Positions 1-64,000 of a DNA stretch of 64,000 bases are shown here, piece by piece. The position numbers and the translations under genes are program-made. The number at the start of each line of letters is the position of its first letter. The stretch's first letter is position 1. The stretch covers positions 2,636,001-2,700,000 of the forward strand of contig NZ_CP147737.1 in assembly GCF_037265215.1 (NCBI RefSeq), in the 5' to 3' direction. Source of the DNA: Xenorhabdus griffiniae. Lineage in GTDB: Bacteria > Pseudomonadota > Gammaproteobacteria > Enterobacterales > Enterobacteriaceae. The notes under the pieces were generated by a model, which was not told the DNA's origin, ran no database searches, and worked only from the letters and a program-made list of their open reading frames with translations.

Positions 1-637
1 TGAATTTGGCAAATGGAATACGCTTTTTAAGCGCTTTAACGCCTGGTCAAAGAAAGGTGTTTTTGAATTATTATTCAAATTGTTATCTGAAAATACAGAC
101 ACCGAATGGTTATTCATTGATGGGAGTATTATCCGCGCTCATCAACATAGCTCAGGGGCAGCTTCAACAGAAGATGAAGCCATCGGTAAAAGTCGAGGTG
201 GACGTTCGACTAAAATTCATTTGGCCGTAGACAGTTATGGTTTGCCTGTCCATTTTGAGCTGTCAGGGGGTCAAACGCACGACATTGTACATGCAGAAAG
301 TTTGGTCACCCATTCACCCGCATCCGATTTTGTGATCGCGGATAAAGGTTACGATAGCGGTACTTTCAGAGATTTCGTTGAAAAACAAGGTTCAAAAACG
401 GTCATTCCCTATCGAAAAAATAGCCGAAAACCCGATAAAAGTATTGATGAAGTTTTATACTGTTATCGGCATTTGGTCGAAAATGCGTTTGCCAGAATAA
501 AACATTTTCGAGCTATTGCGACAAGATACGATAAATTGGCGCGAAATTACGCCAGTATGTTGGCACTGGCGTTTGTCATTATATGGTTACCGATGTGGGT
601 TGAGTAAATGGTGAACTCAAAACGTCAACAGCCCCTA
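1..637 (+). mobile_element. IS5-family insertion sequence, right part
   Basis: The transposase stop is followed by about 30 bases ending in GTCAACAGCCCC (around 624-635), which reads outward as GGGGCTGTTGAC and looks like the terminal inverted repeat of an IS5-family element. The matching left end lies outside the window, so the exact border and target duplication (possibly CTAG) cannot be confirmed. Confidence 0.5.
2..607 (+). CDS. IS5-family transposase, C-terminal part (runs off left edge)
   Basis: The reading frame is open from base 2, so the gene begins outside the window and only about the last 200 codons are here. It encodes the DDE-type catalytic core of an IS5-family (IS427/IS1031-like) transposase. 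Visible marks are the D of FIDGSIIRAHQ, the D of VIADKGYDSG and the final E region around HLVENAFARIKHFR followed by Y and R residues, the usual D-D-E/Y(2)R(3)E(6)K pattern. The C-terminus ends in a short hydrophobic tail. Family identity is firm; whether the complete element is active cannot be judged from this end. Confidence 0.85.
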   Translation, partial: EFGKWNTLFKRFNAWSKKGVFELLFKLLSENTDTEWLFIDGSIIRAHQHSSGAASTEDEAIGKSRGGRSTKIHLAVDSYGLPVHFELSGGQTHDIVHAESLVTHSPASDFVIADKGYDSGTFRDFVEKQGSKTVIPYRKNSRKPDKSIDEVLYCYRHLVENAFARIKHFRAIATRYDKLARNYASMLALAFVIIWLPMWVE

Positions 638-807
638 GTTTTTTCATTCAGCATGTTACTAAAAATAAATGCCATCTAGAAGTAACCCTTCACCAGTGGT
701 TCTGTCGCATTAACGGAGGCCAAACGGAGTAATGGTGGGGAGGTTATCTTTTATACAGTCATCAGGTAAAATTGTTCAGCAGGCGATGTTCTGCTCAAGA
801 GCTGGAC

Positions 808-1038
808 ATGCTGAAACTCAATTGTGAACTGAGAAGACCGGGGCGCGAACCCTATGACGTAGTTGAATACCTCACGTTACTTATCCGCAAAGATGACGCG
901 GAATTACGTCAAACAATGGAAACACTGGCAGAGCAGCAATGTCAAAAATGTGGTGATGCACTTCCGGTGACAGAATGCTGCCTGTCTGGTGATTCAGCCT
1001 GTTGGGCAACTTTAGGCTGGCATGAAGTAAAATTGTGA
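808..1038 (+). CDS. small hypothetical protein with Cys pairs
   Basis: An unrecognised 76-residue protein if started at the ATG at 808; a TTG 36 bases upstream would give 88 residues. It holds a CQKCG pair and later cysteines (ECC, ACW), suggesting a small metal-binding knuckle, preceded by a helical stretch rich in R, D and E. It stands alone between the IS5 end and a gene on the other strand. The ribosome binding site is weak for either start, so this may be a remnant of the phage island to its right. No function is claimed. Confidence 0.4.
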   Translation: MLKLNCELRRPGREPYDVVEYLTLLIRKDDAELRQTMETLAEQQCQKCGDALPVTECCLSGDSACWATLGWHEVKL

Positions 1039-1103
1039 CATGTCACGGAATGGTGTTCAATCCCGTCAATGATAGGCAGGATGGGAAATGCATTAAATCT
1101 GCG

Positions 1104-1454
1104 TTAGTGTTCGAGTGCCCAATGCTGTCTCACGCGGTGGACAGCATTTTGTATGTGTCTGGGGAGTTGATTTAAGGCAATGTCAGACCACATATCGTTT
1201 TGAAGTAACACAATAACGCCTAACGAGTAGGACCGACGGTAGAATATTTCATCTAAGTCGCCAAAGGCATTATATTTTACAACTAAACGGGGAATATTAT
1301 TTTGAGGAGCGAGCCCCCAGGAAGTGATACCGCGATTGTCTTTGAGAACGATTTCATGCCTAAAAGCATTATTTTCCCAATTGGTTTTATAATTTTCCCT
1401 TTCTGAGTCAATAAAAGTATTAATATACTTATTAGTTGTGTGTAATCGATCCAT
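1104..1454 (-). CDS. hypothetical protein
   Basis: A 116-residue soluble protein with no motif I recognise. The start is well supported: AGGAGG lies about five bases before the ATG at 1454. The sequence is polar and mixed helix/strand, without membrane segments or signal peptide. It sits just upstream of a degraded P2-like prophage and may be cargo of that element or of the neighbouring IS-rich region. It looks intact, with a normal codon pattern for this AT-rich neighbourhood. Confidence 0.5.
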   Translation of the reverse strand: MDRLHTTNKYINTFIDSERENYKTNWENNAFRHEIVLKDNRGITSWGLAPQNNIPRLVVKYNAFGDLDEIFYRRSYSLGVIVLLQNDMWSDIALNQLPRHIQNAVHRVRQHWALEH

Positions 1455-1800
1455 AAAACCTCCTGCAAACTATAATGTAATATCAGTAAAACAGTTGCCG
1501 TTTTTGAATGAAATATAAACGATATTTCCCTTGCATAAAACTCACCATTCTGTGCACCAATCCGCAAGATCAAACAAGGATCTCATACCTCTTCAAGCCC
1601 CAGCACTGGCGCGCTTTAAACGATCTCGTGCAGGTGCATAAAAAGCACTGCATTTAGTGGGCAGGCGCGGCGGGGGTTATTGGCTATGCCGAGTGCTAAT
1701 TTCATAATGACATTATTTCTATTTGAAATCATCTTTTTTTAGGTAAAAAAATGACCGCCTTCACAGACAGTCACTGCATCAGGGTAAGCAAGAATAAGGA
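1455..1800. other. intergenic stretch without recognised gene
   Basis: About 345 bases between the hypothetical gene and the portal fragment. I see no convincing open frame, RNA gene or insertion sequence. It probably holds the promoter of the minus-strand gene ending at 1104 and scar sequence from prophage decay. Confidence 0.4.
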
Positions 1801-2245
1801 TTAACTGTCCCCATCCAGCGAGTAAGGCTCAAACCGGATCACCTCTTCCCCGAGCCAGTCATTGAGCTGTTTCATTTTGCTCTGTAGCGGCAGCAGTTCA
1901 TTGCGCACAAACACTTTCGCCGCTTTCTCCACATCCCCAAAGCCGCCAGTGTTCTGCGGGATAATGCCCATCATCGGGGGCGGGACGCGGTGCGCCGCCA
2001 GATATTCCGGCAAGCCGTACAGTTCCTGATTAATATCCGGTTCAATCAGGTGGAACACCTGTCCGGTCGGGAACGGGTACGGCTGGCCGAGGCGGTTTTT
2101 CCGTAGTTCCAGATAGGAATTACCGAACAGCAGAAAATCCAGCGCCCACGAATCGAAGGTCTGGCGGTTCAGCAAACGATGAGGCATAAAGGTGTTGTAC
2201 AAAATATTACGTTTCACATACACCGCGCTGCTGTGGTGCGGGGCG
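1801..2245 (-). pseudogene. P2-like phage portal protein fragment with internal deletion
   Basis: Remnant of a P2 gpQ-type portal, the dodecameric ring at the capsid vertex. The frame reads HHSSAVYVKRNILYN, FDSWALDFLLFGNSYLELRKNR, YGLPEYLAA and then directly HRVPPPMMGIIPQNTGGFGDVEKA, all typical portal blocks. In intact family members a long stretch of roughly 80 residues separates GLPEYLAA from HRVPP, so this copy carries an in-frame internal deletion, probably between the repeated AA/H-R junction residues. The N-terminal half is missing because an IS1-family element abuts at 2246. It cannot make a working portal. Confidence 0.8.
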
Positions 2246-2307
2246 GGGTCATGCTCCCAATGATTAGATCTTGTGATAAACTCCCTACTTTTTATTCTGG
2301 GTGAGAT

Positions 2308-2583
2308 ATGGCTAAAGTGGATGTGATTTGTCGTTACTGTCATAAAACAGACGAGGTTAAAGGGCATGGAAAAGGACGTACTGGACATCCTCGCTATCAC
2401 TGCTATGCCTGTCGCAAAACCTTCCAACTGCACTATACCTATCAAGCCTGCCATCCCGGTATGAAAGAGCGAATTATTGATATGGCCATGAATAACGCCG
2501 GTGTTAGGGACACGGCTCGGGTTCTGAACGTCGGCATTAACACCGTCATTCGCACATTAAAAAGCTCACACCAAGACAAGTAA
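2308..2583 (+). CDS. insA: IS1 InsA-type DNA-binding protein
   Basis: A 91-residue IS1 InsA homologue. The N-terminus has a zinc-ribbon (VICRYCHKT...HCYACRKTF) and the C-terminus a helix-turn-helix (MAMNNAGVRDTARVLNVGINTVIRTL). InsA binds the element's ends and represses its promoter; fused to InsB by -1 frameshifting it forms the transposase. Length and motifs match the family, so it is probably intact, but its insB partner is truncated and no transposase can be made from this copy. Confidence 0.85.
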   Translation: MAKVDVICRYCHKTDEVKGHGKGRTGHPRYHCYACRKTFQLHYTYQACHPGMKERIIDMAMNNAGVRDTARVLNVGINTVIRTLKSSHQDK

Positions 2584-2595
2584 CTACGCTGCCGC

Positions 2596-2898
2596 TTGCG
2601 GGTAGTGGCACATGTGTTTGGGGATCGCAGCAGGAAAACGTTGAAAAAGCTGCTGGCTCTCTTGTCTCCTTTTACTATCCGGTTTTACTGTACAGATGAT
2701 TATGCCGTTTACGATTGTCTGCCTAAAGAAAAACACCTCACGGGAAAGAAATTTACCCAACGTATTGAGAGAACAAATCTTACGCTTCGTATCCGGATAA
2801 AGAGGCTGAATAGAAAGACAATAGGTTATTCCAAATCCGAAGAGATGCATGACAAAGTGGTCGGTACGTTCATTGAGCGTGAATACTATCTTTCATAA
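2596..2898 (+). pseudogene. IS1 InsB C-terminal remnant
   Basis: The frame resumes at RVVAHVFGDRS and continues through the D of FYCTDDYAVYDCLP and the terminal block RIERTNLTLRIRIKRLNRKTIGYSKSEEMHD, which is the C-terminal part of IS1 InsB. The N-terminal zinc-binding and first catalytic portion (the EIDEQWSFVG region seen in the other copy near 5880) is missing, joined directly downstream of the insA stop. It is therefore an internal deletion and not functional. Confidence 0.8.
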
Positions 2899-2925
2899 CA
2901 GATCTAACTATTGGGAGCATGACCC

Positions 2926-3170
2926 ATAAATATACCCGCGATGGTTTTAACAGCCGCTGGAAAAAAGCCAGAGCCGCCGCAAAAGAGGCATTTCCTCATC
3001 TGGATTTTAATTTCACCTTTCACGACTTAAAGGCAAAAGGCATCTCCGATCTGGAAGGTACGCTGGCCGAAAAACAGGTAATTTCGGGTCATAAAAACAT
3101 TACCCAGACCGCAAGATACAACAGAAAAATTGAAGTGGTTCCGGTTGTTGGCGGCCAACACACGGGATAA
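2926..3170 (+). pseudogene. phage tyrosine integrase, C-terminal remnant
   Basis: The last about 80 residues of a P2/HP1-like tyrosine recombinase. FTFHDLKAKGISDLEG carries the box II His, QVISGHKNITQTARYNRK the second His and the catalytic Tyr. The box I Arg and the DNA-binding N-terminus are cut off by the IS1-family element. Together with the portal fragment on the other side of the IS it marks the two ends of a P2-like prophage whose middle was lost. Confidence 0.8.
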
Positions 3171-3218
3171 TATTAGGAAAGGATATTAGGAATTTATTAG
3201 GAATGTGATTTGTGTCAT

Positions 3219-3248
3219 GAAAAAAGCCACCGCGAAGGTGGCTTTTTC
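3219..3248 (+). terminator. rho-independent terminator
   Basis: AAAAGCCACC, loop GCGA, then GGTGGCTTTTT forms a GC-rich stem with T-rich tail, about 50 bases after the integrase stop. The A-rich other side makes it potentially bidirectional. Confidence 0.75.
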
Positions 3249-3284
3249 TAACCCTAACTCAATGTTTTACATCAAGTTTTTATT

Positions 3285-3302
3285 TGGTGCCAGGGCGGGA
3301 CT
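3285..3302 (-). other. tRNA 3'-end-like sequence, possible attachment site
   Basis: On the minus strand this reads AGTCCCGCCCTGGCACCA, which resembles the T-arm 3' strand, acceptor stem and CCA end of a bacterial tRNA, without the rest of a tRNA. It lies about 115 bases beyond the integrase tail, where an att site of a tRNA-targeting integrase is expected. This is an inference; the partner att copy is not in the window. Confidence 0.35.
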
Positions 3303-3630
3303 AGTAAAATGCTATAACTAATTGAATATACTTAAGTTATATTAATAAATTTATTTTATGCCCCCTTTTATGCCCCGGAGTTTTTTTTGCTTCTTGAATC
3401 TGTATATTTAAATAACTTTACTTTTCTATGTGTTTTTTTGCTCGCTTTAGGGCAAAAATATGCCATTATCTCAGAGCGTAATGTTTAGAGAAAGTAGTAT
3501 CAACTCTAAATGAACGTATTACAGTCAGGGACATGGGTTTTCAATTTATAATAGATTGTGGCTAATTTTGAACGCACTTGCAAAGCACTATACGGATATT
3601 GATGTATCCGTATAATGGAATAGTAAGACA

Positions 3631-5088
3631 TTAAGTTTGTTTTTGAAATTTTGAGGCAAGGTCTATAGCTGCAAGAAGACTTGATAAGAGAGTTTCAGGA
3701 TCGTCTGTTGTGTTGTTTAATTGTTCAATATACGCCAAGAATGCTGCATCAGCTTGGGGATAGTATTTTGTGTAATCAGCTTTAATAGACTTAAATATAT
3801 CTTGTGCAGCATGACCACTTGCCCCAACTGGAATTACAACAAGACCGAGATTATGTGCAATTTCAAATTCCTTGATGCATCCATCGGCTACAACGATCTT
3901 ATCACCTTCGCTTTTGTTACCCATGAAGAAAATTGCAATACCAGCATAACTAATAACTTCTTGACGGTATTGTTTCCATATTCTTTGTCGTTCATCTATC
4001 TCTTTGATGTATTGCGGAAATGGTCTCATTATTAGATGATCAGCAATACTATCACCGTGATTTTGATATACCTTCTGAATAGCCCCTGTAATCAAAGCAT
4101 TTCCAATGCCTAAACCGATTCCTGATGAAATACGATATCCTTTTTCAATCAGGATATGCCCTAATCTACACAAAAATCCTTCAACTTTAGTTCGTGTCCA
4201 AGGTTCAAATACATGAGCACTCCCGGACAGAAAAATGGTATTACATCGATAAGTCATTTCGATTCGCCTCAAAATCGTAGCTATCTGGTCATAGCTGTCG
4301 ATTAAGAGAACTTTAACTTGGAACCGCTTCAGATCGTTAATGACTAGTTGTTGTTTAATCTCTGCATGGTTAAAGTCTTCGTCATTGTCGTAGTCTGTTC
4401 GACTACATGTTTTAAATATGCAGTAATGCTGCCGTTGATGTTCATTAAAATGAATTCGAATTCGACTCATAACATAATCGAGATTCGGGTCAGTAAAACT
4501 AAAGCCAAGGAAAAGAAATGTTTTTGATATTAGATCACCACTTAATGCATTGATGAAAGGCCCAAATGACATTTGGTAACGTTCATAGTCATCTTTCGTT
4601 ATTACAGCTTTATCTGGATGGTCGATATCACCGTGCATTTTGTAGATAACTGCATCTCGCTTTTTTTTAGTTATCGCTAGTTGGTTAGTTGTGTATTTAA
4701 CATCTGGGATTTTCCCTGCCTGCTCTAGTGCTTTTTCAATAAGCTTGTCATAATTAGTCGTCCAATATGTTGAAATCGGCAATCGAGCGAGAATATTATG
4801 GTTCATTGTTGGTTCTCGACTTACCCCTATTTCATCCATCAATTGCTGATTAAGTTTTCCCCTACCATTCGCATTATTGTGATATTGAGCAAGACTCACT
4901 AGGTCATGTTCGCGTTCAATATCGATTCCCAGCTCTTCAGCTAATGGGGTTAACAGTCGCTTCCAGTTTACATAACCAGCAGGTACGGATAGACCTGCCC
5001 CAGCAAATATTGCGGCGTTATTCTCGTTAAGCTCTTTAACGAAGTCTCTTATAAAGAGATCTATAGGTTGGTTATTTAAACTTGCCAT
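3631..5088 (-). CDS. thsA: ThsA, Thoeris NAD-consuming effector (SIR2-SLOG)
   Basis: Thoeris effector of 485 residues, close to the family's usual length. Residues about 1-280 are a SIR2-type NAD hydrolase: IFAGAGLSVPAG (27-38), TTNYD with Asn112, and YKMHGDI with His152; these positions match the known catalytic pair of characterised ThsA. Residues about 283-480 form a SLOG/TIR-signal sensor domain (IFLSGSAHVFEPW). When ThsB makes a cyclic ADP-ribose signal, ThsA is activated and depletes NAD, aborting phage infection. The start is the ATG inside the thsB stop (TAATG overlap), so the two are translationally coupled; an upstream in-frame start at 5103 is less likely. It appears intact. Confidence 0.92.
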   Translation of the reverse strand: MASLNNQPIDLFIRDFVKELNENNAAIFAGAGLSVPAGYVNWKRLLTPLAEELGIDIEREHDLVSLAQYHNNANGRGKLNQQLMDEIGVSREPTMNHNILARLPISTYWTTNYDKLIEKALEQAGKIPDVKYTTNQLAITKKKRDAVIYKMHGDIDHPDKAVITKDDYERYQMSFGPFINALSGDLISKTFLFLGFSFTDPNLDYVMSRIRIHFNEHQRQHYCIFKTCSRTDYDNDEDFNHAEIKQQLVINDLKRFQVKVLLIDSYDQIATILRRIEMTYRCNTIFLSGSAHVFEPWTRTKVEGFLCRLGHILIEKGYRISSGIGLGIGNALITGAIQKVYQNHGDSIADHLIMRPFPQYIKEIDERQRIWKQYRQEVISYAGIAIFFMGNKSEGDKIVVADGCIKEFEIAHNLGLVVIPVGASGHAAQDIFKSIKADYTKYYPQADAAFLAYIEQLNNTTDDPETLLSSLLAAIDLASKFQKQT

Positions 5089-5678
5089 TAACCTTCCACC
5101 CAATCAGAGAAATTGTTGTAACCATCATTTTCCACCCAGTCGTATACAGCTTTAAGCTTAGATAGCTGAATGCATTTGCCTCGATATTCAACAGGTGCTA
5201 GATTTTCCAGTCGGTAGCTTGCCGAACCATCAATTTGAGTATACGGATTCCATTTACCATTTTTCCATTCAAGCATTGTGACTGTTTTACCTGACTCACT
5301 CCACTCCACAGCCAGATAATCAAAAGGATTTTTTCCAAGCTCTTTAGTGGTACTGTCTTTGCCTTTGATGCTATTGATGTGAACCCCTAGTAGATTGTTT
5401 TCTCGTTTAAAGCTTTTAAATATTTCATAACGAACCCATGGGCGGAGGTAAGTCTGAGATCCAATCAAAACGCACGTGGTACTGGTATTTGTTAGCCCTC
5501 CATTGATAAGACGTTTTAATTCAATATCGCCTTTTTTCCTCGCTTCTTCCCAGATAGATGCATCGAAGTAACCTGCTTGCTCTCTATTTGGTTTCATTCT
5601 CCAGTGATTGCGCACGACATTTGCTCGAAAATCGATTACATCTTGGTAATGAAAACTGAAAAATACTCGCTTTGCCAT
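5088..5678 (-). CDS. thsB: ThsB, Thoeris TIR-domain sensor/cyclase
   Basis: A 196-residue TIR-like protein beginning MAKRVFFSFHYQDV. The block CVLIGSQTYLRPWVRYEIFKSF places a Glu at residue 85, the position of the catalytic Glu in characterised ThsB. On phage infection ThsB-type proteins make a cyclic ADP-ribose isomer that binds the ThsA sensor domain. It is the first gene of the pair, directly followed by thsA. The start at 5678 leaves a weak Shine-Dalgarno (GAGA); ATG at 5690 is an alternative. The region upstream to 5811 is AT-rich and must hold the promoter, since the IS1 remnant begins there. Confidence 0.9.
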   Translation of the reverse strand: MAKRVFFSFHYQDVIDFRANVVRNHWRMKPNREQAGYFDASIWEEARKKGDIELKRLINGGLTNTSTTCVLIGSQTYLRPWVRYEIFKSFKRENNLLGVHINSIKGKDSTTKELGKNPFDYLAVEWSESGKTVTMLEWKNGKWNPYTQIDGSASYRLENLAPVEYRGKCIQLSKLKAVYDWVENDGYNNFSDWVEG

Positions 5679-5887
5679 AGTTAGTCTCATGATTTTATTG
5701 TACTTATAAAATCCATGTTGGGCTGCGAAGCCTTAAAAACAAGTATTAATGTTAGATTTATTTGAAGATTGAGAAGTTGTATCCATTAACAAAACACGAT
5801 GTGCTTATCTGTTTCTCATTAGGTTCCCAGGCATACCAGAACCAGCTCTGATTCTTCTTGTTACCGACAAATGACCATTGTTGGTGA

Positions 5888-7800
5888 GTAGACCTGCCCA
5901 GTCACCCGGGCAGATCCCTCCTCAGAACCGGACATGCAGAACTACCGCATCCGGCTCCCGACAGATCCCAGTCGTCACACCTATTCAGCAAGAATTGAAC
6001 ATTGAATGGACTTTCCAGCTTGAAGGATAACCCAGCACTTTCAGGATCAGAGTCAGCTTTTCCCACGTTAGCCCCCGACGCCCTCCCTTCCGGTTAAACC
6101 ATCTGTAGAGTACCCGCTTGCTTTGGTAGATAAATTGCCCGACTCGTCTCTGGTTATCAGAAATACCGTGATAATTTATCCAGCCTTTGATAACCCTGAT
6201 GACGATAGTCAGAACACGCCTTTTGTCAGGTGTATTCAGGTTCTTCCAGAGGAAGTCCCTGAGCCCCTTCAATTTGGCGGCAAAACGGTCTTTTCGACTG
6301 GTCAACTTCAGTCGCCAGAAACCCTTTCGCGATACCCCCCAATAGCAGGTAAATCCCAGAAAGTTAAACGTAGGTAAGCGTCCGCCAGACTGGTTAGCTC
6401 TCATTGCTGCTACGTGACCCGCCGGAATTAATTGCGATTTGTCACTGTGCAACGCCAGACCGTATTGACTCAGTCGTTTCGGTAATATCTTATAAAAGCG
6501 TTTTGCCTCACTCAGGAACTCAAAGGTAAACACCCTATCATCAGCGTACCTGACCATTTCTGCCCGACCATGAATGTGTGAACGGCTGATTTCATCAAAC
6601 CATTCATCTATCACATAGTGCAGGTAGATATTGGCAAGTACTGACGATACGATTGACCCTTGGGGACATCCGCACACATTGTCGGATATCTGTTTATCCT
6701 CGATAACGGGTGCCGTTATTAAGACCTTGATGAGTCTGAGGAAACGGCGATCTGATATCTTCTTCCGCAGTCAATTCATCACCTCAATATGAGGTATCGT
6801 GTTAAAGTACTGTCGGATGTCAATTTCCACAACCGCCCCATTCCAGTTACGGTATGTTTGCTGTTGTAGTGCCTTCAATGCCGCATGGCAATTTAATCCC
6901 GGCCGAAACCCGTATGAACACGGCAGAAACAGCGGCTCATAAATTTGGCTGAGAATATCACTGACCGCAAGTTGCACCAGTTTGTCCTCTATGCACGAAA
7001 TTGCCAGTGGCCGTTGACTACCATCCTCTTTCGGGATCTGCGTGATTCTGGCGGCTTTCGGGCGATACGTCCCTCTGCGTATTTGCAGGATGAGATTGTG
7101 AATATTCCCATCAAGATGTTCACCGTAAGCGGATTTTGTCATGCGATCAATACCTACCGCTTTATTCCCGTCAAGCCGTAGGAATTGTCCTTTCAGCATG
7201 TCACTGTTCAGCAGATGCCCTAAATTATTGAACACTTGCTGTTTGTTACAGGCTGATTTCTTGCCTATACGCTCAAGTTTTGTTAACCATGGTTGTCCGT
7301 CGTTGCTGTGTACGGTCATTGTTTCCCTCTCACGTTCGATCTGTCTGCCAGCCCTTCGCTCCGCGATCATTACTCGTTTCATTACTACTATGGCTGACTC
7401 CGACTTCCTGATACCCATCTCTCAGGCCTTGTGTTTTGGCACTTGTGCCCGATATACTCATTCCCTTGAGAGGTGTCAGGATCTCCTGGGTTCCGCACTG
7501 TTCTCTACAGACTCGCCGACGCCTGAGACTCCGGTGTGTGCTTCTGACTGGAAAAAAAATCGCCAGTGTGCCCATTCAGAAACTATTGCCTGCTGGTTCG
7601 ACGATACCATCGGCACAACACAATCAGTGAATTTCGGAGTTATCACGTTCACCTATTGGTTTCGGCTCGAATGTTTCGCTGTCTACGCTTCATCTCCTTT
7701 GTTACCGCCGGAGATGCAAGACTCGCTACGTAGTGATCTGGCTAATCTTCTACGACGGGACTTTCACCCGCAAGAAACAGTGCAGCTTTTCCCAGCGCAC
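5888..7800 (-). mobile_element. group II intron inserted in IS1-family insB
   Basis: The 5' end on the minus strand is GTGCGCTGGG at 7800, matching the GUGCG group II start, followed by the conserved GUGAAAGUCCCGU-type segment. The catalytic domain V is recognisable at 5957-5925 (GAGCCGGATGCGG... with ...CATGTCCGGTTC on the other arm), followed by a domain VI-like hairpin and a 3' end at about 5888. Removing it rejoins the insB frame as E-I-D-E-Q-W. The 3' border is uncertain by one or two bases because the natural AC/AY end and the frame-restoring junction differ slightly. It encodes a reverse transcriptase with an internal stop. Confidence 0.85.
5985..7319 (-). pseudogene. ltrA: group II intron reverse transcriptase/maturase, in-frame TGA
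   Basis: Intron-encoded protein starting at ATG 7319 behind GAGAGGG. RT blocks are visible: GIDRMTKSAY, RPLAISCIEDKLVQ, SYGFRPGLNCHAAL, IDIRQYFNTIPH, GCPQGSIVSSVLANIYL, the catalytic MVRYADD, and a C-terminal maturase-type domain (INYHGISDNQRR...LGYPSSWKV). The only defect is a TGA at 6773-6771 directly after IEVMN; the following LRKKISDRRFLRL continues in the same frame, so a single base change (for example from TGG) would explain it. As it stands the protein is cut before the active site and the intron can move or splice only with help in trans. Confidence 0.85.
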
Positions 7801-8106
7801 CATCAATTTCACAGATAATTTGGCTTTTACTTCCCGCCAGAGGCCTTGTAGTTGACTGTTTTTGCTCAATTTTTAACATGCGAAGCACTGTATTTATGCC
7901 CACCTTCAGAACACGAGCGGTGTCTCTGATACTGCCGTTATTCACTGCCATACTCTCAATCTGGTCTTTCATTCCAGGTTTGCAGGTTTGGTAGGTGTAG
8001 TTCAGTTGAAAGGTTTTACGGCAGGCATAACAGTGATAATGCTGGTGTCCACTGCTTCCTTTTCATGCTCTTTGACCTCCTCTGATTTGTGGTAGTAACG
8101 ACATTA
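7801..8106 (-). pseudogene. IS1 insA/insB 5' fragment (5' exon of the intron)
   Basis: Contains CYACRKTFQLNYTYQTCKPGMKDQIESMAVNNGSIRDTARVLKVGINTVLRML (InsA) running on into LAGSKSQIICEID of InsB. The zinc-ribbon start is truncated and out of frame because one G is missing in the GAAAAGGAAGC stretch near 8035. It supplies the upstream exon of the group II intron. Close relative of, but distinct in sequence from, the IS1-family copy at 2246-2925. Confidence 0.75.
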
Positions 8107-8375
8107 TAGTTAATATATTAATTTATGTGATAAGTAGTAGGCAATTATGTAATTAATCTCTTCCCCAGCACCAACTGCACATATATGATATATGTAGAGT
8201 ATAAAACTGAGAGCAATGTAGAGCTAATAACTTCTTAAAGGCTGCTAGGTATTATAGAAGAAAATTATTTATGAATTAACAGCAGCCTTCTTAAGCCACA
8301 TTGCAATAATGTGAAATCTATAAAAACACTCTATCAACTAAGAAAATGTTTATTTCATAGCATGAGGTTTTGTTT

Positions 8376-9461
8376 ATGCACGTCGTTTACGGAGAAACTA
8401 TTAACGGTGTAATAATGAAGGTTCTAGAAAAAGTGCTCACTGAAGGTGTCAGAGTATCTACTAGAAACGGGGATGCAATAACTATCTATGATGTCAGTAT
8501 GATCTTGCAGAATCCGAGATCAAGGCATTTAAGTTTAGTTGGCCGAAAAAACAACATATTCTCCACTTTCGCTGAGACTATGTGGGTTCTAGCTGGTGAC
8601 AACAGGATTAAACCATACCTAACTTTTTTTCTCCCGAGGGCACCCAAGTATTCAGATGATGGTGTTATTTGGCGAGCAGCTTATGGAGAGAGGCTATATG
8701 CCTATGGACAATTAGAAAATGTTATACAACAGTTTAAAGAAGACGGAATCTTTACTAGACGTGCAGTCATTAGTTTATACATGCCCGACAGAGATACTAA
8801 TAAAAGTCTCAGAAATGTATACAATTTAGGAAATAGTTTAGATATACCCTGTAATAATTTAATACACTTCTTTATCACTCCAGACAAAAAGCTAAATATT
8901 AAAATTATTCAAAGAAGTGGAGATCTGATATTTGGTGTAAGTAATATAAATATTTTTGAGTTTAGCTTACTTCAAGAAATGGTACTTTGCATATTGCAAA
9001 GGGAAGTTGACAGCCAAATACAATTAGGATACCTGCATCAATCAGTCACAAACCTACATATTTATGAAAACAGAATACAGCAAGCTGAAGAAATATTAAA
9101 AAATAAAGAGCAGCAAATAACGAATCTCATAAATAATGATGAAATAACATTCCCTCCATCAGTATCCGAAACAAAGTTTTTATTTAATGATATAGTTTTA
9201 TTTATAGAGAAAAAAATAACATCTAAATCCACCAAAATAAACACCTTTAATAAGGAAGTCGAAGAGTTAAAGGATATATTCGATAAATATTTTGTAAAAA
9301 CTGAGGGCAACTTACTTTGGGGATACGCAGAAGCAACTTTAGCATATATTTTTCAAGAGAAACTTAATCAACCAATCGTATTAACCACCAAATTAAGTGA
9401 TGATTTTAACTTAAGTGTAAGTTCAAGTTATTTCAATAAGTTCACTAAGGAAAATATATGA
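8376..9461 (+). CDS. thymidylate synthase-like (putative dUMP hydroxymethylase)
   Basis: A 361-residue protein; residues about 1-210 match the thymidylate synthase fold: FAETMWVLAGDNRI (65-78), VIWRAAYGERLYAYG (97-111), catalytic-type Cys159 in DIPCNN, and IIQRSGDLIFGVSNINIFEFSLL (178-199) with the phosphate-binding Arg/Ser and conserved Asp and Asn. The Asn that selects dUMP over dCMP is kept. Residues about 215-361 are a helical extension not found in housekeeping ThyA. With a dNMP kinase and a 5-hmdU DNA kinase downstream, a dUMP hydroxymethylase role (making 5-hydroxymethyl-dUMP) is the best guess. The start is the ATG after TGAGG; a TTG six bases earlier is unlikely. Very AT-rich compared with the biosynthetic cluster. 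Confidence 0.8.
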   Translation: MHVVYGETINGVIMKVLEKVLTEGVRVSTRNGDAITIYDVSMILQNPRSRHLSLVGRKNNIFSTFAETMWVLAGDNRIKPYLTFFLPRAPKYSDDGVIWRAAYGERLYAYGQLENVIQQFKEDGIFTRRAVISLYMPDRDTNKSLRNVYNLGNSLDIPCNNLIHFFITPDKKLNIKIIQRSGDLIFGVSNINIFEFSLLQEMVLCILQREVDSQIQLGYLHQSVTNLHIYENRIQQAEEILKNKEQQITNLINNDEITFPPSVSETKFLFNDIVLFIEKKITSKSTKINTFNKEVEELKDIFDKYFVKTEGNLLWGYAEATLAYIFQEKLNQPIVLTTKLSDDFNLSVSSSYFNKFTKENI

Positions 9462-10012
9462 AAATTGCATTTATGGGAGTGTCAGGTAGTGGTAAGGATT
9501 TCCTGGCTGATTATTTAATATTAAATAAGAATTTTATTAAATTATCGTTTAGTGACCAGCTTAAGAAATTAGCTAACTATATTTACCCATGGATGGAAAA
9601 AGACTATCCTCCTGAAAGAAAAATGTTACCACTAAATATTACCCTACCTACAGGTGAATCAATCCATCACTCTCCCAGAGATATATGGCTAAACCTCAAC
9701 AATCTAAGAAATATTGAAGAAAAAATATTTATCAGAATGCTCTCTGAAGAGTTAAAACTCTTGGAAGAAAATGGCAAAGTTAAAAAAAATATAATCATTA
9801 CTGACATAAGGTCTAATGAAGAGTTTTTATGGTGTAAGAATAACCATTTTACTGTGGTTCATATCAACAGAAAAGACAATGATTATGAGAATTATGATAT
9901 TGACAAGTATATAAGTAAAAATAAAATAAGAGCAGATTATCAATTTAATAATGATATAATAGGAATAAATAAATTTAAATCTTTCTTCGAAGAGGTATTA
10001 TTCTGTGAATAG
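9458..10012 (+). CDS. deoxynucleoside monophosphate kinase-like P-loop protein
   Basis: A 184-residue P-loop kinase. The N-terminal MGVSGSGKDFLADYLI is a Walker A typical of phage-type dNMP kinases (GxxGxGKD), and IIITDIRSNEEFLWCK resembles the DxR lid/substrate region of T4 gp1-like kinases. It overlaps the stop of the thymidylate synthase-like gene by four bases (ATGA) and so is translationally coupled. Expected role: phosphorylate 5-hydroxymethyl-dUMP (or a similar unusual dNMP) to the diphosphate so it can reach the dNTP pool. Substrate is inferred from context only. Confidence 0.78.
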   Translation: MKIAFMGVSGSGKDFLADYLILNKNFIKLSFSDQLKKLANYIYPWMEKDYPPERKMLPLNITLPTGESIHHSPRDIWLNLNNLRNIEEKIFIRMLSEELKLLEENGKVKKNIIITDIRSNEEFLWCKNNHFTVVHINRKDNDYENYDIDKYISKNKIRADYQFNNDIIGINKFKSFFEEVLFCE

Positions 10013-10505
10013 CAAAAATGATCAGCTTTTTTGTAATGTCAGAGAAAAGAAAATAAAAAACGCTAATCCTAGTTTGAATGAGGATGTTATTAAGGAATGG
10101 TTTCATCATCAACGAGAGCGAACGTCCATATATTATAAAAAAGAAATACTTAACCTTCCTCCTTTTTGGACAAATGACGAAATATTGAAAAAGTATAAAT
10201 TTGTAAATACGAAAAGAATATGGGATAGAGAAACAAAGTGGTTATTAAAAAATGTAATTAAAAATAATTATGTAACTTATGAGAATAAGCTTCTTAATTC
10301 ATTTTTGTTTAGAGTTATAAACAAAAGTAGCACCTTAACGAAAATTAACGCTCCTTTTGATTTCTCAAGAATGAATATTGATTACATCAATACAACAATC
10401 AGAGAAAAAACTCACACTATACATATAACAAATCCAGACTATGTGTTTTTTAGTGCCGCTTATATTTTAGGAGGTCCTAAAGTTAGTTTTGGAAGATTTC
10501 TATAA
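10005..10505 (+). pseudogene. 5-hmdU DNA kinase-type protein, N-terminal half
   Basis: First 166 residues of a 5-hydroxymethyl-dU DNA kinase-like protein (the family once called alpha-glutamyl/putrescinyl thymine pyrophosphorylase). WFHHQRERTSIYYKKEIL, LPPFWTNDEILKKYKFVNTKRIWDRETKWLL is the characteristic helical-domain pattern. GTG start at 10005 behind AGAGG, overlapping the kinase gene by eight bases. An in-frame TAA at 10503-10505 ends it; the next codons continue the same family alignment without a shift, so the full gene is 10005-11009 interrupted by one stop codon. Either a recent nonsense mutation, readthrough, or a two-piece protein. Confidence 0.72.
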
Positions 10506-10532
10506 ATAGAGGAGGGTATAACTGAAAAAGAT

Positions 10533-11009
10533 ATGGTTCTTAGGATGATAAAGTTTGTGTTTTACAACCAAGAAAAGATAGTAAAAGGAATCAAAGTAGC
10601 GGCGAATCAACTTGAAGTATTTAATCATCTTAAATCATTCCCTGGGATTGGGGACTTTCTTGCATATCAGATATTTATAGATTTTACATACATAGCAGTT
10701 TTCCCTTTTACTGAGATGAACTTTGTTGTTGCAGGTCCCGGATGTGAAAGAGGGATAAATTGGATTTTTTCTAACAGAGATGGAATGAACAGTGAAGAGT
10801 GTTTGTTTTGGTTTACAATGAACCAAAATAAAATTGCAGATAAGTATAATGAAAAATGGATCATGGATGAAATTTTTCACTTTCTACCTAAAGAAGAAAG
10901 AATCTATACTCTAATGGATATGGAGAACAGTGGCGCATGTGAAATTGACAAAAGATGCCGCACAAAGTTTAGTAACAAAAGACCAAAACAAAAATATCAT
11001 TACCAATGA
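10533..11009 (+). pseudogene. 5-hmdU DNA kinase-type protein, C-terminal half
   Basis: The same frame as the preceding half. It contains the family's helix-hairpin-helix-like core LKSFPGIGDFLAYQIFIDFTYI and the hallmark AGPGCERGINWIF, followed by a lysine-rich tail. In phages this family phosphorylates the hydroxymethyl group of 5-hmdU already in DNA, activating it for further decoration. A possible restart exists: GAGGAGGG at 10510-10516 lies 17 bases before ATG 10533, longer than ideal. Both halves together (about 335 codons) match the usual family length. Confidence 0.72.
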
Positions 11010-11064
11010 CAATAATAACTTGAGATTATTTTGATATAACCAATCTCTTAGAAAAGGTTTAGAA

Positions 11065-11556
11065 ATGACTAAAGAAATTAGGAAAAACGTCTTTGTTAGT
11101 CATCATCACAAAGACGATGCTAGTGTTGATGGAATTTCACGTTTAGCTGCTACAAAGGGTTATCAACTAAGAAATAGTTCTGTAAGAATGAAACCTGAAA
11201 ACCAACGAAGAGTTGAGGAAAAAAAGGTTAGTGATAGAACAATAGCGCGTTTGCTGAGAATGAAAATGAGATGGGCTAGTCAAGTTATAGTCGTTATCGG
11301 CAAAGAAACACATACAAGACCTTGGGTAAACTGGGAAATTAAAGTAGCTCACCAACTTGGAAAACCAATCATAGGTGTATATGAAAATGGTTTAAAAGGA
11401 GATGTCAAACTACCAGAAAATCTCGAAAAATATGCAACCTCTATCGTAGGTTGGAGAAGTGACTCCATTATCAACGCATTAGAGGGTAATACTAGCTTTC
11501 AAAATCCCGATGGGACAGAACGAGATAAAATCCAAGGTAGGAATGTTGTATGCTAA
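11065..11556 (+). CDS. TIR-like (ThsB-type) protein
   Basis: A 163-residue TIR-like protein: KNVFVSHHHKDD at the start (strand A and first loop) and VIVVIGKETHTRPWVNWEIKVAHQLGKPIIGVY, with Glu91 in the WVNWEI helix where TIR NADases/cyclases keep their catalytic Glu. It resembles ThsB in the RPWVxxEI block but is clearly divergent. It follows the modification genes by 55 bases and its end overlaps the Nmad2 gene by seven bases. Likely role: NAD-derived signal producer or NAD-degrading effector, with the neighbours as sensor or marker. No SIR2-SLOG partner is next to it. Confidence 0.75.
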   Translation: MTKEIRKNVFVSHHHKDDASVDGISRLAATKGYQLRNSSVRMKPENQRRVEEKKVSDRTIARLLRMKMRWASQVIVVIGKETHTRPWVNWEIKVAHQLGKPIIGVYENGLKGDVKLPENLEKYATSIVGWRSDSIINALEGNTSFQNPDGTERDKIQGRNVVC

Positions 11557-12215
11557 TCGAACCAGACTCTCATCTCTATGCCTATGCGATAACACGAGAC
11601 TTCGGTTTTGCTCCTAACCCATTTCAAGGCAGGTGTACGTTGGCTACATGCAAACCTAAAATTAGGCAGTCTGCTAATGTAGGTGATTGGGTTTTAGGAA
11701 TTGGTGGAGCTAATTTAAAACTAGTCAAAAGGAATTGTATTCTCTTAATGAAAATTACTGAAAAAATTAGTTTTAATGATTATTGGGAAGATCCTAGGTT
11801 TTCTATCAAAAAGCCAGTTCGAAATGGGAGTCATGTACAGATGTTGGGAGACAATATCTACCATCACGATGATAACGGTGAATGGATACAAGAAGATTCA
11901 CACCATAGTAATGCTGATGGTTCATTTAATATGGCCAATTTAGAGCGTGATACTCGTTCTGATCAAGTATTGATTTCAGAACATTTCTATTATTTTGGAG
12001 ATAAAGCTGTTGCAGTAGACTTAGAGTCAATTGGATATCATAGGAAAATTAGAGACTATATAAAAATTCGCTTAGATGACTGTATACCTGCTATTAATCT
12101 TATAAAAAAAATAGATCTTGAGTATAGAGGCGATAAAAATTTAGTCATTTCAGATCCATGTCAATTTTCTGATTTCTATAAGCGTGTTGATCAGAAAACT
12201 GGAGAGTTCTACTGA
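11550..12215 (+). CDS. Nmad2 (nucleotide modification associated domain 2) protein
   Basis: A 221-residue protein with the Nmad2 signature near its start: LYAYAITRDFGFAPNPFQGRCTLATCKPKIRQSANVGDWVLGIGG. Nmad domains were defined by their repeated association with modified-base synthesis genes and are thought to read or handle modified nucleotides; no enzyme activity is established to my knowledge. A second conserved-looking block is SDQVLISEHFYYFGDKAV. It overlaps the TIR-like gene (ATG within the last codons), which argues that the two work together, with this protein possibly sensing a modified or unmodified base. Confidence 0.8.
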   Translation: MLIEPDSHLYAYAITRDFGFAPNPFQGRCTLATCKPKIRQSANVGDWVLGIGGANLKLVKRNCILLMKITEKISFNDYWEDPRFSIKKPVRNGSHVQMLGDNIYHHDDNGEWIQEDSHHSNADGSFNMANLERDTRSDQVLISEHFYYFGDKAVAVDLESIGYHRKIRDYIKIRLDDCIPAINLIKKIDLEYRGDKNLVISDPCQFSDFYKRVDQKTGEFY

Positions 12216-12451
12216 ATATAAGAAGGTGATAGAGAGGCTCACTAGAGCCTGTAATGAGCTCTGGCAACATCAATACCGGCACAAATCATTTCAGTCATGG
12301 TTCTTCGGCTCCCATTCTTGCAAATGCGAATTTTGTTTCAAGCACTGTTCGGGTTTCTCGAAGAAAAGTAACAACCATGCGTCGAAAGCTCATTAACGGG
12401 CTTAATCCCTTGATGGTTATCTGACTGCATGATTGTTGCCAATTACCGGTC

Positions 12452-12530
12452 CGACTGGCGGTTATTATTGAAACCGCCACACTCAATGCGACTGAATTGG
12501 CTGAATATTGCCGTCAGAAAAGGTTCTATC
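12452..12530 (+). pseudogene. IS3-family transposase orfA remnant
   Basis: The frame reads LAVIIETATLNATELAEYCRQK, resembling the N-terminal part of IS3-type OrfA proteins, then loses similarity. No start or full helix-turn-helix is left. The surrounding 12216-12600 region has no gene that I can support and looks like insertion-sequence scar at the end of the AT-rich operon. Confidence 0.4.
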
Positions 12531-12601
12531 ATTTCACGCTCAAGATTTTAGGTGAAAAATTATCATTTACAAACTAGATTACAAATTAAAGTAGATTATT
12601 T

Positions 12602-12862
12602 CTATAATTTATTGCGAATCTTACGCTCAACCAGCTGGCCATGCTGATCAAAATATCGACTGGGCCAGATCTCTGAGGGATGGATGCCAAGGTAATTTGC
12701 GATAATCCATTCACCTTTAGGCCACGGCCTACTAAATGTATTTGCTAATGTCGATGAACTGAGTCCTGCCTCACGAGAAACTGCGGCTAAGGTTGTGCCA
12801 CGTTTACGCAGTGCAGCGATGATATCGGCCTGATGCCAATCATTTCTAATGTTGTTATTCAT
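12602..12862 (-). CDS. Nlp/Ner-type transcriptional regulator
   Basis: An 86-residue helix-turn-helix protein of the Mu Ner / Nlp (SfsB) family. DWHQADIIAALRKRGTTLAAVSREAGLSSSTLANTFSRPWPKGEWIIANYLGIHPSEIWPSRYF spans the whole DNA-binding domain. The start at 12862 follows AAGGGG by about seven bases; an ATG at 12880 is a poorer choice. In Mu-like phages Ner represses early transcription; chromosomal homologues are often linked to mobile elements. It may regulate the neighbouring recombinase or be the last relic of a Mu-like element. Confidence 0.85.
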   Translation of the reverse strand: MNNNIRNDWHQADIIAALRKRGTTLAAVSREAGLSSSTLANTFSRPWPKGEWIIANYLGIHPSEIWPSRYFDQHGQLVERKIRNKL

Positions 12863-13111
12863 TCCTGCTACCCCTTCCATTAATTAATATTGATGGTGGT
12901 GATTCAGACAGGGTTCGCAGTACCGGGACACTCGTCCGGCGAGACCGAAGTCTCCCCCGCCTGAACCACCATTGAAAAGGCGATAACAGGCACACTGGTA
13001 GAAACATCCTACCAGTGGAGTGTCTTTAAGGCTGCGAAACCTTACCATTAGATTTTGCTAATGGCGGGAATACTTTAACTGATTGTTTTATCTAACTCAA
13101 TAACCGAACGG

Positions 13112-13987
13112 CTAAGTTGAACGACTATAAACCCGCTCAACATAACGCCCGCGGCCATCACCGTGCCCCAAATCCATTGAAACCAGCGCTCTTGCTTCCT
13201 GATGGCTAAAACCATTTTGTTGGTAAAAATTAAGCGCATCCTGCGCCCACGCATAGCGCAAACTATGGGGAGAATAGCAGCCGATTAAACCAATCTTTGT
13301 GGTATGTGCCCGCCAGTAGTTCATGGCCTGCCGGAGATCGGGTTTATCAATCAACCTGCCGCCACGTTGTTCTGTAATAACAATCGCCTGTTCAACAGCC
13401 TCTTTCACCGCTGCAATATCCAGTACGCGGGTTTGCCTTGGCCGGCCTCCTTTTGTACCAAAAACAACATGCAGTTTTGGCTCTGGTTGCTCTAATTGTT
13501 TGCGCCAGCTTTTCAATGACGCACTACATTGCACAGCTTCCTGAGAACGTAATCCCAGTAAGCGGGCAAGTTTCAAGGTGACGGCAAATCCAACATCACG
13601 TTCAAGCGCTTTCTGATAAACAACCTGAAATGTAGTATCAGGGATCGCCTGTTTCGTTCCGGCGCGGCTGGTGCCGCTTAATCCTAATGCCTGATTACTC
13701 AAGCGCGGCGAAGTTTCCAGTTTCTCACGACCAGCCATACGGAAGATATTACGCAGTGCCGCCATTTCATTTTGCACCGTTCGCTTAGCAATGCCTTGAG
13801 ATAAGCGGGCATCAACATACTGTTCTACATGCTTGGTCTTCAAATGACCGAGACTTTTCACCTGAATATTCAGGCTCAACAACAATGCGCCCAGACGTCC
13901 GGCAATCCGAATGCGGTCATGGCAGGTTTTATGGCTGCCGCCGCCTTGCCGGGCAAAAAACTTTAATTCTTTCATCAATCGACTCAT
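13112..13987 (-). CDS. tyrosine recombinase (integrase-domain protein)
   Basis: A 291-residue recombinase of the integrase-domain family common in enterobacterial genomic islands. N-terminal SAM-like domain about 1-100; catalytic domain with Arg in LGLRSQEAVQ, HSLRYAWAQD (His/Arg box), LGHGDGRGRYVERVYSR (His and candidate Tyr nucleophile). Start at 13987 after GGAG; residues Met5 is an alternative. It sits 36 bases from a long inverted repeat (14023-14093) that may be its site or operator. Probably the integrase of an element that carried part of this accessory region. Confidence 0.85.
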   Translation of the reverse strand: MSRLMKELKFFARQGGGSHKTCHDRIRIAGRLGALLLSLNIQVKSLGHLKTKHVEQYVDARLSQGIAKRTVQNEMAALRNIFRMAGREKLETSPRLSNQALGLSGTSRAGTKQAIPDTTFQVVYQKALERDVGFAVTLKLARLLGLRSQEAVQCSASLKSWRKQLEQPEPKLHVVFGTKGGRPRQTRVLDIAAVKEAVEQAIVITEQRGGRLIDKPDLRQAMNYWRAHTTKIGLIGCYSPHSLRYAWAQDALNFYQQNGFSHQEARALVSMDLGHGDGRGRYVERVYSRST

Positions 13988-14022
13988 CCATTTTTCTCCA
14001 CTGATATCCTACAACCTACGAT

Positions 14023-14093
14023 CTCTGGCGCGCGTCAATGTGGCAAAACAAAATGCACCGGTTTTGCCCTTGACGAATATCTGTGCGCCAGAG
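14023..14093. repeat. long imperfect inverted repeat beside the recombinase
   Basis: Left arm CTCTGGCGC...CGTCAA..GGCAAAAC, right arm its complement GTTTTGCC..TTGACG...GCGCCAGAG, with about nine unpaired bases on the right arm between the two paired boxes. This two-box layout with bulged bases is reminiscent of recombinase attC-like folded sites, but could equally be an operator or a cis-acting RNA hairpin. Confidence 0.5.
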
Positions 14094-14934
14094 TGAACGC
14101 AGGTTGAGGTATTGCGGGGTATCGGTTGAGTACACGGTACTGCCGCCTGTATGAACAGGTCATCCCCACCGGCGAAAAGCCAGCCTCGATATCGTCAAGT
14201 TCTCCTTTTCCAATCTAAAAATGCAGTGTCAGATTCACTGTATAGTGAAGCAGGCGTGAGTCTGTCAGGGTTGGGTTGTGCTTTGGCTGCGGCGTCACTT
14301 TCAGCGGTAACCCGCAAAAAGTGACGCCTTGAGTTTTCGAACAATCAGCAAAGACTATGAAAGCGTTGAAATACCAACGGGTACAGCAAAACGCCGCCAG
14401 ATTCAATGTCAAACGGTAGTCATGCGTTAATGGTTTAGCGGTAGAAAAATTGTCTGTTGAATAATTCAAACAGGGATAGATAAAAGTATGAACGGATGCG
14501 CAAAAGCCATCCTGTTGTTCATTGAAGATAAATAGGATTTATGTTGATTTGAAAAGTCAGTGTATGAACCCACGTTCAACACCCTTCGGCGACAAGATAA
14601 AAACACCTTTTGGGCGTATTTTTAGTTTAAGAAACCTTCATTACCAGACAAGGGTTTTATGTCTGACAATATCTGCTTCCAAAGGTGGGCAGATGTACCG
14701 CAATCTTGCTCTCCCTTTCAGGCTACAGGAGTTTTGTTTCGCCACCCGAAGGCGATCCTGACAGGCGATGGATCTTTGATAACAATTAAATATTTTATCG
14801 GTTGGAACGAGTAGGGTCAAATTTTTATTTGATATGAAATTGAGAAAAAACGATAGGGATAATCTAGGTAACAGCTCTTCCTACCGCTTTCAAAGTAAAT
14901 TTTCTTATTGAGGTCTGTGATGATTCCCTTATAC
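14094..14934. other. intergenic region with hairpin and possible small ORF
   Basis: No convincing gene. It contains an 11-bp inverted repeat GGCGTCACTTT/AAAGTGACGCC (14291-14301 and 14318-14328). A short frame at 14659-14814 (51 codons) ends in LFRHPKAILTGDGSLIT and looks like the Ash-type small phage reading frames, but has no good ribosome binding site. The stretch reads like repeated intergenic or island-end sequence. Confidence 0.35.
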
Positions 14935-15561
14935 TTATCTGCTATGCAGCCATTCGCTCTCCATTAAAGGAGACATATGTCCTCCTATCCAATTAATTAA
15001 CCGTGCATTTAGTCGGCTGGCAAAAGTATGTTGTAGTAAAGGAGGTGTTAGCAAATCTTGCTGTGTGATTACATAGCTAACTGGACAGCTCAAGTTAGTT
15101 ATACGTGGTGGTGGCGGAGCAAGTAATAACTGCACTGGCTCACTTGGTGCTAAAGGAACAGATTGGCCTAAAAGTGTGAGGAAGCGTTCAGGTTTATGTA
15201 AGTGGATACGACCACTACTTATATCCAACCTACAAATTTCTGATAACGCCTCTTGTCCACTCTCTTGATAGCTTTCAAAAGCACTGCCACCTTGGCTAGT
15301 CAGCGCACTCAATAACCATAAATGGCTAACCTTTTCTCCCAATCGTGCTGCCAGGCATTGTGCTAGATATCCTCCGAAACTGTGACCAATAATTTCTATT
15401 GGTTTATTAAAAGTCGAGGCAAGCATTTCTGCTTCATCTAACCAATATTGGAGGTCACACTCTGATTGGTCTCTAATATCATCTACATCTTCCCCAATCA
15501 AATTTGGAGACCAAACACCACGACGTAAAAAAAAACCTGAAATCAGAATACGTGCAGTCAT
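14935..15561 (-). CDS. alpha/beta hydrolase (thioesterase-like), last gene of the operon
   Basis: A 208-residue alpha/beta hydrolase. ILISGFFLRRGVW forms strand 1/oxyanion region, IEIIGHSFGGYLAQCLA holds the nucleophile Ser (GHSFGG), QQDLLTP the acid region and WIGGHMSP the catalytic His. The ATG at 15561 overlaps the transporter stop (ATGA). Possible roles are editing thioesterase, product release, or hydrolysis of a protected product. It differs from the second thioesterase at 23822, so the cluster has two such enzymes. Confidence 0.78.
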   Translation of the reverse strand: MTARILISGFFLRRGVWSPNLIGEDVDDIRDQSECDLQYWLDEAEMLASTFNKPIEIIGHSFGGYLAQCLAARLGEKVSHLWLLSALTSQGGSAFESYQESGQEALSEICRLDISSGRIHLHKPERFLTLLGQSVPLAPSEPVQLLLAPPPPRITNLSCPVSYVITQQDLLTPPLLQHTFASRLNARLINWIGGHMSPLMESEWLHSR

Positions 15562-16799
15562 AGTGTAGTTACCCCACTTTGTGTCCGTTTCATCGCATTT
15601 ACAGTACGTTGTAGTATCATGGTGAGCAAACAAAGCCCAGCCAGACTAAGAAAAAGTATCTGGTGGTTGCCAAGATCCAACATTAAACCACCATACAATG
15701 GAGCAACGGCACTACCCAGTAGGTAGAGGTTAGCGGCACCAAAATAGCTCCCACGTAACGCATTTGGGGTTATCTGATCCACTTCAACACTGAAGGTAGG
15801 GAATACTACCAATTCCCCCAGACTAAGGATGATCGTTGCTATAGCGAGCATATAAAATTGTGTAACAGGAGCAAAAGCGAATAACAGCTGTGCCAGTAAC
15901 ATCATTAATAGTCCTGTTATTAGCCTAACTCCAGTCGAATAACGTTGTAACAGACGTAATAAGGGAAACTGAGAGATAATAATAGTCAGAGCATTAATCG
16001 CAATCAGGGTAGCAATCAACGACATAACATTTGGTACATGACTACGAGTGAGATATTGGACCAATGTGGAATCAAAGCTGGCATATACTAAGGCTGCTAA
16101 CATATTACAAAGCATCAACAAAGCAAAAAGTCGATGACGGATCATTTGTCCGCAGGCGGCAAAAAACGTAGAAGATGTGGTACTAGTTTGCTTTGGTGTA
16201 GTACTTCGCCATACGGTATAGTGCAGTGAGCGCCATAGTAACAGACCATAAATAAAATAGATTGAGGCAGTGATTAAAAAGGTTAAGCCTTGTTTGTCAA
16301 CACCTAAGGTCACCCCAAATAATGGGCCTACCGCAGCGCCGGCATTGATAGCGTAATAACGGCAATAGAGTGCCAGCTCACGCGAAGCCTTATCATTAAT
16401 ACGATCTCCTATCAATGCCTTGCAGCTGGATTCAAGTAGAGCACAACCGATACTGACACCAGCAATACCAATGCCATACAGTGCGGGGTTATTACCATAG
16501 CTTAGCAAGACAAAAGCCAGTGCACTCAATGTGGTTCCACAAAGTATAAGGCGTTTACGACCAAAACGATCTGATAACCAACCAGTATAGACGCCGCTGA
16601 TTGCACCAAAGATGATAGCTATGGAGAGTAAGGCACCAATGGTAGTTGCAGAGAAGTTGAACTGGCGGTACAAGATCACTGCTAAAAAAGGCCAGATCAT
16701 AAAATAGGCTCCCCGCGTTAGCAGGGTGCCTACCAACATCAAATGAATTTCTGCAGGTAGAGCACGAAAACGTGCCAAGGTAAAGGTTTTACTCTGCAT
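15558..16799 (-). CDS. MFS exporter of the biosynthetic cluster
   Basis: A 413-residue major facilitator with about 12 hydrophobic segments. The loop 2-3 signature GWLSDRFGRKRLIL is present. The start chosen is ATG 16799, four bases after the oxygenase stop; an upstream GTG (16835) would overlap that gene. It is the only transporter in the operon and lies in the inner membrane, so it probably exports the product or gives self-resistance. It resembles the drug/metabolite exporters often found in siderophore and antibiotic operons. Confidence 0.85.
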   Translation of the reverse strand: MQSKTFTLARFRALPAEIHLMLVGTLLTRGAYFMIWPFLAVILYRQFNFSATTIGALLSIAIIFGAISGVYTGWLSDRFGRKRLILCGTTLSALAFVLLSYGNNPALYGIGIAGVSIGCALLESSCKALIGDRINDKASRELALYCRYYAINAGAAVGPLFGVTLGVDKQGLTFLITASIYFIYGLLLWRSLHYTVWRSTTPKQTSTTSSTFFAACGQMIRHRLFALLMLCNMLAALVYASFDSTLVQYLTRSHVPNVMSLIATLIAINALTIIISQFPLLRLLQRYSTGVRLITGLLMMLLAQLLFAFAPVTQFYMLAIATIILSLGELVVFPTFSVEVDQITPNALRGSYFGAANLYLLGSAVAPLYGGLMLDLGNHQILFLSLAGLCLLTMILQRTVNAMKRTQSGVTTL

Positions 16800-16803
16800 C
16801 GGA

Positions 16804-17757
16804 TCACCATGTCTTATCTGCCAGGACGCCACCACGCAAAGTTCCTGCGTCTACACTATGAAACAAAGGCAAAAAACTTGTGGGTAATGGACGAGTAAAC
16901 TCACTGCTAAGCCAACAACGCAACAAGCAACGATCATGTTTTTCATCATTTTCAAAACAAGTGCGAGCATGTAATGTAATGTGGTTATTGACCATTACCA
17001 ACATTCCTTTACTGAAGTTCAGTTCAGCGTAATGACCAGGCTGTTCAACAATTGAATCCATATCTGTTAACATCTGTTTGATTTCTTGTGACTGCTCTAT
17101 GCCATGGCGAACTACTGAGTCGTTAAATTTACGTATATAACGTAAAACGAATTGATCATGATTTTCACTCAATAGCGGCAAAGCAATCCAAGATTGATCA
17201 CCTTCATCACGCAAATCATGAGGAATGGGCTTTTTTAGGTGAGAAAGCCAAGTAAACTGGCGTTGTTCTGCTTGCAATACTACATCGGCAGAAGAACGAA
17301 TGCGAAAAGCACCTCCGCGAGCAGCAGGGCTCCAACAACCCAGCACAGTGATATCTGCCCTATCAGAATGAAAAGCGAGCTCTTGATTAGTTAAGTGTCC
17401 ACGTTGTGGCATATTAAGACTATCGCGTACACCATGATCACGAACTTCTTTTAAGTAATGTCCTTGTTTGTTAATTGAAACTGGAATACCAAACCAAAGG
17501 CAAAACTTATTAAACAATGCTCGAAATGGCTCAGCCGATAGAGATTTGAGCATTGGGGAATCATGCACTACTACACCACTTTCCAACTCAAGTTCTCGAT
17601 GCAAATTACGACGCAATATATCATCGCTTTTATCAGGTTGATAGCCTTCCGCCATTGCGCTAAGCAGAGCTTCCAGCGACTGATTAAAACGAGCCGAACG
17701 TTCAAACACGATATTTCCTCGCCAGGCAATCGGGCGCGGGTAGGAAGAAAAACTCAT
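16804..17757 (-). CDS. TauD/clavaminate synthase-like Fe(II)/2OG dioxygenase
   Basis: A 317-residue non-haem iron oxygenase. The iron ligands HxD appear in ELAFHSDRADITVLGCW; the distal His is probably in NNHITLHART and the 2-oxoglutarate-binding Arg in DRCLLRCWLS. The pattern matches the TauD/CAS-like family, which hydroxylates free or carrier-bound amino acids, often at the beta carbon of Asn/Arg. It overlaps the preceding amidotransferase gene by four bases. A likely task is hydroxylation of an amino acid building block. Confidence 0.82.
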   Translation of the reverse strand: MSFSSYPRPIAWRGNIVFERSARFNQSLEALLSAMAEGYQPDKSDDILRRNLHRELELESGVVVHDSPMLKSLSAEPFRALFNKFCLWFGIPVSINKQGHYLKEVRDHGVRDSLNMPQRGHLTNQELAFHSDRADITVLGCWSPAARGGAFRIRSSADVVLQAEQRQFTWLSHLKKPIPHDLRDEGDQSWIALPLLSENHDQFVLRYIRKFNDSVVRHGIEQSQEIKQMLTDMDSIVEQPGHYAELNFSKGMLVMVNNHITLHARTCFENDEKHDRCLLRCWLSSEFTRPLPTSFLPLFHSVDAGTLRGGVLADKTW

Positions 17758-19349
17758 AAATTCACCTCATATTCTTGTTGCCAAAGGGAAAGCGTAGTTA
17801 GAGTAAAAAGTTGAGTATTATCCGCCGTTTCTATATATGCAGGCGTTAAATTCACCAGACCGATATTGCGTAATGTCTCGCAGTGTTCCTGCAGATAATG
17901 ACGCATTTCCTGTACTGCTTTAGGCCAATAGGCGAAGGGTAATCGGAAGTGCTGCTTAGGTTTCCATTGCCAGTTTGGTAGCCGTTTCTTGAGTAAATTA
18001 CATAGTGGGGCTTTAGTTATACCATCCACAAGGCGTGTAGAACGACTTGCCAGCATACCGAGTCCAGCATGTAAATAAGGTGTCCGAGCTTCAATTGTGC
18101 GTGACATCAGGAGATGATCAGCTCGACGCAGCAGAGGCTCCAAAGAGTAATGCAGATCGAAATAGTCAATAGCTGCTTCATACCCTTTCTTTAGGGCTGA
18201 ATGAGAAATTTCTTCAATTTGATCATTCAATTCAGAAGCAATTTTAGAAGAAAATAACTTTGCTTTGTTTTGGTAGTCGCCGAACCAAATGCGAGCAAAG
18301 CTGCCTGCATCATGTATCTTTGATTGTTGTAGGTCAAGGTGGCGAGGATAGCCCCAGAACAACTCGTCAGCACCCTCCCCCAACAATACACAGTGGTATC
18401 CTGCATCCCCGACTGCATCCGCTAATTGTTGATACATCAGCAGGCTAGACATACGGGTTGCTGTACCAAAGTTTTTTACCGCCTTTCGCAACACAGGCAT
18501 AAAAGCGGCTTGTTCCAGATAAATCCGATGCAAATTGGGTTGTTGGTGCACTGACTCCTCGGCACTTTCTAAGGCCAAAGTGAATTTAGCTATATCAGGC
18601 TTCATCCAGGTATTAAGCAGAGTTGAGTCTATCCCTCCACTGAGTAACAGTGCTGATGGACGAAATGTCGCTTTACAATGGCTGATAGCCTCACCTAATG
18701 TTTCTTCAATTGAATGCGATGATGGTTCAGTTTGAGGAGAAAAATGCTGGCGTTGAATCAACTGTGCTTGCCCTTTGCTAAGCGTAAATCTTAACTGCTC
18801 CCCGGGGGCGACAAGGCGTATACCGGAAAATAAACTTTCGCCTTCTAAAGTAACCCCTGTTGCCACAGCCTGAGCTATCGCAGCGATATTTGGTGCACAC
18901 TCACCCAACAAAGTCAGTATCGGTGTAAGCTCGGATGAAAATATCAGCCGTCCACGATCTGCTTGATAAAAATAGTAGAGAGGTTTGATGCCGTAACTAT
19001 CACGTTGTAGTGTCAATGAAGCACTATGCGGTTGCCATAATGCCAGCGCAAACATTCCATCTGGCAGTATTCCTTTTTTTATTCCCTCACAAAGCAAGCG
19101 AACTTCATCCACAATTCCCACATTTGGAGAGTAAACTTCACCATTATATGCGGCATAAGTTTCTCCATATTTCACTGGTATTGGTAGTGAGGCTGCACTA
19201 GACATTGGCAGGCGTGTCATTCCTAATGCACCTGCAGGCAAGTCAACAAATCCATTACCATAAGGACCTCGATGATGAAGATCCTGAAGTGCTTGACGAA
19301 AACGAGCACCATCAAACCCTGGTCCAATATCACCCAAAATGCCACACAT
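17754..19349 (-). CDS. asparagine synthetase B-like amidotransferase
   Basis: A 531-residue protein of the AsnB/beta-lactam synthetase superfamily. It starts MCGILGDIG, so after Met removal the glutaminase nucleophile Cys1 is exposed; AAYNGEVY supplies the glutamine-binding Asn/Glu. The synthetase domain has the ATP-pyrophosphatase loop LLLSGGIDSTLLN near residue 230 and GEGADELFWGYPRH. Because the Cys nucleophile is present, glutamine-dependent amide formation is favoured over beta-lactam closure (those enzymes usually lack it), but intramolecular cyclisation remains possible. The Cys2 rule also fixes the start codon. Confidence 0.85.
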   Translation of the reverse strand: MCGILGDIGPGFDGARFRQALQDLHHRGPYGNGFVDLPAGALGMTRLPMSSAASLPIPVKYGETYAAYNGEVYSPNVGIVDEVRLLCEGIKKGILPDGMFALALWQPHSASLTLQRDSYGIKPLYYFYQADRGRLIFSSELTPILTLLGECAPNIAAIAQAVATGVTLEGESLFSGIRLVAPGEQLRFTLSKGQAQLIQRQHFSPQTEPSSHSIEETLGEAISHCKATFRPSALLLSGGIDSTLLNTWMKPDIAKFTLALESAEESVHQQPNLHRIYLEQAAFMPVLRKAVKNFGTATRMSSLLMYQQLADAVGDAGYHCVLLGEGADELFWGYPRHLDLQQSKIHDAGSFARIWFGDYQNKAKLFSSKIASELNDQIEEISHSALKKGYEAAIDYFDLHYSLEPLLRRADHLLMSRTIEARTPYLHAGLGMLASRSTRLVDGITKAPLCNLLKKRLPNWQWKPKQHFRLPFAYWPKAVQEMRHYLQEHCETLRNIGLVNLTPAYIETADNTQLFTLTTLSLWQQEYEVNL

Positions 19350-20827
19350 TATGATACTCCCTGGGTAATAAGTTCAGTAATAGCGCATCGGTCGTGTTTA
19401 CCGGCACCATTTAGTGGGAGTTTTTTATTGAGGCAAAAAACAGAACGCGGGGCACGGGATATACCTAAATGCTGCTGTAACCAAATTAGCAGAACACTTT
19501 CTTGCCCAAGTTCTCCTTGAATAACCGCGATGTAATCTTCACCATAAATATCACAGTGCACTTTCAGACAACATACATCTATCACATCACTACGGGTATT
19601 TAACAATTGTTCACATTCGTTAAGGTGGAACAGATTTCCCCCTTTATTTACCGTTCCATCCACGCGACCCAGCACATAAAACCCACCCTGCTCATCGAAA
19701 TAGGCTATATCTTGGGTATCCAACCAGCCATCATGTACCATTTGTGCCGTTAGCTCAGGCTGATTTACATATCCTGAAAACAGACTGGGTGTTTTCACCC
19801 ATAATCGCCCGCGAAAACCAGGTTGGGTAATTTCATGGCCCTGTTCATCAGTTAAACGTAGTGTCAGGCCAACAGCAGGTCCTACCGTATTGTCAAATCT
19901 ATTTCTATTTAAGCGACCAAATAAAAAGGCAAAGCCACACTCACTCAATCCATAAATGTTCGCTAGCGGAGCAAAATTACGCTGAAATTCATCTTGTAAA
20001 CCAGCATCCAAGCGAGCTGAACCAGACACGCACAATAAGCGGGATAATGGAAAAGGAACCGTGAGCGGAACCCCTTCCTTAACCATAAAATTGACAATGG
20101 GTGGAACCATATAGAGAAAACTGATATTGAATCGTTCTACTAGCGACCAAAATTGTATGCAGTCAGACCAGCAATGTTGCGGAAGTAGTACTACACTGCC
20201 ACCATATAGTAAGGGAAACAGGAAGTTGATACCAAGTATCCCTAATCCGCTAACTCGATAAAAGCAGCCGGCACGAGTATGTTCTCCTATCTTTAGGCAG
20301 CGCTGACCAATGGCATAAGCGCTCACCATAGCTTGCTGACTGAGAACGATACCTTTAGGTTTACCTGTAGTTCCTGAGGTAAAAATAATCATTCTGCTAT
20401 TTGCGGCTGCATGCTCATCAAACATCTCAACAGAATCGAATGAAAAGTCAGGAATAAATTGCAATGTGGCAAACTCATCCTGAATAGGGACAGCACTTAC
20501 CAATATCTGTAGCACCATCTCATCAATAATTGCCTGTTTTGCTGTAATACCCCATTCAGGATCGATTAGGACCAAATCTTTTCCTGAACGGATAACGCCA
20601 TAAATCATACACAGGCAGTTATAGCTGTTGTCCAGTATCACACCAATACCTTTGCCAGGTAAATCCGCAAACTGCCAAGCCAAAGCATCGACAAGCATAT
20701 TGGTTTCTTTCCATCGATATTCAATAGCTGATTCGGGTTTTAAGGCATCAATCAACAAAGATTGCTGTGGCGAACTAAGGGCTTTCTTACGGAGTGTAGT
20801 ATCCAGCGTGATAGGCAGATATTCCAT
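19349..20827 (-). CDS. stand-alone acyl-adenylate ligase (ANL superfamily)
   Basis: A 492-residue AMP-forming ligase with MIIFTSGTTGKPKG (P-loop), YGLSECGFAF, DTQDIAYFDEQGGFYVLGR and the C-terminal catalytic Lys in LNGAGKHDR. No carrier domain is attached. Its overall form is closer to acyl-CoA/aryl ligases than to NRPS A domains. It would activate a carboxylic acid, perhaps the product of the DRE-TIM aldolase/methyltransferase branch, for transfer to a carrier or CoA. It lies eight bases after the methyltransferase and one base overlaps the amidotransferase gene. Confidence 0.85.
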   Translation of the reverse strand: MEYLPITLDTTLRKKALSSPQQSLLIDALKPESAIEYRWKETNMLVDALAWQFADLPGKGIGVILDNSYNCLCMIYGVIRSGKDLVLIDPEWGITAKQAIIDEMVLQILVSAVPIQDEFATLQFIPDFSFDSVEMFDEHAAANSRMIIFTSGTTGKPKGIVLSQQAMVSAYAIGQRCLKIGEHTRAGCFYRVSGLGILGINFLFPLLYGGSVVLLPQHCWSDCIQFWSLVERFNISFLYMVPPIVNFMVKEGVPLTVPFPLSRLLCVSGSARLDAGLQDEFQRNFAPLANIYGLSECGFAFLFGRLNRNRFDNTVGPAVGLTLRLTDEQGHEITQPGFRGRLWVKTPSLFSGYVNQPELTAQMVHDGWLDTQDIAYFDEQGGFYVLGRVDGTVNKGGNLFHLNECEQLLNTRSDVIDVCCLKVHCDIYGEDYIAVIQGELGQESVLLIWLQQHLGISRAPRSVFCLNKKLPLNGAGKHDRCAITELITQGVS

Positions 20828-20835
20828 CTGTCCTC

Positions 20836-21582
20836 CTAGCGCTTTACCGCAGTAAAAGCATGGATATCAAAGTTAACAGCAATCGGATTGACACCGCCAA
20901 TTGTCATGACATTTTCCATAAATTCATGAGCGTAAGCCTCCCCGCCTTCCAGTTCAATATAGCGAGTCACGTAGCTAGTCGACAAAAAAAACAAGGCTAT
21001 TTCTTCCGCAGAAAGGAAAATAATATTGGCAAACACCTCACGTTGTGCGTTATGCAGGTGTGGACAGTTACGCATCAGTTCGAGCGTATCATCATATTGT
21101 GTCAGACGGGGATCTCGGTGTTTTGCCCAGCGCGAGATCAACTCTTTTTCTATATAATCGCGCAATGGCCCATAAACCATTGGAAAATCATATTTATAGG
21201 CGCAAAAAAGCCCTCCGGATTTTAACCACTTTTGTAAATTCATTAACACTACTTGACGATCCATCCAGTAAAATGAGGTTGCACTGGTTATCAGGTCATA
21301 ATTGCGTGGCGGAGAAAAAGTTTCTGCTGGAGATACGCTAAACGTTATATCAGGATAGCTATGACACGCTCGCTCAATAAGAGCATCACCAAGATCACAT
21401 CCTTGAACATAAACAAAATACTCTTTCAGACGAATGGTAGAAACCCCATTACCGCAGCCAATATCCAATGCAGCTTCATTTGAAGGTGCTCGGACAGAGA
21501 GTGAACGATATAACTCATCGGGGTAGGTGATCTTTCCTCTTACGACATCATAAGATCCTGCATTTTTATTAAATTGTTTCAC
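20836..21582 (-). CDS. class I SAM-dependent methyltransferase
   Basis: A 248-residue methyltransferase: ALDIGCGNGVSTIRL is motif I (SAM binding), QGCDLGDALI motif II, and YDLITSATSFYWMD motif IV. The early part resembles trans-aconitate/carboxyl O-methyltransferases, suggesting that a carboxylate or alcohol is methylated, but the substrate is not evident. It overlaps the upstream aldolase-cupin gene by four bases, so methylation of that enzyme's product is plausible. Confidence 0.85.
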   Translation of the reverse strand: MKQFNKNAGSYDVVRGKITYPDELYRSLSVRAPSNEAALDIGCGNGVSTIRLKEYFVYVQGCDLGDALIERACHSYPDITFSVSPAETFSPPRNYDLITSATSFYWMDRQVVLMNLQKWLKSGGLFCAYKYDFPMVYGPLRDYIEKELISRWAKHRDPRLTQYDDTLELMRNCPHLHNAQREVFANIIFLSAEEIALFFLSTSYVTRYIELEGGEAYAHEFMENVMTIGGVNPIAVNFDIHAFTAVKR

Positions 21583-22955
21583 TGTGTTATCTCCAATAAA
21601 CTTTCATGGTAATCGCCTTTATGAACAAAGTTAATATAGGTGCCACAACCGCGAATAAAGCGATAGGAGTGAGCCACACCCGCTGGGATAAAAACACTGG
21701 CTGGGCTATGTATATGACGAATATCACCCCCAAGATCGACTTCCACCTCTAGGCCGATATAGTCCTGACCATCTCCTAAGAACAAGAATACGGAGTCACA
21801 ATTATGAGTGTGGCTATCAACATGACCTATCTCTGCAGACTCATCAGCGCCTATCATCGAAAATTGGCGGGCAATAAAATAGTAGGGAGACCCATCTATC
21901 AACCGTTTATCCAACATCACAAAACGTTTTCCTGGACCGTGGCGGTGATACTTAAGTTCTGTTGAAGATTTTTCCAACGGAACCAGAAAAAGTTCTTGTT
22001 CTTGTAAGGGAGTAAAATGCTCCAGAGAGATGTGTCCCTTGATGAGTTTTGGATCAAAAATGCTGTAAGCAGCACTGTCTTTCTGCATAGCAAGTTGGTG
22101 CAAGCGGGCAACATGTACAAACGCATTTTTACCTACAACCGGTTGCATTGGAGACATGGGTATTCGGCTATACGCTTCTACTAATTCAGAAAGCGCCAAA
22201 ATTCGGGAAATATCAAAACGATTTTGTTCAAAACGTGTAGCAAGCAGCGTAATCAATTGGAAAGTATCAGTGATACCTGCACGTTCACCTATGCCATTGC
22301 AACTCGTAGAGATCCATTCAACTCCCGCTTCAATCGCTTTTAACGTGTTAGCTAGCGCGAGTCCTCTATCGTTATGAACATGATATTCAAGAACAATATC
22401 AGGAAACTCATAGCGTAATAGCGATAACACATCAAAAGTTTCATCAGGTAGTAGAATACCTACACTATCAGCGAAACAAATACGATTAGCACCTGCTTCA
22501 CGAGCAGTTATAATCATACTGACCAAGTCAGGGACTGCAGTACGCCCGGCATCTTCAATGGTTGCCCTAACTAACAACCCTTGTTCACGGGCATATCGGA
22601 TAGAAGAACCAAACATGGCTAACAACTCTGCGCGGCTCTTACCTTTAAACTTCGTTGCCATTGAAATTTCATTAATAGAGGCGAACAATCCAACCCAATG
22701 AGCCCCAGTTTGTAACACGGCATCGATATCTTCCAAACGAGCTCTGGCGTGAGCTAATACTGGCACAGGTGAGGTTGCTACCACAGCTTGAACACGTTCT
22801 ACTTCTTTCGACGAAATAAAAGGATGTCCACACTCAATCGTATCTACCCCTAATGCTGCTATTTCTCGGGAAAGTAATACCGACTGTTCAGTAGTAAAAC
22901 AACACTGGCGAGTTTGCATGCCTTCTCTCAAGGTGCAATCAATAATACGTATCAT
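21579..22955 (-). CDS. DRE-TIM metallolyase (homocitrate/isopropylmalate synthase-like) fused to a cupin
   Basis: A 458-residue fusion. Residues about 1-310 are an HMGL-like aldolase barrel: IIDCTLREGMQTRQ (metal Asp and catalytic Arg), EYHVHNDRGLALAN (metal His-x-His) and CNGIGERAG. Such enzymes add acetyl-CoA or a similar acyl-CoA to a 2-oxo acid. Residues about 320-458 look like a cupin: HVDSHTHNCDSVFLFLG and PASVFIPAGVAHSYRF give a possible metal site. The fusion is unusual; the cupin could isomerise, decarboxylate or epimerise the aldolase product. It begins four bases within the preceding small gene. Confidence 0.78.
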   Translation of the reverse strand: MIRIIDCTLREGMQTRQCCFTTEQSVLLSREIAALGVDTIECGHPFISSKEVERVQAVVATSPVPVLAHARARLEDIDAVLQTGAHWVGLFASINEISMATKFKGKSRAELLAMFGSSIRYAREQGLLVRATIEDAGRTAVPDLVSMIITAREAGANRICFADSVGILLPDETFDVLSLLRYEFPDIVLEYHVHNDRGLALANTLKAIEAGVEWISTSCNGIGERAGITDTFQLITLLATRFEQNRFDISRILALSELVEAYSRIPMSPMQPVVGKNAFVHVARLHQLAMQKDSAAYSIFDPKLIKGHISLEHFTPLQEQELFLVPLEKSSTELKYHRHGPGKRFVMLDKRLIDGSPYYFIARQFSMIGADESAEIGHVDSHTHNCDSVFLFLGDGQDYIGLEVEVDLGGDIRHIHSPASVFIPAGVAHSYRFIRGCGTYINFVHKGDYHESLLEITQ

Positions 22956-23176
22956 GTAGGGTGCTCCATACTTCTGACCAAGGTTTCAAAACAAGGTGCA
23001 GCCTGAAAATCCATAATTTTTGGTGCATGATTAAATTGTCGAGCAAAGCGTGCTAGAAAAGTCACCATTTTCATTGAATGATTTAATAGTTCCTTGAGGG
23101 ATTCATCAATATTGGCTTCTGAAATCTCTCTATCAGGGAAAATAATTTTTAGATTATCAATTACCCATACTTTCAT
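22952..23176 (-). CDS. small hypothetical protein in the biosynthetic operon
   Basis: A 74-residue protein without recognised domain, seven bases after the oxygenase gene and overlapping the aldolase start (ATGA). It is acidic/helical in the middle (EANIDESLKELLNHSMKMV). It lacks the DSL/GxxS phosphopantetheine motif, so it is not a typical carrier protein, and lacks MbtH motifs. Strict coupling on both sides suggests that it is a real, needed part of the pathway, perhaps a small scaffold or carrier-like helper. Confidence 0.65.
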   Translation of the reverse strand: MKVWVIDNLKIIFPDREISEANIDESLKELLNHSMKMVTFLARFARQFNHAPKIMDFQAAPCFETLVRSMEHPT

Positions 23177-23183
23177 ATTTGCC

Positions 23184-23825
23184 TCACATTAGTCTTTGAT
23201 ATTCGTTCTCTTCAACAAACACTATTGGCATGCCTATACGCAATTGACCGCTGATATTCATGTAACTCCCATGGGGGGTTTTTGCAGGCCATACCGAGAT
23301 ATCTCCTGCTTGAAGTGATACATCCTTTAGTTCTTCCTGAGAAATTCGGTTTTTTTCGAGGTCTATACACTTAAACATGGGATAATTTAGATCGAACTCA
23401 TGCGGATAAACCACATCAGTATCGGGCAGATAAAACATACCTCCGTTCTCTTTAAATGCCGGGGTCAAAGCTACCCAGAACGTCCAAGCGGTATTAAAGG
23501 GTTTTTCCCACAATGCAATGTCCTGATGTAGAGGAATAAACGATTCATCAGCATGACGTTTAATAAAAGCTGCATGACGTAACAAACGAGGGTTATCAAG
23601 GTACTGACTTACGATTTTCGTCAGCCCGGAATCATAACACCATGCCTGCCAGAATTGCGGGTCATGATTAGAGATGTTACGGATTTTTTTTGCATAACGC
23701 AGTTTATCATCACCAATATCAAACTCTGGCTCTAGCCCTGCAGACGGAGAATCGGATTGTGCAAGAATCCAGTCCAGCGCCAGTTTTTGAAAATCGGATG
23801 AAATTGCCTGCTTATGAAATATCAT
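23184..23825 (-). CDS. phytanoyl-CoA dioxygenase-like (PhyH) oxygenase
   Basis: A 213-residue Fe(II)/2-oxoglutarate oxygenase of the PhyH type. FIPLHQDIALWE carries the HxD ligands, KTPHGSYMNISGQLRIGMPI the distal His and the 2OG-binding Arg. PhyH relatives hydroxylate, halogenate or epimerise natural-product intermediates; no halogenase Gly substitution is seen, so hydroxylation is the default. It overlaps the thioesterase gene by four bases. This is the second such oxygenase in the operon, from a different subfamily. Confidence 0.83.
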   Translation of the reverse strand: MIFHKQAISSDFQKLALDWILAQSDSPSAGLEPEFDIGDDKLRYAKKIRNISNHDPQFWQAWCYDSGLTKIVSQYLDNPRLLRHAAFIKRHADESFIPLHQDIALWEKPFNTAWTFWVALTPAFKENGGMFYLPDTDVVYPHEFDLNYPMFKCIDLEKNRISQEELKDVSLQAGDISVWPAKTPHGSYMNISGQLRIGMPIVFVEENEYQRLM

Positions 23826-24430
23826 GAAAAGGTAACCTCTTGAGTTAGTTGGATAAGGTAAGAAATCACGTTACTCTCTTTCATCACCTCATGGTGACAT
23901 ACGGAGGCATCGAATTGATGGATATTCTGGATCAACAAATGCCAGTCAATGTTTACGTTGATATTATTTCGAGTGCTACGTATCCACCATGCTTGTTGCA
24001 AGGCTGGTTTTGGTTGCCATTGGCTGAATAGGCTAATGTTATTTAGAATGACAGGTAACTTTATTTCATTAAGCTCCTGCATCAAGGAAAGCCAGTCTTG
24101 TATATCTGTTGTTAGCCAGTGCTGGTACTGTTCGTCGATAGGCATTTCACGTAACGAAGACGAAGGCAAATGGCTGTCCACCATAACTAAGCGGGCAGTA
24201 GGGAAATTGCGTTGGCAGAGTTCATATCCCAGAGCACCACCGAACGAATAGCCAATAATCCAAGTCGGCTTATATTTCAATCCATCAGCGATAAGATCAG
24301 CCAGTTCAGAAAGATCTTCTTTCATAGCTAATGTGTGATAATTAACGCTTTCCACCTGTTCAGGCAGATGGGAAAGCAGGGACTGAAAACAACTGGGATG
24401 TCCGATGAAATCAGGAAGCAAAAGTATCAT
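23822..24430 (-). CDS. type II thioesterase-like alpha/beta hydrolase
   Basis: A 202-residue small hydrolase, MILLLPDFIGHPSCF at the oxyanion region and TWIIGYSFGGALGYEL with the nucleophile Ser (GYSFGG). A C-terminal His candidate lies in VCHHEVM. The size and the position directly after the free condensation domain point to a thioesterase that releases the finished product or clears stalled carrier-bound groups. Coupled on both sides (TGATG and ATGA junctions). Confidence 0.8.
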   Translation of the reverse strand: MILLLPDFIGHPSCFQSLLSHLPEQVESVNYHTLAMKEDLSELADLIADGLKYKPTWIIGYSFGGALGYELCQRNFPTARLVMVDSHLPSSSLREMPIDEQYQHWLTTDIQDWLSLMQELNEIKLPVILNNISLFSQWQPKPALQQAWWIRSTRNNINVNIDWHLLIQNIHQFDASVCHHEVMKESNVISYLIQLTQEVTFS

Positions 24431-25707
24431 CAGGTCAGCTCCTCCACCAAGATACTGTGTAAAGCATTGCTAAATGTTTCTCCCCAGCGGGTTGTCAGCT
24501 TAACGTGCCAGAATCCTGGTTCTCCATGAGTGACAGTTATGGTGATAGGTTTCCTGCTACGAAATTCAGGATGATGCTGAAATCCTTCCATTACTATTGG
24601 TGTATCTATGAAGTTGATCATCACGATAGCATCACGATAATTAAGCTCACACAGAGAAGTAATTTCCTCCTGGGGCAGCTGTGCGTGCTCTAGCCACGAC
24701 AAACGTAGCTGGTCAAACTCTGTGACTTCATAGCGAGCATCCAGCAGTATCGGTAACAGATTGACATAACATCCACTGCCCGTATTTCGCCGCCCTATAC
24801 GGCGCAAAGTAACCGGGGTTATTGCTAACTGAGGACCATTAATATTCAGCTTAGCCAATGTCCGTGATAGGGACAGAATCATACGGGTAAACATTTGTGG
24901 CTCATCGTGTAATGTAAAGCTCATCAATGAGCTATCGGGTAACAACTCCCATGTCGGAGGCATGACCAGTGTGCTGAAAAGCGCTTTTTGATTACACCAG
25001 AAAGTTTGTAGCCGTTCTCGGTGTACTATAATTTGTTGTTCTAAGACCCAAATTTGTTGAATAAAATCCAGGTCCGGCTCTGGCCATGCTGCGGTCTTTA
25101 ACCAAACATGTACCCGGGAAAGTAATGTCTGAACAAAATCAACATCCGCAATCAGGTGATGCAGCCATATTCCCCACCGCATATCCTTACTACAACGTGC
25201 ATATACGACCCTCAGCATTCCTCTTTTAAACACAGAGTGAGGGTACTGTAATTGTTCGCGAATAAAAGCCTGAGCATCTGCATACTGCACAGATTCCTGA
25301 TATTCAGGTTCAGCATTATATGGTGAGGTAAAAAGGCGTAATTCGAGTCCACTATCTCCCCACTCCACCGCACTATTGAGAAGTGGAAAAGTTCTATATA
25401 GACCTTCGATCAAATTTTTTAGTTTGGAAGGTTCTGGAGGGACAGAGTCTGGTGCCAGGTAGAACAATCCGAATTGTGAACAGTCTCCGGAAATAATCTC
25501 ACTCAGTACCATTGCATTAAGCCAGCAAGGAAGTGACAAAATGCAGGAACTATCACTATAAGAGGTAAGCAGCTGTTCTTTTTCTTGCTGTAGCCAGGAA
25601 CGTTCCTCTTGATCTAACTGTTGCCACTGACCATAAATAATCAGCCGATTACCAAATGGTAAGCAATAAATTTGCCGCTGAGAGAACTTCTCAAAGATTT
25701 CATTCAT
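24430..25707 (-). CDS. free-standing NRPS condensation-type domain
   Basis: A 425-residue condensation-fold protein. The catalytic motif reads WLHHLIADVDF, that is HHxxxD followed by V where G is usual. Other parts (latch and floor loops: CYVNLLPILLD, INFIDTP) fit the family in a divergent form. It follows the A-T protein by a four-base overlap, so it probably joins the carrier-bound amino acid to a second substrate; free-standing C domains can make amides or esters with soluble amines or alcohols. The Gly-to-Val change may alter, but need not abolish, activity. Confidence 0.82.
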   Translation of the reverse strand: MNEIFEKFSQRQIYCLPFGNRLIIYGQWQQLDQEERSWLQQEKEQLLTSYSDSSCILSLPCWLNAMVLSEIISGDCSQFGLFYLAPDSVPPEPSKLKNLIEGLYRTFPLLNSAVEWGDSGLELRLFTSPYNAEPEYQESVQYADAQAFIREQLQYPHSVFKRGMLRVVYARCSKDMRWGIWLHHLIADVDFVQTLLSRVHVWLKTAAWPEPDLDFIQQIWVLEQQIIVHRERLQTFWCNQKALFSTLVMPPTWELLPDSSLMSFTLHDEPQMFTRMILSLSRTLAKLNINGPQLAITPVTLRRIGRRNTGSGCYVNLLPILLDARYEVTEFDQLRLSWLEHAQLPQEEITSLCELNYRDAIVMINFIDTPIVMEGFQHHPEFRSRKPITITVTHGEPGFWHVKLTTRWGETFSNALHSILVEELT

Positions 25708-27491
25708 AGTACCAGAACCCCCTCAGGAATAGGATTCTGTAATGTATTGACATCAATTCCCTTGTGGGTTAACAGGGAAGCAAAATCAGCAAGAGTCGCA
25801 TGCTGATAAAGCTCCTGGAGGGAAAGTGCCACATCAGAATAGTATTGATAACAAGTAGCCAGTAAGCGCAAAGCATGTAATGAATTACCGCCTGATTCAA
25901 AAAAATTGTGTGTTGGAGAGATAATTGGGTAGCCCAGCAATTCTGACCACCAAATGGCACAAGCTGCTTCTTGCTGGCTCATTTCCATAGCTGATGATTG
26001 TGATTGTAATGCTTGCCATTGCGAAAAAAGCGCTCGACGATCCACTTTTCCATGCTGAGTCAAAGGTAGTGAACGGACACAAAACCAAAAGGACGGACGT
26101 TCCCAAGAAGGAAATTTCAGCATAGCTTGACGAGCTGGACGATCATCTTCTGCTTGTAGTGCGGCTATCAGCTGTTTACTACCATGATATTGCTGCACCA
26201 ATAATGAACAATCTTCTACTCCCGGAATATTGCGCAGTCTATTTTCTATTTCACTTAAATTAATGCGGTAGCCATTAATTTTTATTTGACTGTCCGCTCG
26301 ACCAATAAAATGTAGATTTCCCTCTTCATCATAATATGCAAGATCACCTGTACGATAAGCTCGTTGGGATATTCCCTGCCAAGTAATAGTAACAAAGGCT
26401 TGTGCTGTACGTTCTGGATCACCGAAATATCCCAATGCTAATCCTTCCCCAATAGCATATATTTCACCACTGACACGGGGTGCAGTTATATGTTCACCTT
26501 GCAAATCGCAAAGTAATACCTGCGTGCCGTTGATTGCCTGTCCGATAGGGATATCATGCCCCGTTAAATCCTTAGCCCGAATTATGTGGCAACAAGTAAA
26601 CGTGGTATTCTCAGTTGGACCATAGCCATTTACAAAATTGATTTTTGGGTGAGCATTAAATGCCTTACGTACATGAGAAATTGATAAAATATCTCCCCCA
26701 GTTAGTACAGTATGTAACCCATGTAGACATTGAATATCAGTATCAACGAGAGTATTAAAAAGGGCTGTAGTCAGCCACAAAGTATTGACGCCATAATAAT
26801 GTATAGCTTTTTGTAGAGCCTGTGGGGTCAGTATTTTTTCTTGATGGACGATACAAGTGCCACCATTGAGCAATGCTCCCCAGATTTCCAGAGTAGCAGC
26901 ATCGAAAGATAAAGGGGAATGAAAGAGAAATATTGGACGAGAATCAAAGTCGAGAAATTTTTGTTGGCGACAAAGACGGATAATACCCGCATGAGCACAA
27001 ACAATTGCTTTTGGTTCACCCGTACTACCGGATGAAAAATTAACATAAGCCGCCTGATGAGTTAGTACATTGGGAAAAGTACTTGGAACAAAGTAACTAT
27101 CACTCTTAATCCTCACAGGAAACAATGTAATACCGTTAGGTATATTTGTAGGGTAATTGCCTGTAGAATAGAGCATTATATGGCAATCTAGTCGGCTAAG
27201 TTGCTGTTCAATCCAAGTTTTTGGTTGATTTAAATCAACATAAACATAGTAATTTCCGGAAAGTACGATTGCCAATAAAGCAACAACAGTTCTGACGTTA
27301 TGAGGACCTGCAACAGCAATGCACCCCCCTCTACCTCGCTGGATATTCGCCAAATGCACGCAGAGCTGGCTTGCCGCAGCATATAACTGCGAATAGCTTA
27401 AGGATTCTGTTTCATCAATAACAGCCGGTGAATTCCCATAAAGATCAACAATATGGGGTATTATAAAATTTATTGATTTATAATTATCCAT
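25704..27491 (-). CDS. NRPS adenylation-thiolation didomain protein
   Basis: First gene of the operon, 595 residues. A domain about 1-500: VNFSSGSTGEPKA (A3), FDAATLEIWGALLNGG (A4), NGYGPTENTTF (A5), YRTGDLAYYDEEGNLHFIGR (A7/A8), LTQHGKVDR (A10 Lys). T domain about 510-580 with the phosphopantetheine Ser near residue 537 in FFESGGNSLHAL. Pocket positions read by eye give roughly D-A-L-W-L-G-G-T-F, similar to codes for Val or another hydrophobic residue; this is a weak prediction. Upstream of the ATG is GAGA and an AT-rich promoter region to about 27650. Confidence 0.9.
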   Translation of the reverse strand: MDNYKSINFIIPHIVDLYGNSPAVIDETESLSYSQLYAAASQLCVHLANIQRGRGGCIAVAGPHNVRTVVALLAIVLSGNYYVYVDLNQPKTWIEQQLSRLDCHIMLYSTGNYPTNIPNGITLFPVRIKSDSYFVPSTFPNVLTHQAAYVNFSSGSTGEPKAIVCAHAGIIRLCRQQKFLDFDSRPIFLFHSPLSFDAATLEIWGALLNGGTCIVHQEKILTPQALQKAIHYYGVNTLWLTTALFNTLVDTDIQCLHGLHTVLTGGDILSISHVRKAFNAHPKINFVNGYGPTENTTFTCCHIIRAKDLTGHDIPIGQAINGTQVLLCDLQGEHITAPRVSGEIYAIGEGLALGYFGDPERTAQAFVTITWQGISQRAYRTGDLAYYDEEGNLHFIGRADSQIKINGYRINLSEIENRLRNIPGVEDCSLLVQQYHGSKQLIAALQAEDDRPARQAMLKFPSWERPSFWFCVRSLPLTQHGKVDRRALFSQWQALQSQSSAMEMSQQEAACAIWWSELLGYPIISPTHNFFESGGNSLHALRLLATCYQYYSDVALSLQELYQHATLADFASLLTHKGIDVNTLQNPIPEGVLVL

Positions 27492-27783
27492 TTTCTCAGT
27501 GACAATATAGTTTAATCTTTTTAGCCCGGAAAAAATCTTAATTAAAACTAAAGAGACAATCCATATAATAAGAGCTGGTTAATTAAACAAATTTTAAATA
27601 AATGTTATTATTTTTGTTAATAACATGTTATTTAAATGATTTTATACGTGCATAGAGAATGCCATGAACTGCATATTTGGAACTGCAGTGGCACAAAACT
27701 AATGACCAGCCAGAAAAAGTTTCTCGCTTAATCGGGTAATAACCATTTTGACTGATGACGTCACTGACGCGCTGCGCTTGTCT

Positions 27784-27827
27784 TCTCCGAGTTACCGGGC
27801 TAATACATTAACCCGGTAACTCGGAGA
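27784..27827. repeat. perfect 16-bp inverted repeat
   Basis: Arms 27784-27799 (TCTCCGAGTTACCGGG) and 27812-27827, its exact complement, with a 12-base AT-rich loop. There is no T-run on either side, so it is not a standard terminator. It lies about midway between the biosynthetic operon promoter and the P4-like repeats; it could be a regulator site, an RNA hairpin or an element border. The rest of 27492-27890 has no gene I can support. Confidence 0.8.
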
Positions 27828-27894
27828 GCTGAAAAACACCTGCCAGAAAAAAATTCTTATTTAACCCACCCTATTAAAGAATTAGTGATAAAAC

Positions 27895-28114
27895 TGTTCA
27901 CCTATTCACTTTTAAATATTTTTATTTAAATTCATAATGTTAAATGGTGATAACCTGAAATCAAATTCATCATTACTCTTCAACTAACCCTTCACCTCAA
28001 ACTTGAAAAAATGGTGAACAGGGCTGAATACTTGCGAACAGTTTAAAAATAACTATAAATCCTATAATAGATTGATATATCTGGTTTAAATTACAAAGTG
28101 AATAATGGTGAACA
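27895..28114. promoter_or_regulatory. P4-type replication repeats (GGTGAACA cluster)
   Basis: Exact octamers at 27895-27902 (reverse strand), 28013-28020 and 28107-28114, with degenerate copies between (GGTGATAA about 27945, TTCACC about 27991, GCGAACAG about 28030). The same octamer is the known binding repeat of phage P4 alpha protein at ori/crr. The neighbouring gene ends in a P4 alpha-like helicase, which supports this as the remnant of a P4-like satellite origin. Confidence 0.65.
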
Positions 28115-28155
28115 CTTTTTTATATTTCTTTGAAAAATGTCTGTATAAGAAAAAA

Positions 28156-30273
28156 TTATTCTTCTGGCTGGTCATTCCTTGTCAGTTTTGGCAGCCATTC
28201 ATTAGCTGTGTCGACATTGAGGTTCATATTGCTGCGAATACCGTATTTGCTTTTCTTGCGCAGGTAATGCAGCCCATACTCTGCCAGTGCGCCCGGCATA
28301 TCCATGCCAAAACGCGTTACGGAAACAGGTTTATTCAGGTTATTGCCTTTCATATAAGCAAGGTAGGCGTGATAAAGGTATTTGCGAGGATTGAACGGCA
28401 TAATTTCCGCATTGCCGATTAACAGGCCATCAGCTTCATCGGACGCAATCAGATGGCCGCAGAAATCGACCAGTGGATCGGTGCCGCGTTTGATATCCAG
28501 CGCTTCTTCTGATTTTTGTTGCTCTGTCAGTAAATGCCTTGCGGTTTGTGGGTCAGCGAACCGATGCAGCAAATGTCGGATAATCACAGGCAATTCTGCC
28601 GAAATTTTATCCCGCAGGAGTGGATCGCGTTCATTTTCCGGTATAACTTCGGAAAAGTTGAAAATCACCCGACGCCGCGACACACCACCACTGCGATCAC
28701 TGAAACTCATGGCGTTATTGTTCACTGCCAGCACGACAGCAGGAATACGGGTTGAATAGGGTTGTTTGTGCTTCGGGTCAATGGCAACTTCATCGCCGCC
28801 TGTAATGGCCTTAATGCCGGAACCATCACCTACATAGCGAGTCTGGTCTGGCAGGATAATCAGCGAATATCCGACAATCAACGCCCGTTCCCGTGGGTTT
28901 TCTAGAGCAGCCATACTGGCGGAAACGGTGTTGCCTTTGCCTGCCAGCATAGCGCAGATTTCAGCAAAGATGCTTTTTCCACTGCCTCCGGCGCCGGTGA
29001 CCTCCAGAAAAAGCTGCCAGTCATAACGGTTCGCCAGCACCATAAACAGTGCCGCCAATACACGATTGAACTTGTTTTCACAGTTGGCTGTTGCCCGATT
29101 CAGCCAGTACCAGAACTGTGGCGCATGGTTTTTCAGGGTTTCCCCCGAAATGGGGGAATTGAATTCAACATCATTAGCAAGTAGCAGCCAGTCACTTTTA
29201 CGATGCGACCGGAACTGGCAGGTTTTCAGGTCAAACACGCCATTATTGAACCCGATTAAGTGGCGTTTTGGCGGTTGCATCATGGGAAGCTGTAATTTCA
29301 GGGCATCCACGGCAGAGCTAATACCATGCGGTGAATACGGCTGCTTTTCTTCCATAAAGGCCGCCACCATTTCCCGCTTTAAATCACGGTCACTGACCGG
29401 ACGCCAGACAATACCATCATAGTGATGAACGCTTTCCGAAGCGCCATCCAGTGCCAAATTGCCGTCATAACGTGCCAGTAGCACTTCCCCGCGCTGACCT
29501 GTCCGCTCATCAATAATCGGCGGGTTATCCAGCTCGAACACTTGACCGTCGAGTTTTTGATGCAACTTACGGGGTTCAGCACTGCCACCGGAGTGATGCC
29601 AGACCGCCTTTTTAATGCCTGCTGACTTCATGCGCTCATAGTTCGCCACCGTGGTGATCTTGCGGGTCTGGTCAACGGCGATAAACTGTGCCCGTTTCTC
29701 GGTCACACCGCCAATAGCTCTGATTTCCTCTAACAGTGTTTTTGCGCCTTCACCCGCCTGACTAATGGATCGTAAGGCGGCACTTTCAATGCGAAAGTGA
29801 AACTGTTGCGGAATGGATTTAATCAGGGCGACATTTTCAGCCGTGGCGGCGATCAAGCGGTCTTGCATATCTGCCGGGCGGTCAGGGGTTTTGATGGTTA
29901 AACCGCCAGACAGTTGCTTGAGCGAATCATCCAGATTGCGCTGGGAGTTTAAATCGGTCTGGCTGACAAATTTATCGGCCATCTCTGCGGCTTTGCGGTT
30001 AAAGATGCTATCCCAGCGGCGTTTCAGTTTGTTCAACCAAATTCGCGTCTGGCTGGCAATACTGGCATCCATCGCCACGGAGTCAAAGTCATCCTGTAAG
30101 TGGGTTAATGCCTGCTGATACTCCTTTATCATTCGGCGTATCAATCGTGACAGGTCACGCTGATAGCGATCAGTTGCCGCCGCCGAATAGTGGAGCGGCT
30201 TGCCCTTCATGACTGCCTGCCTCTGCACCGCCCAGCGTTCCCGCTTCGCTCGCAAGCGGATCTGCTTCGCCAT
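28156..30273 (-). CDS. Mu F-like head protein fused to P4 alpha-like helicase (chimera)
   Basis: One uninterrupted 705-residue frame made of two unrelated halves. Residues 1 to about 262 are a Mu F/SPP1 gp7-type head morphogenesis protein (TRKITTVANYERMKSAGIKKAVWHHSGG...PRKLHQKLDGQVF...DERTGQRG). From about 268 it becomes the D5/SF3 helicase part of P4 alpha: RYDGNLALDG, LIGFNNGVFDLKT, Walker A TGAGGSGKS (427-435), LIILPDQTRY. The head domain's usual end (PGxxxNCxC) and the alpha primase/zinc region are both missing. The junction is near 29470-29490. The start overlaps the portal gene by 104 bases; an internal Met at 30210 is an alternative. Probably a deletion joint between prophage and satellite. 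Confidence 0.85.
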   Translation of the reverse strand: MAKQIRLRAKRERWAVQRQAVMKGKPLHYSAAATDRYQRDLSRLIRRMIKEYQQALTHLQDDFDSVAMDASIASQTRIWLNKLKRRWDSIFNRKAAEMADKFVSQTDLNSQRNLDDSLKQLSGGLTIKTPDRPADMQDRLIAATAENVALIKSIPQQFHFRIESAALRSISQAGEGAKTLLEEIRAIGGVTEKRAQFIAVDQTRKITTVANYERMKSAGIKKAVWHHSGGSAEPRKLHQKLDGQVFELDNPPIIDERTGQRGEVLLARYDGNLALDGASESVHHYDGIVWRPVSDRDLKREMVAAFMEEKQPYSPHGISSAVDALKLQLPMMQPPKRHLIGFNNGVFDLKTCQFRSHRKSDWLLLANDVEFNSPISGETLKNHAPQFWYWLNRATANCENKFNRVLAALFMVLANRYDWQLFLEVTGAGGSGKSIFAEICAMLAGKGNTVSASMAALENPRERALIVGYSLIILPDQTRYVGDGSGIKAITGGDEVAIDPKHKQPYSTRIPAVVLAVNNNAMSFSDRSGGVSRRRVIFNFSEVIPENERDPLLRDKISAELPVIIRHLLHRFADPQTARHLLTEQQKSEEALDIKRGTDPLVDFCGHLIASDEADGLLIGNAEIMPFNPRKYLYHAYLAYMKGNNLNKPVSVTRFGMDMPGALAEYGLHYLRKKSKYGIRSNMNLNVDTANEWLPKLTRNDQPEE

Positions 30274-31657
30274 AGTCTTCCTCGTTGATGTCTAAGCCGA
30301 AGTAACTGGATTCTTTATCCGCTGCCAACTTCTGGCGGATGTCGTGTCCATCCACTGCACCGATGTTGGCGTAGTTAACCGCCGTCTGGGAGTTTTTCAG
30401 CTCAATATCGGCATATTCTGCCGCAGTCGGGCTGTCCAGCGGGCGCCATGAGATGCTGATATCGACAATCGGTAATCCCTCACTGCGTAACAGAATTTCG
30501 TAGTGACGCTGTAGCAGGTCTTCCAAATCGTTGGCCTGAATGCTCTCCAGTTCTTCGCGGTAGGCCGCTTCTTCATACTCGCCACTGGAATTAAAGCCTT
30601 TGGGCGTGGTACCCAATAATTTGGTGGCAGGCACGTTAGCGGCAGCCGCGACAAGCTGATATTGCGTCATAATGGTGGCGTCCAAATCGGCCAGTGACGT
30701 ATCAAACTGCTGAACGGTGTCTTGATTGCTCGTCACCTGTACCCCATAGTTATCCCGCATCAAGGCGAAATACTCGATATTCTCCGCAATCACGCCCTTA
30801 TCAGCATTTTCTGCATCGGCCATCCCCAGTGTTAGTAAGCGTTTAGTCATCGCCAGTTGCGGGGCTTCGTTGGCGGTACGTTCGGAGGCATAGACCCGTT
30901 CGTAGACCCGCTCCGGTACAGAAACGCCGAAATAGTTGTACATTGGCTTGAGTACATTTGGCACGGGGAACGGCACAAACTTCACCAGATGGGATTTATG
31001 ATAACGCCGTCCGCCGATGCGATAATACGTTGGCTCGTAGAAGTTCAGTGACGCCGGATCTTGCACATTATCGGCCGTCAGTTCCGGCGTCACCCATTGG
31101 GGATCAATCTGTTTGATACCTTTGTACGCTCCTTTCTGGATACCATCAGGATTAAACGGGTTTTCGTAGAATTCCTTGGGGTTAGAGGTTTCTACCACAA
31201 ACAGCGCAATGCGTCCGCCGTATACGCGCCCGAAATGCACCAGCTCTTTCATCGCCTGATGGATACGATACTTTTTATCGCGCTTTTTCAGTTTGTCGAT
31301 AATGGTGCTGTCTTCGCAGTCAATCTCGTAGCTCTGCCGGATAGCATCACGGGCAGGCATATTGCAGGCTTTATCCACCAGCCAGTGCTTGGCAATCACC
31401 GCACACAGGTTATTACCGATAAAGAGCTGATTGGCATACCACGCGGCTTGCGCTTCCGGTACGCCGTACAAACTGCCTGCTTTAAATGAGGGGATCGAGC
31501 CATCCACGGAATCCATCGCCACGCCTGCCATTGTGGGCTGTGGCAATTCCAGCCCCTTAAAACCGTTGTCTTTAGCAAGCGCTGGATATAAGTCGGTGGA
31601 AAATGCTGAACGTTGAACAGGGGGTGCCGTAGGCTTTCGTTTTGAAAACGGCCACAT
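30170..31657 (-). CDS. phage portal protein (DUF1073 type)
   Basis: A 495-residue portal of the DUF1073/HI1409 class: GIPxx-like GVPEAQAAWYANQLFIGNNLCAVIAKHWLVDKACNMPARDA near the start, IGGRRYHKSHLVKF, and NVPATKLLGTTPKGFNSSGEYE. It forms the ring through which DNA enters the capsid. The start at 31657 (MWPFSKRK) follows AGAGG by eight bases; the frame is open farther upstream but overlaps terL. The C-terminus is low-complexity Gly/Ala/Glu. With terL and the F-like head gene it is the packaging module of the first, defective prophage. Confidence 0.87.
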   Translation of the reverse strand: MWPFSKRKPTAPPVQRSAFSTDLYPALAKDNGFKGLELPQPTMAGVAMDSVDGSIPSFKAGSLYGVPEAQAAWYANQLFIGNNLCAVIAKHWLVDKACNMPARDAIRQSYEIDCEDSTIIDKLKKRDKKYRIHQAMKELVHFGRVYGGRIALFVVETSNPKEFYENPFNPDGIQKGAYKGIKQIDPQWVTPELTADNVQDPASLNFYEPTYYRIGGRRYHKSHLVKFVPFPVPNVLKPMYNYFGVSVPERVYERVYASERTANEAPQLAMTKRLLTLGMADAENADKGVIAENIEYFALMRDNYGVQVTSNQDTVQQFDTSLADLDATIMTQYQLVAAAANVPATKLLGTTPKGFNSSGEYEEAAYREELESIQANDLEDLLQRHYEILLRSEGLPIVDISISWRPLDSPTAAEYADIELKNSQTAVNYANIGAVDGHDIRQKLAADKESSYFGLDINEEDYGEADPLASEAGTLGGAEAGSHEGQAAPLFGGGN

Positions 31658-31661
31658 AACA

Positions 31662-32888
31662 TTACCTCTTGGTTGTAAAGAAACTGCCTTTCTTTTTGAT
31701 ATAGCCGTCCAACCCGTATCGACTGGCATCCCAACAATGGTTATTGGCATCCTCAATAACAGGTAGTACCTCGCCGGTGATTCTGTCGGTTTTGTAGGAA
31801 TAGAGCCGGGCTTCTTTGGCGGTCTGCTTACAGCGTGGGTGAATGAAAATTTGCTTAAAGCCACGCAGGTAAGAAATACCGTCCTCTACGCTGCCTTGCC
31901 ACTTCTTCGCTGCTGAGATATTGAATCCTTGCCGCCTGAGATAGCTGATCGTTTCCGGTCTGGCAGAGTCGGCTTTGATAGGCCATTTGCGAGACTCTGG
32001 CACTTGGTCATAGAACGCAGGCATGTGATCGAGTTCCACCCCGATACCGTATGCTTCATAGTCGATATACAGGCAATCATTTAGCGTAAACATGCGGATC
32101 AGTGTGCTGGGGTCTTTGGCAAAACCGAAGTCAGCGCCAAATAACAATCTGTCCGCTTGCTGCCACAAGTCATCAGGAAATTCCTTGATAACGTATTTAT
32201 TCGCCAACACCTGCTTATCGGAGTTTTCCAGATAGGCACCTTCCCAAATCCATGAGTAAGTAGCAGGATCTAACCTCGCTTGGTCACTTAGTCTTTCCTC
32301 TTCAAGCACAGAGGGGAACCACGGATTATCATCGTAGTTCATCTCGACAATGATTGAATTATCCGGTGGGTTCTTTCTGAATCGTTTATCGGTAGCGCTG
32401 CCATCTCTTTCCGGGTTCCATGTGATCCAGATTTCAGAGCCTTCTTCTCGAACTGTCGGTGTGAGCTTTGTCCATGCTGTTTCAGATACGGACTCTGCCT
32501 CATCAACCCACGCGATTAAAATTCGGGCCTTTGATTTGATACTGTCCAGATTGTGGCGCAACCCAGCAAACACATAGTTAACCGACCTGCATTTGGTGCG
32601 GATAAACTTTTCGCCCAGCTCATAGAAATCATTCAGCCAAGGTACAGACCTGATGGCCTGCTTAACCTCTTCCATTGAGGACTCTTCAAGGGAGTTCATA
32701 TATTCACGAGCGCAAAGTATCACGCCGGATTGCCCGTTCTGCGCTGCCATATAACCCCGGATAGCAGTCATGAGAGCAAAGGTTCGCGTCTTGGCTGAAC
32801 CACGCCCGCCGTATGAACCGCGATAACGATAATCACCACTGAACACCGGGATCAATTTCGGTGGCAGTTCAATCCGTGCTGTCGTCAT
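31662..32888 (-). CDS. terminase large subunit (PBSX/Terminase_3-like)
   Basis: A 408-residue packaging ATPase/nuclease. [17 protein letters not shown] is Walker [14 protein letters not shown]alker [12 protein letters not shown] the coupling region, and [14 protein letters not shown] with later Asp residues the RNase H-like nuclease. It starts within the small subunit gene (20-base overlap) at [10 protein letters not shown]. It is unrelated to the HK97-type large terminase at 60991, showing that two different phages contributed to this window. Confidence 0.88.
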
Positions 32889-33351
32889 GCTGGCCTCCGG
32901 CAACCAGAATGATTTTGGCGGGAGACATTGAGCCGTCAGTGGAAAGGTGATCATTCACCGTTTGCTCTTTCAGCCCCAAATCCCGCGCAATGATATTCGC
33001 ATTGAGTAAATCCGCGGCTGCACCTGAAAACTTCTGGTCGTAGATAATTTGTTCCACGCGCGTAGTGATATTCGAAAAATCTTCGCGCTTGGTATATTCC
33101 GTCCATGTTGAGCGTGAAATATCCAGAAAAATACACAGACCGGATAAGGTCATCGCCCGCATTTTTGCCATCTTCGCGTAGACGATTTCACCCTGATTAT
33201 GAAACGCCTTTGTCTCATACAGAGGATTTTCTTCTACCCATGCAAAGTATTCACAACATGCCTTCCACAGTTCCTCAGGCGAACCAAACTTCGGGTTCCG
33301 CCCATGACTGCTTCGGGTCTCCCAAAACCGATTGCCCTTTGGCGCGGCCAT
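32869..33351 (-). CDS. terminase small subunit
   Basis: A 160-residue DNA-packaging protein. [44 protein letters not shown] is typical of small terminases that pair with DUF1073-type modules; [14 protein letters not shown] looks like the DNA-recognition helix-turn-helix. It picks the packaging start and hands DNA to the large subunit, whose gene overlaps its end. Confidence 0.82.
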
Positions 33352-33363
33352 TTTCGTTTCCTT

Positions 33364-33543
33364 TTACTTCGATAATTCACAAGCTATTTTCATCACTTGC
33401 TCGAGTTCTTCATTATTGAGTCCGTGATATCGCTTTAGTTTGACGATACCCAGCAACATCCTGGCTTTTCGTTCTTCCTTGGATGCAAGGTCCCGTATTA
33501 GTCCTGGTGCAGTAATACGTGTCCGTATCTGGTGCTCAGGCAT
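33364..33543 (-). CDS. small hypothetical phage protein
   Basis: A 59-residue basic helical protein, ATG at 33543 after AGAGAGG with good spacing. It ends 12 bases before terS, so it belongs to the packaging transcription unit. The sequence RDLASKEERKARMLLGIVKLKRYHGLNNEELEQVM suggests a helix-rich nucleic-acid or protein binding role. Family not recognised. Confidence 0.55.
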   Translation of the reverse strand: MPEHQIRTRITAPGLIRDLASKEERKARMLLGIVKLKRYHGLNNEELEQVMKIACELSK

Positions 33544-33852
33544 ATTTACCTCTCTGTTGCTGAATTCAGAATAAACAACTGCCTCGGTTGATATAACCCC
33601 GACAATTTTTGCACTGTGGTGATATAAAATGCTGAGAAAATGTTCAGAAAGTGATTTATCGTCCAATATCCGATTATCGGACTTTGGTCTGGCTGCATTG
33701 CTAATACGGGCAAGCAATACCCCGACACAAAGGAGTATCGATATCGATATACCCCGAGGTCACCAAACTGAGGACCTCGACAGCATTCCCATTTTCACTA
33801 ATGAAATCAGTCCACTCAATTTTGAAGAGGCTCCAATTTTAGAGCCTGCCTG
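33544..33852. other. intergenic region with palindromes
   Basis: About 300 bases without a convincing gene. It has the palindrome TATCGATATCGATA (about 33736-33749), a stem CGAGGTC/GACCTCG around 33755-33780, and inside that stem the 14-mer CCAAACTGAGGACC (33763-33776), which recurs exactly at 41170-41183. Confidence 0.5.
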
Positions 33853-34394
33853 TTATTTATATTGCATGGCGAGCTGTAATCTGTTTTCCGCTTGTTTCTT
33901 GTTATCGAGCAAATGAGCCTTACGTCCACCTCTTCCCCAATAATTAAGAGTGCGGGCGCAATCGCTGACAATTGTAGCTTCTTGGTTGTAGGTGTACGCA
34001 GCCATATTTGCCTCTGCCATGTAACTCGCTACTGAAATCAATTCACCAGAGAAATATTTATCAAGAACGGTATACACACCAACTTTGAATGCCGGATCAA
34101 TATGACCAGCAAACTCATAAGCAACAAATCGCTTCCGAATGTACCGCCATGCTTTCCTTGTATAGTTTCTAAATGGGCTTTTGAATCCCATTTAGATAAC
34201 TCCTTGATAAATAATTGAGTTGATTCCAGTCGTTTGAATTTACTTGGGCGAAGGTTTTCAATATCCCTGCCACCCAAGAAATCATTATCACCCGCTTCGA
34301 CTCTGGCTTTAGCTATACGCCACATGTCAGTTAAACAAACCATTCCATCATCATTGATGCGGACAGGGGTATTAAACAAAGTCAGTGTTTTCAT
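33853..34394 (-). pseudogene. KilA-N domain antirepressor-type gene, frameshifted
   Basis: Two overlapping frames together form one KilA-N protein. The first (34394 onward) gives MKTLTLFNTPVRINDDGMVCLTDMW, IENLRPSKFKRLESTQLFIKELS and LETIQGKHGGTF; the second resumes with RKRFVAYEFAGHIDPAFKVGVYTVLDKYFSGE and runs to 33853. The shift is near 34140-34150, one base out of place after GGCGGTACATTC. KilA-N proteins act as phage antirepressors/DNA-binding regulators. Truncated product expected unless frameshifting occurs. A near-palindromic repeat (34170-34194) shared with 41121-41144 lies within the first part. Confidence 0.75.
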
Positions 34395-34724
34395 GCGTAG
34401 TTCCTTATAGAAAGTGAACCTGTTCGTACAGAAAGGCCGCCCCGAGACAACTACGCTATTAGCGGTTTTCTCAGGATCACTTTCTGTAAGGCTCTTGGAT
34501 TAGATGTGCGCGTACGAATGCGCGTTAGATACAAAAATGCCACCAGCCGTGTGCGATAGGAACGGGTGGCGGCATGAGTTATTTCTGTAGCCACTCAGGG
34601 AATGGATAGAGAAATATTGGGTTTAGTTTCAGTGAGTAACTAATTGTTAAACATTATTCGCTTGTTTGTTAGAGGGGAGTAGGCATACTAAGGGATAAAT
34701 ATATAAATTTTGTTGGGGGTGTCT
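34395..34724. other. divergent leader region with hairpins
   Basis: Separates the minus-strand KilA-N gene from a plus-strand gene. AGAAAGTGA (34409-34417) pairs with TCACTTTCT (34477-34485). Another stem uses TGCCACC near 34538 and GGTGGCGGCA near 34565; read on the minus strand it is followed by TTTTTG, so it could be a terminator/attenuator in the KilA-N leader. No coding sequence seen. Confidence 0.4.
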
Positions 34725-35597
34725 ATGTCCGTTCCTAAATTTAATGAAGTTTTTGAGGAATTAATGCGTTATAGAAATCCCAGTGGTACACCTGTGTTAC
34801 AGGAAGTTACTCACAATGGAACAAAGACACTGCTTATTCGTTTTGACGATATAAATGCAAGAACATCTTTCGCAGATAAAACTAGGCTAACGACTAAGGG
34901 TTATCTTAGAAGAAATAGTAATTCTTATTCATATGTCCTTGAGCAGTTGGGATTCGAATCTACCAATCCATGGTACATAAACTCAAATGTTGCAAAATTA
35001 GAATTCAGGTTAACCAACCATCCGGGGTATGATGTAACAATTCATGCATATCAAAACATACTACTACCTAGCTACTCACCTGAAGAAAGTAGCAGCCTTA
35101 ACCTATTTAAAGAAAGGCTGGATGAAAACAAGCGTAAATACCAAAATATCCGGGACAGTTTAAGGAATTATCGTAGCCCTAGATCGTCTCCAGCAAAAAG
35201 CCCTCAAGTTGAGTCTTCTGGTTTTTTTAGTGCTCACAATCCTCCGAATCCACAGTATGAACAAGATATACAGCAAGCAATACGGGAAAGTCGTATTACG
35301 GCATATCAAGATGGAAGTATGCCGGGGACTTCTAATTTCTTACAAACAGCTCAGTCTGGTGGTCCTGTTAGGAGGCTAGTTCCTTCAACATCACAACGTT
35401 CTGCTCCATATCCGCAACCACAAAGAAGTTCAACTCCTGATCCTTATGCCTACCAACGAGGTGCTCCAAGGCCACCATCTAGGCCGCAAACGCCATCTTC
35501 ACCTCAACCATCGACTTCTTCTCAGCCATCAGGCTATTCTCAAAGAGACGCAGAGTACAAGAGATGGTTTGACGAAGATGATGAATCTTGGATGTAA
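34725..35597 (+). CDS. prophage cargo protein with disordered Pro/Ser/Gln-rich tail
   Basis: A 290-residue protein transcribed against its phage neighbours. The start at ATG 34725 follows GGGGG. Residues 1 to about 125 look folded (mixed strands and helices, PSGTPVLQEVTHNGTKTLLIRFDD). From about 145 it is low-complexity: Ser/Pro/Gln/Arg-rich with repeats such as PSSPQPSTSSQPS, ending in an acidic WFDEDDESWM. No signal peptide or membrane segment. Isolated, own-direction genes between phage modules are often lysogenic cargo; a disordered tail would fit a secreted or scaffold protein, but the function is unknown. Confidence 0.7.
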   Translation: MSVPKFNEVFEELMRYRNPSGTPVLQEVTHNGTKTLLIRFDDINARTSFADKTRLTTKGYLRRNSNSYSYVLEQLGFESTNPWYINSNVAKLEFRLTNHPGYDVTIHAYQNILLPSYSPEESSSLNLFKERLDENKRKYQNIRDSLRNYRSPRSSPAKSPQVESSGFFSAHNPPNPQYEQDIQQAIRESRITAYQDGSMPGTSNFLQTAQSGGPVRRLVPSTSQRSAPYPQPQRSSTPDPYAYQRGAPRPPSRPQTPSSPQPSTSSQPSGYSQRDAEYKRWFDEDDESWM

Positions 35598-35691
35598 ATG
35601 TAGGAGGATGCTCTTTCAACAAAAATAGGCAATAAGGCACATATCAAAATTCACCCACACTGTGCCCTAACATTCTCCAGCCACCCCAGTA

Positions 35692-35955
35692 TCATTTGTT
35701 CTGGGGTGGTGAGGTTCTCTCTTCAATTTCCCGTATCGCATGTTTATCCAAATTGCATTGCTCAATGACCGTTAATAACCGCTCATTTAAAATCAGGCTG
35801 TCACCCCATGTCATTTTGTCCGGTATTACAGGCGGCTGACAGTCAGCGAGCAGATGCGCCGGAATCGGTATTGGCGGAATCTGAACGTATTCGGTTCGCG
35901 TGCTGCTGCAACCGGCTAACAGCCCCATCAGGCACAGTGCGGGCGGCGCAATCAT
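35692..35955 (-). CDS. Rz1-like spanin lipoprotein
   Basis: Embedded in the end of the Rz gene in another frame, the classic Rz/Rz1 layout. LMGLLAGCSS is a lipobox, giving an outer-membrane lipoprotein, followed by a Pro-rich stretch (QIPPIPIPAHLL). It joins Rz to fuse the two membranes in the last lysis step. The start is uncertain: ATG 35955 gives a short signal lacking basic residues, while upstream codons of the frame (KRRLPSKRLLS) would supply them, possibly from a TTG. Confidence 0.75.
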   Translation of the reverse strand: MIAPPALCLMGLLAGCSSTRTEYVQIPPIPIPAHLLADCQPPVIPDKMTWGDSLILNERLLTVIEQCNLDKHAIREIEERTSPPQNK

Positions 35956-36235
35956 GATTGACAACAACCGTTTTGATGGCAGCCTGCGTTTTCTCAGAAT
36001 CCACGGCTGACCGCTGCCGGTTTTCGCTATTAATGCGTGAGATGTCATTGAATAACCTGATAGAGTGGTGGGCGTTATCGGTGATGAACTGCTGGCGTTG
36101 ATTCTGCTGGGTCAGTGATTCATTTTCACTCACCAGCCGACCGTTTTCTGCATATACCGAATAGACGGAGTGTGCAGCATAACTAATCAGCGCGATACCT
36201 ATAATCACAACGCCAAATTTCAATTGCCATTTCAT
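35843..36235 (-). CDS. Rz-like inner-membrane spanin
   Basis: A 130-residue protein with an N-terminal transmembrane anchor (FGVVIIGIALISYAAHSVYSVY) and a periplasmic coiled-coil (ENESLTQQNQRQQFITDNAHHSIRLFND). This is the i-spanin of the lysis cassette. It starts within the lysin stop (ATGA overlap) and contains Rz1 out of frame. Confidence 0.85.
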   Translation of the reverse strand: MKWQLKFGVVIIGIALISYAAHSVYSVYAENGRLVSENESLTQQNQRQQFITDNAHHSIRLFNDISRINSENRQRSAVDSEKTQAAIKTVVVNHDCAARTVPDGAVSRLQQHANRIRSDSANTDSGASAR

Positions 36236-36627
36236 AGCAACTCAAACGCCCGTTCGAAAACATCATCGGAATAAGGCTGCTGGCCGTTCTCCATCTGTAT
36301 CATCGCTTTGACTAATGCTGTCATGATGGATTTATCGTTAACATCAATCACTGCACGACTATCGATACCAATTGAACGACTCACATAGGATATGTAACTC
36401 TCGGTATCATTCTCACTCGGTGGCGCCCAGCGGGTAATGATTTGTCGAATGGTGTTCAGGCCATACTTACGCTCGTAATTGCGGATGATAACGATCATCG
36501 CCCGTATGCCATATTCCGGTGCAATAAACTGACAGAATGATTTATCTGTCTGCCTACTGCACAGCCCCCACCATATATTCCCGCGGCGGATATTACCCGG
36601 ATTATGATTGCGAATGCCTCTGCTCAC
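36232..36627 (-). CDS. P5-like phage lysin/structural protein
   Basis: A 131-residue protein opening with RGIRNHNPGNIRRGNIWWGL, the signature of the P5-like family placed in the lysozyme slot of many enterobacterial prophages. The GTG start at 36627 overlaps the holin stop (TAGTG). Its place between holin and Rz indicates a peptidoglycan-degrading role, although the catalytic residues are not certain from reading. Confidence 0.75.
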   Translation of the reverse strand: MSRGIRNHNPGNIRRGNIWWGLCSRQTDKSFCQFIAPEYGIRAMIVIIRNYERKYGLNTIRQIITRWAPPSENDTESYISYVSRSIGIDSRAVIDVNDKSIMTALVKAMIQMENGQQPYSDDVFERAFELL

Positions 36628-36947
36628 TATTTATCTCCCAACCGTTTGTTAATCGCACGAATGGCAAACTCGCGTATTTTCTCAACACCAATAAAACCAA
36701 CGGCGCCCCCGATAGCCGGTGCAAAATTGATAGGAATGCCAAACATCTCCAGACCACTGGATACACTCCATGACAAGGCACCACAAAGCAGCGCCTCTAC
36801 CCAGCGGTTCTTACGTTCCACACCGTCGTAAATTAGTCGGCCATAACAAATCGCTATTGCCAACATTGAGCCGGATATTTGCGGCCACGAGTTTTTTAGG
36901 CCATTTAACATATCAGCCCATAAATCAGGATTTTCTTTCATCTTCAT
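36627..36947 (-). CDS. lambda S-like holin
   Basis: A 106-residue membrane protein with three hydrophobic segments (SGSMLAIAICYGRLIYDG; ALLCGALSWSVSSGLEMFGI; FAPAIGGAVGFIGV) and a basic tail. It begins MKMKENPDLW: the two Met codons separated by Lys mirror the S107/S105 dual start of lambda that yields antiholin and holin. RBS GGGGTGGA is upstream. It times lysis by opening the inner membrane. Confidence 0.82.
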   Translation of the reverse strand: MKMKENPDLWADMLNGLKNSWPQISGSMLAIAICYGRLIYDGVERKNRWVEALLCGALSWSVSSGLEMFGIPINFAPAIGGAVGFIGVEKIREFAIRAINKRLGDK

Positions 36948-37200
36948 ATTCCACCCCATTAGAATAATGGGCGTCCGTGGGGTGAAATAGGTTCGCCCCT
37001 GTGAGTTGTAGTAAGTGGGTTGCCAGCCGCAATAGCGATACTGAGGTTCTGTGAGTGATTGCGGTGGCAAATTCGATTAATGAATTGATGGCCACTTCTT
37101 ATTTCCCCCTCAAATGAGGGAGCAAAAACGGAAAGTGGCGATAAAAAAGGCTACGCCAAATGAAGCGCAGCCCAAAACTCAACGTGTAAATTGAGGCGAG

Positions 37201-37968
37201 TTATTTCCAGTTGAAACAGTAAGGAAGCGGATTGCCTGCATTTGGTTGTTGCAATAGACTACCTAACTTTTTGGCATCACTGTTATCATACTCGCCAATA
37301 AACTCGTATTCGTGCTTACCAAATAAATGGCTGTCGATACTGCCACCCAATTGATAAGCGACGCCGTCCACCGTTATCGTGAGGCTTTTCTTAAATAAAT
37401 CCACCAGCTTCTGATAACCGTCTTGATTATTATCCGAAGAAACTCGGATAAAGATTTTCTGGTTTAACCCATCCCATACGAACAACGAGAATTTTGTGAT
37501 AATTGTTTTATTTTGGAGGTTAATCAATGTACCGAAAGGACCTAGATGTTCACCAGCAGGTTCAAATTCAGCGTCAGCCAGGTATCCCCACATTTGATCT
37601 TTGTTAGAAAAAGATCCCGTATCCACTGCAAGATCAAAGCTCAGCATACAATCAGCAGGCTGTGGTTTTACCCCTGAGTTCACCAGATGCCAGTCACATG
37701 CCATCAGGTCATCGGGGGTGGGCTGCCAAGGAAACCATTCACCATGCTTATTGCTCTTTTCTATATAAACAGGTTCATCAACTGATGATTGAGACGTCAG
37801 ACGCATGTGTTCACCCGGCGCATCCCAATCACTGCGGTGTAATTTATTTCCCAGGTACACCTGTATGATCGCCCACGGACAAGAGCCGACAGGCGCGGTT
37901 ACCGTGTTAATCTTGTATTGTGCGGGAATAATTTTGCACTGCTTTTCTGGATTATTAACTTCAGACAT
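37201..37968 (-). CDS. Tad2-like (DUF2829) protein, candidate Thoeris antagonist
   Basis: A 255-residue protein. Residues about 25-95 match the DUF2829/Tad2 fold: PWAIIQVYLGNKLHRSDWDAPGEHMRL... then WFPWQPTPDDLMACDWHLV, the W-x-P-T/S-x-x-D-L-x-A-x-D-W ending typical of the family. Tad2 proteins from phages bind the cyclic ADP-ribose made by ThsB and so block ThsA. The remaining about 150 residues (FDLAVDTGSFS..., FSLFVWDGLNQKIFIRVSS) form an extra domain of unknown role, so the protein is longer than minimal Tad2. ATG 37968 follows TGAGGTG. It stands alone downstream of the holin region in the defective prophage. Confidence 0.72.
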   Translation of the reverse strand: MSEVNNPEKQCKIIPAQYKINTVTAPVGSCPWAIIQVYLGNKLHRSDWDAPGEHMRLTSQSSVDEPVYIEKSNKHGEWFPWQPTPDDLMACDWHLVNSGVKPQPADCMLSFDLAVDTGSFSNKDQMWGYLADAEFEPAGEHLGPFGTLINLQNKTIITKFSLFVWDGLNQKIFIRVSSDNNQDGYQKLVDLFKKSLTITVDGVAYQLGGSIDSHLFGKHEYEFIGEYDNSDAKKLGSLLQQPNAGNPLPYCFNWK

Positions 37969-38107
37969 AAGCACCTCATTTAACGATGAATTAATAAAGG
38001 CCATTTCATTCCGCTGCTAAATAACCAGAAATTTTATTTAAGCCAAATTTTTATCTCAACGATATCTTCCCTATCGATAGGCATAAAATTTGATAGACGA
38101 TGGTGCC

Positions 38108-38380
38108 TTATTGAGTGGTCAACTCTAAGTTGATCTCTTGCTCCGTCTGCTTAAACCGCGCTTTTTCCAGTTCAACACCCAACACGCGACGATTCAACTT
38201 CAAAGCCGCTTTCAGTGTTGCCCCAGAACCCATAAAGAAATCGGCGACCATATCCCCTTCACGGCTGCTGGACTGGATAATATGTGCCATCAGGTCAGCC
38301 GGCTTTTCGCAGGGGTGTTTGCCGGGATAATACTGCACAGGAACAAAATGCCAGACATCGGTATAAGTTACATGAATCAT
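38108..38380 (-). pseudogene. DNA methyltransferase C-terminal fragment
   Basis: KHPCEKPADLMAHIIQSSSREGDMVADFFMGSGATLKAALKLNRRVLGVELE is the C-terminal part of a beta-class N6-adenine/N4-cytosine methyltransferase, including the SAM-binding FMGSG motif. The catalytic (D/N)PP(Y/F) half is missing, so this is a decayed phage methylase. Upstream sequence to 38440 does not restore it. Confidence 0.75.
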
Positions 38381-38604
38381 ATTCCTGTCATAATTCTTTA
38401 TACTGACGTGAAAAATCTAAGTAGTGTTTTTTACTAACACCTTGCAAAAGAACTAAATATAGTCTAAATTTAGTCTTCATCCGTTACTAACGGACTCCAA
38501 AGCGGAATTTGGAATTAAAATTAGACAATATTTGAAATCACAAAGCGGCTTAAGTGCCGAACGTATCTGACATCTTCTTAATGTCAGCACGAAGCTTACT
38601 GTCA

Positions 38605-38722
38605 GCAAATGCAAAAACGGCGACTCTTCGTCAATGAGTTTGAATGAAGCCTATCGTTATTAGCCAATGCAAACGTAAAAGCGGTAACTCTTCGTCAATA
38701 ACTTTGTAAGATTCTTTCTTAC
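38605..38722. repeat. two direct repeats and a hairpin before the toxin-antitoxin pair
   Basis: Unit 1 (38605-38641) and unit 2 (38664-38705) share AATGCAAA..., GCGG/GGCG and ACTCTTCGTCAAT followed by an A/T-rich end. They are followed by GTAAGA-TTCTT-TCTTAC (38706-38722), a short palindrome 15 bases before the antitoxin start. This layout suits autoregulation by the antitoxin complex. The stretch 38381-38604 has no gene I can support. Confidence 0.5.
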
Positions 38723-38737
38723 AATAGGAGTAATTAA

Positions 38738-38965
38738 ATGAAAATAGAAACAATAAGTTATATAAAAAAGCATGCCGCTATGCTTGAACTATCGGAGCCA
38801 ATACTGGTTACCCAGAATGGCCTACCTGCTTACGTTATTGAATCATTTGAGGATCGCAAACAGCGAGACGATGCTATCGCGTTACTAAAATTGCTGGCGA
38901 TATCTCAAAAAGACAAACAGTCAGGAAAGCTACACTCGCGTGACCAGTTGTTGGAAAGTATTTGA
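38738..38965 (+). CDS. Phd/YefM-type antitoxin
   Basis: A 75-residue protein: the N-terminal part ([26 protein letters not shown]) fits the Phd/YefM DNA-binding fold, the rest would wrap the toxin. RBS AGGAG lies nine bases before ATG. It is followed 25 bases later by a RelE/ParE-like toxin, the normal order for this family, and would repress its own promoter through the upstream repeats. Confidence 0.78.
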
Positions 38966-38990
38966 TACTTATCAATAACTAGGAGGAAAA

Positions 38991-39338
38991 GTGCCTGAAG
39001 ATACAACTGTAACAATAAAATACACTGATACCGCAAAATATAGCCTTAAAGATATTGCAAATTTTTTACGGTCTAAAGATATTGATCCCTTACCTATAGT
39101 TAACGATCTGATTTCAGAATTCGAAAGTAAAGTCAGCATTTTTCCATTATCTTGCCCGATTTCTCTTCAGTTAAGTAAAGTCGGTGTGATGGAATATCGT
39201 GAATGTAGTACAAAAAACGGATATAGAATCCTTTACACAGTCGATTCAGAAACTGATGTAGTAGTACACGTCGTTCTGCATCAAAGACAAGATATACAGG
39301 CATTACTTCTAAAACGCATGATTGAGTACCACATTTAA
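38991..39338 (+). CDS. RelE/ParE-superfamily toxin
   Basis: A 115-residue toxin with GTG start at 38991 right after AGGAGG. YSLKDIANFLRSKD is the N-terminal helix pair and MEYRECSTKNGYRILYTVD...VVVHVVLHQRQDIQALL the ParE/RelE sheet with the conserved R/Y/H residues. It would either cut ribosome-bound mRNA or poison gyrase; the sequence does not decide which. Pairs with the preceding antitoxin as a prophage stabiliser. Confidence 0.8.
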   Translation: MPEDTTVTIKYTDTAKYSLKDIANFLRSKDIDPLPIVNDLISEFESKVSIFPLSCPISLQLSKVGVMEYRECSTKNGYRILYTVDSETDVVVHVVLHQRQDIQALLLKRMIEYHI

Positions 39339-39388
39339 ATCGGATTAGATGCTAATACTATTAAAAGTAAAACATGATATTACATATC

Positions 39389-39418
39389 AAAAAACCCGCA
39401 TCTTAGGCGGGTTCTTTT
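39389..39418 (+). terminator. rho-independent terminator after the toxin gene
   Basis: AACCCGC, a short loop and GCGGGTT followed by CTTTTCT; the A-run on the left side makes it usable in both directions, also ending the minus-strand gene that stops at 39490. Confidence 0.75.
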
Positions 39419-39489
39419 CTGCATTTCGCTGCTTGCGGGTATAGCTTCGCGAAGCGTATATGAAAATATTAACTTCTTCGGCAAAAAAG

Positions 39490-40047
39490 TCAAACTTTAT
39501 TCGAGTAATGATAATTTCTTTCGAATTCATCACACATTGGCCGGTAAAGCATAAACTCAGCTACCCCTAACCAAGCATTAACACGGTTTTGGCAAGTTCT
39601 TAATGATATTTCAGGATGCCTTTTATTCATTTCAACCGCTATCTTATATTTTGATTTCTTATAGCAATACCGTTCCTTAATAATATTCAAAAGCCCTTTG
39701 TCATTTTTAAATACTTGTCCAATAACATAATTCATTTTTAAACCTTCCGTGTCTGTACAGAACATCAGACTGCTGATTGCTTGCTTTTCTTTCATTTCTT
39801 CAAAAAATAATAAGAGATCTTGTTTAGATATTCCTGCCTGTTCTATTTTTTTAAGGGCTGCTTGAAGAGATCTTTTGGTGATAACAGTATCAGCCAGTAA
39901 TCGGGAAAATATACCTGCTGCTTGAGGTGACTGACTAAATACAGACCAACGTCCCCACATTTTCAACCGTCCTTGAATCCAAACACTTTCAAGGGTACGC
40001 AATCTCAGATATTCGTCACCTTTTCCACATGTTACCGGATAAATCAT
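39490..40047 (-). CDS. Q-like antitermination protein (DUF1133)
   Basis: A 185-residue DUF1133 protein: MIYP...EYLRLRTLESVWIQGRLKMWGRWS is the family opening, and a helix-turn-helix-like segment (KSKYKIAVEMNKRHPEISLRTCQNRVNAWL) ends it. These genes sit in the Q position of lambdoid prophages and are thought to control late transcription. RBS GGGGCG precedes the ATG. It follows the Ref-like gene on the same strand. Confidence 0.78.
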   Translation of the reverse strand: MIYPVTCGKGDEYLRLRTLESVWIQGRLKMWGRWSVFSQSPQAAGIFSRLLADTVITKRSLQAALKKIEQAGISKQDLLLFFEEMKEKQAISSLMFCTDTEGLKMNYVIGQVFKNDKGLLNIIKERYCYKKSKYKIAVEMNKRHPEISLRTCQNRVNAWLGVAEFMLYRPMCDEFERNYHYSNKV

Positions 40048-40081
40048 TCTGCGCCCCTTGCCTTCATCTTGCTTGATATAT

Positions 40082-40906
40082 TCACACCCGACATAGCCGT
40101 ACCTCTTCTACTTCCCTTTTAACCTGTGCTAATAATTCAATTTCTGTCCCATGAGTCGTCTGCCATGTTTTCGGTGCCGCATGGAATCCTGTGGGATAAC
40201 AGGCCCGATGGTGGCGGGGACATAACGGCAGCACGGAGAAGTGATCGGCTCGCTGTGCCATTCCCTGCCCAGCTCGTACATGATGGATTTCTGACTGCGA
40301 CGCCCCCAACCCCAGATTACGGCAACAAATACAACCTAAAGAGGCCACATCCGACAGCCACTGTTTTTCACTGTTGGTCATTGGTCTTGCCTCCTCCTCA
40401 CGCAAAATCAAACAACTGTGCAGCCGATTTTCGGCGGCATCACGGGTTGGGAAGTTGCGGTACAAGATGAAGTTCCACAGCACATTCAGTGTGGCTTTAT
40501 AGAGTGCCTGAAATTCCAGTTCATCCATTTTGGCAAAACTGACAGAGCGGGGTTCCCGGTGCAGGCTGCCATTAGGCATTTCATAGGTGTCGTAATGCCC
40601 GGCTTCCACCGTGACCCAGCGCCGGAAGGCATCAAAGGATTTGGTGGCGGTGATGTTATGAGCTCGGTTTTTCGACAGGCCAGACAGGTATTCATCAGCC
40701 GCCGATTGTAAGGCATCCTGACTGCCGGCGAAGTGGGCCAGAAATTGGACATAGCCGCGCACAAGGGCTTTTTCTTCGGGGGAGATCGTGCCACCCGTGG
40801 GTTCCCAGTATTCGAACCCAAGATTCAACAGGGCAAAATATTTGCGGTGGAAACGCGGGTTACGGGCTTTCTTGAAATCCGCATACAGCACATCGCCACA
40901 TTTCAC
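40082..40906 (-). CDS. DUF1367 remnant fused to Ref-like HNH nuclease
   Basis: A 274-residue frame. Residues 1 to about 175 are DUF1367 (ARNPRFHRKYFALLNLGFEYWEP...FRRWVTVEAGHYDTYEMPNG) without the usual first 25 residues; residues about 180-274 are a RecA-dependent Ref-type nuclease domain (MTNSEKQWLSDVASLGCICCRNLG...EIHHVRAGQGMAQRADHFSVLPLCPRHHR), with Cys pair and HxxH-type HNH residues. In other phages these are separate adjacent genes. GTG start at 40906, with an abrupt switch to very AT-rich DNA upstream, suggests truncation and fusion. Confidence 0.75.
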   Translation of the reverse strand: MKCGDVLYADFKKARNPRFHRKYFALLNLGFEYWEPTGGTISPEEKALVRGYVQFLAHFAGSQDALQSAADEYLSGLSKNRAHNITATKSFDAFRRWVTVEAGHYDTYEMPNGSLHREPRSVSFAKMDELEFQALYKATLNVLWNFILYRNFPTRDAAENRLHSCLILREEEARPMTNSEKQWLSDVASLGCICCRNLGLGASQSEIHHVRAGQGMAQRADHFSVLPLCPRHHRACYPTGFHAAPKTWQTTHGTEIELLAQVKREVEEVRLCRV

Positions 40907-40985
40907 TTTGAAATGAATCTAATTATACAAAATAAAAATAAAAACAAATAATTAAAAATAATAAACACCCCAATAAAACCATATA

Positions 40986-41023
40986 TGTACACACTCATGT
41001 ACAAACAAGACGCGTACATAATG
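40986..41023. promoter_or_regulatory. TGTACA inverted repeats, putative operator
   Basis: TGTACA-CACTCA-TGTACA at 40986-41003 followed by a related GTACAT...GTACAT at about 41014-41031. They lie in the AT-rich gap upstream of the DUF1367-Ref gene, where a repressor or replication protein would bind. Confidence 0.45.
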
Positions 41024-41049
41024 CAGTACATAAAAATGGATTTTTTGCT

Positions 41050-41200
41050 CGTTAGATAGGGAAAGTTTAGGGTTATAGGTGAGGATGAGCTACTACAGGG
41101 CAGAAATCCGCCCTTTAACATAAATGGGCTTTCAAATCCCATTAGCGAAAAATTTCGCCGATTGGAGAGCCAAACTGAGGACCACGGCAATAAGCCCCCT
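41050..41200 (-). ncRNA. candidate structured antisense RNA (C4-like)
   Basis: On the minus strand two tight hairpins follow each other: ATGGG-ATTTGAAAG-CCCAT (41144-41121) and AGGGC-GGATTTCT-GCCCT (about 41118-41098), preceded by GGTCCTCAGTTTGG (41183-41170). Short sequences from it recur at 33763-33776 and 34170-34194, next to and inside the KilA-N gene. C4-type phage RNAs regulate antirepressor genes by such short complementary blocks, so a C4-like RNA is suggested, not shown. Confidence 0.35.
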
Positions 41201-41271
41201 TAAACTAAAGGAATTCCTATAGTTATTCACGCCTCCGTTTGAAACGGAAGAATCAATGACCTTTATTTATC

Positions 41272-41310
41272 GTGACGCGTCACTTATAATAATTATCGTG
41301 ATGAGTCACG
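41272..41310 (+). promoter_or_regulatory. promoter with paired operators for the downstream gene
   Basis: GTGACGCGTCAC (41272-41283) and CGTGATGAGTCACG (41297-41310) are palindromes about 26 bp centre to centre, flanking a TATAAT -10 box at 41285-41290. The gene at 41344 encodes a basic-region/coiled-coil protein that may bind them. Confidence 0.6.
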
Positions 41311-41343
41311 AATAATGGCAAACATATACCGGAGGGGTCGACC

Positions 41344-41730
41344 ATGAATGACATGACAGAACAAAAACGAGGTCGGGGCAGACCGCGCACAGGTCATGCC
41401 TTAACCGATGCGGAGCGGGCAAAACGATATCGCGCCAGACGCAAAGCACGAGGGGGTATCACTTCTTCAGAATCTGCTGTTATCGAAGAACTACGCGAAC
41501 AGCTTAAGAAAGCACAGGCACGCATCCAGTTTTTAGAGTCTGAATTATCGTTATCCGTCACGATAAATAATGAGCCGGGAACCTGGCAGGTACAAGAACG
41601 CAAAGGCACAAACGGACGCTGGCAGGTGTATCGCCGCGGGTTGTCAAAAGCTGAAGCTTTGCGTGAATTTGATCGGCTGTTAGAGGGATACACGGACAAG
41701 AAATATACCTACCGCATGATCAGTGAGTAA
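41344..41730 (+). CDS. basic-region plus coiled-coil DNA-binding protein (bZIP-like)
   Basis: A 128-residue protein. It starts with an AT-hook-like KRGRGRPRTG, then a basic helix DAERAKRYRARRKARGG, then a heptad coiled coil VIEELREQLKKAQARIQFLESELS, and a C-terminal strand-rich domain (VQERKGTNGRWQVYRRGLSKAEALREFDRLLEG). Strong RBS GGAGGGG. Related small phage/plasmid proteins are known by the RGRPxTG-AERxxRYR pattern, without a clear function. Placement just after paired palindromic operators suggests an autorepressor. Confidence 0.7.
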   Translation: MNDMTEQKRGRGRPRTGHALTDAERAKRYRARRKARGGITSSESAVIEELREQLKKAQARIQFLESELSLSVTINNEPGTWQVQERKGTNGRWQVYRRGLSKAEALREFDRLLEGYTDKKYTYRMISE

Positions 41731-42383
41731 CGGGTTAAAAGGTGAGAAATCCCGCCTTTATCTAAGTCGTTGATTATATTTAATTCCCGCACAGGGACAG
41801 AAATTAAGGAAATCAAGGAGTTAAAAGGGGGTAATTCTCTCCTTTATTTAACTGATTGATTTTTCCCATTTTTTGAAGAAATAGATAGATAGCGAAATTA
41901 CTCAACCCACAACTTCCTGCGGGTTTATTATGTCAATCCCATCAATAATAACCATAAAATACAGTCTTAAACTGAAATATATTTTTTATTGCGTTCTGTG
42001 TGAATTAATTATGGTAGTTATCTCAAAAATCAGACAATCACCTATCAAATATCAATAAAAATAATGTAGTGTATGATGCCCTGTACAGGTGCGAAGTGAT
42101 GCTTAATAGCATTATTTCAATAGGATGATAGCAGTGATTCTGAACGTTGGGGCATAAAGAGAGGTAGGTTTTAAGTTTAATATAGGTTAAATGATTATTT
42201 TTTAATTTATGGATTTAAATGTCAACTTCCACGCGCTGGATAGAAAATATTTAATGTAAATCAATGAATTATTGCAACCCTGATTTTATTTAACCTCTAT
42301 CACACCTAAAATTTAGGTAAAGATTATTTACCATGCGTACCTTGTAAAATACATTGTTAAGTATTATATATGGAGTATAATTT
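41731..42383. other. AT-rich intergenic region
   Basis: About 650 bases with no supported gene. A weak AACCC...GGGTT stem near 41902-41925 could end the preceding gene. The rest is AT-rich and probably contains the promoter of the small helical genes that start at 42384. Confidence 0.4.
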
Positions 42384-42746
42384 GTGACCGAAATGCAAAA
42401 AGAGCGTGCATATTATATAGCTATATTTGAATCTCATTACAACAGAGTCTTACAAATCGTCGTTAAGGCTCTAGCACAAAGTAAGTTACTGGCTTTGAAT
42501 ACGGCGCTGCTAAAACAGGAAAGCCCTACATTTAAAGAAAGAGCCAATATATTAAGTGATGTTCAAAAAGTTATGCGCTCAGTAGCAGATACACTTGGAC
42601 TTAATTATGATGCTACTGTTTTAGATGAATACATTGATTTAATGCACAAAATGGCTGATGCAATTGAAGATAATAACGCAGATGAACTCCAGAAAATCGT
42701 AGAAATTTTGGATAGAAAACCCTTCATATGCCAAGAGTTCAAATGA
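42384..42746 (+). CDS. hypothetical all-helical protein
   Basis: A 120-residue, mainly helical, slightly acidic protein (KERAYYIAIFESHYNRVLQIVVKALAQ..., DEYIDLMHKMADAIEDNNADELQKIVEIL). The codon at 42384 is GTG with a modest GGAG upstream. It leads a run of three small plus-strand genes at the border of the two prophages. Not recognised; the helical repeats suggest a small regulator or a protein-protein adaptor. Confidence 0.6.
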   Translation: MTEMQKERAYYIAIFESHYNRVLQIVVKALAQSKLLALNTALLKQESPTFKERANILSDVQKVMRSVADTLGLNYDATVLDEYIDLMHKMADAIEDNNADELQKIVEILDRKPFICQEFK

Positions 42747-42811
42747 TTTTTAAAACGAATAGTGCTTATTGGATTCAATAACTAACGTAACTATTAAATT
42801 GGAGATAATTC

Positions 42812-42937
42812 ATGAAAATAAACATGATAGAAATTATGAGAAGTCTAAATGAGATAGATAAATTACTCACTCAGGCTGAGGCTCTGGGGCAAAAAATAGA
42901 TCTAACTCTTTATGCTAGCCTTCAAAAGGCCGCTTAA
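42812..42937 (+). CDS. 41-residue helical peptide, copy A
   Basis: A short gene with a good GGAG RBS nine bases before the ATG. The peptide is amphipathic and ends in LYASLQKAA. It resembles the next peptide in length, pattern (leucine/isoleucine heptads, LDK/IDK) and the KAA ending, so the two look like diverged duplicates. Confidence 0.55.
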   Translation: MKINMIEIMRSLNEIDKLLTQAEALGQKIDLTLYASLQKAA

Positions 42938-43009
42938 CTCCTCTTTTACTCTATTCATAAAAATGTAATTAAATTTATAAATATATTCATATATCATAAG
43001 GATATTAAT

Positions 43010-43138
43010 ATGACAAAACAATACGATTTTAAGAGAATTTTCGAGCTACTTGATAAGATGGAGTCATGTGTTAATAAAGTTAAGTATCTAAACCGTCAGT
43101 TGGATAAGGATCTTGATACCACTCTAAAAGCAGCTTGA
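43010..43138 (+). CDS. 42-residue helical peptide, copy B
   Basis: ATG at 43010 after AAGGAT. The peptide (RIFELLDKMESC...LNRQLDKDLDTTLKAA) is one predicted amphipathic helix ending in KAA like copy A. A terminator follows directly. No membrane segment, so not a classic hydrophobic type I toxin; possibly a small regulator acting with the 42384 protein. Confidence 0.55.
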   Translation: MTKQYDFKRIFELLDKMESCVNKVKYLNRQLDKDLDTTLKAA

Positions 43139-43149
43139 TTTAAATATAA

Positions 43150-43176
43150 TAAAGCCCTCTTCACGAGGGCTTTTCC
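43150..43176. terminator. bidirectional terminator
   Basis: AAAGCCCTC, loop TTCAC, GAGGGCTTTT: a stem of nine pairs with A-run on one side and T-run on the other. It separates the plus-strand small genes from the minus-strand tail fibre gene. Confidence 0.85.
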
Positions 43177-43178
43177 CA

Positions 43179-44372
43179 TCACGTCCCCACCTCCCCTTGC
43201 CTCACATTCCACACCGAATTAGCTGGCATCTGAACACGGACATCTAATCGACAGCCTTCGGGGATGTCGCAGGGTTCATCATCGGCGTAATACAATTGTT
43301 CGTCCACGGATTTCATGCGCCGGTTTTGTAGTCTCGCAGGCATATGGGCGTTTTGTCGGTGCGTCACTTTGATATCAATGGTGCCATCTGGCCGCACTTT
43401 GTCCTCGACATACACCAATTCATTGCCATTTACATCGCGAGGTACGCTGATACCGCCATGGACACCCCATGCCCCGTCAGCGTTATAGCCCAGCACACCG
43501 GATATTTGATAATGACCGATGCCGAGTTTAGTGACGGTCGCGCCCTCGGATTCGTCGTTGGTGGTAAACTTGCCATCGGGGTGGATTTGGATGATGGGGG
43601 AGGCTGTTTTAATAAACCCACCACCGTCAACCCAACAATTCCCTCCCAGCGATAATGCCGTCCCGCTGGCTCTGGGAAAAGCAATGCTATACCACTGAGA
43701 AACCCCCCAGCTATACGCAATGTGTGGGCCGCCATCTTTAGTTTTTATCATCATGACATTTCGACCATCCATGCAGGTAATTTCACCAATGGCTACAACC
43801 GAATTTTCTATTTCAAGGGCGCTCTTGATTTTTTGTACTCCGCCATTAGACAAATCCATCATCACTGCATTTGCGGCTCTATTTACCGTATCCCGTAAAC
43901 CGAGGTTTTTCACAAACTCAGATTTATTTGGAATATCTGCGCCGTTTTTGTTCTTATCCAGCATCGCCGCCTGCAATGCCCGTATCGATTGCAATGATAT
44001 GGCTTGACCATTCGGTAATGTCACATCAACCACACCATTCTGTGACATCCATTTGTCCATGTTCTGGAGGAATTGAGTGATGTAGGTGGTGTTGGCCACA
44101 ATATGCCGGACGCCATCCGAAACAGAATCAGGAACGGTAACCTGAATCTGGTATTTCACGTTATTCAGGGTGACAGCAACATTATCAGCCAGTACCAGTT
44201 CGGTATCGGAGTTCACCGCCTGAATCATGTGGATTAAATTGTTGTCACCAGACCGGATTAATATAATCTGTCCAGGCGCAACGCCGTTAATGTTCGAGAT
44301 AAATTTGGTGCCCGTGCCGCGGACAATAGCCGAGCCGGACACGGTGCTGATTGTGCCTTGTTTATAAAGCAT
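43179..44372 (-). CDS. phage tail fibre protein
   Basis: A 397-residue fibre. The N-terminal part (MLYKQGTISTVSGSAIVRGTGTKF...) is the attachment region common in lambdoid side fibres, followed by a helical stretch and a receptor-end domain (GVLGYNADGAWGVHGGISVPRDVNGNELVYVEDKV). It is the last gene of the tail operon, where host-range proteins are usual. No tail-fibre chaperone gene follows; the terminator at 43150 comes straight after. Confidence 0.78.
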   Translation of the reverse strand: MLYKQGTISTVSGSAIVRGTGTKFISNINGVAPGQIILIRSGDNNLIHMIQAVNSDTELVLADNVAVTLNNVKYQIQVTVPDSVSDGVRHIVANTTYITQFLQNMDKWMSQNGVVDVTLPNGQAISLQSIRALQAAMLDKNKNGADIPNKSEFVKNLGLRDTVNRAANAVMMDLSNGGVQKIKSALEIENSVVAIGEITCMDGRNVMMIKTKDGGPHIAYSWGVSQWYSIAFPRASGTALSLGGNCWVDGGGFIKTASPIIQIHPDGKFTTNDESEGATVTKLGIGHYQISGVLGYNADGAWGVHGGISVPRDVNGNELVYVEDKVRPDGTIDIKVTHRQNAHMPARLQNRRMKSVDEQLYYADDEPCDIPEGCRLDVRVQMPANSVWNVRQGEVGT

Positions 44373-44384
44373 AATGTGTTCCTG

Positions 44385-45053
44385 TTAATCGTAGAGCGAA
44401 CAGTCAATATAAGGGCTGGTGAAGTCTTCTACCCTGACCTCAATAATCCAAGAGGTCGCACCTGATACTGCTGCCGGAATGAATTGTGTGGATTGGCCGT
44501 TGAAAAAGGCCGAAAAAGAGGTGTCTCTATATTGCAGTCTGGAGTAGCCTTCTTCTGGGGGATCGATACTCGAACTAATCCAGCCCGTTCTTTGCATCAA
44601 TAGGGCTTTCTTCCCCCGCAATATCATCTGCTGGTTGGCATTGTATTCCCCCGCAATCGCCAGCGGGTTTGTATCACTGGTCATAACGCATTTTCCGTTC
44701 TCATCCCAGACAGCAATCCCCCAGTCAGGGACGGGCTGCGGATAAACTAGGGTAAAAAGGTAAATGTCACACAACGCCGATTTGCGGGATTCCGGCGCTG
44801 ACAACTCAATATTCCAGTGGTCTTTTCCGCTGATGAGTTCACCATAGGGGGCATCCCATGCACTCTCCGCATGGGCGCACATAAACGCCATGCACGGCTG
44901 TGTTGTGTTAATATGGGTGTCTACGTGTTCATACCATCGGCCAACGGTGACCGATATTTTCCTGACAAAAGAAAGCGGTGTCGTTTTGGGTGTCCACCAC
45001 GGCACCCCTTCATTCGTTGTTAAAAATGCGCCCCAGTCCATATATCCCCTCAC
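44385..45053 (-). CDS. DUF6453-type tail-associated protein, long copy
   Basis: A 222-residue protein with WGIAVWDENGKCVMTSDTNPLAIAGEY, which mirrors YGFGVWDEQGRQRNTGIRPFLYAG of the neighbouring shorter gene. Such proteins occur after gpJ in lambdoid prophages and probably belong to the tail tip. An N-terminal region of about 120 residues is extra relative to the short copy. It overlaps the upstream gene by four bases. Confidence 0.65.
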   Translation of the reverse strand: MRGYMDWGAFLTTNEGVPWWTPKTTPLSFVRKISVTVGRWYEHVDTHINTTQPCMAFMCAHAESAWDAPYGELISGKDHWNIELSAPESRKSALCDIYLFTLVYPQPVPDWGIAVWDENGKCVMTSDTNPLAIAGEYNANQQMILRGKKALLMQRTGWISSSIDPPEEGYSRLQYRDTSFSAFFNGQSTQFIPAAVSGATSWIIEVRVEDFTSPYIDCSLYD

Positions 45054-45349
45054 GCCGTGTAATACGCAATCAGCCAGCCCTCAGCAGCTGCCTGACGCCC
45101 AGTTGAAATAATGATTTGGTTGTCTCTCACCAAAAACTGGCGTTTGGCATTCGGCCATTCCCCCGTTTGCGTGCACATAAACACATAAGAGAGCCTCAAC
45201 CCTTCATTCATCGGCTCTCTGGGAACCATCAGTGCGCCCGTTGTCTGTCCGCTGCTCAGTTTCATAAATCCCGCATAAAGAAAAGGGCGGATGCCTGTAT
45301 TACGCTGCCGCCCCTGCTCATCCCACACCCCAAAACCATAATCACTCAT
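45050..45349 (-). CDS. DUF6453-type tail-associated protein, short copy
   Basis: A 99-residue protein beginning MSDYGFGVWDEQGRQ. It overlaps the gpJ stop by four bases, so expression is coupled to the host-specificity protein. Similar in motif to the next gene, suggesting duplication. Likely a small tip or fibre-anchor protein; function not established. Confidence 0.65.
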   Translation of the reverse strand: MSDYGFGVWDEQGRQRNTGIRPFLYAGFMKLSSGQTTGALMVPREPMNEGLRLSYVFMCTQTGEWPNAKRQFLVRDNQIIISTGRQAAAEGWLIAYYTA

Positions 45350-48300
45350 CGAAATTGTCCTATATACCCCATTGCCGCCCTGACCCGTCCGTTTTGGTCA
45401 TAACAGGCAATCGCCCCATTCGCCCAGCGTAACCCTGCCCGGAAACGCATGTCATTAAAATCAAACGCCCCTGTCGAGGCATCAAACCGAAAACCCCGCT
45501 GATTGGGAATGTAATTTGTGGATTTAATATCCAGTCCAACCAAGAGTTGCCTGATATTCGCCATGTCAATAAACGCATCACGGACAAACAACTGACCATT
45601 TTTAACCACCATAAACGGTTCCATCCTGCCATTGAGGGGGTTATAGAACGCAAAGTTATTAGCAGAAAATCCGATATATGATTCCAGACTACCATTCTTG
45701 AATTCACCGCTAATCACCATGCCACCCGCGTTATATTTTGTCCCATTGCGGTTAATGGTGATATTAATACTGTGGATGGCGTAACCGGCATTCTGGCTAA
45801 ATTCCGCCTGCATTTTGCTACTAATCACAGCGGACTGTTCTTTGAATTGAGCCTGCGTGCGCCGCTCACTCTCGGCCTGAGCTAAATCTAATTTCGTAAT
45901 AGCCTTTTCGTTCTCTAGTACAGAAGCTTTAATATCGTTCTGTATCTCCGCTTTTACCTCAGTGATTTGTTGCGCCCATGCCGTTTGTGAGTCAGCAAAC
46001 ACCCGATCCAGTCGTCTGATTTCTGCCTTGTTTTCCCCATCCTTCACCATAATTTGATAGGCATTTTCTTGATTGGCCGCTCCGTTAATCAACGCAGCCT
46101 CAGCCTGATAGTCCAGTTGCGATTGCAGGCGTTTTCCGGCTTCGGCGGTCATAAACTGCTCGCCGGCTGCATCAATAATCCAACTGGCATCATCGGACGA
46201 TTCCCCCCTGACAAACTCCGTCCATGGGGATTGATTGCCCGATTTATCCACCAGACGGGCACGAAACCAAAATGCCACCCCTGCCGCCAGTCCCTGCATA
46301 GTATGCGTGCGTTGCGGATAGGGAATGTCTGCCAGCAGCATCAATCCCTCGCCGTCATTCGTCCGGCTGTATTGGATTTCGGTTTTTAATGTGTCATCGG
46401 TCTGGGCGGCGAAGCCCCAATCAAGCTGGATACCGAAGATAATCGGTGTTGTTTTGAATGCCAGTGGTGTTGGTGGGTTGCCTTGTTTACCCGTGATATT
46501 CACCTCCTCAGAAGATGTGAATAGACTCGGTATATCAAAGGAATTAATCGCCTTAATGCGAGCTTGATACCTTCCTGAATAAGCGTTAGGTATTTCAAAA
46601 CCCAACGACGCGGAGCGGGGGATAGAAATCCAGTTACCGCTATCCCTGCGCCACTCACCTATATAAGCGACTGCGCCTTCTGCTGGTTCCCATGAGATTC
46701 GTACAGTCGTAGTCGAAATTCCCTGCTGAACAAAAGAAAAACTTTCAATATTGACCGATTTTGACGGCTGCTGAACACTCGCCGGGATGATAGAGATGGG
46801 GCGTTCGTCAATCCGCGCCCCCGTGTCGATACGGGCATACTTGTCAGGGTCATGGTAAAGACCGTTAATTTCGAATGTACCATCATTATTGTCCTTGATG
46901 CCGACGACGCGATATTGTTGAATGAATAAATCATTAGCATCCACCGCCCAACCTGCCTCAGCCTGTGGTATTTCACTGTAGGTGGTCGTGACCGTCACGA
47001 TATTGCCATTAACCTCCTGAACCGTCCGGCCTTCTGTTTTTCCTGTCAGTAAATTAACCAATAAACGATCACCTGGATGCGCATCAGGTTTTCTGTCCAG
47101 TATGATGTTACGTCCAGCAGCCGACCGAATACGACCGCCGATAACACGCCCAGCCCTATTTTTATGCGCCACACCGATAATTTGGCCAGGCATGGGGATC
47201 TGACCATCCAGACCCACGCGGAATGAAATCATAGTGTCGCGTGAATTGGTCAGAATTGCCCATTTCCCCCGGCGTTGTGCCTCACTTTGGCGGGTACAGC
47301 CAATGGCGGCGATATCAATTTGGTTGATACCATAACGCCGTATTAAATTATCATCTGAAACAACCTCGACCTCATCATTGTAATGATTGTCTGGATTTGA
47401 CCAGCTCACCATTGCAACAGTGCTCCGGTTACGTTCGCCGCCACTGCTGTAGACAAAATCGCCATTGATAACGCTGGCCTGAGTAAAAATATATTTAATG
47501 TCGTCTGGCATATCCGCCATGGCAACAAACTGATTTGCGCCCCAGTAAACCGAACCACGAAATATTGCGCCAATGTCGGTCAGCACCTTATGCGCCTCTT
47601 CGCGTGACTGAATGTAGACATCGCAGGTAAACCGTGGCTCGTGCCCCCCTTTCCCATCAGGGACGGGTTGATCGCAATATTGCGCCACACGATACAGCTC
47701 GGTTTCATCGATTTGCGTCTTGTCGATTTTGTCACCAAGACCACACAAATCATTCAATAATAGGTCGTACAGAACCCACGCCGGATTATTGCTGTGCGCC
47801 CATTTAAATGTTCCATTCCAGATACCGCTGTAAGTTCGGTTAACTGGATCGTAATTGGACGGCACGCGAATAATGCGCCCTTTTGGCTTGCATGAAATTA
47901 GGGGGACATTGCCATTGAATAGCCTGGCATCGAATTCAACATACAGTAACGCGGTATTAGGGTAACGTAATTTGGCGTCAATAATTTCAGTGAACGCCAT
48001 AAGGTTCATTTTATCGATGGTTCGTTCACTGGTGCTGCTCGCTGTTTTTCTGACCACCCGAACAGTCCAGCCTGTTTTTGCATCAGGCAGGTTAATGCGA
48101 TATGAGCGCTCATACAATGTTGTGGTTTTGGCATCGATATGGGTATCAAAAATAGTCTGGTAACTGCCGCCATCGGTCGATAATTCAATGGCGTAATCAA
48201 TGCGATATCCTACTGTATCACCGTTATCTTTCTGCATTCTCAATGCAGGCCAACCTAGACGAACACGAACGGCTGACAATTTCGTATTAGAAATATATTT

Positions 48301-48627
48301 TGTCCAGGGTGTGATGTCCTTTATTTCTGTGTTAATACGAATTTCATTTTCAGCCGCAGGCATACCTTTGATATAGGATTGATGTTGTGTGCCGGGGCGA
48401 AATTCCCATTTAACGCCCTCAAAGTTCATTCCATTGTCGCTTTGTAATGGAGTACCGTCCAGATAGATGTCTTTTGCAGTTAGATCACTAACAAATTCAC
48501 CCTCACCCAGTGCTAATAGTATCCTAGCTTTTGCGTTGGACTGTATGTTATCGGGCATTTCGTAAGGTGTATGTCCACCACCGCCACCACCCTTTGCGCC
48601 CTCTATATTATGATTATGCTCAATCAT
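45346..48627 (-). CDS. J: host specificity protein J (tail tip attachment)
   Basis: A 1093-residue homologue of lambda gpJ. Starts with EGAKGGGGGGHTPYEMPDNIQSNAKARILLALGEGE and GTPLQ; contains the long structural hub, fibronectin III-like modules about residues 610-800 (ISWEPAEGAVAYIGEWR; PLAFKTTPIIFGIQLDW), and a C-terminal helical and tip domain with IDMANIRQLLVGLDIKS. It forms the central tail tip and sets receptor range through its last part. It follows gpI closely on the same strand. Confidence 0.9.
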   Translation of the reverse strand: MIEHNHNIEGAKGGGGGGHTPYEMPDNIQSNAKARILLALGEGEFVSDLTAKDIYLDGTPLQSDNGMNFEGVKWEFRPGTQHQSYIKGMPAAENEIRINTEIKDITPWTKYISNTKLSAVRVRLGWPALRMQKDNGDTVGYRIDYAIELSTDGGSYQTIFDTHIDAKTTTLYERSYRINLPDAKTGWTVRVVRKTASSTSERTIDKMNLMAFTEIIDAKLRYPNTALLYVEFDARLFNGNVPLISCKPKGRIIRVPSNYDPVNRTYSGIWNGTFKWAHSNNPAWVLYDLLLNDLCGLGDKIDKTQIDETELYRVAQYCDQPVPDGKGGHEPRFTCDVYIQSREEAHKVLTDIGAIFRGSVYWGANQFVAMADMPDDIKYIFTQASVINGDFVYSSGGERNRSTVAMVSWSNPDNHYNDEVEVVSDDNLIRRYGINQIDIAAIGCTRQSEAQRRGKWAILTNSRDTMISFRVGLDGQIPMPGQIIGVAHKNRAGRVIGGRIRSAAGRNIILDRKPDAHPGDRLLVNLLTGKTEGRTVQEVNGNIVTVTTTYSEIPQAEAGWAVDANDLFIQQYRVVGIKDNNDGTFEINGLYHDPDKYARIDTGARIDERPISIIPASVQQPSKSVNIESFSFVQQGISTTTVRISWEPAEGAVAYIGEWRRDSGNWISIPRSASLGFEIPNAYSGRYQARIKAINSFDIPSLFTSSEEVNITGKQGNPPTPLAFKTTPIIFGIQLDWGFAAQTDDTLKTEIQYSRTNDGEGLMLLADIPYPQRTHTMQGLAAGVAFWFRARLVDKSGNQSPWTEFVRGESSDDASWIIDAAGEQFMTAEAGKRLQSQLDYQAEAALINGAANQENAYQIMVKDGENKAEIRRLDRVFADSQTAWAQQITEVKAEIQNDIKASVLENEKAITKLDLAQAESERRTQAQFKEQSAVISSKMQAEFSQNAGYAIHSINITINRNGTKYNAGGMVISGEFKNGSLESYIGFSANNFAFYNPLNGRMEPFMVVKNGQLFVRDAFIDMANIRQLLVGLDIKSTNYIPNQRGFRFDASTGAFDFNDMRFRAGLRWANGAIACYDQNGRVRAAMGYIGQFR

Positions 48628-48631
48628 CGTG

Positions 48632-49366
48632 TTAGCCCCTCCTCTGCTCTTCCTCTTTTTTACGCCACTCTCGGTCTTTTCTTCGTTCCTCTTCGGCTTT
48701 CCAGTCTTCGTATGGTTTTCCTGTCAGGATCTCGCCAAAATTGTATTTTCGCTGCCTCTCAATTTGCTCGGTTTGATACTGGTCTTCGGTGTAGACACCA
48801 GCAGAGATAATAGCCCCGCCGATCTCGCGCGAACCATAGAGAATGGGAACGGGGTTGCCCTGAGCAGTTGTATTAACCGGACTGCCGAACGCATAAGAAG
48901 GTTTATTGTCCGGTGACTCACGCATCCCTAATCCCGGTGGCTGAGGTGCCAGCATTTGAGAGACACCACCCATGGCCATCGCTGCCCCTGACATCCCGAT
49001 AAATGACGCAGCCTGCCAGCCTAGCGGGTTCCACCATGCGACGGCTATCAGGGCGATACCCAACACAACGTTAAACAGCCCGCCGCGCTTACTACCGGCG
49101 ATCAGCGGCATAATATGAATATCTTCGTTGCCCTTGGTCATATCCAGTTCTTCTTTACGGTAGCTTCTACCGCCCACAATGACCGAAAATGTAAAACCCT
49201 GCTTGTGGGCATTAAGCATAAATTCTTCGAAACCAACAATGAGTTTGCTCATGGCTCTGATAGCGTGCGGAGCGTCTCTGGCCGCGTATTCAAATGTTGT
49301 GCCGAATTTGGCAGCAAGGACGCCATGAAGCCGGATAGTACGAAGCGGGGGATCTGTATAAGTCAT
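48632..49366 (-). CDS. I: tail assembly protein I
   Basis: A 244-residue gpI: LRTIRLHGVLAAKFGTTFEYAARDAPHAIRAM is the ubiquitin-like N-terminal part, then a hydrophobic Gly-rich middle (VVLGIALIAVAWWNPLGWQ) and GNPVPILYGSREIGGAIISAG. The C-terminus is unusually charged (EERRKDREWRKKEEEQRRG). ATG 49366 follows GAGGTC. It helps assemble the tail tip with J, K and L. A terminator lies between it and the preceding cargo gene. Confidence 0.85.
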   Translation of the reverse strand: MTYTDPPLRTIRLHGVLAAKFGTTFEYAARDAPHAIRAMSKLIVGFEEFMLNAHKQGFTFSVIVGGRSYRKEELDMTKGNEDIHIMPLIAGSKRGGLFNVVLGIALIAVAWWNPLGWQAASFIGMSGAAMAMGGVSQMLAPQPPGLGMRESPDNKPSYAFGSPVNTTAQGNPVPILYGSREIGGAIISAGVYTEDQYQTEQIERQRKYNFGEILTGKPYEDWKAEEERRKDREWRKKEEEQRRG

Positions 49367-49377
49367 AATGACCTCAT

Positions 49378-49400
49378 AAAAAAACCCTCCGAAGAGGGTT
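49378..49400 (-). terminator. rho-independent terminator inside the tail operon
   Basis: On the minus strand AACCCTC-TTCG-GAGGGTT followed by seven T residues, a UUCG-capped stem. It stands between the inserted gene (ends 49421) and gene I, in the direction of tail transcription. Confidence 0.85.
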
Positions 49401-49420
49401 GTCATATTATTGAATAATGC

Positions 49421-49885
49421 TTATTTGATATTTTCTCTGTAGACGTTCAGAAAAAATGTTTTTTGAGGTTCATTTAATCCAGAGGATATTCTATCTATTT
49501 CAACTTGGAATGCTTTTTTTGCTGACAAAATAGATAAGTTTTTAGCTTCAACTTCTATCATGAGGTTATTATATAGGTTTGCTATATCTTCCACTTTATA
49601 CCGTACTACAGGACCTCCCATTTCCAGTATATCGGTAGATTGTAATTTCCGCACTCTATCTAAGTGTATTGAACTTATTTCTATATTCCCTTTATCACCA
49701 GATAATAATGCAGTTTGAATTCTTAATTCTTGTAGTAATTTTTTCTGAACATCCAGTAATTCATTGGCTCTACTTGCATATCGTATTATGAAAAAATTAA
49801 TTGCAAGTCCAATCAATACGATTATGATTAAAATGAAAAAAGCGCCTGATAGTGAAGATGCTGAATCATAATAACTGTTGTACAT
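49421..49885 (-). CDS. membrane-anchored cargo (moron) protein between K and I
   Basis: A 154-residue AT-rich gene interrupting the normally contiguous K-I pair. Residues about 13-36 are one transmembrane helix (AFFILIIIVLIGLAINFFIIRY), the rest is a cytoplasmic or periplasmic helical domain (ANELLDVQKKLLQELRIQTALL...). Upstream in the same strand lie a TATAAAAT -10-like box and GAGGA RBS; downstream is its own terminator. This is classic moron architecture. Superinfection exclusion is a common role of such single-helix proteins, but nothing here proves it. Confidence 0.7.
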   Translation of the reverse strand: MYNSYYDSASSLSGAFFILIIIVLIGLAINFFIIRYASRANELLDVQKKLLQELRIQTALLSGDKGNIEISSIHLDRVRKLQSTDILEMGGPVVRYKVEDIANLYNNLMIEVEAKNLSILSAKKAFQVEIDRISSGLNEPQKTFFLNVYRENIK

Positions 49886-49949
49886 AGATATCCTCGATTG
49901 ATTTTATATGCAAAAAAATAAATTTATCATTCGAAAAACAAAAATGAAA

Positions 49950-50654
49950 TCACTCCCATTTATTATAATGTAACACAAGAATCGTGCGATCTTTCCAATA
50001 CCCACCATACGGCACTTTCTGGCTCAACTGCCCGTAAAGATGATGAAGCAATAAATTACCGTCCAGTAAAATTCCGGCATGATTGGGTACATCGGCCTGA
50101 ACCTGCATCAGTACCACATCGCCCGTCTGTGGATCGCCTGTAACTTCGATGAATCCGGCTTTCTCAAAATTTTCCATGTACAGGTTTTTGCCTTGCTCCC
50201 ACCACGGATAATTGACCCGGTAGTCGGGGAGTTCAATGCCGCATTGTTGGCGGTAATAGCTCATAATGAGACCGTAGCAATCGTAAATCCCCAACACGAA
50301 CGGGCGTCCCACCAGCGGCAATTCACCGCGCGGGTAAATAGTCCTGAAATCACCCTCTGGCCAACTAACAATATGCCACGGTAATTCGGTGAAATCGCAT
50401 TGCGCCTCATCCAGATCACTAGGCAGGGTGGTAGCGTCCGGGTGACTATGAACGATACCGGTGATCGTGCCCCAGATTGATACGGCCAGATAATCGCCGG
50501 CGTCTAACTGGAACTGCTCGGCAGGATTAGGCGCTAGGTTTTTGCAAGGGAAATATTTTTCTACGCGACCCTTCTGAGCCACCACGCCGCAGCATTCGTT
50601 GGGATATTCAGTTTTAGCGTGCTCAAATACCGATGCCAGCGTTTTATCGCGCAT
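49950..50654 (-). CDS. K: tail protein K (JAB plus NlpC/P60)
   Basis: A 234-residue two-domain peptidase. The N-terminal JAB/MPN domain has GIVHSHPDATTLPSDLDEAQ (metal His-x-His and Asp); the C-terminal NlpC/P60 domain has GIYDCYGLIMSYY (catalytic Cys) and VPNHAGILL (His). It acts in tail tip maturation and may open peptidoglycan during DNA entry. It lies three bases before gene L. Confidence 0.9.
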   Translation of the reverse strand: MRDKTLASVFEHAKTEYPNECCGVVAQKGRVEKYFPCKNLAPNPAEQFQLDAGDYLAVSIWGTITGIVHSHPDATTLPSDLDEAQCDFTELPWHIVSWPEGDFRTIYPRGELPLVGRPFVLGIYDCYGLIMSYYRQQCGIELPDYRVNYPWWEQGKNLYMENFEKAGFIEVTGDPQTGDVVLMQVQADVPNHAGILLDGNLLLHHLYGQLSQKVPYGGYWKDRTILVLHYNKWE

Positions 50655-50656
50655 AG

Positions 50657-51406
50657 TTATCTCCTGATGAGAGAGGAGGCGGGGAATCCACCGAATGGCA
50701 GCTCATTGTCCTCACCGTGACGCAACTTACAGGCAATCACGGTTCCGGGGCACCGATCTTTACTTGGGTCATCCGTCGGGTTGTTGTCGATATCAAAATA
50801 TTTCGTTCCGGCATAATCACAACCCTTACCTGTGCGATACCAACCGCGCGCGCACCATGTGCACACACCGTGAATTTGTCGGGTGGGAATAATCAGGCCA
50901 TCCAGTGATGCCGGGCTTGCCAGTTCAAAAACAATTACAGTGTCCGTCTCGGATATCTTTCTATTCACATAGAACATTAACTGGCGTTCTTGCTGTGGAT
51001 CAGCCGTGGGATTTCCCTCCATAAAATTTTTAGCATCCAGATAATGCATAAAGGTATCATGGATGATGATTTTCGCCTGAACCATGTCATCAAATTGCAA
51101 GCATAGCGCAGTGACCGTTCCCTCAACATTGGCGACGGATAAGCGAGGGTGGGTAGCCTGTCCATCCGTGGACATTTCCAACCCCTCTATCTGGACAGGC
51201 CACGGATCATACTCTTTACCTTGCCACCAGAGGGATTTTGGCTGCGGCTGACTGCCCTTCTCCTCTGCGGCTTCAATCTCTTCGGGCGTCACGGGCATAC
51301 CATGCGCATGAAAACGGAGCACATCGGCACCGAATTTTGTTCCGTCAATCTCATAGAACCGGACAATATTCCCAGCGTCCAGCTTTTGTACGTCAGCAGT
51401 AAACAT
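50657..51406 (-). CDS. L: minor tail protein L
   Basis: A 249-residue gpL. The C-terminal Cys-rich part (CTWCARGWYRTGKGCDYAG...DRCPGTVIACKLRHG) carries the four cysteines that bind an Fe-S cluster in lambda gpL; LPFGGFPAS ends the protein as in relatives. It builds the tail tip hub with I, J and M. Confidence 0.9.
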   Translation of the reverse strand: MFTADVQKLDAGNIVRFYEIDGTKFGADVLRFHAHGMPVTPEEIEAAEEKGSQPQPKSLWWQGKEYDPWPVQIEGLEMSTDGQATHPRLSVANVEGTVTALCLQFDDMVQAKIIIHDTFMHYLDAKNFMEGNPTADPQQERQLMFYVNRKISETDTVIVFELASPASLDGLIIPTRQIHGVCTWCARGWYRTGKGCDYAGTKYFDIDNNPTDDPSKDRCPGTVIACKLRHGEDNELPFGGFPASSLIRR

Positions 51407-51414
51407 GATTGCCC

Positions 51415-51747
51415 CTATGGCGCGTGCGCCTCAATGAATTCAGTTGAAAGGGAGTAGGTTTTGTAGTCAATAGCTTGATATTTATAGCTTTCACACCGGA
51501 ATAATCCCTTATTCGCCAGTGGCGGCGTCCAGATGAATGACTGATGACCTGTATGTCGGTCAAGAAATGCGATAATTTCAGTGATGTATTTTTCATTACC
51601 GACAAAATCAACGTTCCATCTCATCGATTTGGGGTTAATCCCCGCGCCAGAAACCTGTTCATAACCATCGCCGAATTTCGCTTTTCGGATAGCAAATTCA
51701 ACGTTGGAGCTGGCGTTAACGCGTGGCACCCATTTAAACGTTTCCAT
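51415..51747 (-). CDS. M: minor tail protein M
   Basis: A 110-residue gpM: ETFKWVPRVNASSNVEFAIRKAKFGDGYEQVSGAGINPKSMRWNVDF matches the family (lambda gpM/DUF phage minor tail). It links the tape measure end to the tip. Its start overlaps the tape-measure stop. Confidence 0.88.
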   Translation of the reverse strand: METFKWVPRVNASSNVEFAIRKAKFGDGYEQVSGAGINPKSMRWNVDFVGNEKYITEIIAFLDRHTGHQSFIWTPPLANKGLFRCESYKYQAIDYKTYSLSTEFIEAHAP

Positions 51748-54700
51748 TATCGCCCCCTTATTGCCTTGTTGATTGCCCCGCCTTGTCGCAAATCCCGATC
51801 CCGCTCAGTGTAATAAACTTGGGCTACAGCCTGAGCAAATCGCCTTCCGAAGGCCTCGCTGTCTCCTTTGGATGAGGCGCTTTCGGTTTTCCCGTCCGTG
51901 ATATAAACCTGAATATTCGGCGCACCTCCCCTATTTTCAGTGGGGAAAATAGCCCGAACACCGAGTGAACCATCCGCACTGCGCTTAAGGGGCATAATCG
52001 CCTCTGGACCCGCCTCGCCCATCAGTCCTGCACCTTTAGCAAAAGCAAACAATGTCGGGCTGCTGACAACATGGTTACTGTAAGCGCTGAGGCTAGGTGA
52101 GTTATAAACGCCGCCTTTGGCGTTCTTGGTGAACATGGAAGCAAAACCACTGAACATTCCACCACCGCCGCCACCGAATGAAGATGCCAGCATTTCAAAC
52201 GCCTTATTCGCCGCGATTTTCATCAAACTCTGCACAACGCTTTGTGCCATCGAGGCGAACATTTCGGAAACACCTTCTTTGAGTGACTTAGTTCCGTTTA
52301 ACATGCCGGTAATCATGTTGCTCATACGTTCACTGACAGTATCAAACAGATTGATCGCTATTGCGTGATAGGCGCTTTGGGCAGAGAATAGCTGTTTTGC
52401 TGCTTCAATGCGTCTCGTGTTGTTTTCCGTTTCGGCTGCTGCGATCAGTTCATTCTTGCGCTGTTCAGTGATAACCTGTGTTTCCGCATAGGTGTCATAC
52501 AATGCTTTTTTGCGCGCCAGTTGGTTATCCAAATCCTGTACCGGATCAACGTCACCCCGCAGGGCGTCCTTAGCAGAAACAGCATAGGACTGCTTAGCAT
52601 CTGCGTTACCCCTGACTTCATCTTTCCATATCTCCCCTTTTCGGTACGTGTATTCGGCAGGTGACTCAATTTGACCATGGGCATTCTGCCGCTTTAACTG
52701 CTCTGTAGCTTCCTTGGTTCTTTTGGCGACATTGCGGAACGGATCGGCTTCTACGGCAGCCTGTAAGTCCTGATAACGTTGTTTGGTCTCTGTCAGTCGC
52801 TGGTTAAGCTGGTTCAGATGGCGGTTTTGTTCCTGAGTGAATTTGGTGACATTCCCCTGAGAGGCTGCAAACAACTCAGCCGCCACGTTACCTTCCTTGT
52901 GGCGGATGGCTTCTATGGCCAGCTGCGCGTTCAATTCAGCAACTTTGTTGCGGTAGTTTTCCTGTGCACTCGCCGCTTCACGGGCGGCTTTTGCGGCCTC
53001 ACTCGCGGCTTTAGCGGCGGCGGCCTGCGCAGCTTTAGCCTTTTCGCCATTTTGATATGCGGTTATCGTATTATTGATGTACTTTTGATAATTATCATGA
53101 TGCTGTGGCGTATTTAACCGCTGATCCTCAGCGGCAAATTCTGCCTGTCGTCTGACTTTTGCCTCGCCCTGCAACTTTGAAAGTTCAAGGTCACGGGCCG
53201 ATTTCTTCAAAAAATCCGCTTGTTTGTCGTCCAGCGGGGCTTGCGGAAGGGCAAAGGGAACCGGAGTTAATGCCATCCGTTCCTGTAACAGGCGGTTACC
53301 TGCCGCTAACACCTTATTAAAATCCGAGCCTGCCAGCGTTAGCATTGGCAAAATATCGCTGGTTCTGAGCATTTCCACATAATTATCACGCAACAGACCT
53401 GTCTGGCTGGCCTGTAACATATTGAGTTCTTTTTGTTTGCTACTTAACCCCTCCTGCATAATAGCGAGGTTATTCAATTCGTTGTTATAAACCCGGATAG
53501 CCTCCGTGAGCTGCTCAGCCGGCGAAGCGGAATACAGGGTTTTTACCCCTTTTTCAGCCGCAATCCGCGCCCGCTCCATATCCATTTTTCGGGTTTCGAC
53601 TAACTTTTTTTGTGCCTCTATGGCTTTGTTCTGACCAGTTATTTGGTCTTCGGTATCAAAAATTCGCTTTTTAATCTCCAGCGAATTCATGGTTTTCAAC
53701 GATTCAACCAGCAGATCAGTATTTTTCCCCAATTCCAGCGCGGATTGCTTGGCCTGCTCTTGACTCTGGTGAAGGTAATAGATTGCAGAGCCAGCTAGCA
53801 TCGCAGCACCAAAAGGCCCGCCAATCAGTCCCAGCGCACCGCCCATCACGCGTGATCCCAGCGAGGTGACGCTATTCAGCCTGTCCTGTGCTGCTGCCCT
53901 GGCATCAATATTGCGTTTCAGGGTTGCCTGTGTTCGGGACAGACGCTCTTCCGCCCGCGTCTGCATGTCGGTATTCTTTGCGGCTGCTAATGCCTGCTGT
54001 GCCCGATAAACTGCTGCTCTCGCTCTGGCTGTCGATACTTGGGTGCCGCGTACCTGACTCTCTGCAAGTGCCACCTCAGCGCGGTAGGCTTTCCAAATGT
54101 TACCTGTGGCTGTCGCAGCGCCGGAGGCCATGCCGCCGAAGAAGCGGGCAGCACCGACGGCCACCAGTACCCCGCCCGCCACGGCAACGGTATCCATATT
54201 TTTCGCTACTCCATCCAGTACTCCGGATAATGTCGCTGTCACCGAGGTGGTCCGGTTGGTTTCGCCGACCCACTGCTGAAAGGCATTCATCACCCGTGTT
54301 GACGCCGCACTCACGCTGTTCGGCATCGAATCAAACTCGTTACGCAAGGTGGCCAGCTGACTAACCAGTGCGGGCACAATCTTAGGCGTGGTCAGCTCAC
54401 CCGCATCCGCCAGTTCTTTCAGGTCCTTCTGTGCTACCCCTAATCCATCTGACAGCGCTTTCATGATCCGCTGGCCGGACTGCGCCACGGAGTTAAAATC
54501 CTGCCCCCGGAGTACACCACGCCCCAACGCCTGGGATAACTGGACGATCAGGGATGACGTTTCGGCAGCGGTTGCCCCGGAGACCTGTAATCCGGTCGCT
54601 AAGGCATCCGTCAGGGATAAAATATCCTGAGTCGTATAGCCATATTCACGCAGTGAACTGGATACACGGGAAAAGAGAGCCGCATTGGACTCAAACGTTG

Positions 54701-55070
54701 AACCGGTATACTGGCTGATTTGCAACAGACCCTGCTTGGCGTGGGTAAAATCTTCCACTGAGGTAGTGGCCAGCTTGATACGGGCATTTAATGAGTCGTA
54801 ACTGTCCGCCAGATTGATCAGTTGTCCGGTAGCAAACATCCCCGCAAAGGCGCCCGTCATGCCGACCGCTGACGCCTTGACCGACGCCAGCTGGCTATTG
54901 AGTTCCCGTAGCGCCTGCTGGCTGTCACGGGTGGCCGCCGCCGCCCCGCGCCCGCCCTTTTCCATTGTTCGGTAGTAATCCGCCCCCATCCGTGAGGCGC
55001 GGGCAATTTCAGCCTGAAACGAACTGGAATTCGCTGAAATTTTAATAATCAGTTCACGCAGTTTTGCCAT
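51747..55070 (-). CDS. H: tape measure protein H
   Basis: A 1107-residue tape measure protein; its length sets tail length. The N-terminal TMP domain (MAKLRELIIKISANSSSFQAEIARASRMGADYYRTMEKGG; SLIVQLSQALGRGVLRGQDFNSVAQSGQRI) is followed by hydrophobic segments around GALGLIGGPFGAAMLAGSAIYYL, long coiled coils rich in Ala/Lys/Glu, and a Gly-rich C-terminus (FGGGGGGMFSGFASMF; AGEAGPEAIMPL). Longer than lambda H, so a slightly longer tail is expected. Confidence 0.9.
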   Translation of the reverse strand: MAKLRELIIKISANSSSFQAEIARASRMGADYYRTMEKGGRGAAAATRDSQQALRELNSQLASVKASAVGMTGAFAGMFATGQLINLADSYDSLNARIKLATTSVEDFTHAKQGLLQISQYTGSTFESNAALFSRVSSSLREYGYTTQDILSLTDALATGLQVSGATAAETSSLIVQLSQALGRGVLRGQDFNSVAQSGQRIMKALSDGLGVAQKDLKELADAGELTTPKIVPALVSQLATLRNEFDSMPNSVSAASTRVMNAFQQWVGETNRTTSVTATLSGVLDGVAKNMDTVAVAGGVLVAVGAARFFGGMASGAATATGNIWKAYRAEVALAESQVRGTQVSTARARAAVYRAQQALAAAKNTDMQTRAEERLSRTQATLKRNIDARAAAQDRLNSVTSLGSRVMGGALGLIGGPFGAAMLAGSAIYYLHQSQEQAKQSALELGKNTDLLVESLKTMNSLEIKKRIFDTEDQITGQNKAIEAQKKLVETRKMDMERARIAAEKGVKTLYSASPAEQLTEAIRVYNNELNNLAIMQEGLSSKQKELNMLQASQTGLLRDNYVEMLRTSDILPMLTLAGSDFNKVLAAGNRLLQERMALTPVPFALPQAPLDDKQADFLKKSARDLELSKLQGEAKVRRQAEFAAEDQRLNTPQHHDNYQKYINNTITAYQNGEKAKAAQAAAAKAASEAAKAAREAASAQENYRNKVAELNAQLAIEAIRHKEGNVAAELFAASQGNVTKFTQEQNRHLNQLNQRLTETKQRYQDLQAAVEADPFRNVAKRTKEATEQLKRQNAHGQIESPAEYTYRKGEIWKDEVRGNADAKQSYAVSAKDALRGDVDPVQDLDNQLARKKALYDTYAETQVITEQRKNELIAAAETENNTRRIEAAKQLFSAQSAYHAIAINLFDTVSERMSNMITGMLNGTKSLKEGVSEMFASMAQSVVQSLMKIAANKAFEMLASSFGGGGGGMFSGFASMFTKNAKGGVYNSPSLSAYSNHVVSSPTLFAFAKGAGLMGEAGPEAIMPLKRSADGSLGVRAIFPTENRGGAPNIQVYITDGKTESASSKGDSEAFGRRFAQAVAQVYYTERDRDLRQGGAINKAIRGR

Positions 55071-55079
55071 AGAAATTAC

Positions 55080-55361
55080 TCAAGACAGGTTAGAAAGGTT
55101 AGACAGGAAAGCTTCCAGCCCCGATGCATTGTTGTTGTCTTCTTCGGGTTCACCCCATTGCAGCAGGATATCAGGCAGGGAAACCTTGACCCCTTGTGAC
55201 TGGTACACGGCTGTCGCAATTTGCGCTGCCTGAATATCCCCGCGCCGATCCCCTATCGGGTTGACTTTGTCATACGCCAACCAGTACAGTAACTCACTGG
55301 CGCTCATCTCCCGTTGCAGTTCATGCAGGGTTTTACCGAGCCGCAGCGCCAGTGTCATCAT
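55080..55361 (-). CDS. T: tail assembly chaperone T (made as G-T by -1 frameshift)
   Basis: The frame contains MTLALRLGKTLHELQREMSASELLYWLAY, the T-domain typical of lambdoid tail chaperones. It is probably expressed only as the extension of G: after the slippery site the frame reads KKVNDPATFFMMTLALRLG without a break. Its own ATG at 55361 overlaps the G stop and lacks a good RBS. G-T binds the tape measure during tail assembly. Confidence 0.8.
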   Translation of the reverse strand: MMTLALRLGKTLHELQREMSASELLYWLAYDKVNPIGDRRGDIQAAQIATAVYQSQGVKVSLPDILLQWGEPEEDNNNASGLEAFLSNLSNLS

Positions 55362-55771
55362 GAAGAAGGTGGCGGGGTCGTTGACTTTTTTTCTGCCTCC
55401 GCCTGTGAGACCATGAGCTCCAGTGCCTGCTGTAACAAACGGCTATGGACAGGACCATAAATCCCTGTCACCGTATCGATATCGGATTCGGTAAAGACCG
55501 GATCGCCGTTCTCATCCCGCAACACATCAATAAACAACACGACATCACCGCGGATATTACGGTGGGTTTTCTCAGCAATGGACAAGGTGGTGTCTTCCTC
55601 CCCCTCTTTGGGTGACGTGATATCCTGCCACAACCCCCATGCCCCCGCGGAGGGTTCGCGCAACGTGACTGTCACATCATCCCATTCCGGTACGGTCACG
55701 ATTTTACTGCGAAAGCCGGCATTCGGCGCCAATGCCAACGCGCGCAGGTCAATTTTTTTCTGTTTTGCCAT
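55358..55771 (-). CDS. G: tail assembly chaperone G
   Basis: A 137-residue protein with PSAGAWGLWQDI and a conserved acidic middle, the usual lambdoid G. It coats the tape measure protein before tail-tube polymerisation. Near its C-terminus the slippery site diverts a fraction of ribosomes into T. It follows the tail-tube gene by four bases. Confidence 0.85.
   Translation of the reverse strand: MAKQKKIDLRALALAPNAGFRSKIVTVPEWDDVTVTLREPSAGAWGLWQDITSPKEGEEDTTLSIAEKTHRNIRGDVVLFIDVLRDENGDPVFTESDIDTVTGIYGPVHSRLLQQALELMVSQAEAEKKSTTPPPSS
55385..55391 (-). promoter_or_regulatory. A-AAA-AAG slippery site for -1 frameshift
   Basis: In G the codons GAA-AAA-AAG near its end form the heptamer A AAA AAG in the correct phase. 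A -1 slip there continues into the T frame, giving the G-T fusion needed for tail assembly. Confidence 0.85.
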
Positions 55772-55775
55772 GATC

Positions 55776-56249
55776 TTATCCTTGTGGGGTGTTTTTGGTT
55801 AATGACGCTACGGGTTTCAGGGGAACCGGCTTGCCTTTTAGCCGTAATGTAAATGACGCTGTCACTACACCACTGGTGGCGACACTCCATGAGTTTTGGC
55901 GTACCTCAGCGAGAAAGGCGTAACCATTACCTGTGGGAAACGCTACCTTAAACGCGTGGAGTTCGTCGGTATCGTAGGCATTGCGCAAGGTATTCTGCCC
56001 CGCCTCATCGACTGACCAGTTGCCGGACAGGGTAATTTCCCCTAGGGCTGCGAGGCCGTTCGTCATTTCCTGTTCAGTGGAGCAGAGGGTCGTGACCTCA
56101 ATATCGGATTTTTGGCCGCCGGTATAGCTGATCTCCTTGGTGGTGCAATCAATCGCCTGCCAGACGGCATTAGCCGGGTTAGCCTCAGTAGCAGGACTGG
56201 CCGAAATGCTCACCTTCGTGCCCTGGGTTTTTTCGTACTTACTTGACAT
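55776..56249 (-). CDS. V: major tail tube protein V
   Basis: A 157-residue tube protein: SKYEKTQGTKVSISASPATEANPANAVWQAIDCTTKEISYTGGQKSDIEVTTL is the conserved start of lambda-like tube subunits; ITLSGNWSVDEAGQ forms a strand pair. No C-terminal Ig domain of lambda V is present, so the protein is short. Start at 56249 (MSSKYEK) has a GGAGAA RBS. Confidence 0.88.
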   Translation of the reverse strand: MSSKYEKTQGTKVSISASPATEANPANAVWQAIDCTTKEISYTGGQKSDIEVTTLCSTEQEMTNGLAALGEITLSGNWSVDEAGQNTLRNAYDTDELHAFKVAFPTGNGYAFLAEVRQNSWSVATSGVVTASFTLRLKGKPVPLKPVASLTKNTPQG

Positions 56250-56306
56250 GCTATTCTCCAGAAATAAAAAACCGCCCACGATGGACGGCGAGGTAAAACG
56301 GTGGGG

Positions 56307-56642
56307 TTACTGCCAGAGCTGGCATTCCAGTGTGGCACGGTACAATTTCGTATCAGGTTCGTAGCTGTGGGTTTCGCTCAATTGTGTGGGGTAGAGTCCG
56401 GCAATAGCCGATCTCGCCTTGCTTCGTATCCCTCGCGCCTCATCAATGGTGTTAGCATAAACATCAATTTGCAAATTAGTGAGGCTTTCCGCCTGCCCGT
56501 TCAGCACATCCTGATCGAGACTATAGAGCGAAAAGACACACCACGGTGGAACAACTGGCGGTTCGGATTGCGGCGCAACATAAGGAAAGACTTTCTCCGG
56601 CAATATCGGCGCTAACAATGGGAAAATGTCAGCCTCGGTCAT
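56307..56642 (-). CDS. tail terminator-like protein (DUF3168, gpU position)
   Basis: A 111-residue protein with VVPPWCVFSLYSLDQ...LQIDVYANTIDEARGIRSKARSAI, typical of DUF3168 tail terminators that cap the tail tube and join it to the head. The start overlaps the preceding gene's stop by four bases. Confidence 0.82.
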   Translation of the reverse strand: MTEADIFPLLAPILPEKVFPYVAPQSEPPVVPPWCVFSLYSLDQDVLNGQAESLTNLQIDVYANTIDEARGIRSKARSAIAGLYPTQLSETHSYEPDTKLYRATLECQLWQ

Positions 56643-57088
56643 TTTGACAACACCTCATCAATCGCCTGATTCAACCGTTTCATTGCAAATTCCGCCGCTT
56701 CATCCGATTTCGCATCAAACGCCGGACGAATAAACGGCTGCGGCGCCATTTTTGATGTCCCGTTCTCCAGAAAACGCCAATAATAGGCATTACGGGGGTC
56801 GCTCTTCTTCATTTTAGGGTCGCTGTTGGTGCCTTTAGCGTTTGAACCCCTGACATACACCCCCGCGGATGCGGTGCTGTCTTGCGTTCGTCGATTGGAC
56901 GCGACAATATTGCGCGCCAGTTTGCCTGTTCGCTTGGGTGCTTTGACCCGCGCTTCATCGCGTAAAACACCCGCCGCTGCATAGGTGGCTTTTCGCAGGA
57001 CCTGATTATTTTCGGCCTTGCTGAGTAGTTCCAAATCTTTCGCTATTGCCTGCAAGCCGGAAAAATCCAGATCCGTATGAATACTCAT
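56639..57088 (-). CDS. HK97 gp10-family tail completion protein
   Basis: A 149-residue HK97 gp10-like protein: LRKATYAAAGVLRDEARVKAPKRTGKLARNIV and YYWRFLENGTSKMAPQPFIRPAFD are signature blocks. It works at the head-tail junction. ATG 57088 lies within the previous gene's end (four-base overlap). Confidence 0.88.
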   Translation of the reverse strand: MSIHTDLDFSGLQAIAKDLELLSKAENNQVLRKATYAAAGVLRDEARVKAPKRTGKLARNIVASNRRTQDSTASAGVYVRGSNAKGTNSDPKMKKSDPRNAYYWRFLENGTSKMAPQPFIRPAFDAKSDEAAEFAMKRLNQAIDEVLSK

Positions 57089-57411
57089 GGTTTCACCCCC
57101 TGTTTGCATAACAGCTCAAGCTGGGTGCGTTTCGGGTCAGGAATGACCGCCTGAATATCGTAAACCTGCCCCCTGAACACCAGACGGAATGCACTGGTCA
57201 CATCGGGTCGATAACGTAGCCAGACTCGTACCGTAGTTTCTGAAAGCTCCGCCCCCGAAGCGAGTAATTCCCGCCCGCTGATATGTTTGACCTCCGCCCA
57301 GACCGTGGCGACATCGTACCATTCCTGCCTGCGCTGGCCTGACGGTAATTTGATCTGGGTAAAGCTCTGTAACAGGATACGATGGCGTAATCTGCCTGCC
57401 TGCATATTCAT
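57085..57411 (-). CDS. head-tail adaptor / head closure protein
   Basis: A 108-residue SPP1 gp16/HK97 gp9-like stopper. MQAGRLRHRILLQSFTQIKLPSGQRRQEWYDVATVWAEV is the family opening, VRVWLRYRPDVTSAFRLVFRGQVYDI the core barrel. It seals the packaged head before tail joining. Confidence 0.87.
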   Translation of the reverse strand: MNMQAGRLRHRILLQSFTQIKLPSGQRRQEWYDVATVWAEVKHISGRELLASGAELSETTVRVWLRYRPDVTSAFRLVFRGQVYDIQAVIPDPKRTQLELLCKQGVKP

Positions 57412-57414
57412 CTC

Positions 57415-57717
57415 CTATAGCGGAATAAAGCGATAAGGCTCCAGTAAGGCTTTAAAGCCGGTGGGTAGGGACTGAGCTTCACGGTTTTCATACCAGTACC
57501 CCACAGTCAGCATAATCGCCAGTTCAATATCATCAGAAATCATTAAGCCATCCGGATCGATTTCTGGTATTTCATCTTCATACAACGTCCGGTTGAGGTA
57601 ATTTTCTGCCCGCTTCTTTGCTGCCCCCCGATAGGTCAGCAGCAAATCATCGTCAAGGTCATGACCCCCATCAATCCGGCATTGCTGCCGGAGTTTTTCC
57701 AATGTCGGTAATGGCAT
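57415..57717 (-). CDS. head-tail connector protein (gp6-like)
   Basis: A 100-residue connector of the phage gp6/QLRG type: LEKLRQQCRIDGGHDLDDDLLLTYRGAAKKRAENYLNR. It forms the ring below the portal. The start at MPLP (57717) is chosen over the longer frame because that begins in spacer sequence. Confidence 0.82.
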   Translation of the reverse strand: MPLPTLEKLRQQCRIDGGHDLDDDLLLTYRGAAKKRAENYLNRTLYEDEIPEIDPDGLMISDDIELAIMLTVGYWYENREAQSLPTGFKALLEPYRFIPL

Positions 57718-57800
57718 AAGTTCAGCTCCTGCCCGCGACCCTGACAGAATCGCAGGCACAAAAAAACCGCTAATGCGGCATCAGTGCGAATAACAGCGGA

Positions 57801-59015
57801 TTAACCCGCAGAAGCAGTGCCCTTGCCGACCAGCGCTTTAATCGCGGCCGTGTCTTCCAGAATGCAGTCAAAGCGGTGGAAGGCCAAAAAGGCGACCTGA
57901 TCGTACTCGGCATAACGCTCAACCAACCGTTTCAACGTCATGTAAGCCACACGGCGCACGATAAAGCGGTTAAAATCCCCGCAGTAGATGAATTTCTTAC
58001 CCGCGCCCATATCCGCAATCGCTTGATCAATCACATATGGCACACCCAGCACCGTTGAGGGCACGACACCGGCAATTTCCGGTAACCACAGCGGGCGCCC
58101 CTGTGCATCTTCCATCTCAGTGATGAGTTTCAGCGTGCTGTCATTGAACGCCCAGCGGAAAGTTCCGACATTACGGTAGGCCGGGTCAATCGCGTGTTTC
58201 AGGGTGTTCATGTCTTTCCAGCTAAACTTGGCCGCCGCGTCCACGGTGCCGGTCACGGACGTTTCCAACCCCTTGGGTTGTTGCGGGCTGCCTGTGCCGG
58301 TGCCTTTCACCAGATACCGGGCTTCACCGCGGCCGATGCGCTGGGCGATGCGTTTTGCCAGATAGGCTTCCATATCAATACCGGAATCCTGCAACAGCTC
58401 ATTGGATACCCGAATAATTTTGGAGGACAGTTTCTTCGCCCCCAGAGATTCGGTGCCGAACGCGGTGTCTTCTTCACTGGCCGCCGTGTTTTCGCCCAAC
58501 AGCTCGCCCTCTTCCGTGGTGCCATCCGCGGTCGCCCACTCGATGGTCTGCCCGGTGGAAGTACTGAGAATCTGCGCTACACTGGCAATCCCGCCGTAAG
58601 CTTTCATGGCTTCAACGACTTTGTTTAACATCTGAGTCGGGACGGTGTAGCCACCTTTCTCATCCGGGGTCGTCCCCTGTGCCCGTAATTCACGCAGGGC
58701 CTGACGCTCTTCCGTCGTCATTTCCCCCAGGCCGTGGCGCAGGAATTTATCAAACGCCGCCGCCCGGCGCTCCTGTTGCTCCGTTTCCGGCTGCTGACGC
58801 TGCTCGGGTTCGGTGTTGTCCACCAGTTGCTGATCCAAACTGCGCAACGATTCCTCACGCTGGATTTGCTCGTTGAGAGTATCCAGCTCCGTTTTGGCTT
58901 TGTTCCATTCGGTGCGCTGTTCGTCAGTCCATACGGTATCCCCGATGGTGTCATGCAGGGCGCGCATTTCAGTAGCGATGGTGTTACGGCGTTGTTTCAG
59001 TTCATGTAATTTCAT
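57801..59015 (-). CDS. HK97-family major capsid protein
   Basis: A 404-residue capsid precursor. Residues 1 to about 110 form a charged coiled-coil delta/scaffold domain (MKLHELKQRRNTIATEMRALHDTIG...) probably removed by the protease next door; the HK97 fold follows from GGYTVPTQMLNKVVEAMKAYGGI, with LGVPYVIDQAIADMGAGKKFIYCGDFNRFIVRR as the A-domain/P-loop region. It builds the icosahedral shell. The codon at 59021 is an alternative start. Confidence 0.92.
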   Translation of the reverse strand: MKLHELKQRRNTIATEMRALHDTIGDTVWTDEQRTEWNKAKTELDTLNEQIQREESLRSLDQQLVDNTEPEQRQQPETEQQERRAAAFDKFLRHGLGEMTTEERQALRELRAQGTTPDEKGGYTVPTQMLNKVVEAMKAYGGIASVAQILSTSTGQTIEWATADGTTEEGELLGENTAASEEDTAFGTESLGAKKLSSKIIRVSNELLQDSGIDMEAYLAKRIAQRIGRGEARYLVKGTGTGSPQQPKGLETSVTGTVDAAAKFSWKDMNTLKHAIDPAYRNVGTFRWAFNDSTLKLITEMEDAQGRPLWLPEIAGVVPSTVLGVPYVIDQAIADMGAGKKFIYCGDFNRFIVRRVAYMTLKRLVERYAEYDQVAFLAFHRFDCILEDTAAIKALVGKGTASAG

Positions 59016-59024
59016 GATCACGTC

Positions 59025-59624
59025 CTAAATATTCAGTAAAGTCAGAATGCGCTCACGCGCCTGTTTTTGATTGATAGCTTTGGTTAAATCGCCACTGGCG
59101 CGAGCTTCTTGCCACGCGGTCAACGAGCGGACGGCAGAGTCCGCCTCCTGATACGCCGGATAGGTGACCGGACTCACGTCATACAAACGAGAGAAGCGGC
59201 TAATTTCCCGGATAACAATTCCTTCTTCATCTTCGTACCAGTGTTCGCCATCACGCGCGACACGGAAAGCGAAGCTGGACTGAGTAATATCACCCCGTTG
59301 CATAGGAGCCAGCACCAGATCACGGATAGTCTGGGTATCCGGCGCCTGAATGCCATATTGCAGTCCGCGTTCATCTACCGAGAGCGACAAGGTGCCGGCG
59401 GTGCTGCGCCCCAGAATAAAGTTAGGGTCATGGTTAAACAGCCCGCGCACATCATCATTCAACACGTCATCAAACGCGCCCGGCTTGATAATTTCACGAA
59501 AGCCCCAGAGCGGTTCAGAGCGACTGTTAAACACCGAGCCGTAACCGACAATGCGCGTCGGCTGGTTCTCCTGTGTTTCCGTCCGCACCTCACCGGGGTA
59601 ACAGCGCATTTCTCTGTCACTCAT
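59025..59624 (-). CDS. HK97-family prohead protease
   Basis: A 199-residue serine protease (herpesvirus-assemblin fold). His65 in GLFNHDPNFILGR and Ser115/116 in DITQSSFAF match the HK97 gp4 catalytic pair. It trims the capsid delta domain during maturation. ATG 59624 overlaps the portal end by eight bases. Confidence 0.92.
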   Translation of the reverse strand: MSDREMRCYPGEVRTETQENQPTRIVGYGSVFNSRSEPLWGFREIIKPGAFDDVLNDDVRGLFNHDPNFILGRSTAGTLSLSVDERGLQYGIQAPDTQTIRDLVLAPMQRGDITQSSFAFRVARDGEHWYEDEEGIVIREISRFSRLYDVSPVTYPAYQEADSAVRSLTAWQEARASGDLTKAINQKQARERILTLLNI

Positions 59625-60843
59625 CGGGTTTATCCTCTTGTTCAGGTTTAAGGGGGGTGTTATTGACCGGATTAGCAGCATTGACACTGACCAACATCTC
59701 GTCCAGTCCCTCAACCGGGTTCATGTCTTCAAATGCGCGGGCTTCATTGCGGCTCATCCAGCCATCGGTGATAGCAAAATGGTAGAACTGAGCGCGCTCC
59801 TGTGGGGTGCCGCGCAGTAATCCCGCCAGATTAAAGCGGACATAAAAACCGGCCATGCGCTCCTGTCGGGTAAATAACCGGCGGTTCAGCTCCTGCTCCC
59901 AATTCACTACCCACGGCATCACGGTATGGCGAACAAACTCAATCGCCTGATTGCCGATATTAGAAAAAGTTGCCTTCTCTAAATCGTTAATCATATGGGC
60001 GGGTACGTTGAACAACCCCGCTATCATAGAGCGGTTGAGTTTCATCATGTCAATCAGCTGCGCATCCACCGGCGAGACGGTCAGGGCTTTGTAATCCAGC
60101 TCGGCAGGCAGCAGCATGGTCTTGTTTTCTTCACTGCGCAGGGCCGCCGCCGCTTTACGCCACATCAGTTTAAGCCGTTCCCAGCCCTTATCATTGATTT
60201 CTCCTTTCACGGAGACAATCCCGGCAGGACGGGCATTACCGCCAAAAAAAGCAGTAGTGTACTTCTGCCCGCTCATCCCCATGCCGATCGTTTCCGCATG
60301 TTGCAGGATAGGGCTTAAACCCACTTTCCGGTTATTGCCCAGGGCGCGAATGTGGATCATATCGTCAGGGCTAATCGCAAAGCTGCCGTCTTCGTTATAC
60401 ACCCCGTAGGTATAGCGCCCGCCCGTGTTGAGTAACGTGGTTTCCCACGGCATACAGGCCTCAATCGTGGTCACTTCCCCGCGGCGGTTACGTTTTACCC
60501 ACGAGTAACCATTCCCCCAGCCGAGAATATGGCGCTGTTTCAGCTCCCGCCATTTATAACTGGTCTGCCAGAGGTTCGGCTCATCGTGTATCAGGTAGAA
60601 CACCGGATGATCACGCGCCATGTCTACCGACTGCCCCGTCTTGCGCATCACATGTAATGGCATCTGGGCGACCGACGAGGACAATACATAGATACAGGCA
60701 TACACGGCGGCCAGTTTCATTGACGTTTCCGGGCTGACATAGACATCGGCACGGAATAGCCCGTCGCTCTCTGCCGACTCCGCAGTCAGCGGTATTTGCG
60801 GATTTTCCAGCGGTTCACTGCGAAACAGCGCATCAAGTAGCAT
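59617..60843 (-). CDS. HK97-family portal protein
   Basis: A 408-residue HK97 gp3-type portal: SMKLAAVYACIYVLSSSVAQMPLHVM, HILGWGNGYSWVKR, FNVPAHMINDLEKATFSNI are family marks. It is the second portal of the window and differs entirely from the DUF1073-type one. Start at 60843 follows AGGAGG and overlaps the small membrane gene. Confidence 0.92.
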   Translation of the reverse strand: MLLDALFRSEPLENPQIPLTAESAESDGLFRADVYVSPETSMKLAAVYACIYVLSSSVAQMPLHVMRKTGQSVDMARDHPVFYLIHDEPNLWQTSYKWRELKQRHILGWGNGYSWVKRNRRGEVTTIEACMPWETTLLNTGGRYTYGVYNEDGSFAISPDDMIHIRALGNNRKVGLSPILQHAETIGMGMSGQKYTTAFFGGNARPAGIVSVKGEINDKGWERLKLMWRKAAAALRSEENKTMLLPAELDYKALTVSPVDAQLIDMMKLNRSMIAGLFNVPAHMINDLEKATFSNIGNQAIEFVRHTVMPWVVNWEQELNRRLFTRQERMAGFYVRFNLAGLLRGTPQERAQFYHFAITDGWMSRNEARAFEDMNPVEGLDEMLVSVNAANPVNNTPLKPEQEDKPDE

Positions 60844-60994
60844 GGGGCCTCCTGCGGGCAACCGCCAGCGCGTAGACGATCAACAGGCTACCGCCGATAA
60901 TCAGGGTATTGGCCAACCCGTATTTCAGGTAACAGCCCGCCAGCACCGCCCCGACACCCGTCAGGGCAGTGATATCAATCAGTAAATTTTTCAT
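60833..60994 (-). CDS. small membrane protein between terminase and portal
   Basis: A 53-residue gene tucked between terL and portal. Its ATG is inside the terL stop (ATGA) and its end overlaps the portal start by 11 bases; its last codons contain the portal's AGGAGG. The peptide has two hydrophobic stretches (LTGVGAVLAGCYL; LIIGGSLLIVYALAV). Tiny membrane genes are common at this place in HK97-like phages; the role is unknown. Confidence 0.7.
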   Translation of the reverse strand: MKNLLIDITALTGVGAVLAGCYLKYGLANTLIIGGSLLIVYALAVARRRPHAT

Positions 60995-62724
60995 AGCATT
61001 AACAGATCATCGGGATCGAGGTTAGAGAGAAAGTCGGGTTCGTCCCCCCCGTTCACCAGTAATCGGCTCAGGGCAGTAAACAGGGCAACAGGACCGTCGA
61101 TTTTGGACTCGGGCGTGGATTTGTTGGGGAAGATATTGTCGTTCTTGTCCGGTTTGACAGTCACGTTACTCATCATCCAGTTCATCACCGGGTGGGCGTT
61201 ATGGTGAAATTTACCGCTGTACACGGCCGCTTCCAATGATTTCATGGATTCGGACAGGTTGCGTACCGTCTGGGCGACCTCGACTAAAGGAATACCTTCT
61301 TCCGCTAAGGCTAAGCTGAACTGGACTGCACTCCACGGATCAAAACCCAGCTCTTTCAGATTTTCCCCGCTTATCCAAATCAACAGCTCTTCTTTTATTT
61401 GTGCATGATCAACAACTTCACCGTCCGTCAGGGTGAGCACTCCTAATTCAGCCCACTTGCGGTACAGTTCCGCCATCTGCCGTGAGCAACGTTCCAGCCG
61501 GCCTTCCGGTAACCAGAAGCGAAAATCAGCATGCACATGCCCGTTATTGCCCTGCCACACTTTCACAGCCGCACAGATATCAATCTTGTTCGCCAAATCC
61601 ACGCCCACCCACATCGGGTAGGTTTTCAGCTCATGCGGGGGTGCCAGCGGTTCGCAGTCGTCCCATTTGAGCATATCCATCCACGCGGATTCGGCCGTCA
61701 CCCACAAGTTCATGTGTTTGGTAAAGAAGTTATGCCGTGCTGACACTTGTTCTTTGGCCTTTTTCGCTAGCCGCCGTAAGTCATCCCAGCGTTTGCAAAT
61801 CCCCAGACCGGGATTGGCTTTCTGCCACACGGTCTCATCAAACGGGTCGTCCTCTTTATCCAGCGTGTAAATCAGGCCGAAAAAAGTGTCATCCGGCACC
61901 TGACCACGCAGCACCTTGACCGCATAGTCACGTAGCTCATAACAAATGCCTTCCTTGTTAAAGCCGGCCGTGGTGATCCCAAACAGCAGGGATTGCAGAC
62001 GCGCACCCGTGGCAGTTTCCAGTACGTCCCAAACATCGCGGGTCTTGTGTGCATGCAGCTCATCGACAATGCCACAGTGAATATTGAGACCGTCGAGGTT
62101 ATTAGCATCGCTGGACAACGGTTCAAACTTGGATGCGGATTGTTCCTGATAAATTGCCAGCTTGTTAAATTCAAACAACCTGCCTAATGTCGGTTTGGCC
62201 TGCTTGATCATGTTTTTCGCATCTTCAAACACAATGCGCGCCTGATCACGGGTGGTGGCCGCCGAATAGACTTCCGCCCCGCCCTCACTGTCGGCGCCCG
62301 TCATATACAACCCGATACCGGACGACAGTGTGGATTTGGCATTTTTACGCGCCACTTCGTTATAGGCGGTACGAAAACGGCGAACCATCACCGGCCGGCC
62401 ACTGCCGTCATTGCGCAGCACCACTTCCCCAGTCGCTTCATCCACTAACGGACGCACAAAGCCAAACAGGTTAATCAGAATAAAGACATGCCAGTCCATC
62501 AGTTCAATGGGTTTGCCTGCCAGTGCGCCTTTGACGTGTGGCACGAATTTGTAAAAGTTCAGGATATGCTGGGCGCGGGCTTCACTGAATATGATGTCTC
62601 GTGCTTCGCCTGTTTTCAGGTCATTTAGGAACCGCTGACAGGCAAGCTTCACCAGCTCACCGGATACAATCTCATCCGCCACGACCCGTTCGGCGTAGCG
62701 AATGCCATCGGCGACTTTTGCCAT
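60991..62724 (-). CDS. HK97-type terminase large subunit
   Basis: A 577-residue large terminase (Terminase_1). The ATPase has NEVARKNAKSTLSSGIGLY (Walker A) and IHCGIVDELHAHKT (Walker B); the nuclease begins MWVGVDLANKIDICA. It cuts and pumps concatemeric DNA into the HK97-type capsid. It follows terS by one base. Confidence 0.92.
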   Translation of the reverse strand: MAKVADGIRYAERVVADEIVSGELVKLACQRFLNDLKTGEARDIIFSEARAQHILNFYKFVPHVKGALAGKPIELMDWHVFILINLFGFVRPLVDEATGEVVLRNDGSGRPVMVRRFRTAYNEVARKNAKSTLSSGIGLYMTGADSEGGAEVYSAATTRDQARIVFEDAKNMIKQAKPTLGRLFEFNKLAIYQEQSASKFEPLSSDANNLDGLNIHCGIVDELHAHKTRDVWDVLETATGARLQSLLFGITTAGFNKEGICYELRDYAVKVLRGQVPDDTFFGLIYTLDKEDDPFDETVWQKANPGLGICKRWDDLRRLAKKAKEQVSARHNFFTKHMNLWVTAESAWMDMLKWDDCEPLAPPHELKTYPMWVGVDLANKIDICAAVKVWQGNNGHVHADFRFWLPEGRLERCSRQMAELYRKWAELGVLTLTDGEVVDHAQIKEELLIWISGENLKELGFDPWSAVQFSLALAEEGIPLVEVAQTVRNLSESMKSLEAAVYSGKFHHNAHPVMNWMMSNVTVKPDKNDNIFPNKSTPESKIDGPVALFTALSRLLVNGGDEPDFLSNLDPDDLLML

Positions 62725-62725
62725 G

Positions 62726-63187
62726 TTAATCTCTCATTTGTAACAGTTCCGCCAGCGGATCGGCCTTGTCTTCCCCTGCCATATTGACCTTTGTCCGACT
62801 GGAGGGCGACATGCCGAATGCACTGAGCATAGTGTGAATGCGTTTCCACGCATCGGCTTTCATGCCTGCGGCGGGATGCGCTTTAATCAACCCCTGATCG
62901 GTTCGGTAGGTGTAACCCTCGTTCTCCAATGTCTCGCAATGCGTCCGGTATTCGACGTAGGCCTCGATCAGCAACTCAAGCGCTTTGGCGTCAAGGCTGG
63001 TGAGTACGCCGACTTTATCCAGTTCCTGTGCGATCCGTTCATGCCAATACCGCCCCATTTTCCCAAAATGCTTAGGAACATTAGGCACCCCTTTTTCCGG
63101 CATCGGTTCATGGGCGTTAATTGGCCGTTTTGATGGGTTACCCCTCACCAAACGCAGGTGAGTCGGGGTTAGCGGTCGTCCTGCCAT
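62726..63187 (-). CDS. P27-family terminase small subunit
   Basis: A 153-residue P27-type small terminase. MAGRPLTPTHLRLVRGNPSKRPINAHEPMPEKGVPNVPKHFGKMGRYWHERIAQEL is diagnostic. ATG 63187 follows an AGGAG; the frame is open 54 bases upstream but that region lacks a RBS. It recognises the packaging site that should lie just upstream. Confidence 0.88.
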   Translation of the reverse strand: MAGRPLTPTHLRLVRGNPSKRPINAHEPMPEKGVPNVPKHFGKMGRYWHERIAQELDKVGVLTSLDAKALELLIEAYVEYRTHCETLENEGYTYRTDQGLIKAHPAAGMKADAWKRIHTMLSAFGMSPSSRTKVNMAGEDKADPLAELLQMRD

Positions 63188-63414
63188 GTGATTTCTCCTG
63201 TAAACTGGTGCAGTTGGGGCACCCCAAAAAAAGGTTTGCATTTCGCGGCGATCTGAAAAGAGGTAAGGCGGCGGTCCTTAAGGGTGAAAGTGGTAGCTAT
63301 TTGACCTCCCCTCCCCTGATGTGACCATGACGTCAGCAATGATTTCGATCGAAAATTAAATCATCGCAGCATTAATCAGCCTGTGACTGCTGATGTGATA
63401 ATGATGCATTGCAA
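63188..63414. other. intergenic region, probable cos/packaging site
   Basis: Between the HNH gene and terS, where HK97-like phages keep cos. It contains short inverted elements (GATTTCGATCGAAA-like near 63338-63352; CAGC...GCTG pairs near 63366-63395). No coding sequence. The exact nick sites cannot be read by eye. Confidence 0.35.
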
Positions 63415-63999
63415 CTAAATGTGAAGTTGATCACTGTATGCTTTTAGTTTTCTTCTGCTGGACGGTCCGCTCTTGCCTATTCTTGGGCTAAATACTTTCT
63501 CTATTGGCCAGCCCCTATCTAACCTCCACTGCAAACTTGCAAATGATAAGCCTAGGTATCCAGCCCATTCATTTAAACACATCGTTTTACCATGAGCAGT
63601 GTATCGCCTGTGTGAGCGTAGCCGCATAGCACGCGCTGTCTTATGATGCCCTCTTTTTTGGTTACAGGTCGGACAACTGGCTACGAGATTTTCTGGGCTA
63701 TTATTTGTTTTGCAATCATCAAGATGATCCACATGCATATCATCCCATGTCACAACAGACTCACACCAATGGCAGCGAAATGGACCATCACCATGATGCT
63801 GATAGTAAACAGCGCGGTGCTCGTAAATCCTGCAACTTTTTCTCTTCAGCGGATGATCAGGAGCATAAATCAATAAATAACCACCTGAGTGCTTCAGTTT
63901 GCCCTGCTTTAATGTTGAGCGTTTTTCTGTAGAGCCGTGTAGACGCATTCTCATGTAGTGTTTTTCACAATAAGGACTATTGCGAGAACGCACTTTTAA
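63415..63999 (-). CDS. HNH endonuclease (runs off right edge)
   Basis: The frame stays open to the window edge, so the beginning is outside. The part present starts SRNSPYCEKHYMRMRLHGST, a zinc-finger-like segment, then the HNH core FRCHWCESVVTWDDMHVDHLDDCKTNNSPENLVASCPTCNQKRG with two Cys pairs and catalytic His, and a C-terminal AP2/intron-nuclease-like DNA-binding part (MCLNEWAGYLGLSFASLQWRLDRGW). HNH proteins at this spot help the terminase cut cos in HK97-type phages; a homing endonuclease is the alternative. Confidence 0.85.
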   Translation of the reverse strand, partial: LKVRSRNSPYCEKHYMRMRLHGSTEKRSTLKQGKLKHSGGYLLIYAPDHPLKRKSCRIYEHRAVYYQHHGDGPFRCHWCESVVTWDDMHVDHLDDCKTNNSPENLVASCPTCNQKRGHHKTARAMRLRSHRRYTAHGKTMCLNEWAGYLGLSFASLQWRLDRGWPIEKVFSPRIGKSGPSSRRKLKAYSDQLHI

Positions 64000-64000
64000 G

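Follow-up and report, generated by a model that had tools for sequence, protein, structure and literature searches.

A mobile bacterial operon linking base-modification genes to a TIR–Nmad2 pair in Xenorhabdus griffiniae, Escherichia coli and other bacteria

Five neighbouring genes of Xenorhabdus griffiniae, encoding a thymidylate synthase (TS) homologue, a dNMP kinase, a HMUDK_hel protein, a TIR protein and an Nmad2 protein, form a real, mobile, bacterial (non-phage) operon that is common to several bacteria, including some E. coli; TIR–Nmad2 is the core of this arrangement, accompanied by exchangeable base-modification modules, with core and modules also found apart. On balance, the five genes probably work together as a portable operon against phages, with writing, reading and signalling functions. 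Infection recognition by Thoeris-type TIR proteins is understood in few cases; here the TIR is usually partnered by a predicted modified-base reader and usually has deoxyuridine/thymine-type modification enzymes as neighbours, so that the infection trigger becomes directly testable.

The window, that is, the whole stretch of 64,000 nucleotides analysed (NZ_CP147737.1, positions 2,636,001 to 2,700,000), carries the five genes in one orientation across 8370–12215 (Table 1), with overlaps of 4 nt between genes 1 and 2, 8 nt between genes 2 and 3, and 7 nt between genes 4 and 5; a gap of 55 nt separates genes 3 and 4. GC content within the block is 28–36% per kb, against 36–48% in the 5 kb before and 2 kb after it. 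The same-direction, AT-rich, overlapping genes described by the first-pass annotation are thus confirmed, as are its named domains by profile matches; the Thoeris neighbour that it recorded is indeed a ThsA/ThsB pair, divergent and with an intron reverse transcriptase between; it is a neighbour of the operon and not part of it. Positions 8042–14774 align at 91% identity with a second Xenorhabdus locus (L082), with dN/dS of 0.05–0.23 per gene or gene piece. Domain and profile searches, at the thresholds used, found no nuclease domain in the five operon proteins.

Table 1. Features of the operon and its surroundings (window coordinates)
Feature	Position	Strand	Supporting matches and details
Gene 1, thymidylate-synthase superfamily enzyme, probable dUMP hydroxymethylase	8370..9461	+	PF00303 1.7e-19; phrog_3676 4.4e-82
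Gene 2, P-loop dNMP kinase (DNMK family)	9458..10012	+	PF21448 1.7e-8; phrog_139 6.7e-28; Walker A GVSGSGKD
Gene 3, HMUDK_hel (PF18723) protein	10005..11009	+	pieces 10005-10505 and 10533-11009; 7.2e-19 and 1.7e-29
Gene 4, ThsB-type TIR protein, 163 aa, catalytic Glu91	11065..11556	+	PF08937 2.9e-20; PDLC00418 2.7e-71
Gene 5, Nmad2 protein	11550..12215	+	PF18753 3.5e-65
ThsA (SIR2-STALD/SLOG), Thoeris effector, operon neighbour	3631..5103	-	PF18185 1.3e-65; PF13289 2.8e-32; PDLC00407 1.8e-203
ThsB, partner of ThsA, operon neighbour	5088..5690	-	PF08937 1.5e-17; PDLC04688 1.1e-58; PDLC00431 3.1e-58
Group II intron reverse transcriptase, split by an in-frame stop	5985..7418	-	RVT_1 in ORFs 6771-7418 and 5985-6677, same frame
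HTH_35 regulator 12602-12880 and tyrosine integrase 13112-13987	12602..13987	-	downstream portion of the operon's island

The catalytic Cys of the TS homologue, which starts at TTG 8370 or ATG 8376 (Cys161 or Cys159, respectively), is unchanged in 20/20 aligned rows, and Serratia phage enzymes, including that of phiMAM1 (Ackermannviridae), share 37.2–37.7% identity with gene 1 over 99%. Alignment with the host ThyA, read by eye, places an equivalent of Asn177 in gene 1 and finds the Trp80/83 equivalents missing, likewise in the phiMAM1 enzyme; together with homology, this active-site pattern fits a probable TS-superfamily dUMP hydroxymethylase.

Gene 3 contains one in-frame TAA, at 10503–10505, and is uninterrupted in L082, in two E. 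coli copies (L002 and L003) and in five other family genomes; the window copy probably lacks a full-length gene 3, to judge from the sequence, and its operon may be inactive. A C-terminus shorter than that of the E. coli proteins at first suggested a second lesion, but the L082 protein stops at almost the same point, and the idea was given up. The first-pass annotation had assigned the right domain to this gene, overlooking the stop codon, and its kinase-type label is rejected because the strict Walker A motif (G-x4-GK-S/T) occurs in 0/39 HMUDK_hel rows and the fold predicted for an intact relative is glycosylase/transferase-like; three looser Walker A matches fall at differing, unconserved places. 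This model suggests that HMUDK_hel is a base-modifying enzyme resembling HhH-GPD glycosylases and PUGT, similar to the phage 5-phosphomethyl-dU glycinyltransferase, which calls the 'kinase' label of the family into question; a sequence search among solved structures returned no credible relative (best E 0.1).

The gene 4 TIR is related to the solved ThsB-type chains 6lhy and 9b7d, and its Glu91 is unchanged in 13/13 aligned TIR rows, some of them distant. For Nmad2, sequence search of solved structures likewise gave nothing credible (best E 0.11); the predicted model (pLDDT 89.8) matches YTH-type readers and the N-terminal domain of Thermococcus McrB in fold, suggesting a YTH/EVE/ASCH-like modified-base reader and giving Nmad2 a predicted fold and role.

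Across bacteria, the five-gene order that the first-pass annotation proposed to look for elsewhere is conserved. Near and distant searches of 5,426 E. coli genomes found any match in 16, in every one of which the entire block is present (query coverage of 80% or more); both copies inspected adjoin VirB, MobC and ArdC genes in ICE-like DNA, with a Mrr_cat gene as a further neighbour in L003. Within the family, HMUDK_hel and Nmad2 each occur in 6/392 genomes, the identical six, a coincidence with a chance of 1/C(392,6) = 2e-13, well above the random co-occurrence that the annotation had asked about; in these six, the window included, the two genes are adjacent with the TIR gene alone between them, and TS and DNMK are present in the same order in 6/6. 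One genome of the same species and four of the same genus lack the operon. Sixteen plasmid records match, and module genes were found at 6/7 plasmid loci inspected, the seventh (L007, cut at the record end) having none. Base-modification modules stand without TIR–Nmad2 in three class genomes. Pair and modification genes are mostly, though not always, together; they are not always apart, as the first-pass annotation had foreseen if this were not a host defence system.

An intact-prophage origin was considered and rejected, Nmad2 relatives being found in 0/50,697 phage records at E 1e-5 and only seven loci turning up among 2.9 million viral contigs; the block is accordingly not confined to intact phage genomes, and a bacterial, mobile unit recurs with modification genes, TIR and Nmad2. 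Module genes accompany 6/7 of the viral-contig loci: beside Nmad2 in L092, L093, L094 and L096, as a TS-like ORF a few genes from Nmad2 in L095, and as DCD- and UDG-like ORFs in L097, where no Nmad2 ORF was called; L098 shows no recognised module genes.

The wider neighbourhood of Nmad2 was surveyed at 80 loci kept from 544 relatives, labelled as nine phyla; 76 have a callable Nmad2 ORF, the uncounted four (L027, L046, L065 and L077) having none on the plus strand, and one non-Nmad2 row (L009:3637-4230) is excluded from the Nmad2 alignment. A TIR gene lies directly upstream of Nmad2 in 68/76 loci with a wider overlap tolerance (63/77 by the stricter count), a modification gene lies within 6 kb in 73/76, the three misses having less than 4.4 kb of total flank, and an effector-type gene lies within 6 kb in 60/76. 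Modification-gene density falls from 0.33/kb at 1.5–3 kb from Nmad2 to 0 at 8–10 kb, and effector density drops with distance from 0.19 to 0.02/kb. The effectors are interchangeable and of Thoeris I/III, SLOG or patatin types, and the MazG_C/UDG module versions have no TS; many of the module enzymes come from families, among them TS, DNMK/TMK, MazG and DCD, whose substrates are deoxypyrimidine nucleotides or NTPs. On the Nmad2 tree, the minimum number of switches is 12 for module type and 21 for effector type (22 with, and 21 without, the ThsA label of the window, which was set by hand because this gene lies 6.4 kb from Nmad2, beyond the distance rule). In this sample, modules and neighbouring effectors have been swapped around a TIR–Nmad2 core.

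As a working mechanism, homology and the active-site pattern suggest that the TS homologue would produce 5-hydroxymethyl-dUMP, which the dNMP kinase would carry towards the triphosphate; the base would then enter DNA or stay in the nucleotide pool, and HMUDK_hel, of base-flipping type according to its predicted fold, may process it. Nmad2, from its predicted fold and near-constant pairing, could recognise the modified or processed base and gate the TIR encoded by the overlapping gene, which would consume NAD+ to yield an ADPR-type signal or NAD+ depletion; co-location marks adjacent SLOG-type effectors (ThsA, ThcA/ThcB4, SLOG2, patatin) as likely amplifiers. A positive trigger, in which tags build up on the fastest-made DNA, namely phage DNA in an infected cell, until a threshold fires the TIR, is the direction towards which we lean, tentatively and at less than even odds. 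More speculative still is a bacterial immune family whose danger mark is of its own making: nucleotide-level enzymes (TS, DCD, MazG_C and dNMP kinases) would place a non-canonical deoxyuridine base in DNA that is replicating fast, an enzyme of glycosylase fold (HMUDK_hel or UDG) would process it, and a YTH-like Nmad2 would translate how densely it occurs into an NAD+ signal from the TIR to interchangeable SLOG effectors; if true, base-modification immunity would here operate by replication-coupled tagging instead of self-protection.

Self-protection is the essence of a restriction-modification-like alternative, by which hypermodified thymine in host DNA would let mark-bound Nmad2 restrain the TIR, unmarked phage DNA or loss of the mark setting it free. 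Writer- and reader-type genes do share one operon, and a signalling output would stand in for a nuclease, a domain not found in the five proteins; a nucleotide-level writer with no evident site specificity should, however, mark phage DNA in the same cell too, which weakens the missing-mark trigger of the first-pass annotation, and the MazG_C/UDG versions have no TS at all. We regard this alternative as improbable. Very slightly less probable is the sensing of liberated or decoy nucleotides, in which an unusual nucleotide kept in DNA or the pool would be released or depleted by phage enzymes that degrade host DNA, Nmad2 informing the TIR; the substrates of many module families and the reader-like fold of Nmad2 would suit it, and decoy-nucleotide sensing (Panoptes) offers an analogy, but the DNA-glycosylase-like fold predicted for HMUDK_hel is left unaccounted for.

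The genes could also be two separate cargo units, a phage-derived modification cassette shielding the mobile element from restriction during transfer and, beside it, a TIR–Nmad2 Thoeris arm. Relatives of genes 1 and 3 in phages (including Ackermannviridae), the transfer and ArdC-family genes beside both inspected E. coli copies, and the modules standing alone in three genomes speak for such a composite; joint presence in 6/6 family and 16/16 E. coli genomes, the module genes near Nmad2 in 73/76 loci, and the silence of the phage records for Nmad2 speak against it, and we give it, by a narrow margin, the lowest likelihood of these three alternatives. A single writing, reading and signalling operon remains our preferred reading of the family, whatever the state of the window copy, for which chances are about even that it is decaying and does nothing by itself: the TAA in gene 3, the likewise split intron reverse transcriptase nearby and the absence from five genomes of the species or genus agree with decay. 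Against it, the remaining four genes have open frames and show conservation in the comparison with L082 (dN/dS 0.07–0.23), and the stop codon may be a sequencing error.

Earlier predictions are likely those of Burroughs 2015 and Iyer 2013. Compared with type I Thoeris, gene 4 belongs to a PADLOC ThsB family and keeps the catalytic Glu, and the ThsA/ThsB pair lies some 3 kb from the window operon, ending 2.7 kb before it; in Photobacterium (L087) the operon has ThsA directly beside it, other effectors taking that place elsewhere. The operon differs in having no ThsA of its own and in pairing its TIR with Nmad2 and base-modification enzymes. Type III Thoeris components of ThcA (NF058525) and ThcB4 (NF058526) type are frequent neighbours of TIR–Nmad2, for example next to this same operon in Buttiauxella, Brenneria and Erwinia phyllosphaerae, yet neither gene lies inside the operon; SLOG3 (ThcA) and TIR388 (ThcB4) profiles built here, whose cluster representatives are recognised by NCBIfam, match no ORF of at least 60 aa in the 64-kb window.

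With phage thymidine hypermodification (Ackermannviridae such as phiMAM1; PUGT of PaMx11) the operon shares a TS-type enzyme, a dNMP kinase and HMUDK_hel relatives; gene 3 is at most a candidate for the pathway's aG/PT-PPlase-type transferase of glycosylase-like fold. It differs in its bacterial mobile-element setting and in the coupling to TIR and an Nmad2 with no match among phage records; the P-loop 5-hmdU DNA kinase (PF18748) is found in 0/6 operon genomes and in none of 14 controls, with a model that matches phiMAM1 at 1.4e-116. Type IV restriction, exemplified by the McrB N-terminal domain, resembles the operon through the predicted Nmad2 fold, and differs in that the operon has a TIR as output and no nuclease domain.

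The closest counterpart is the validated E. coli defence system with domains TS, dNMPk, 5hmdUk and NMAD that section 5 and the Fig. 3 legend of the DefensePredictor paper (PMC13092281, Science 2026) describe as protecting MG1655 against phage; its four domains fit genes 1, 2, 3 and 5 in the order of the legend. It is probably the same operon, perhaps DS-4 by legend order, so that the first-pass view of a combination with no described system has probably been overtaken, although the legend names no TIR and gene 3 is broken in the window. Literature consulted mainly as titles and abstract openings yielded no other recognised account of TIR–Nmad2 with these modules and none of type III Thoeris; as an arrangement found across bacteria, the architecture is new to us and testable, while the kind of system itself has just been reported by DefensePredictor.

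Five plus-strand genes form an operon at 8370–12215 whose coordinates, overlaps and domains, as proposed in the first-pass annotation, were recovered by ORF and domain checks, with a GC content of 28–36% per kb across the block. Overlooked in that annotation was an in-frame TAA at 10503–10505, which splits gene 3 into two ORFs matching positions 3–132 and 142–277 of the HMUDK_hel profile; the window copy is an operon member with a broken third gene.

Features of the operon and its immediate surroundings in the window
Feature	Coordinates	Strand	Basis or remark
ThsA + ThsB, Thoeris pair	3631–5690	minus	domain/PADLOC matches
Group II intron reverse transcriptase, between Thoeris pair and operon	5985–7418		interrupted by in-frame stop
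Gene 1, thymidylate synthase (TS) superfamily enzyme	8370 or 8376–9461	plus	domain match
Gene 2, P-loop dNMP kinase (DNMK)	9458–10012	plus	domain match
Gene 3, HMUDK_hel protein	10005–11009	plus	domain match; in-frame TAA inside
Gene 4, ThsB-type TIR protein	11065–11556	plus	domain match
Gene 5, Nmad2 protein	11550–12215	plus	domain match
HTH_35 regulator + tyrosine integrase	downstream of operon		domain matches

Positions 8042–14774 align at 91% identity with a Xenorhabdus vietnamensis contig (L082) in which gene 3 is uninterrupted, and dN/dS values between the two of 0.05–0.23 for each gene or gene piece suggest that the genes were under selection until recently. The operon is an accessory module: within the sampled family set, Nmad2 has no match in one genome of the same species and four of the same genus. 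DDE and IS1 transposase ORFs (80–607, 2308–2898) lie around the island, with possible transposase remnants, guessed by eye from the sequence, at about 7900–8060 and about 12220–12560. A minus-strand, biosynthetic-type cluster at 14935–24430 encodes thioesterase/hydrolases, an MFS transporter, TauD and PhyH dioxygenases, and asparagine-synthase-like, AMP-binding, methyltransferase and HMGL-like proteins; a pairing of TauD with an asparagine-synthase-like protein is reminiscent of beta-lactam-type clusters.

The five-gene order, which had been proposed as a query for other genomes, was found in 16 E. coli genomes and in six of 392 genomes of the family. Block matches of any length occurred in 16 of 5,426 complete E. 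coli genomes, a count identical at both search sensitivities, and all 16 carry at least 80% of the block at about 80% identity to the window, one with IS1 inside the matched stretch. Within the family, Nmad2 and HMUDK_hel were detected in the identical six genomes, all with the order TS-DNMK-HMUDK_hel-TIR-Nmad2; the same order was observed in loci of Xenorhabdus, Buttiauxella, Photobacterium, Brenneria and two Erwinia, at least two of which are the same records as in the family count. The operon is real, conserved and host-encoded. Two inspected E. coli copies (L002, L003) occupy the tRNA-Asn/cob region, where ArdC, MobC and VirB genes precede the operon and an AAA_15 ATPase or, past IS genes, an Mrr-type gene follows, with a multi-TIR/SLOG array beyond; judged from these neighbours, the setting appears ICE-like. 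The E. coli operon proteins carry the accessions WP_196522960, WP_002911703, WP_002911704, WP_002911710 and WP_023143489. Such an array adjoins the operon recurrently (L002:18248–22178, L003:18698–22631, L091, L116–L118) and, besides ThsB-type TIRs and a TIR of 400 aa, holds a SLOG protein of LD_cluster2 and a 251-aa protein. The latter, whose L003 copy has two hydrophobic stretches at the N-terminus, has neither a Pfam nor a PADLOC match.

A profile scan of the genome_contigs collection returned 544 Nmad2 relatives, of which the best 80, a set skewed towards relatives close to the query, were analysed, counts resting on the 76 loci with a callable plus-strand Nmad2 ORF. In this best-80 sample, a TIR gene lies directly upstream of Nmad2 in 68/76 loci. 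A gene for nucleotide or base modification lies no more than 6 kb away in 73/76 (the three exceptions having a total flank under 4.4 kb), and 60/76 have a gene of effector type, whether ThsA, SLOG2, SLOG3/ThcA, TIR388/ThcB4 or patatin, inside the same distance; the density of modification and effector genes drops steeply with distance from Nmad2. Modules are of the TS+HMUDK_hel (29 loci), MazG_C+UDG (18), MazG_C+HMUDK_hel (18) or other, partial or absent (11) type. Among plasmids, seven loci were inspected from 16 matching records and six contain module genes, the seventh, ending at the record end, having none. By NCBIfam, a SLOG3 representative is ThcA of Thoeris type III and a TIR388 representative is ThcB4; PADLOC places representatives of TIR388 and TIR190, and the operon's TIR, in ThsB families.

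Several variants were seen among these loci. In L006, L008 and the 18/76 loci, MazG_C and a UDG-type protein replace TS/HMUDK_hel beside TIR-Nmad2; one UDG-profile representative (L066) has no match in Pfam or NCBIfam. In a Parabacteroides plasmid (L010:5505–10147) and a viral contig (L093), TIR-Nmad2-HMUDK_hel is followed by a radical SAM protein, a further module variant. A patatin phospholipase at L086:13618–15234, CBASS-lipase-like by NCBIfam, carries an LD_cluster2 SLOG match in the same protein and adjoins TIR388/SLOG3 genes, possibly representing a further SLOG-gated effector.

The TIR-Nmad2 core and the modules are separable, as expected of modular parts, because Nmad2 and HMUDK_hel occur mostly in different genomes of the class: among 369, Nmad2 was found in six and HMUDK_hel in four, both only in the window's genome. 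Outside the window's genome, one of five Nmad2 loci contains TIR, MazG_C and UDG, and the remaining four have none of these within the 7–16 kb read. All three further HMUDK_hel loci contain MazG_C and/or DCD, with TS too in one, and lack TIR-Nmad2. Exchange is also observed on an Nmad2 tree (77 rows, quick method), which requires at least 12 changes of module type and at least 21 of effector type (22 if the label set by hand for the window is counted). The window's clade (seven rows, SH-aLRT 95) carries TS/HMUDK_hel modules throughout beside ThsA in Photobacterium and, by the hand-set label, in the window; ThcA/ThcB4 in Buttiauxella, Brenneria and Erwinia phyllosphaerae; SLOG2 in Erwinia rhapontici; and none seen in Xenorhabdus L082. 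With one module type and varied neighbouring effectors, the operon therefore behaves as a portable arm set beside differing effectors.

The analysis shows the anatomy of the operon, its conservation, co-location and exchange, and the predicted folds; the mechanistic steps are inferred. In these, dUMP would be hydroxymethylated, the product incorporated and the modified base processed, whereupon its reading would lead to TIR output. A tentative preference is given to positive triggering, in which tags build up on phage DNA during replication, since binding of a modified base is how a reader fold acts, and a writer working at the nucleotide level marks any DNA under synthesis. Self-marking of host DNA by the same enzymes is considered unlikely, and sensing of liberated nucleotides at least as unlikely. 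The MazG_C/UDG versions, which lack TS, fit none of replication-tagging, self-marking or liberated-nucleotide sensing unless further assumptions are added.

Thoeris is described as combining a single ThsA with one ThsB gene or several (PMC11204291). In the DefensePredictor study, 42 of the 94 transcription units cloned out of 69 E. coli strains were validated, with thymidylate synthase and 5-hydroxymethyluracil kinase among the newly validated domains; its Fig. 3 legend expands TS, dNMPk, 5hmdUk and NMAD in that order, sections 5 and 7 and the figure legends giving no mechanism for this system (PMC13092281). Systems with aGPT-PPlase, MazG, MazG-C, dUTPase and a nucleotide-modification associated domain are also predicted there, several being credited to earlier Burroughs 2015 predictions (PMC13092281). 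The present operon is likely the validated system, because the only DNA matches in the 5,426 E. coli genomes are 16 whole units, in a search that systems too divergent at the DNA level would escape. The earlier view of the combination as undescribed probably gives way to that of a defence operon very probably validated already in E. coli, to which the present analysis adds a family-wide write-read-signal architecture, fold predictions, and the finding that modules and effectors are exchanged around TIR-Nmad2.
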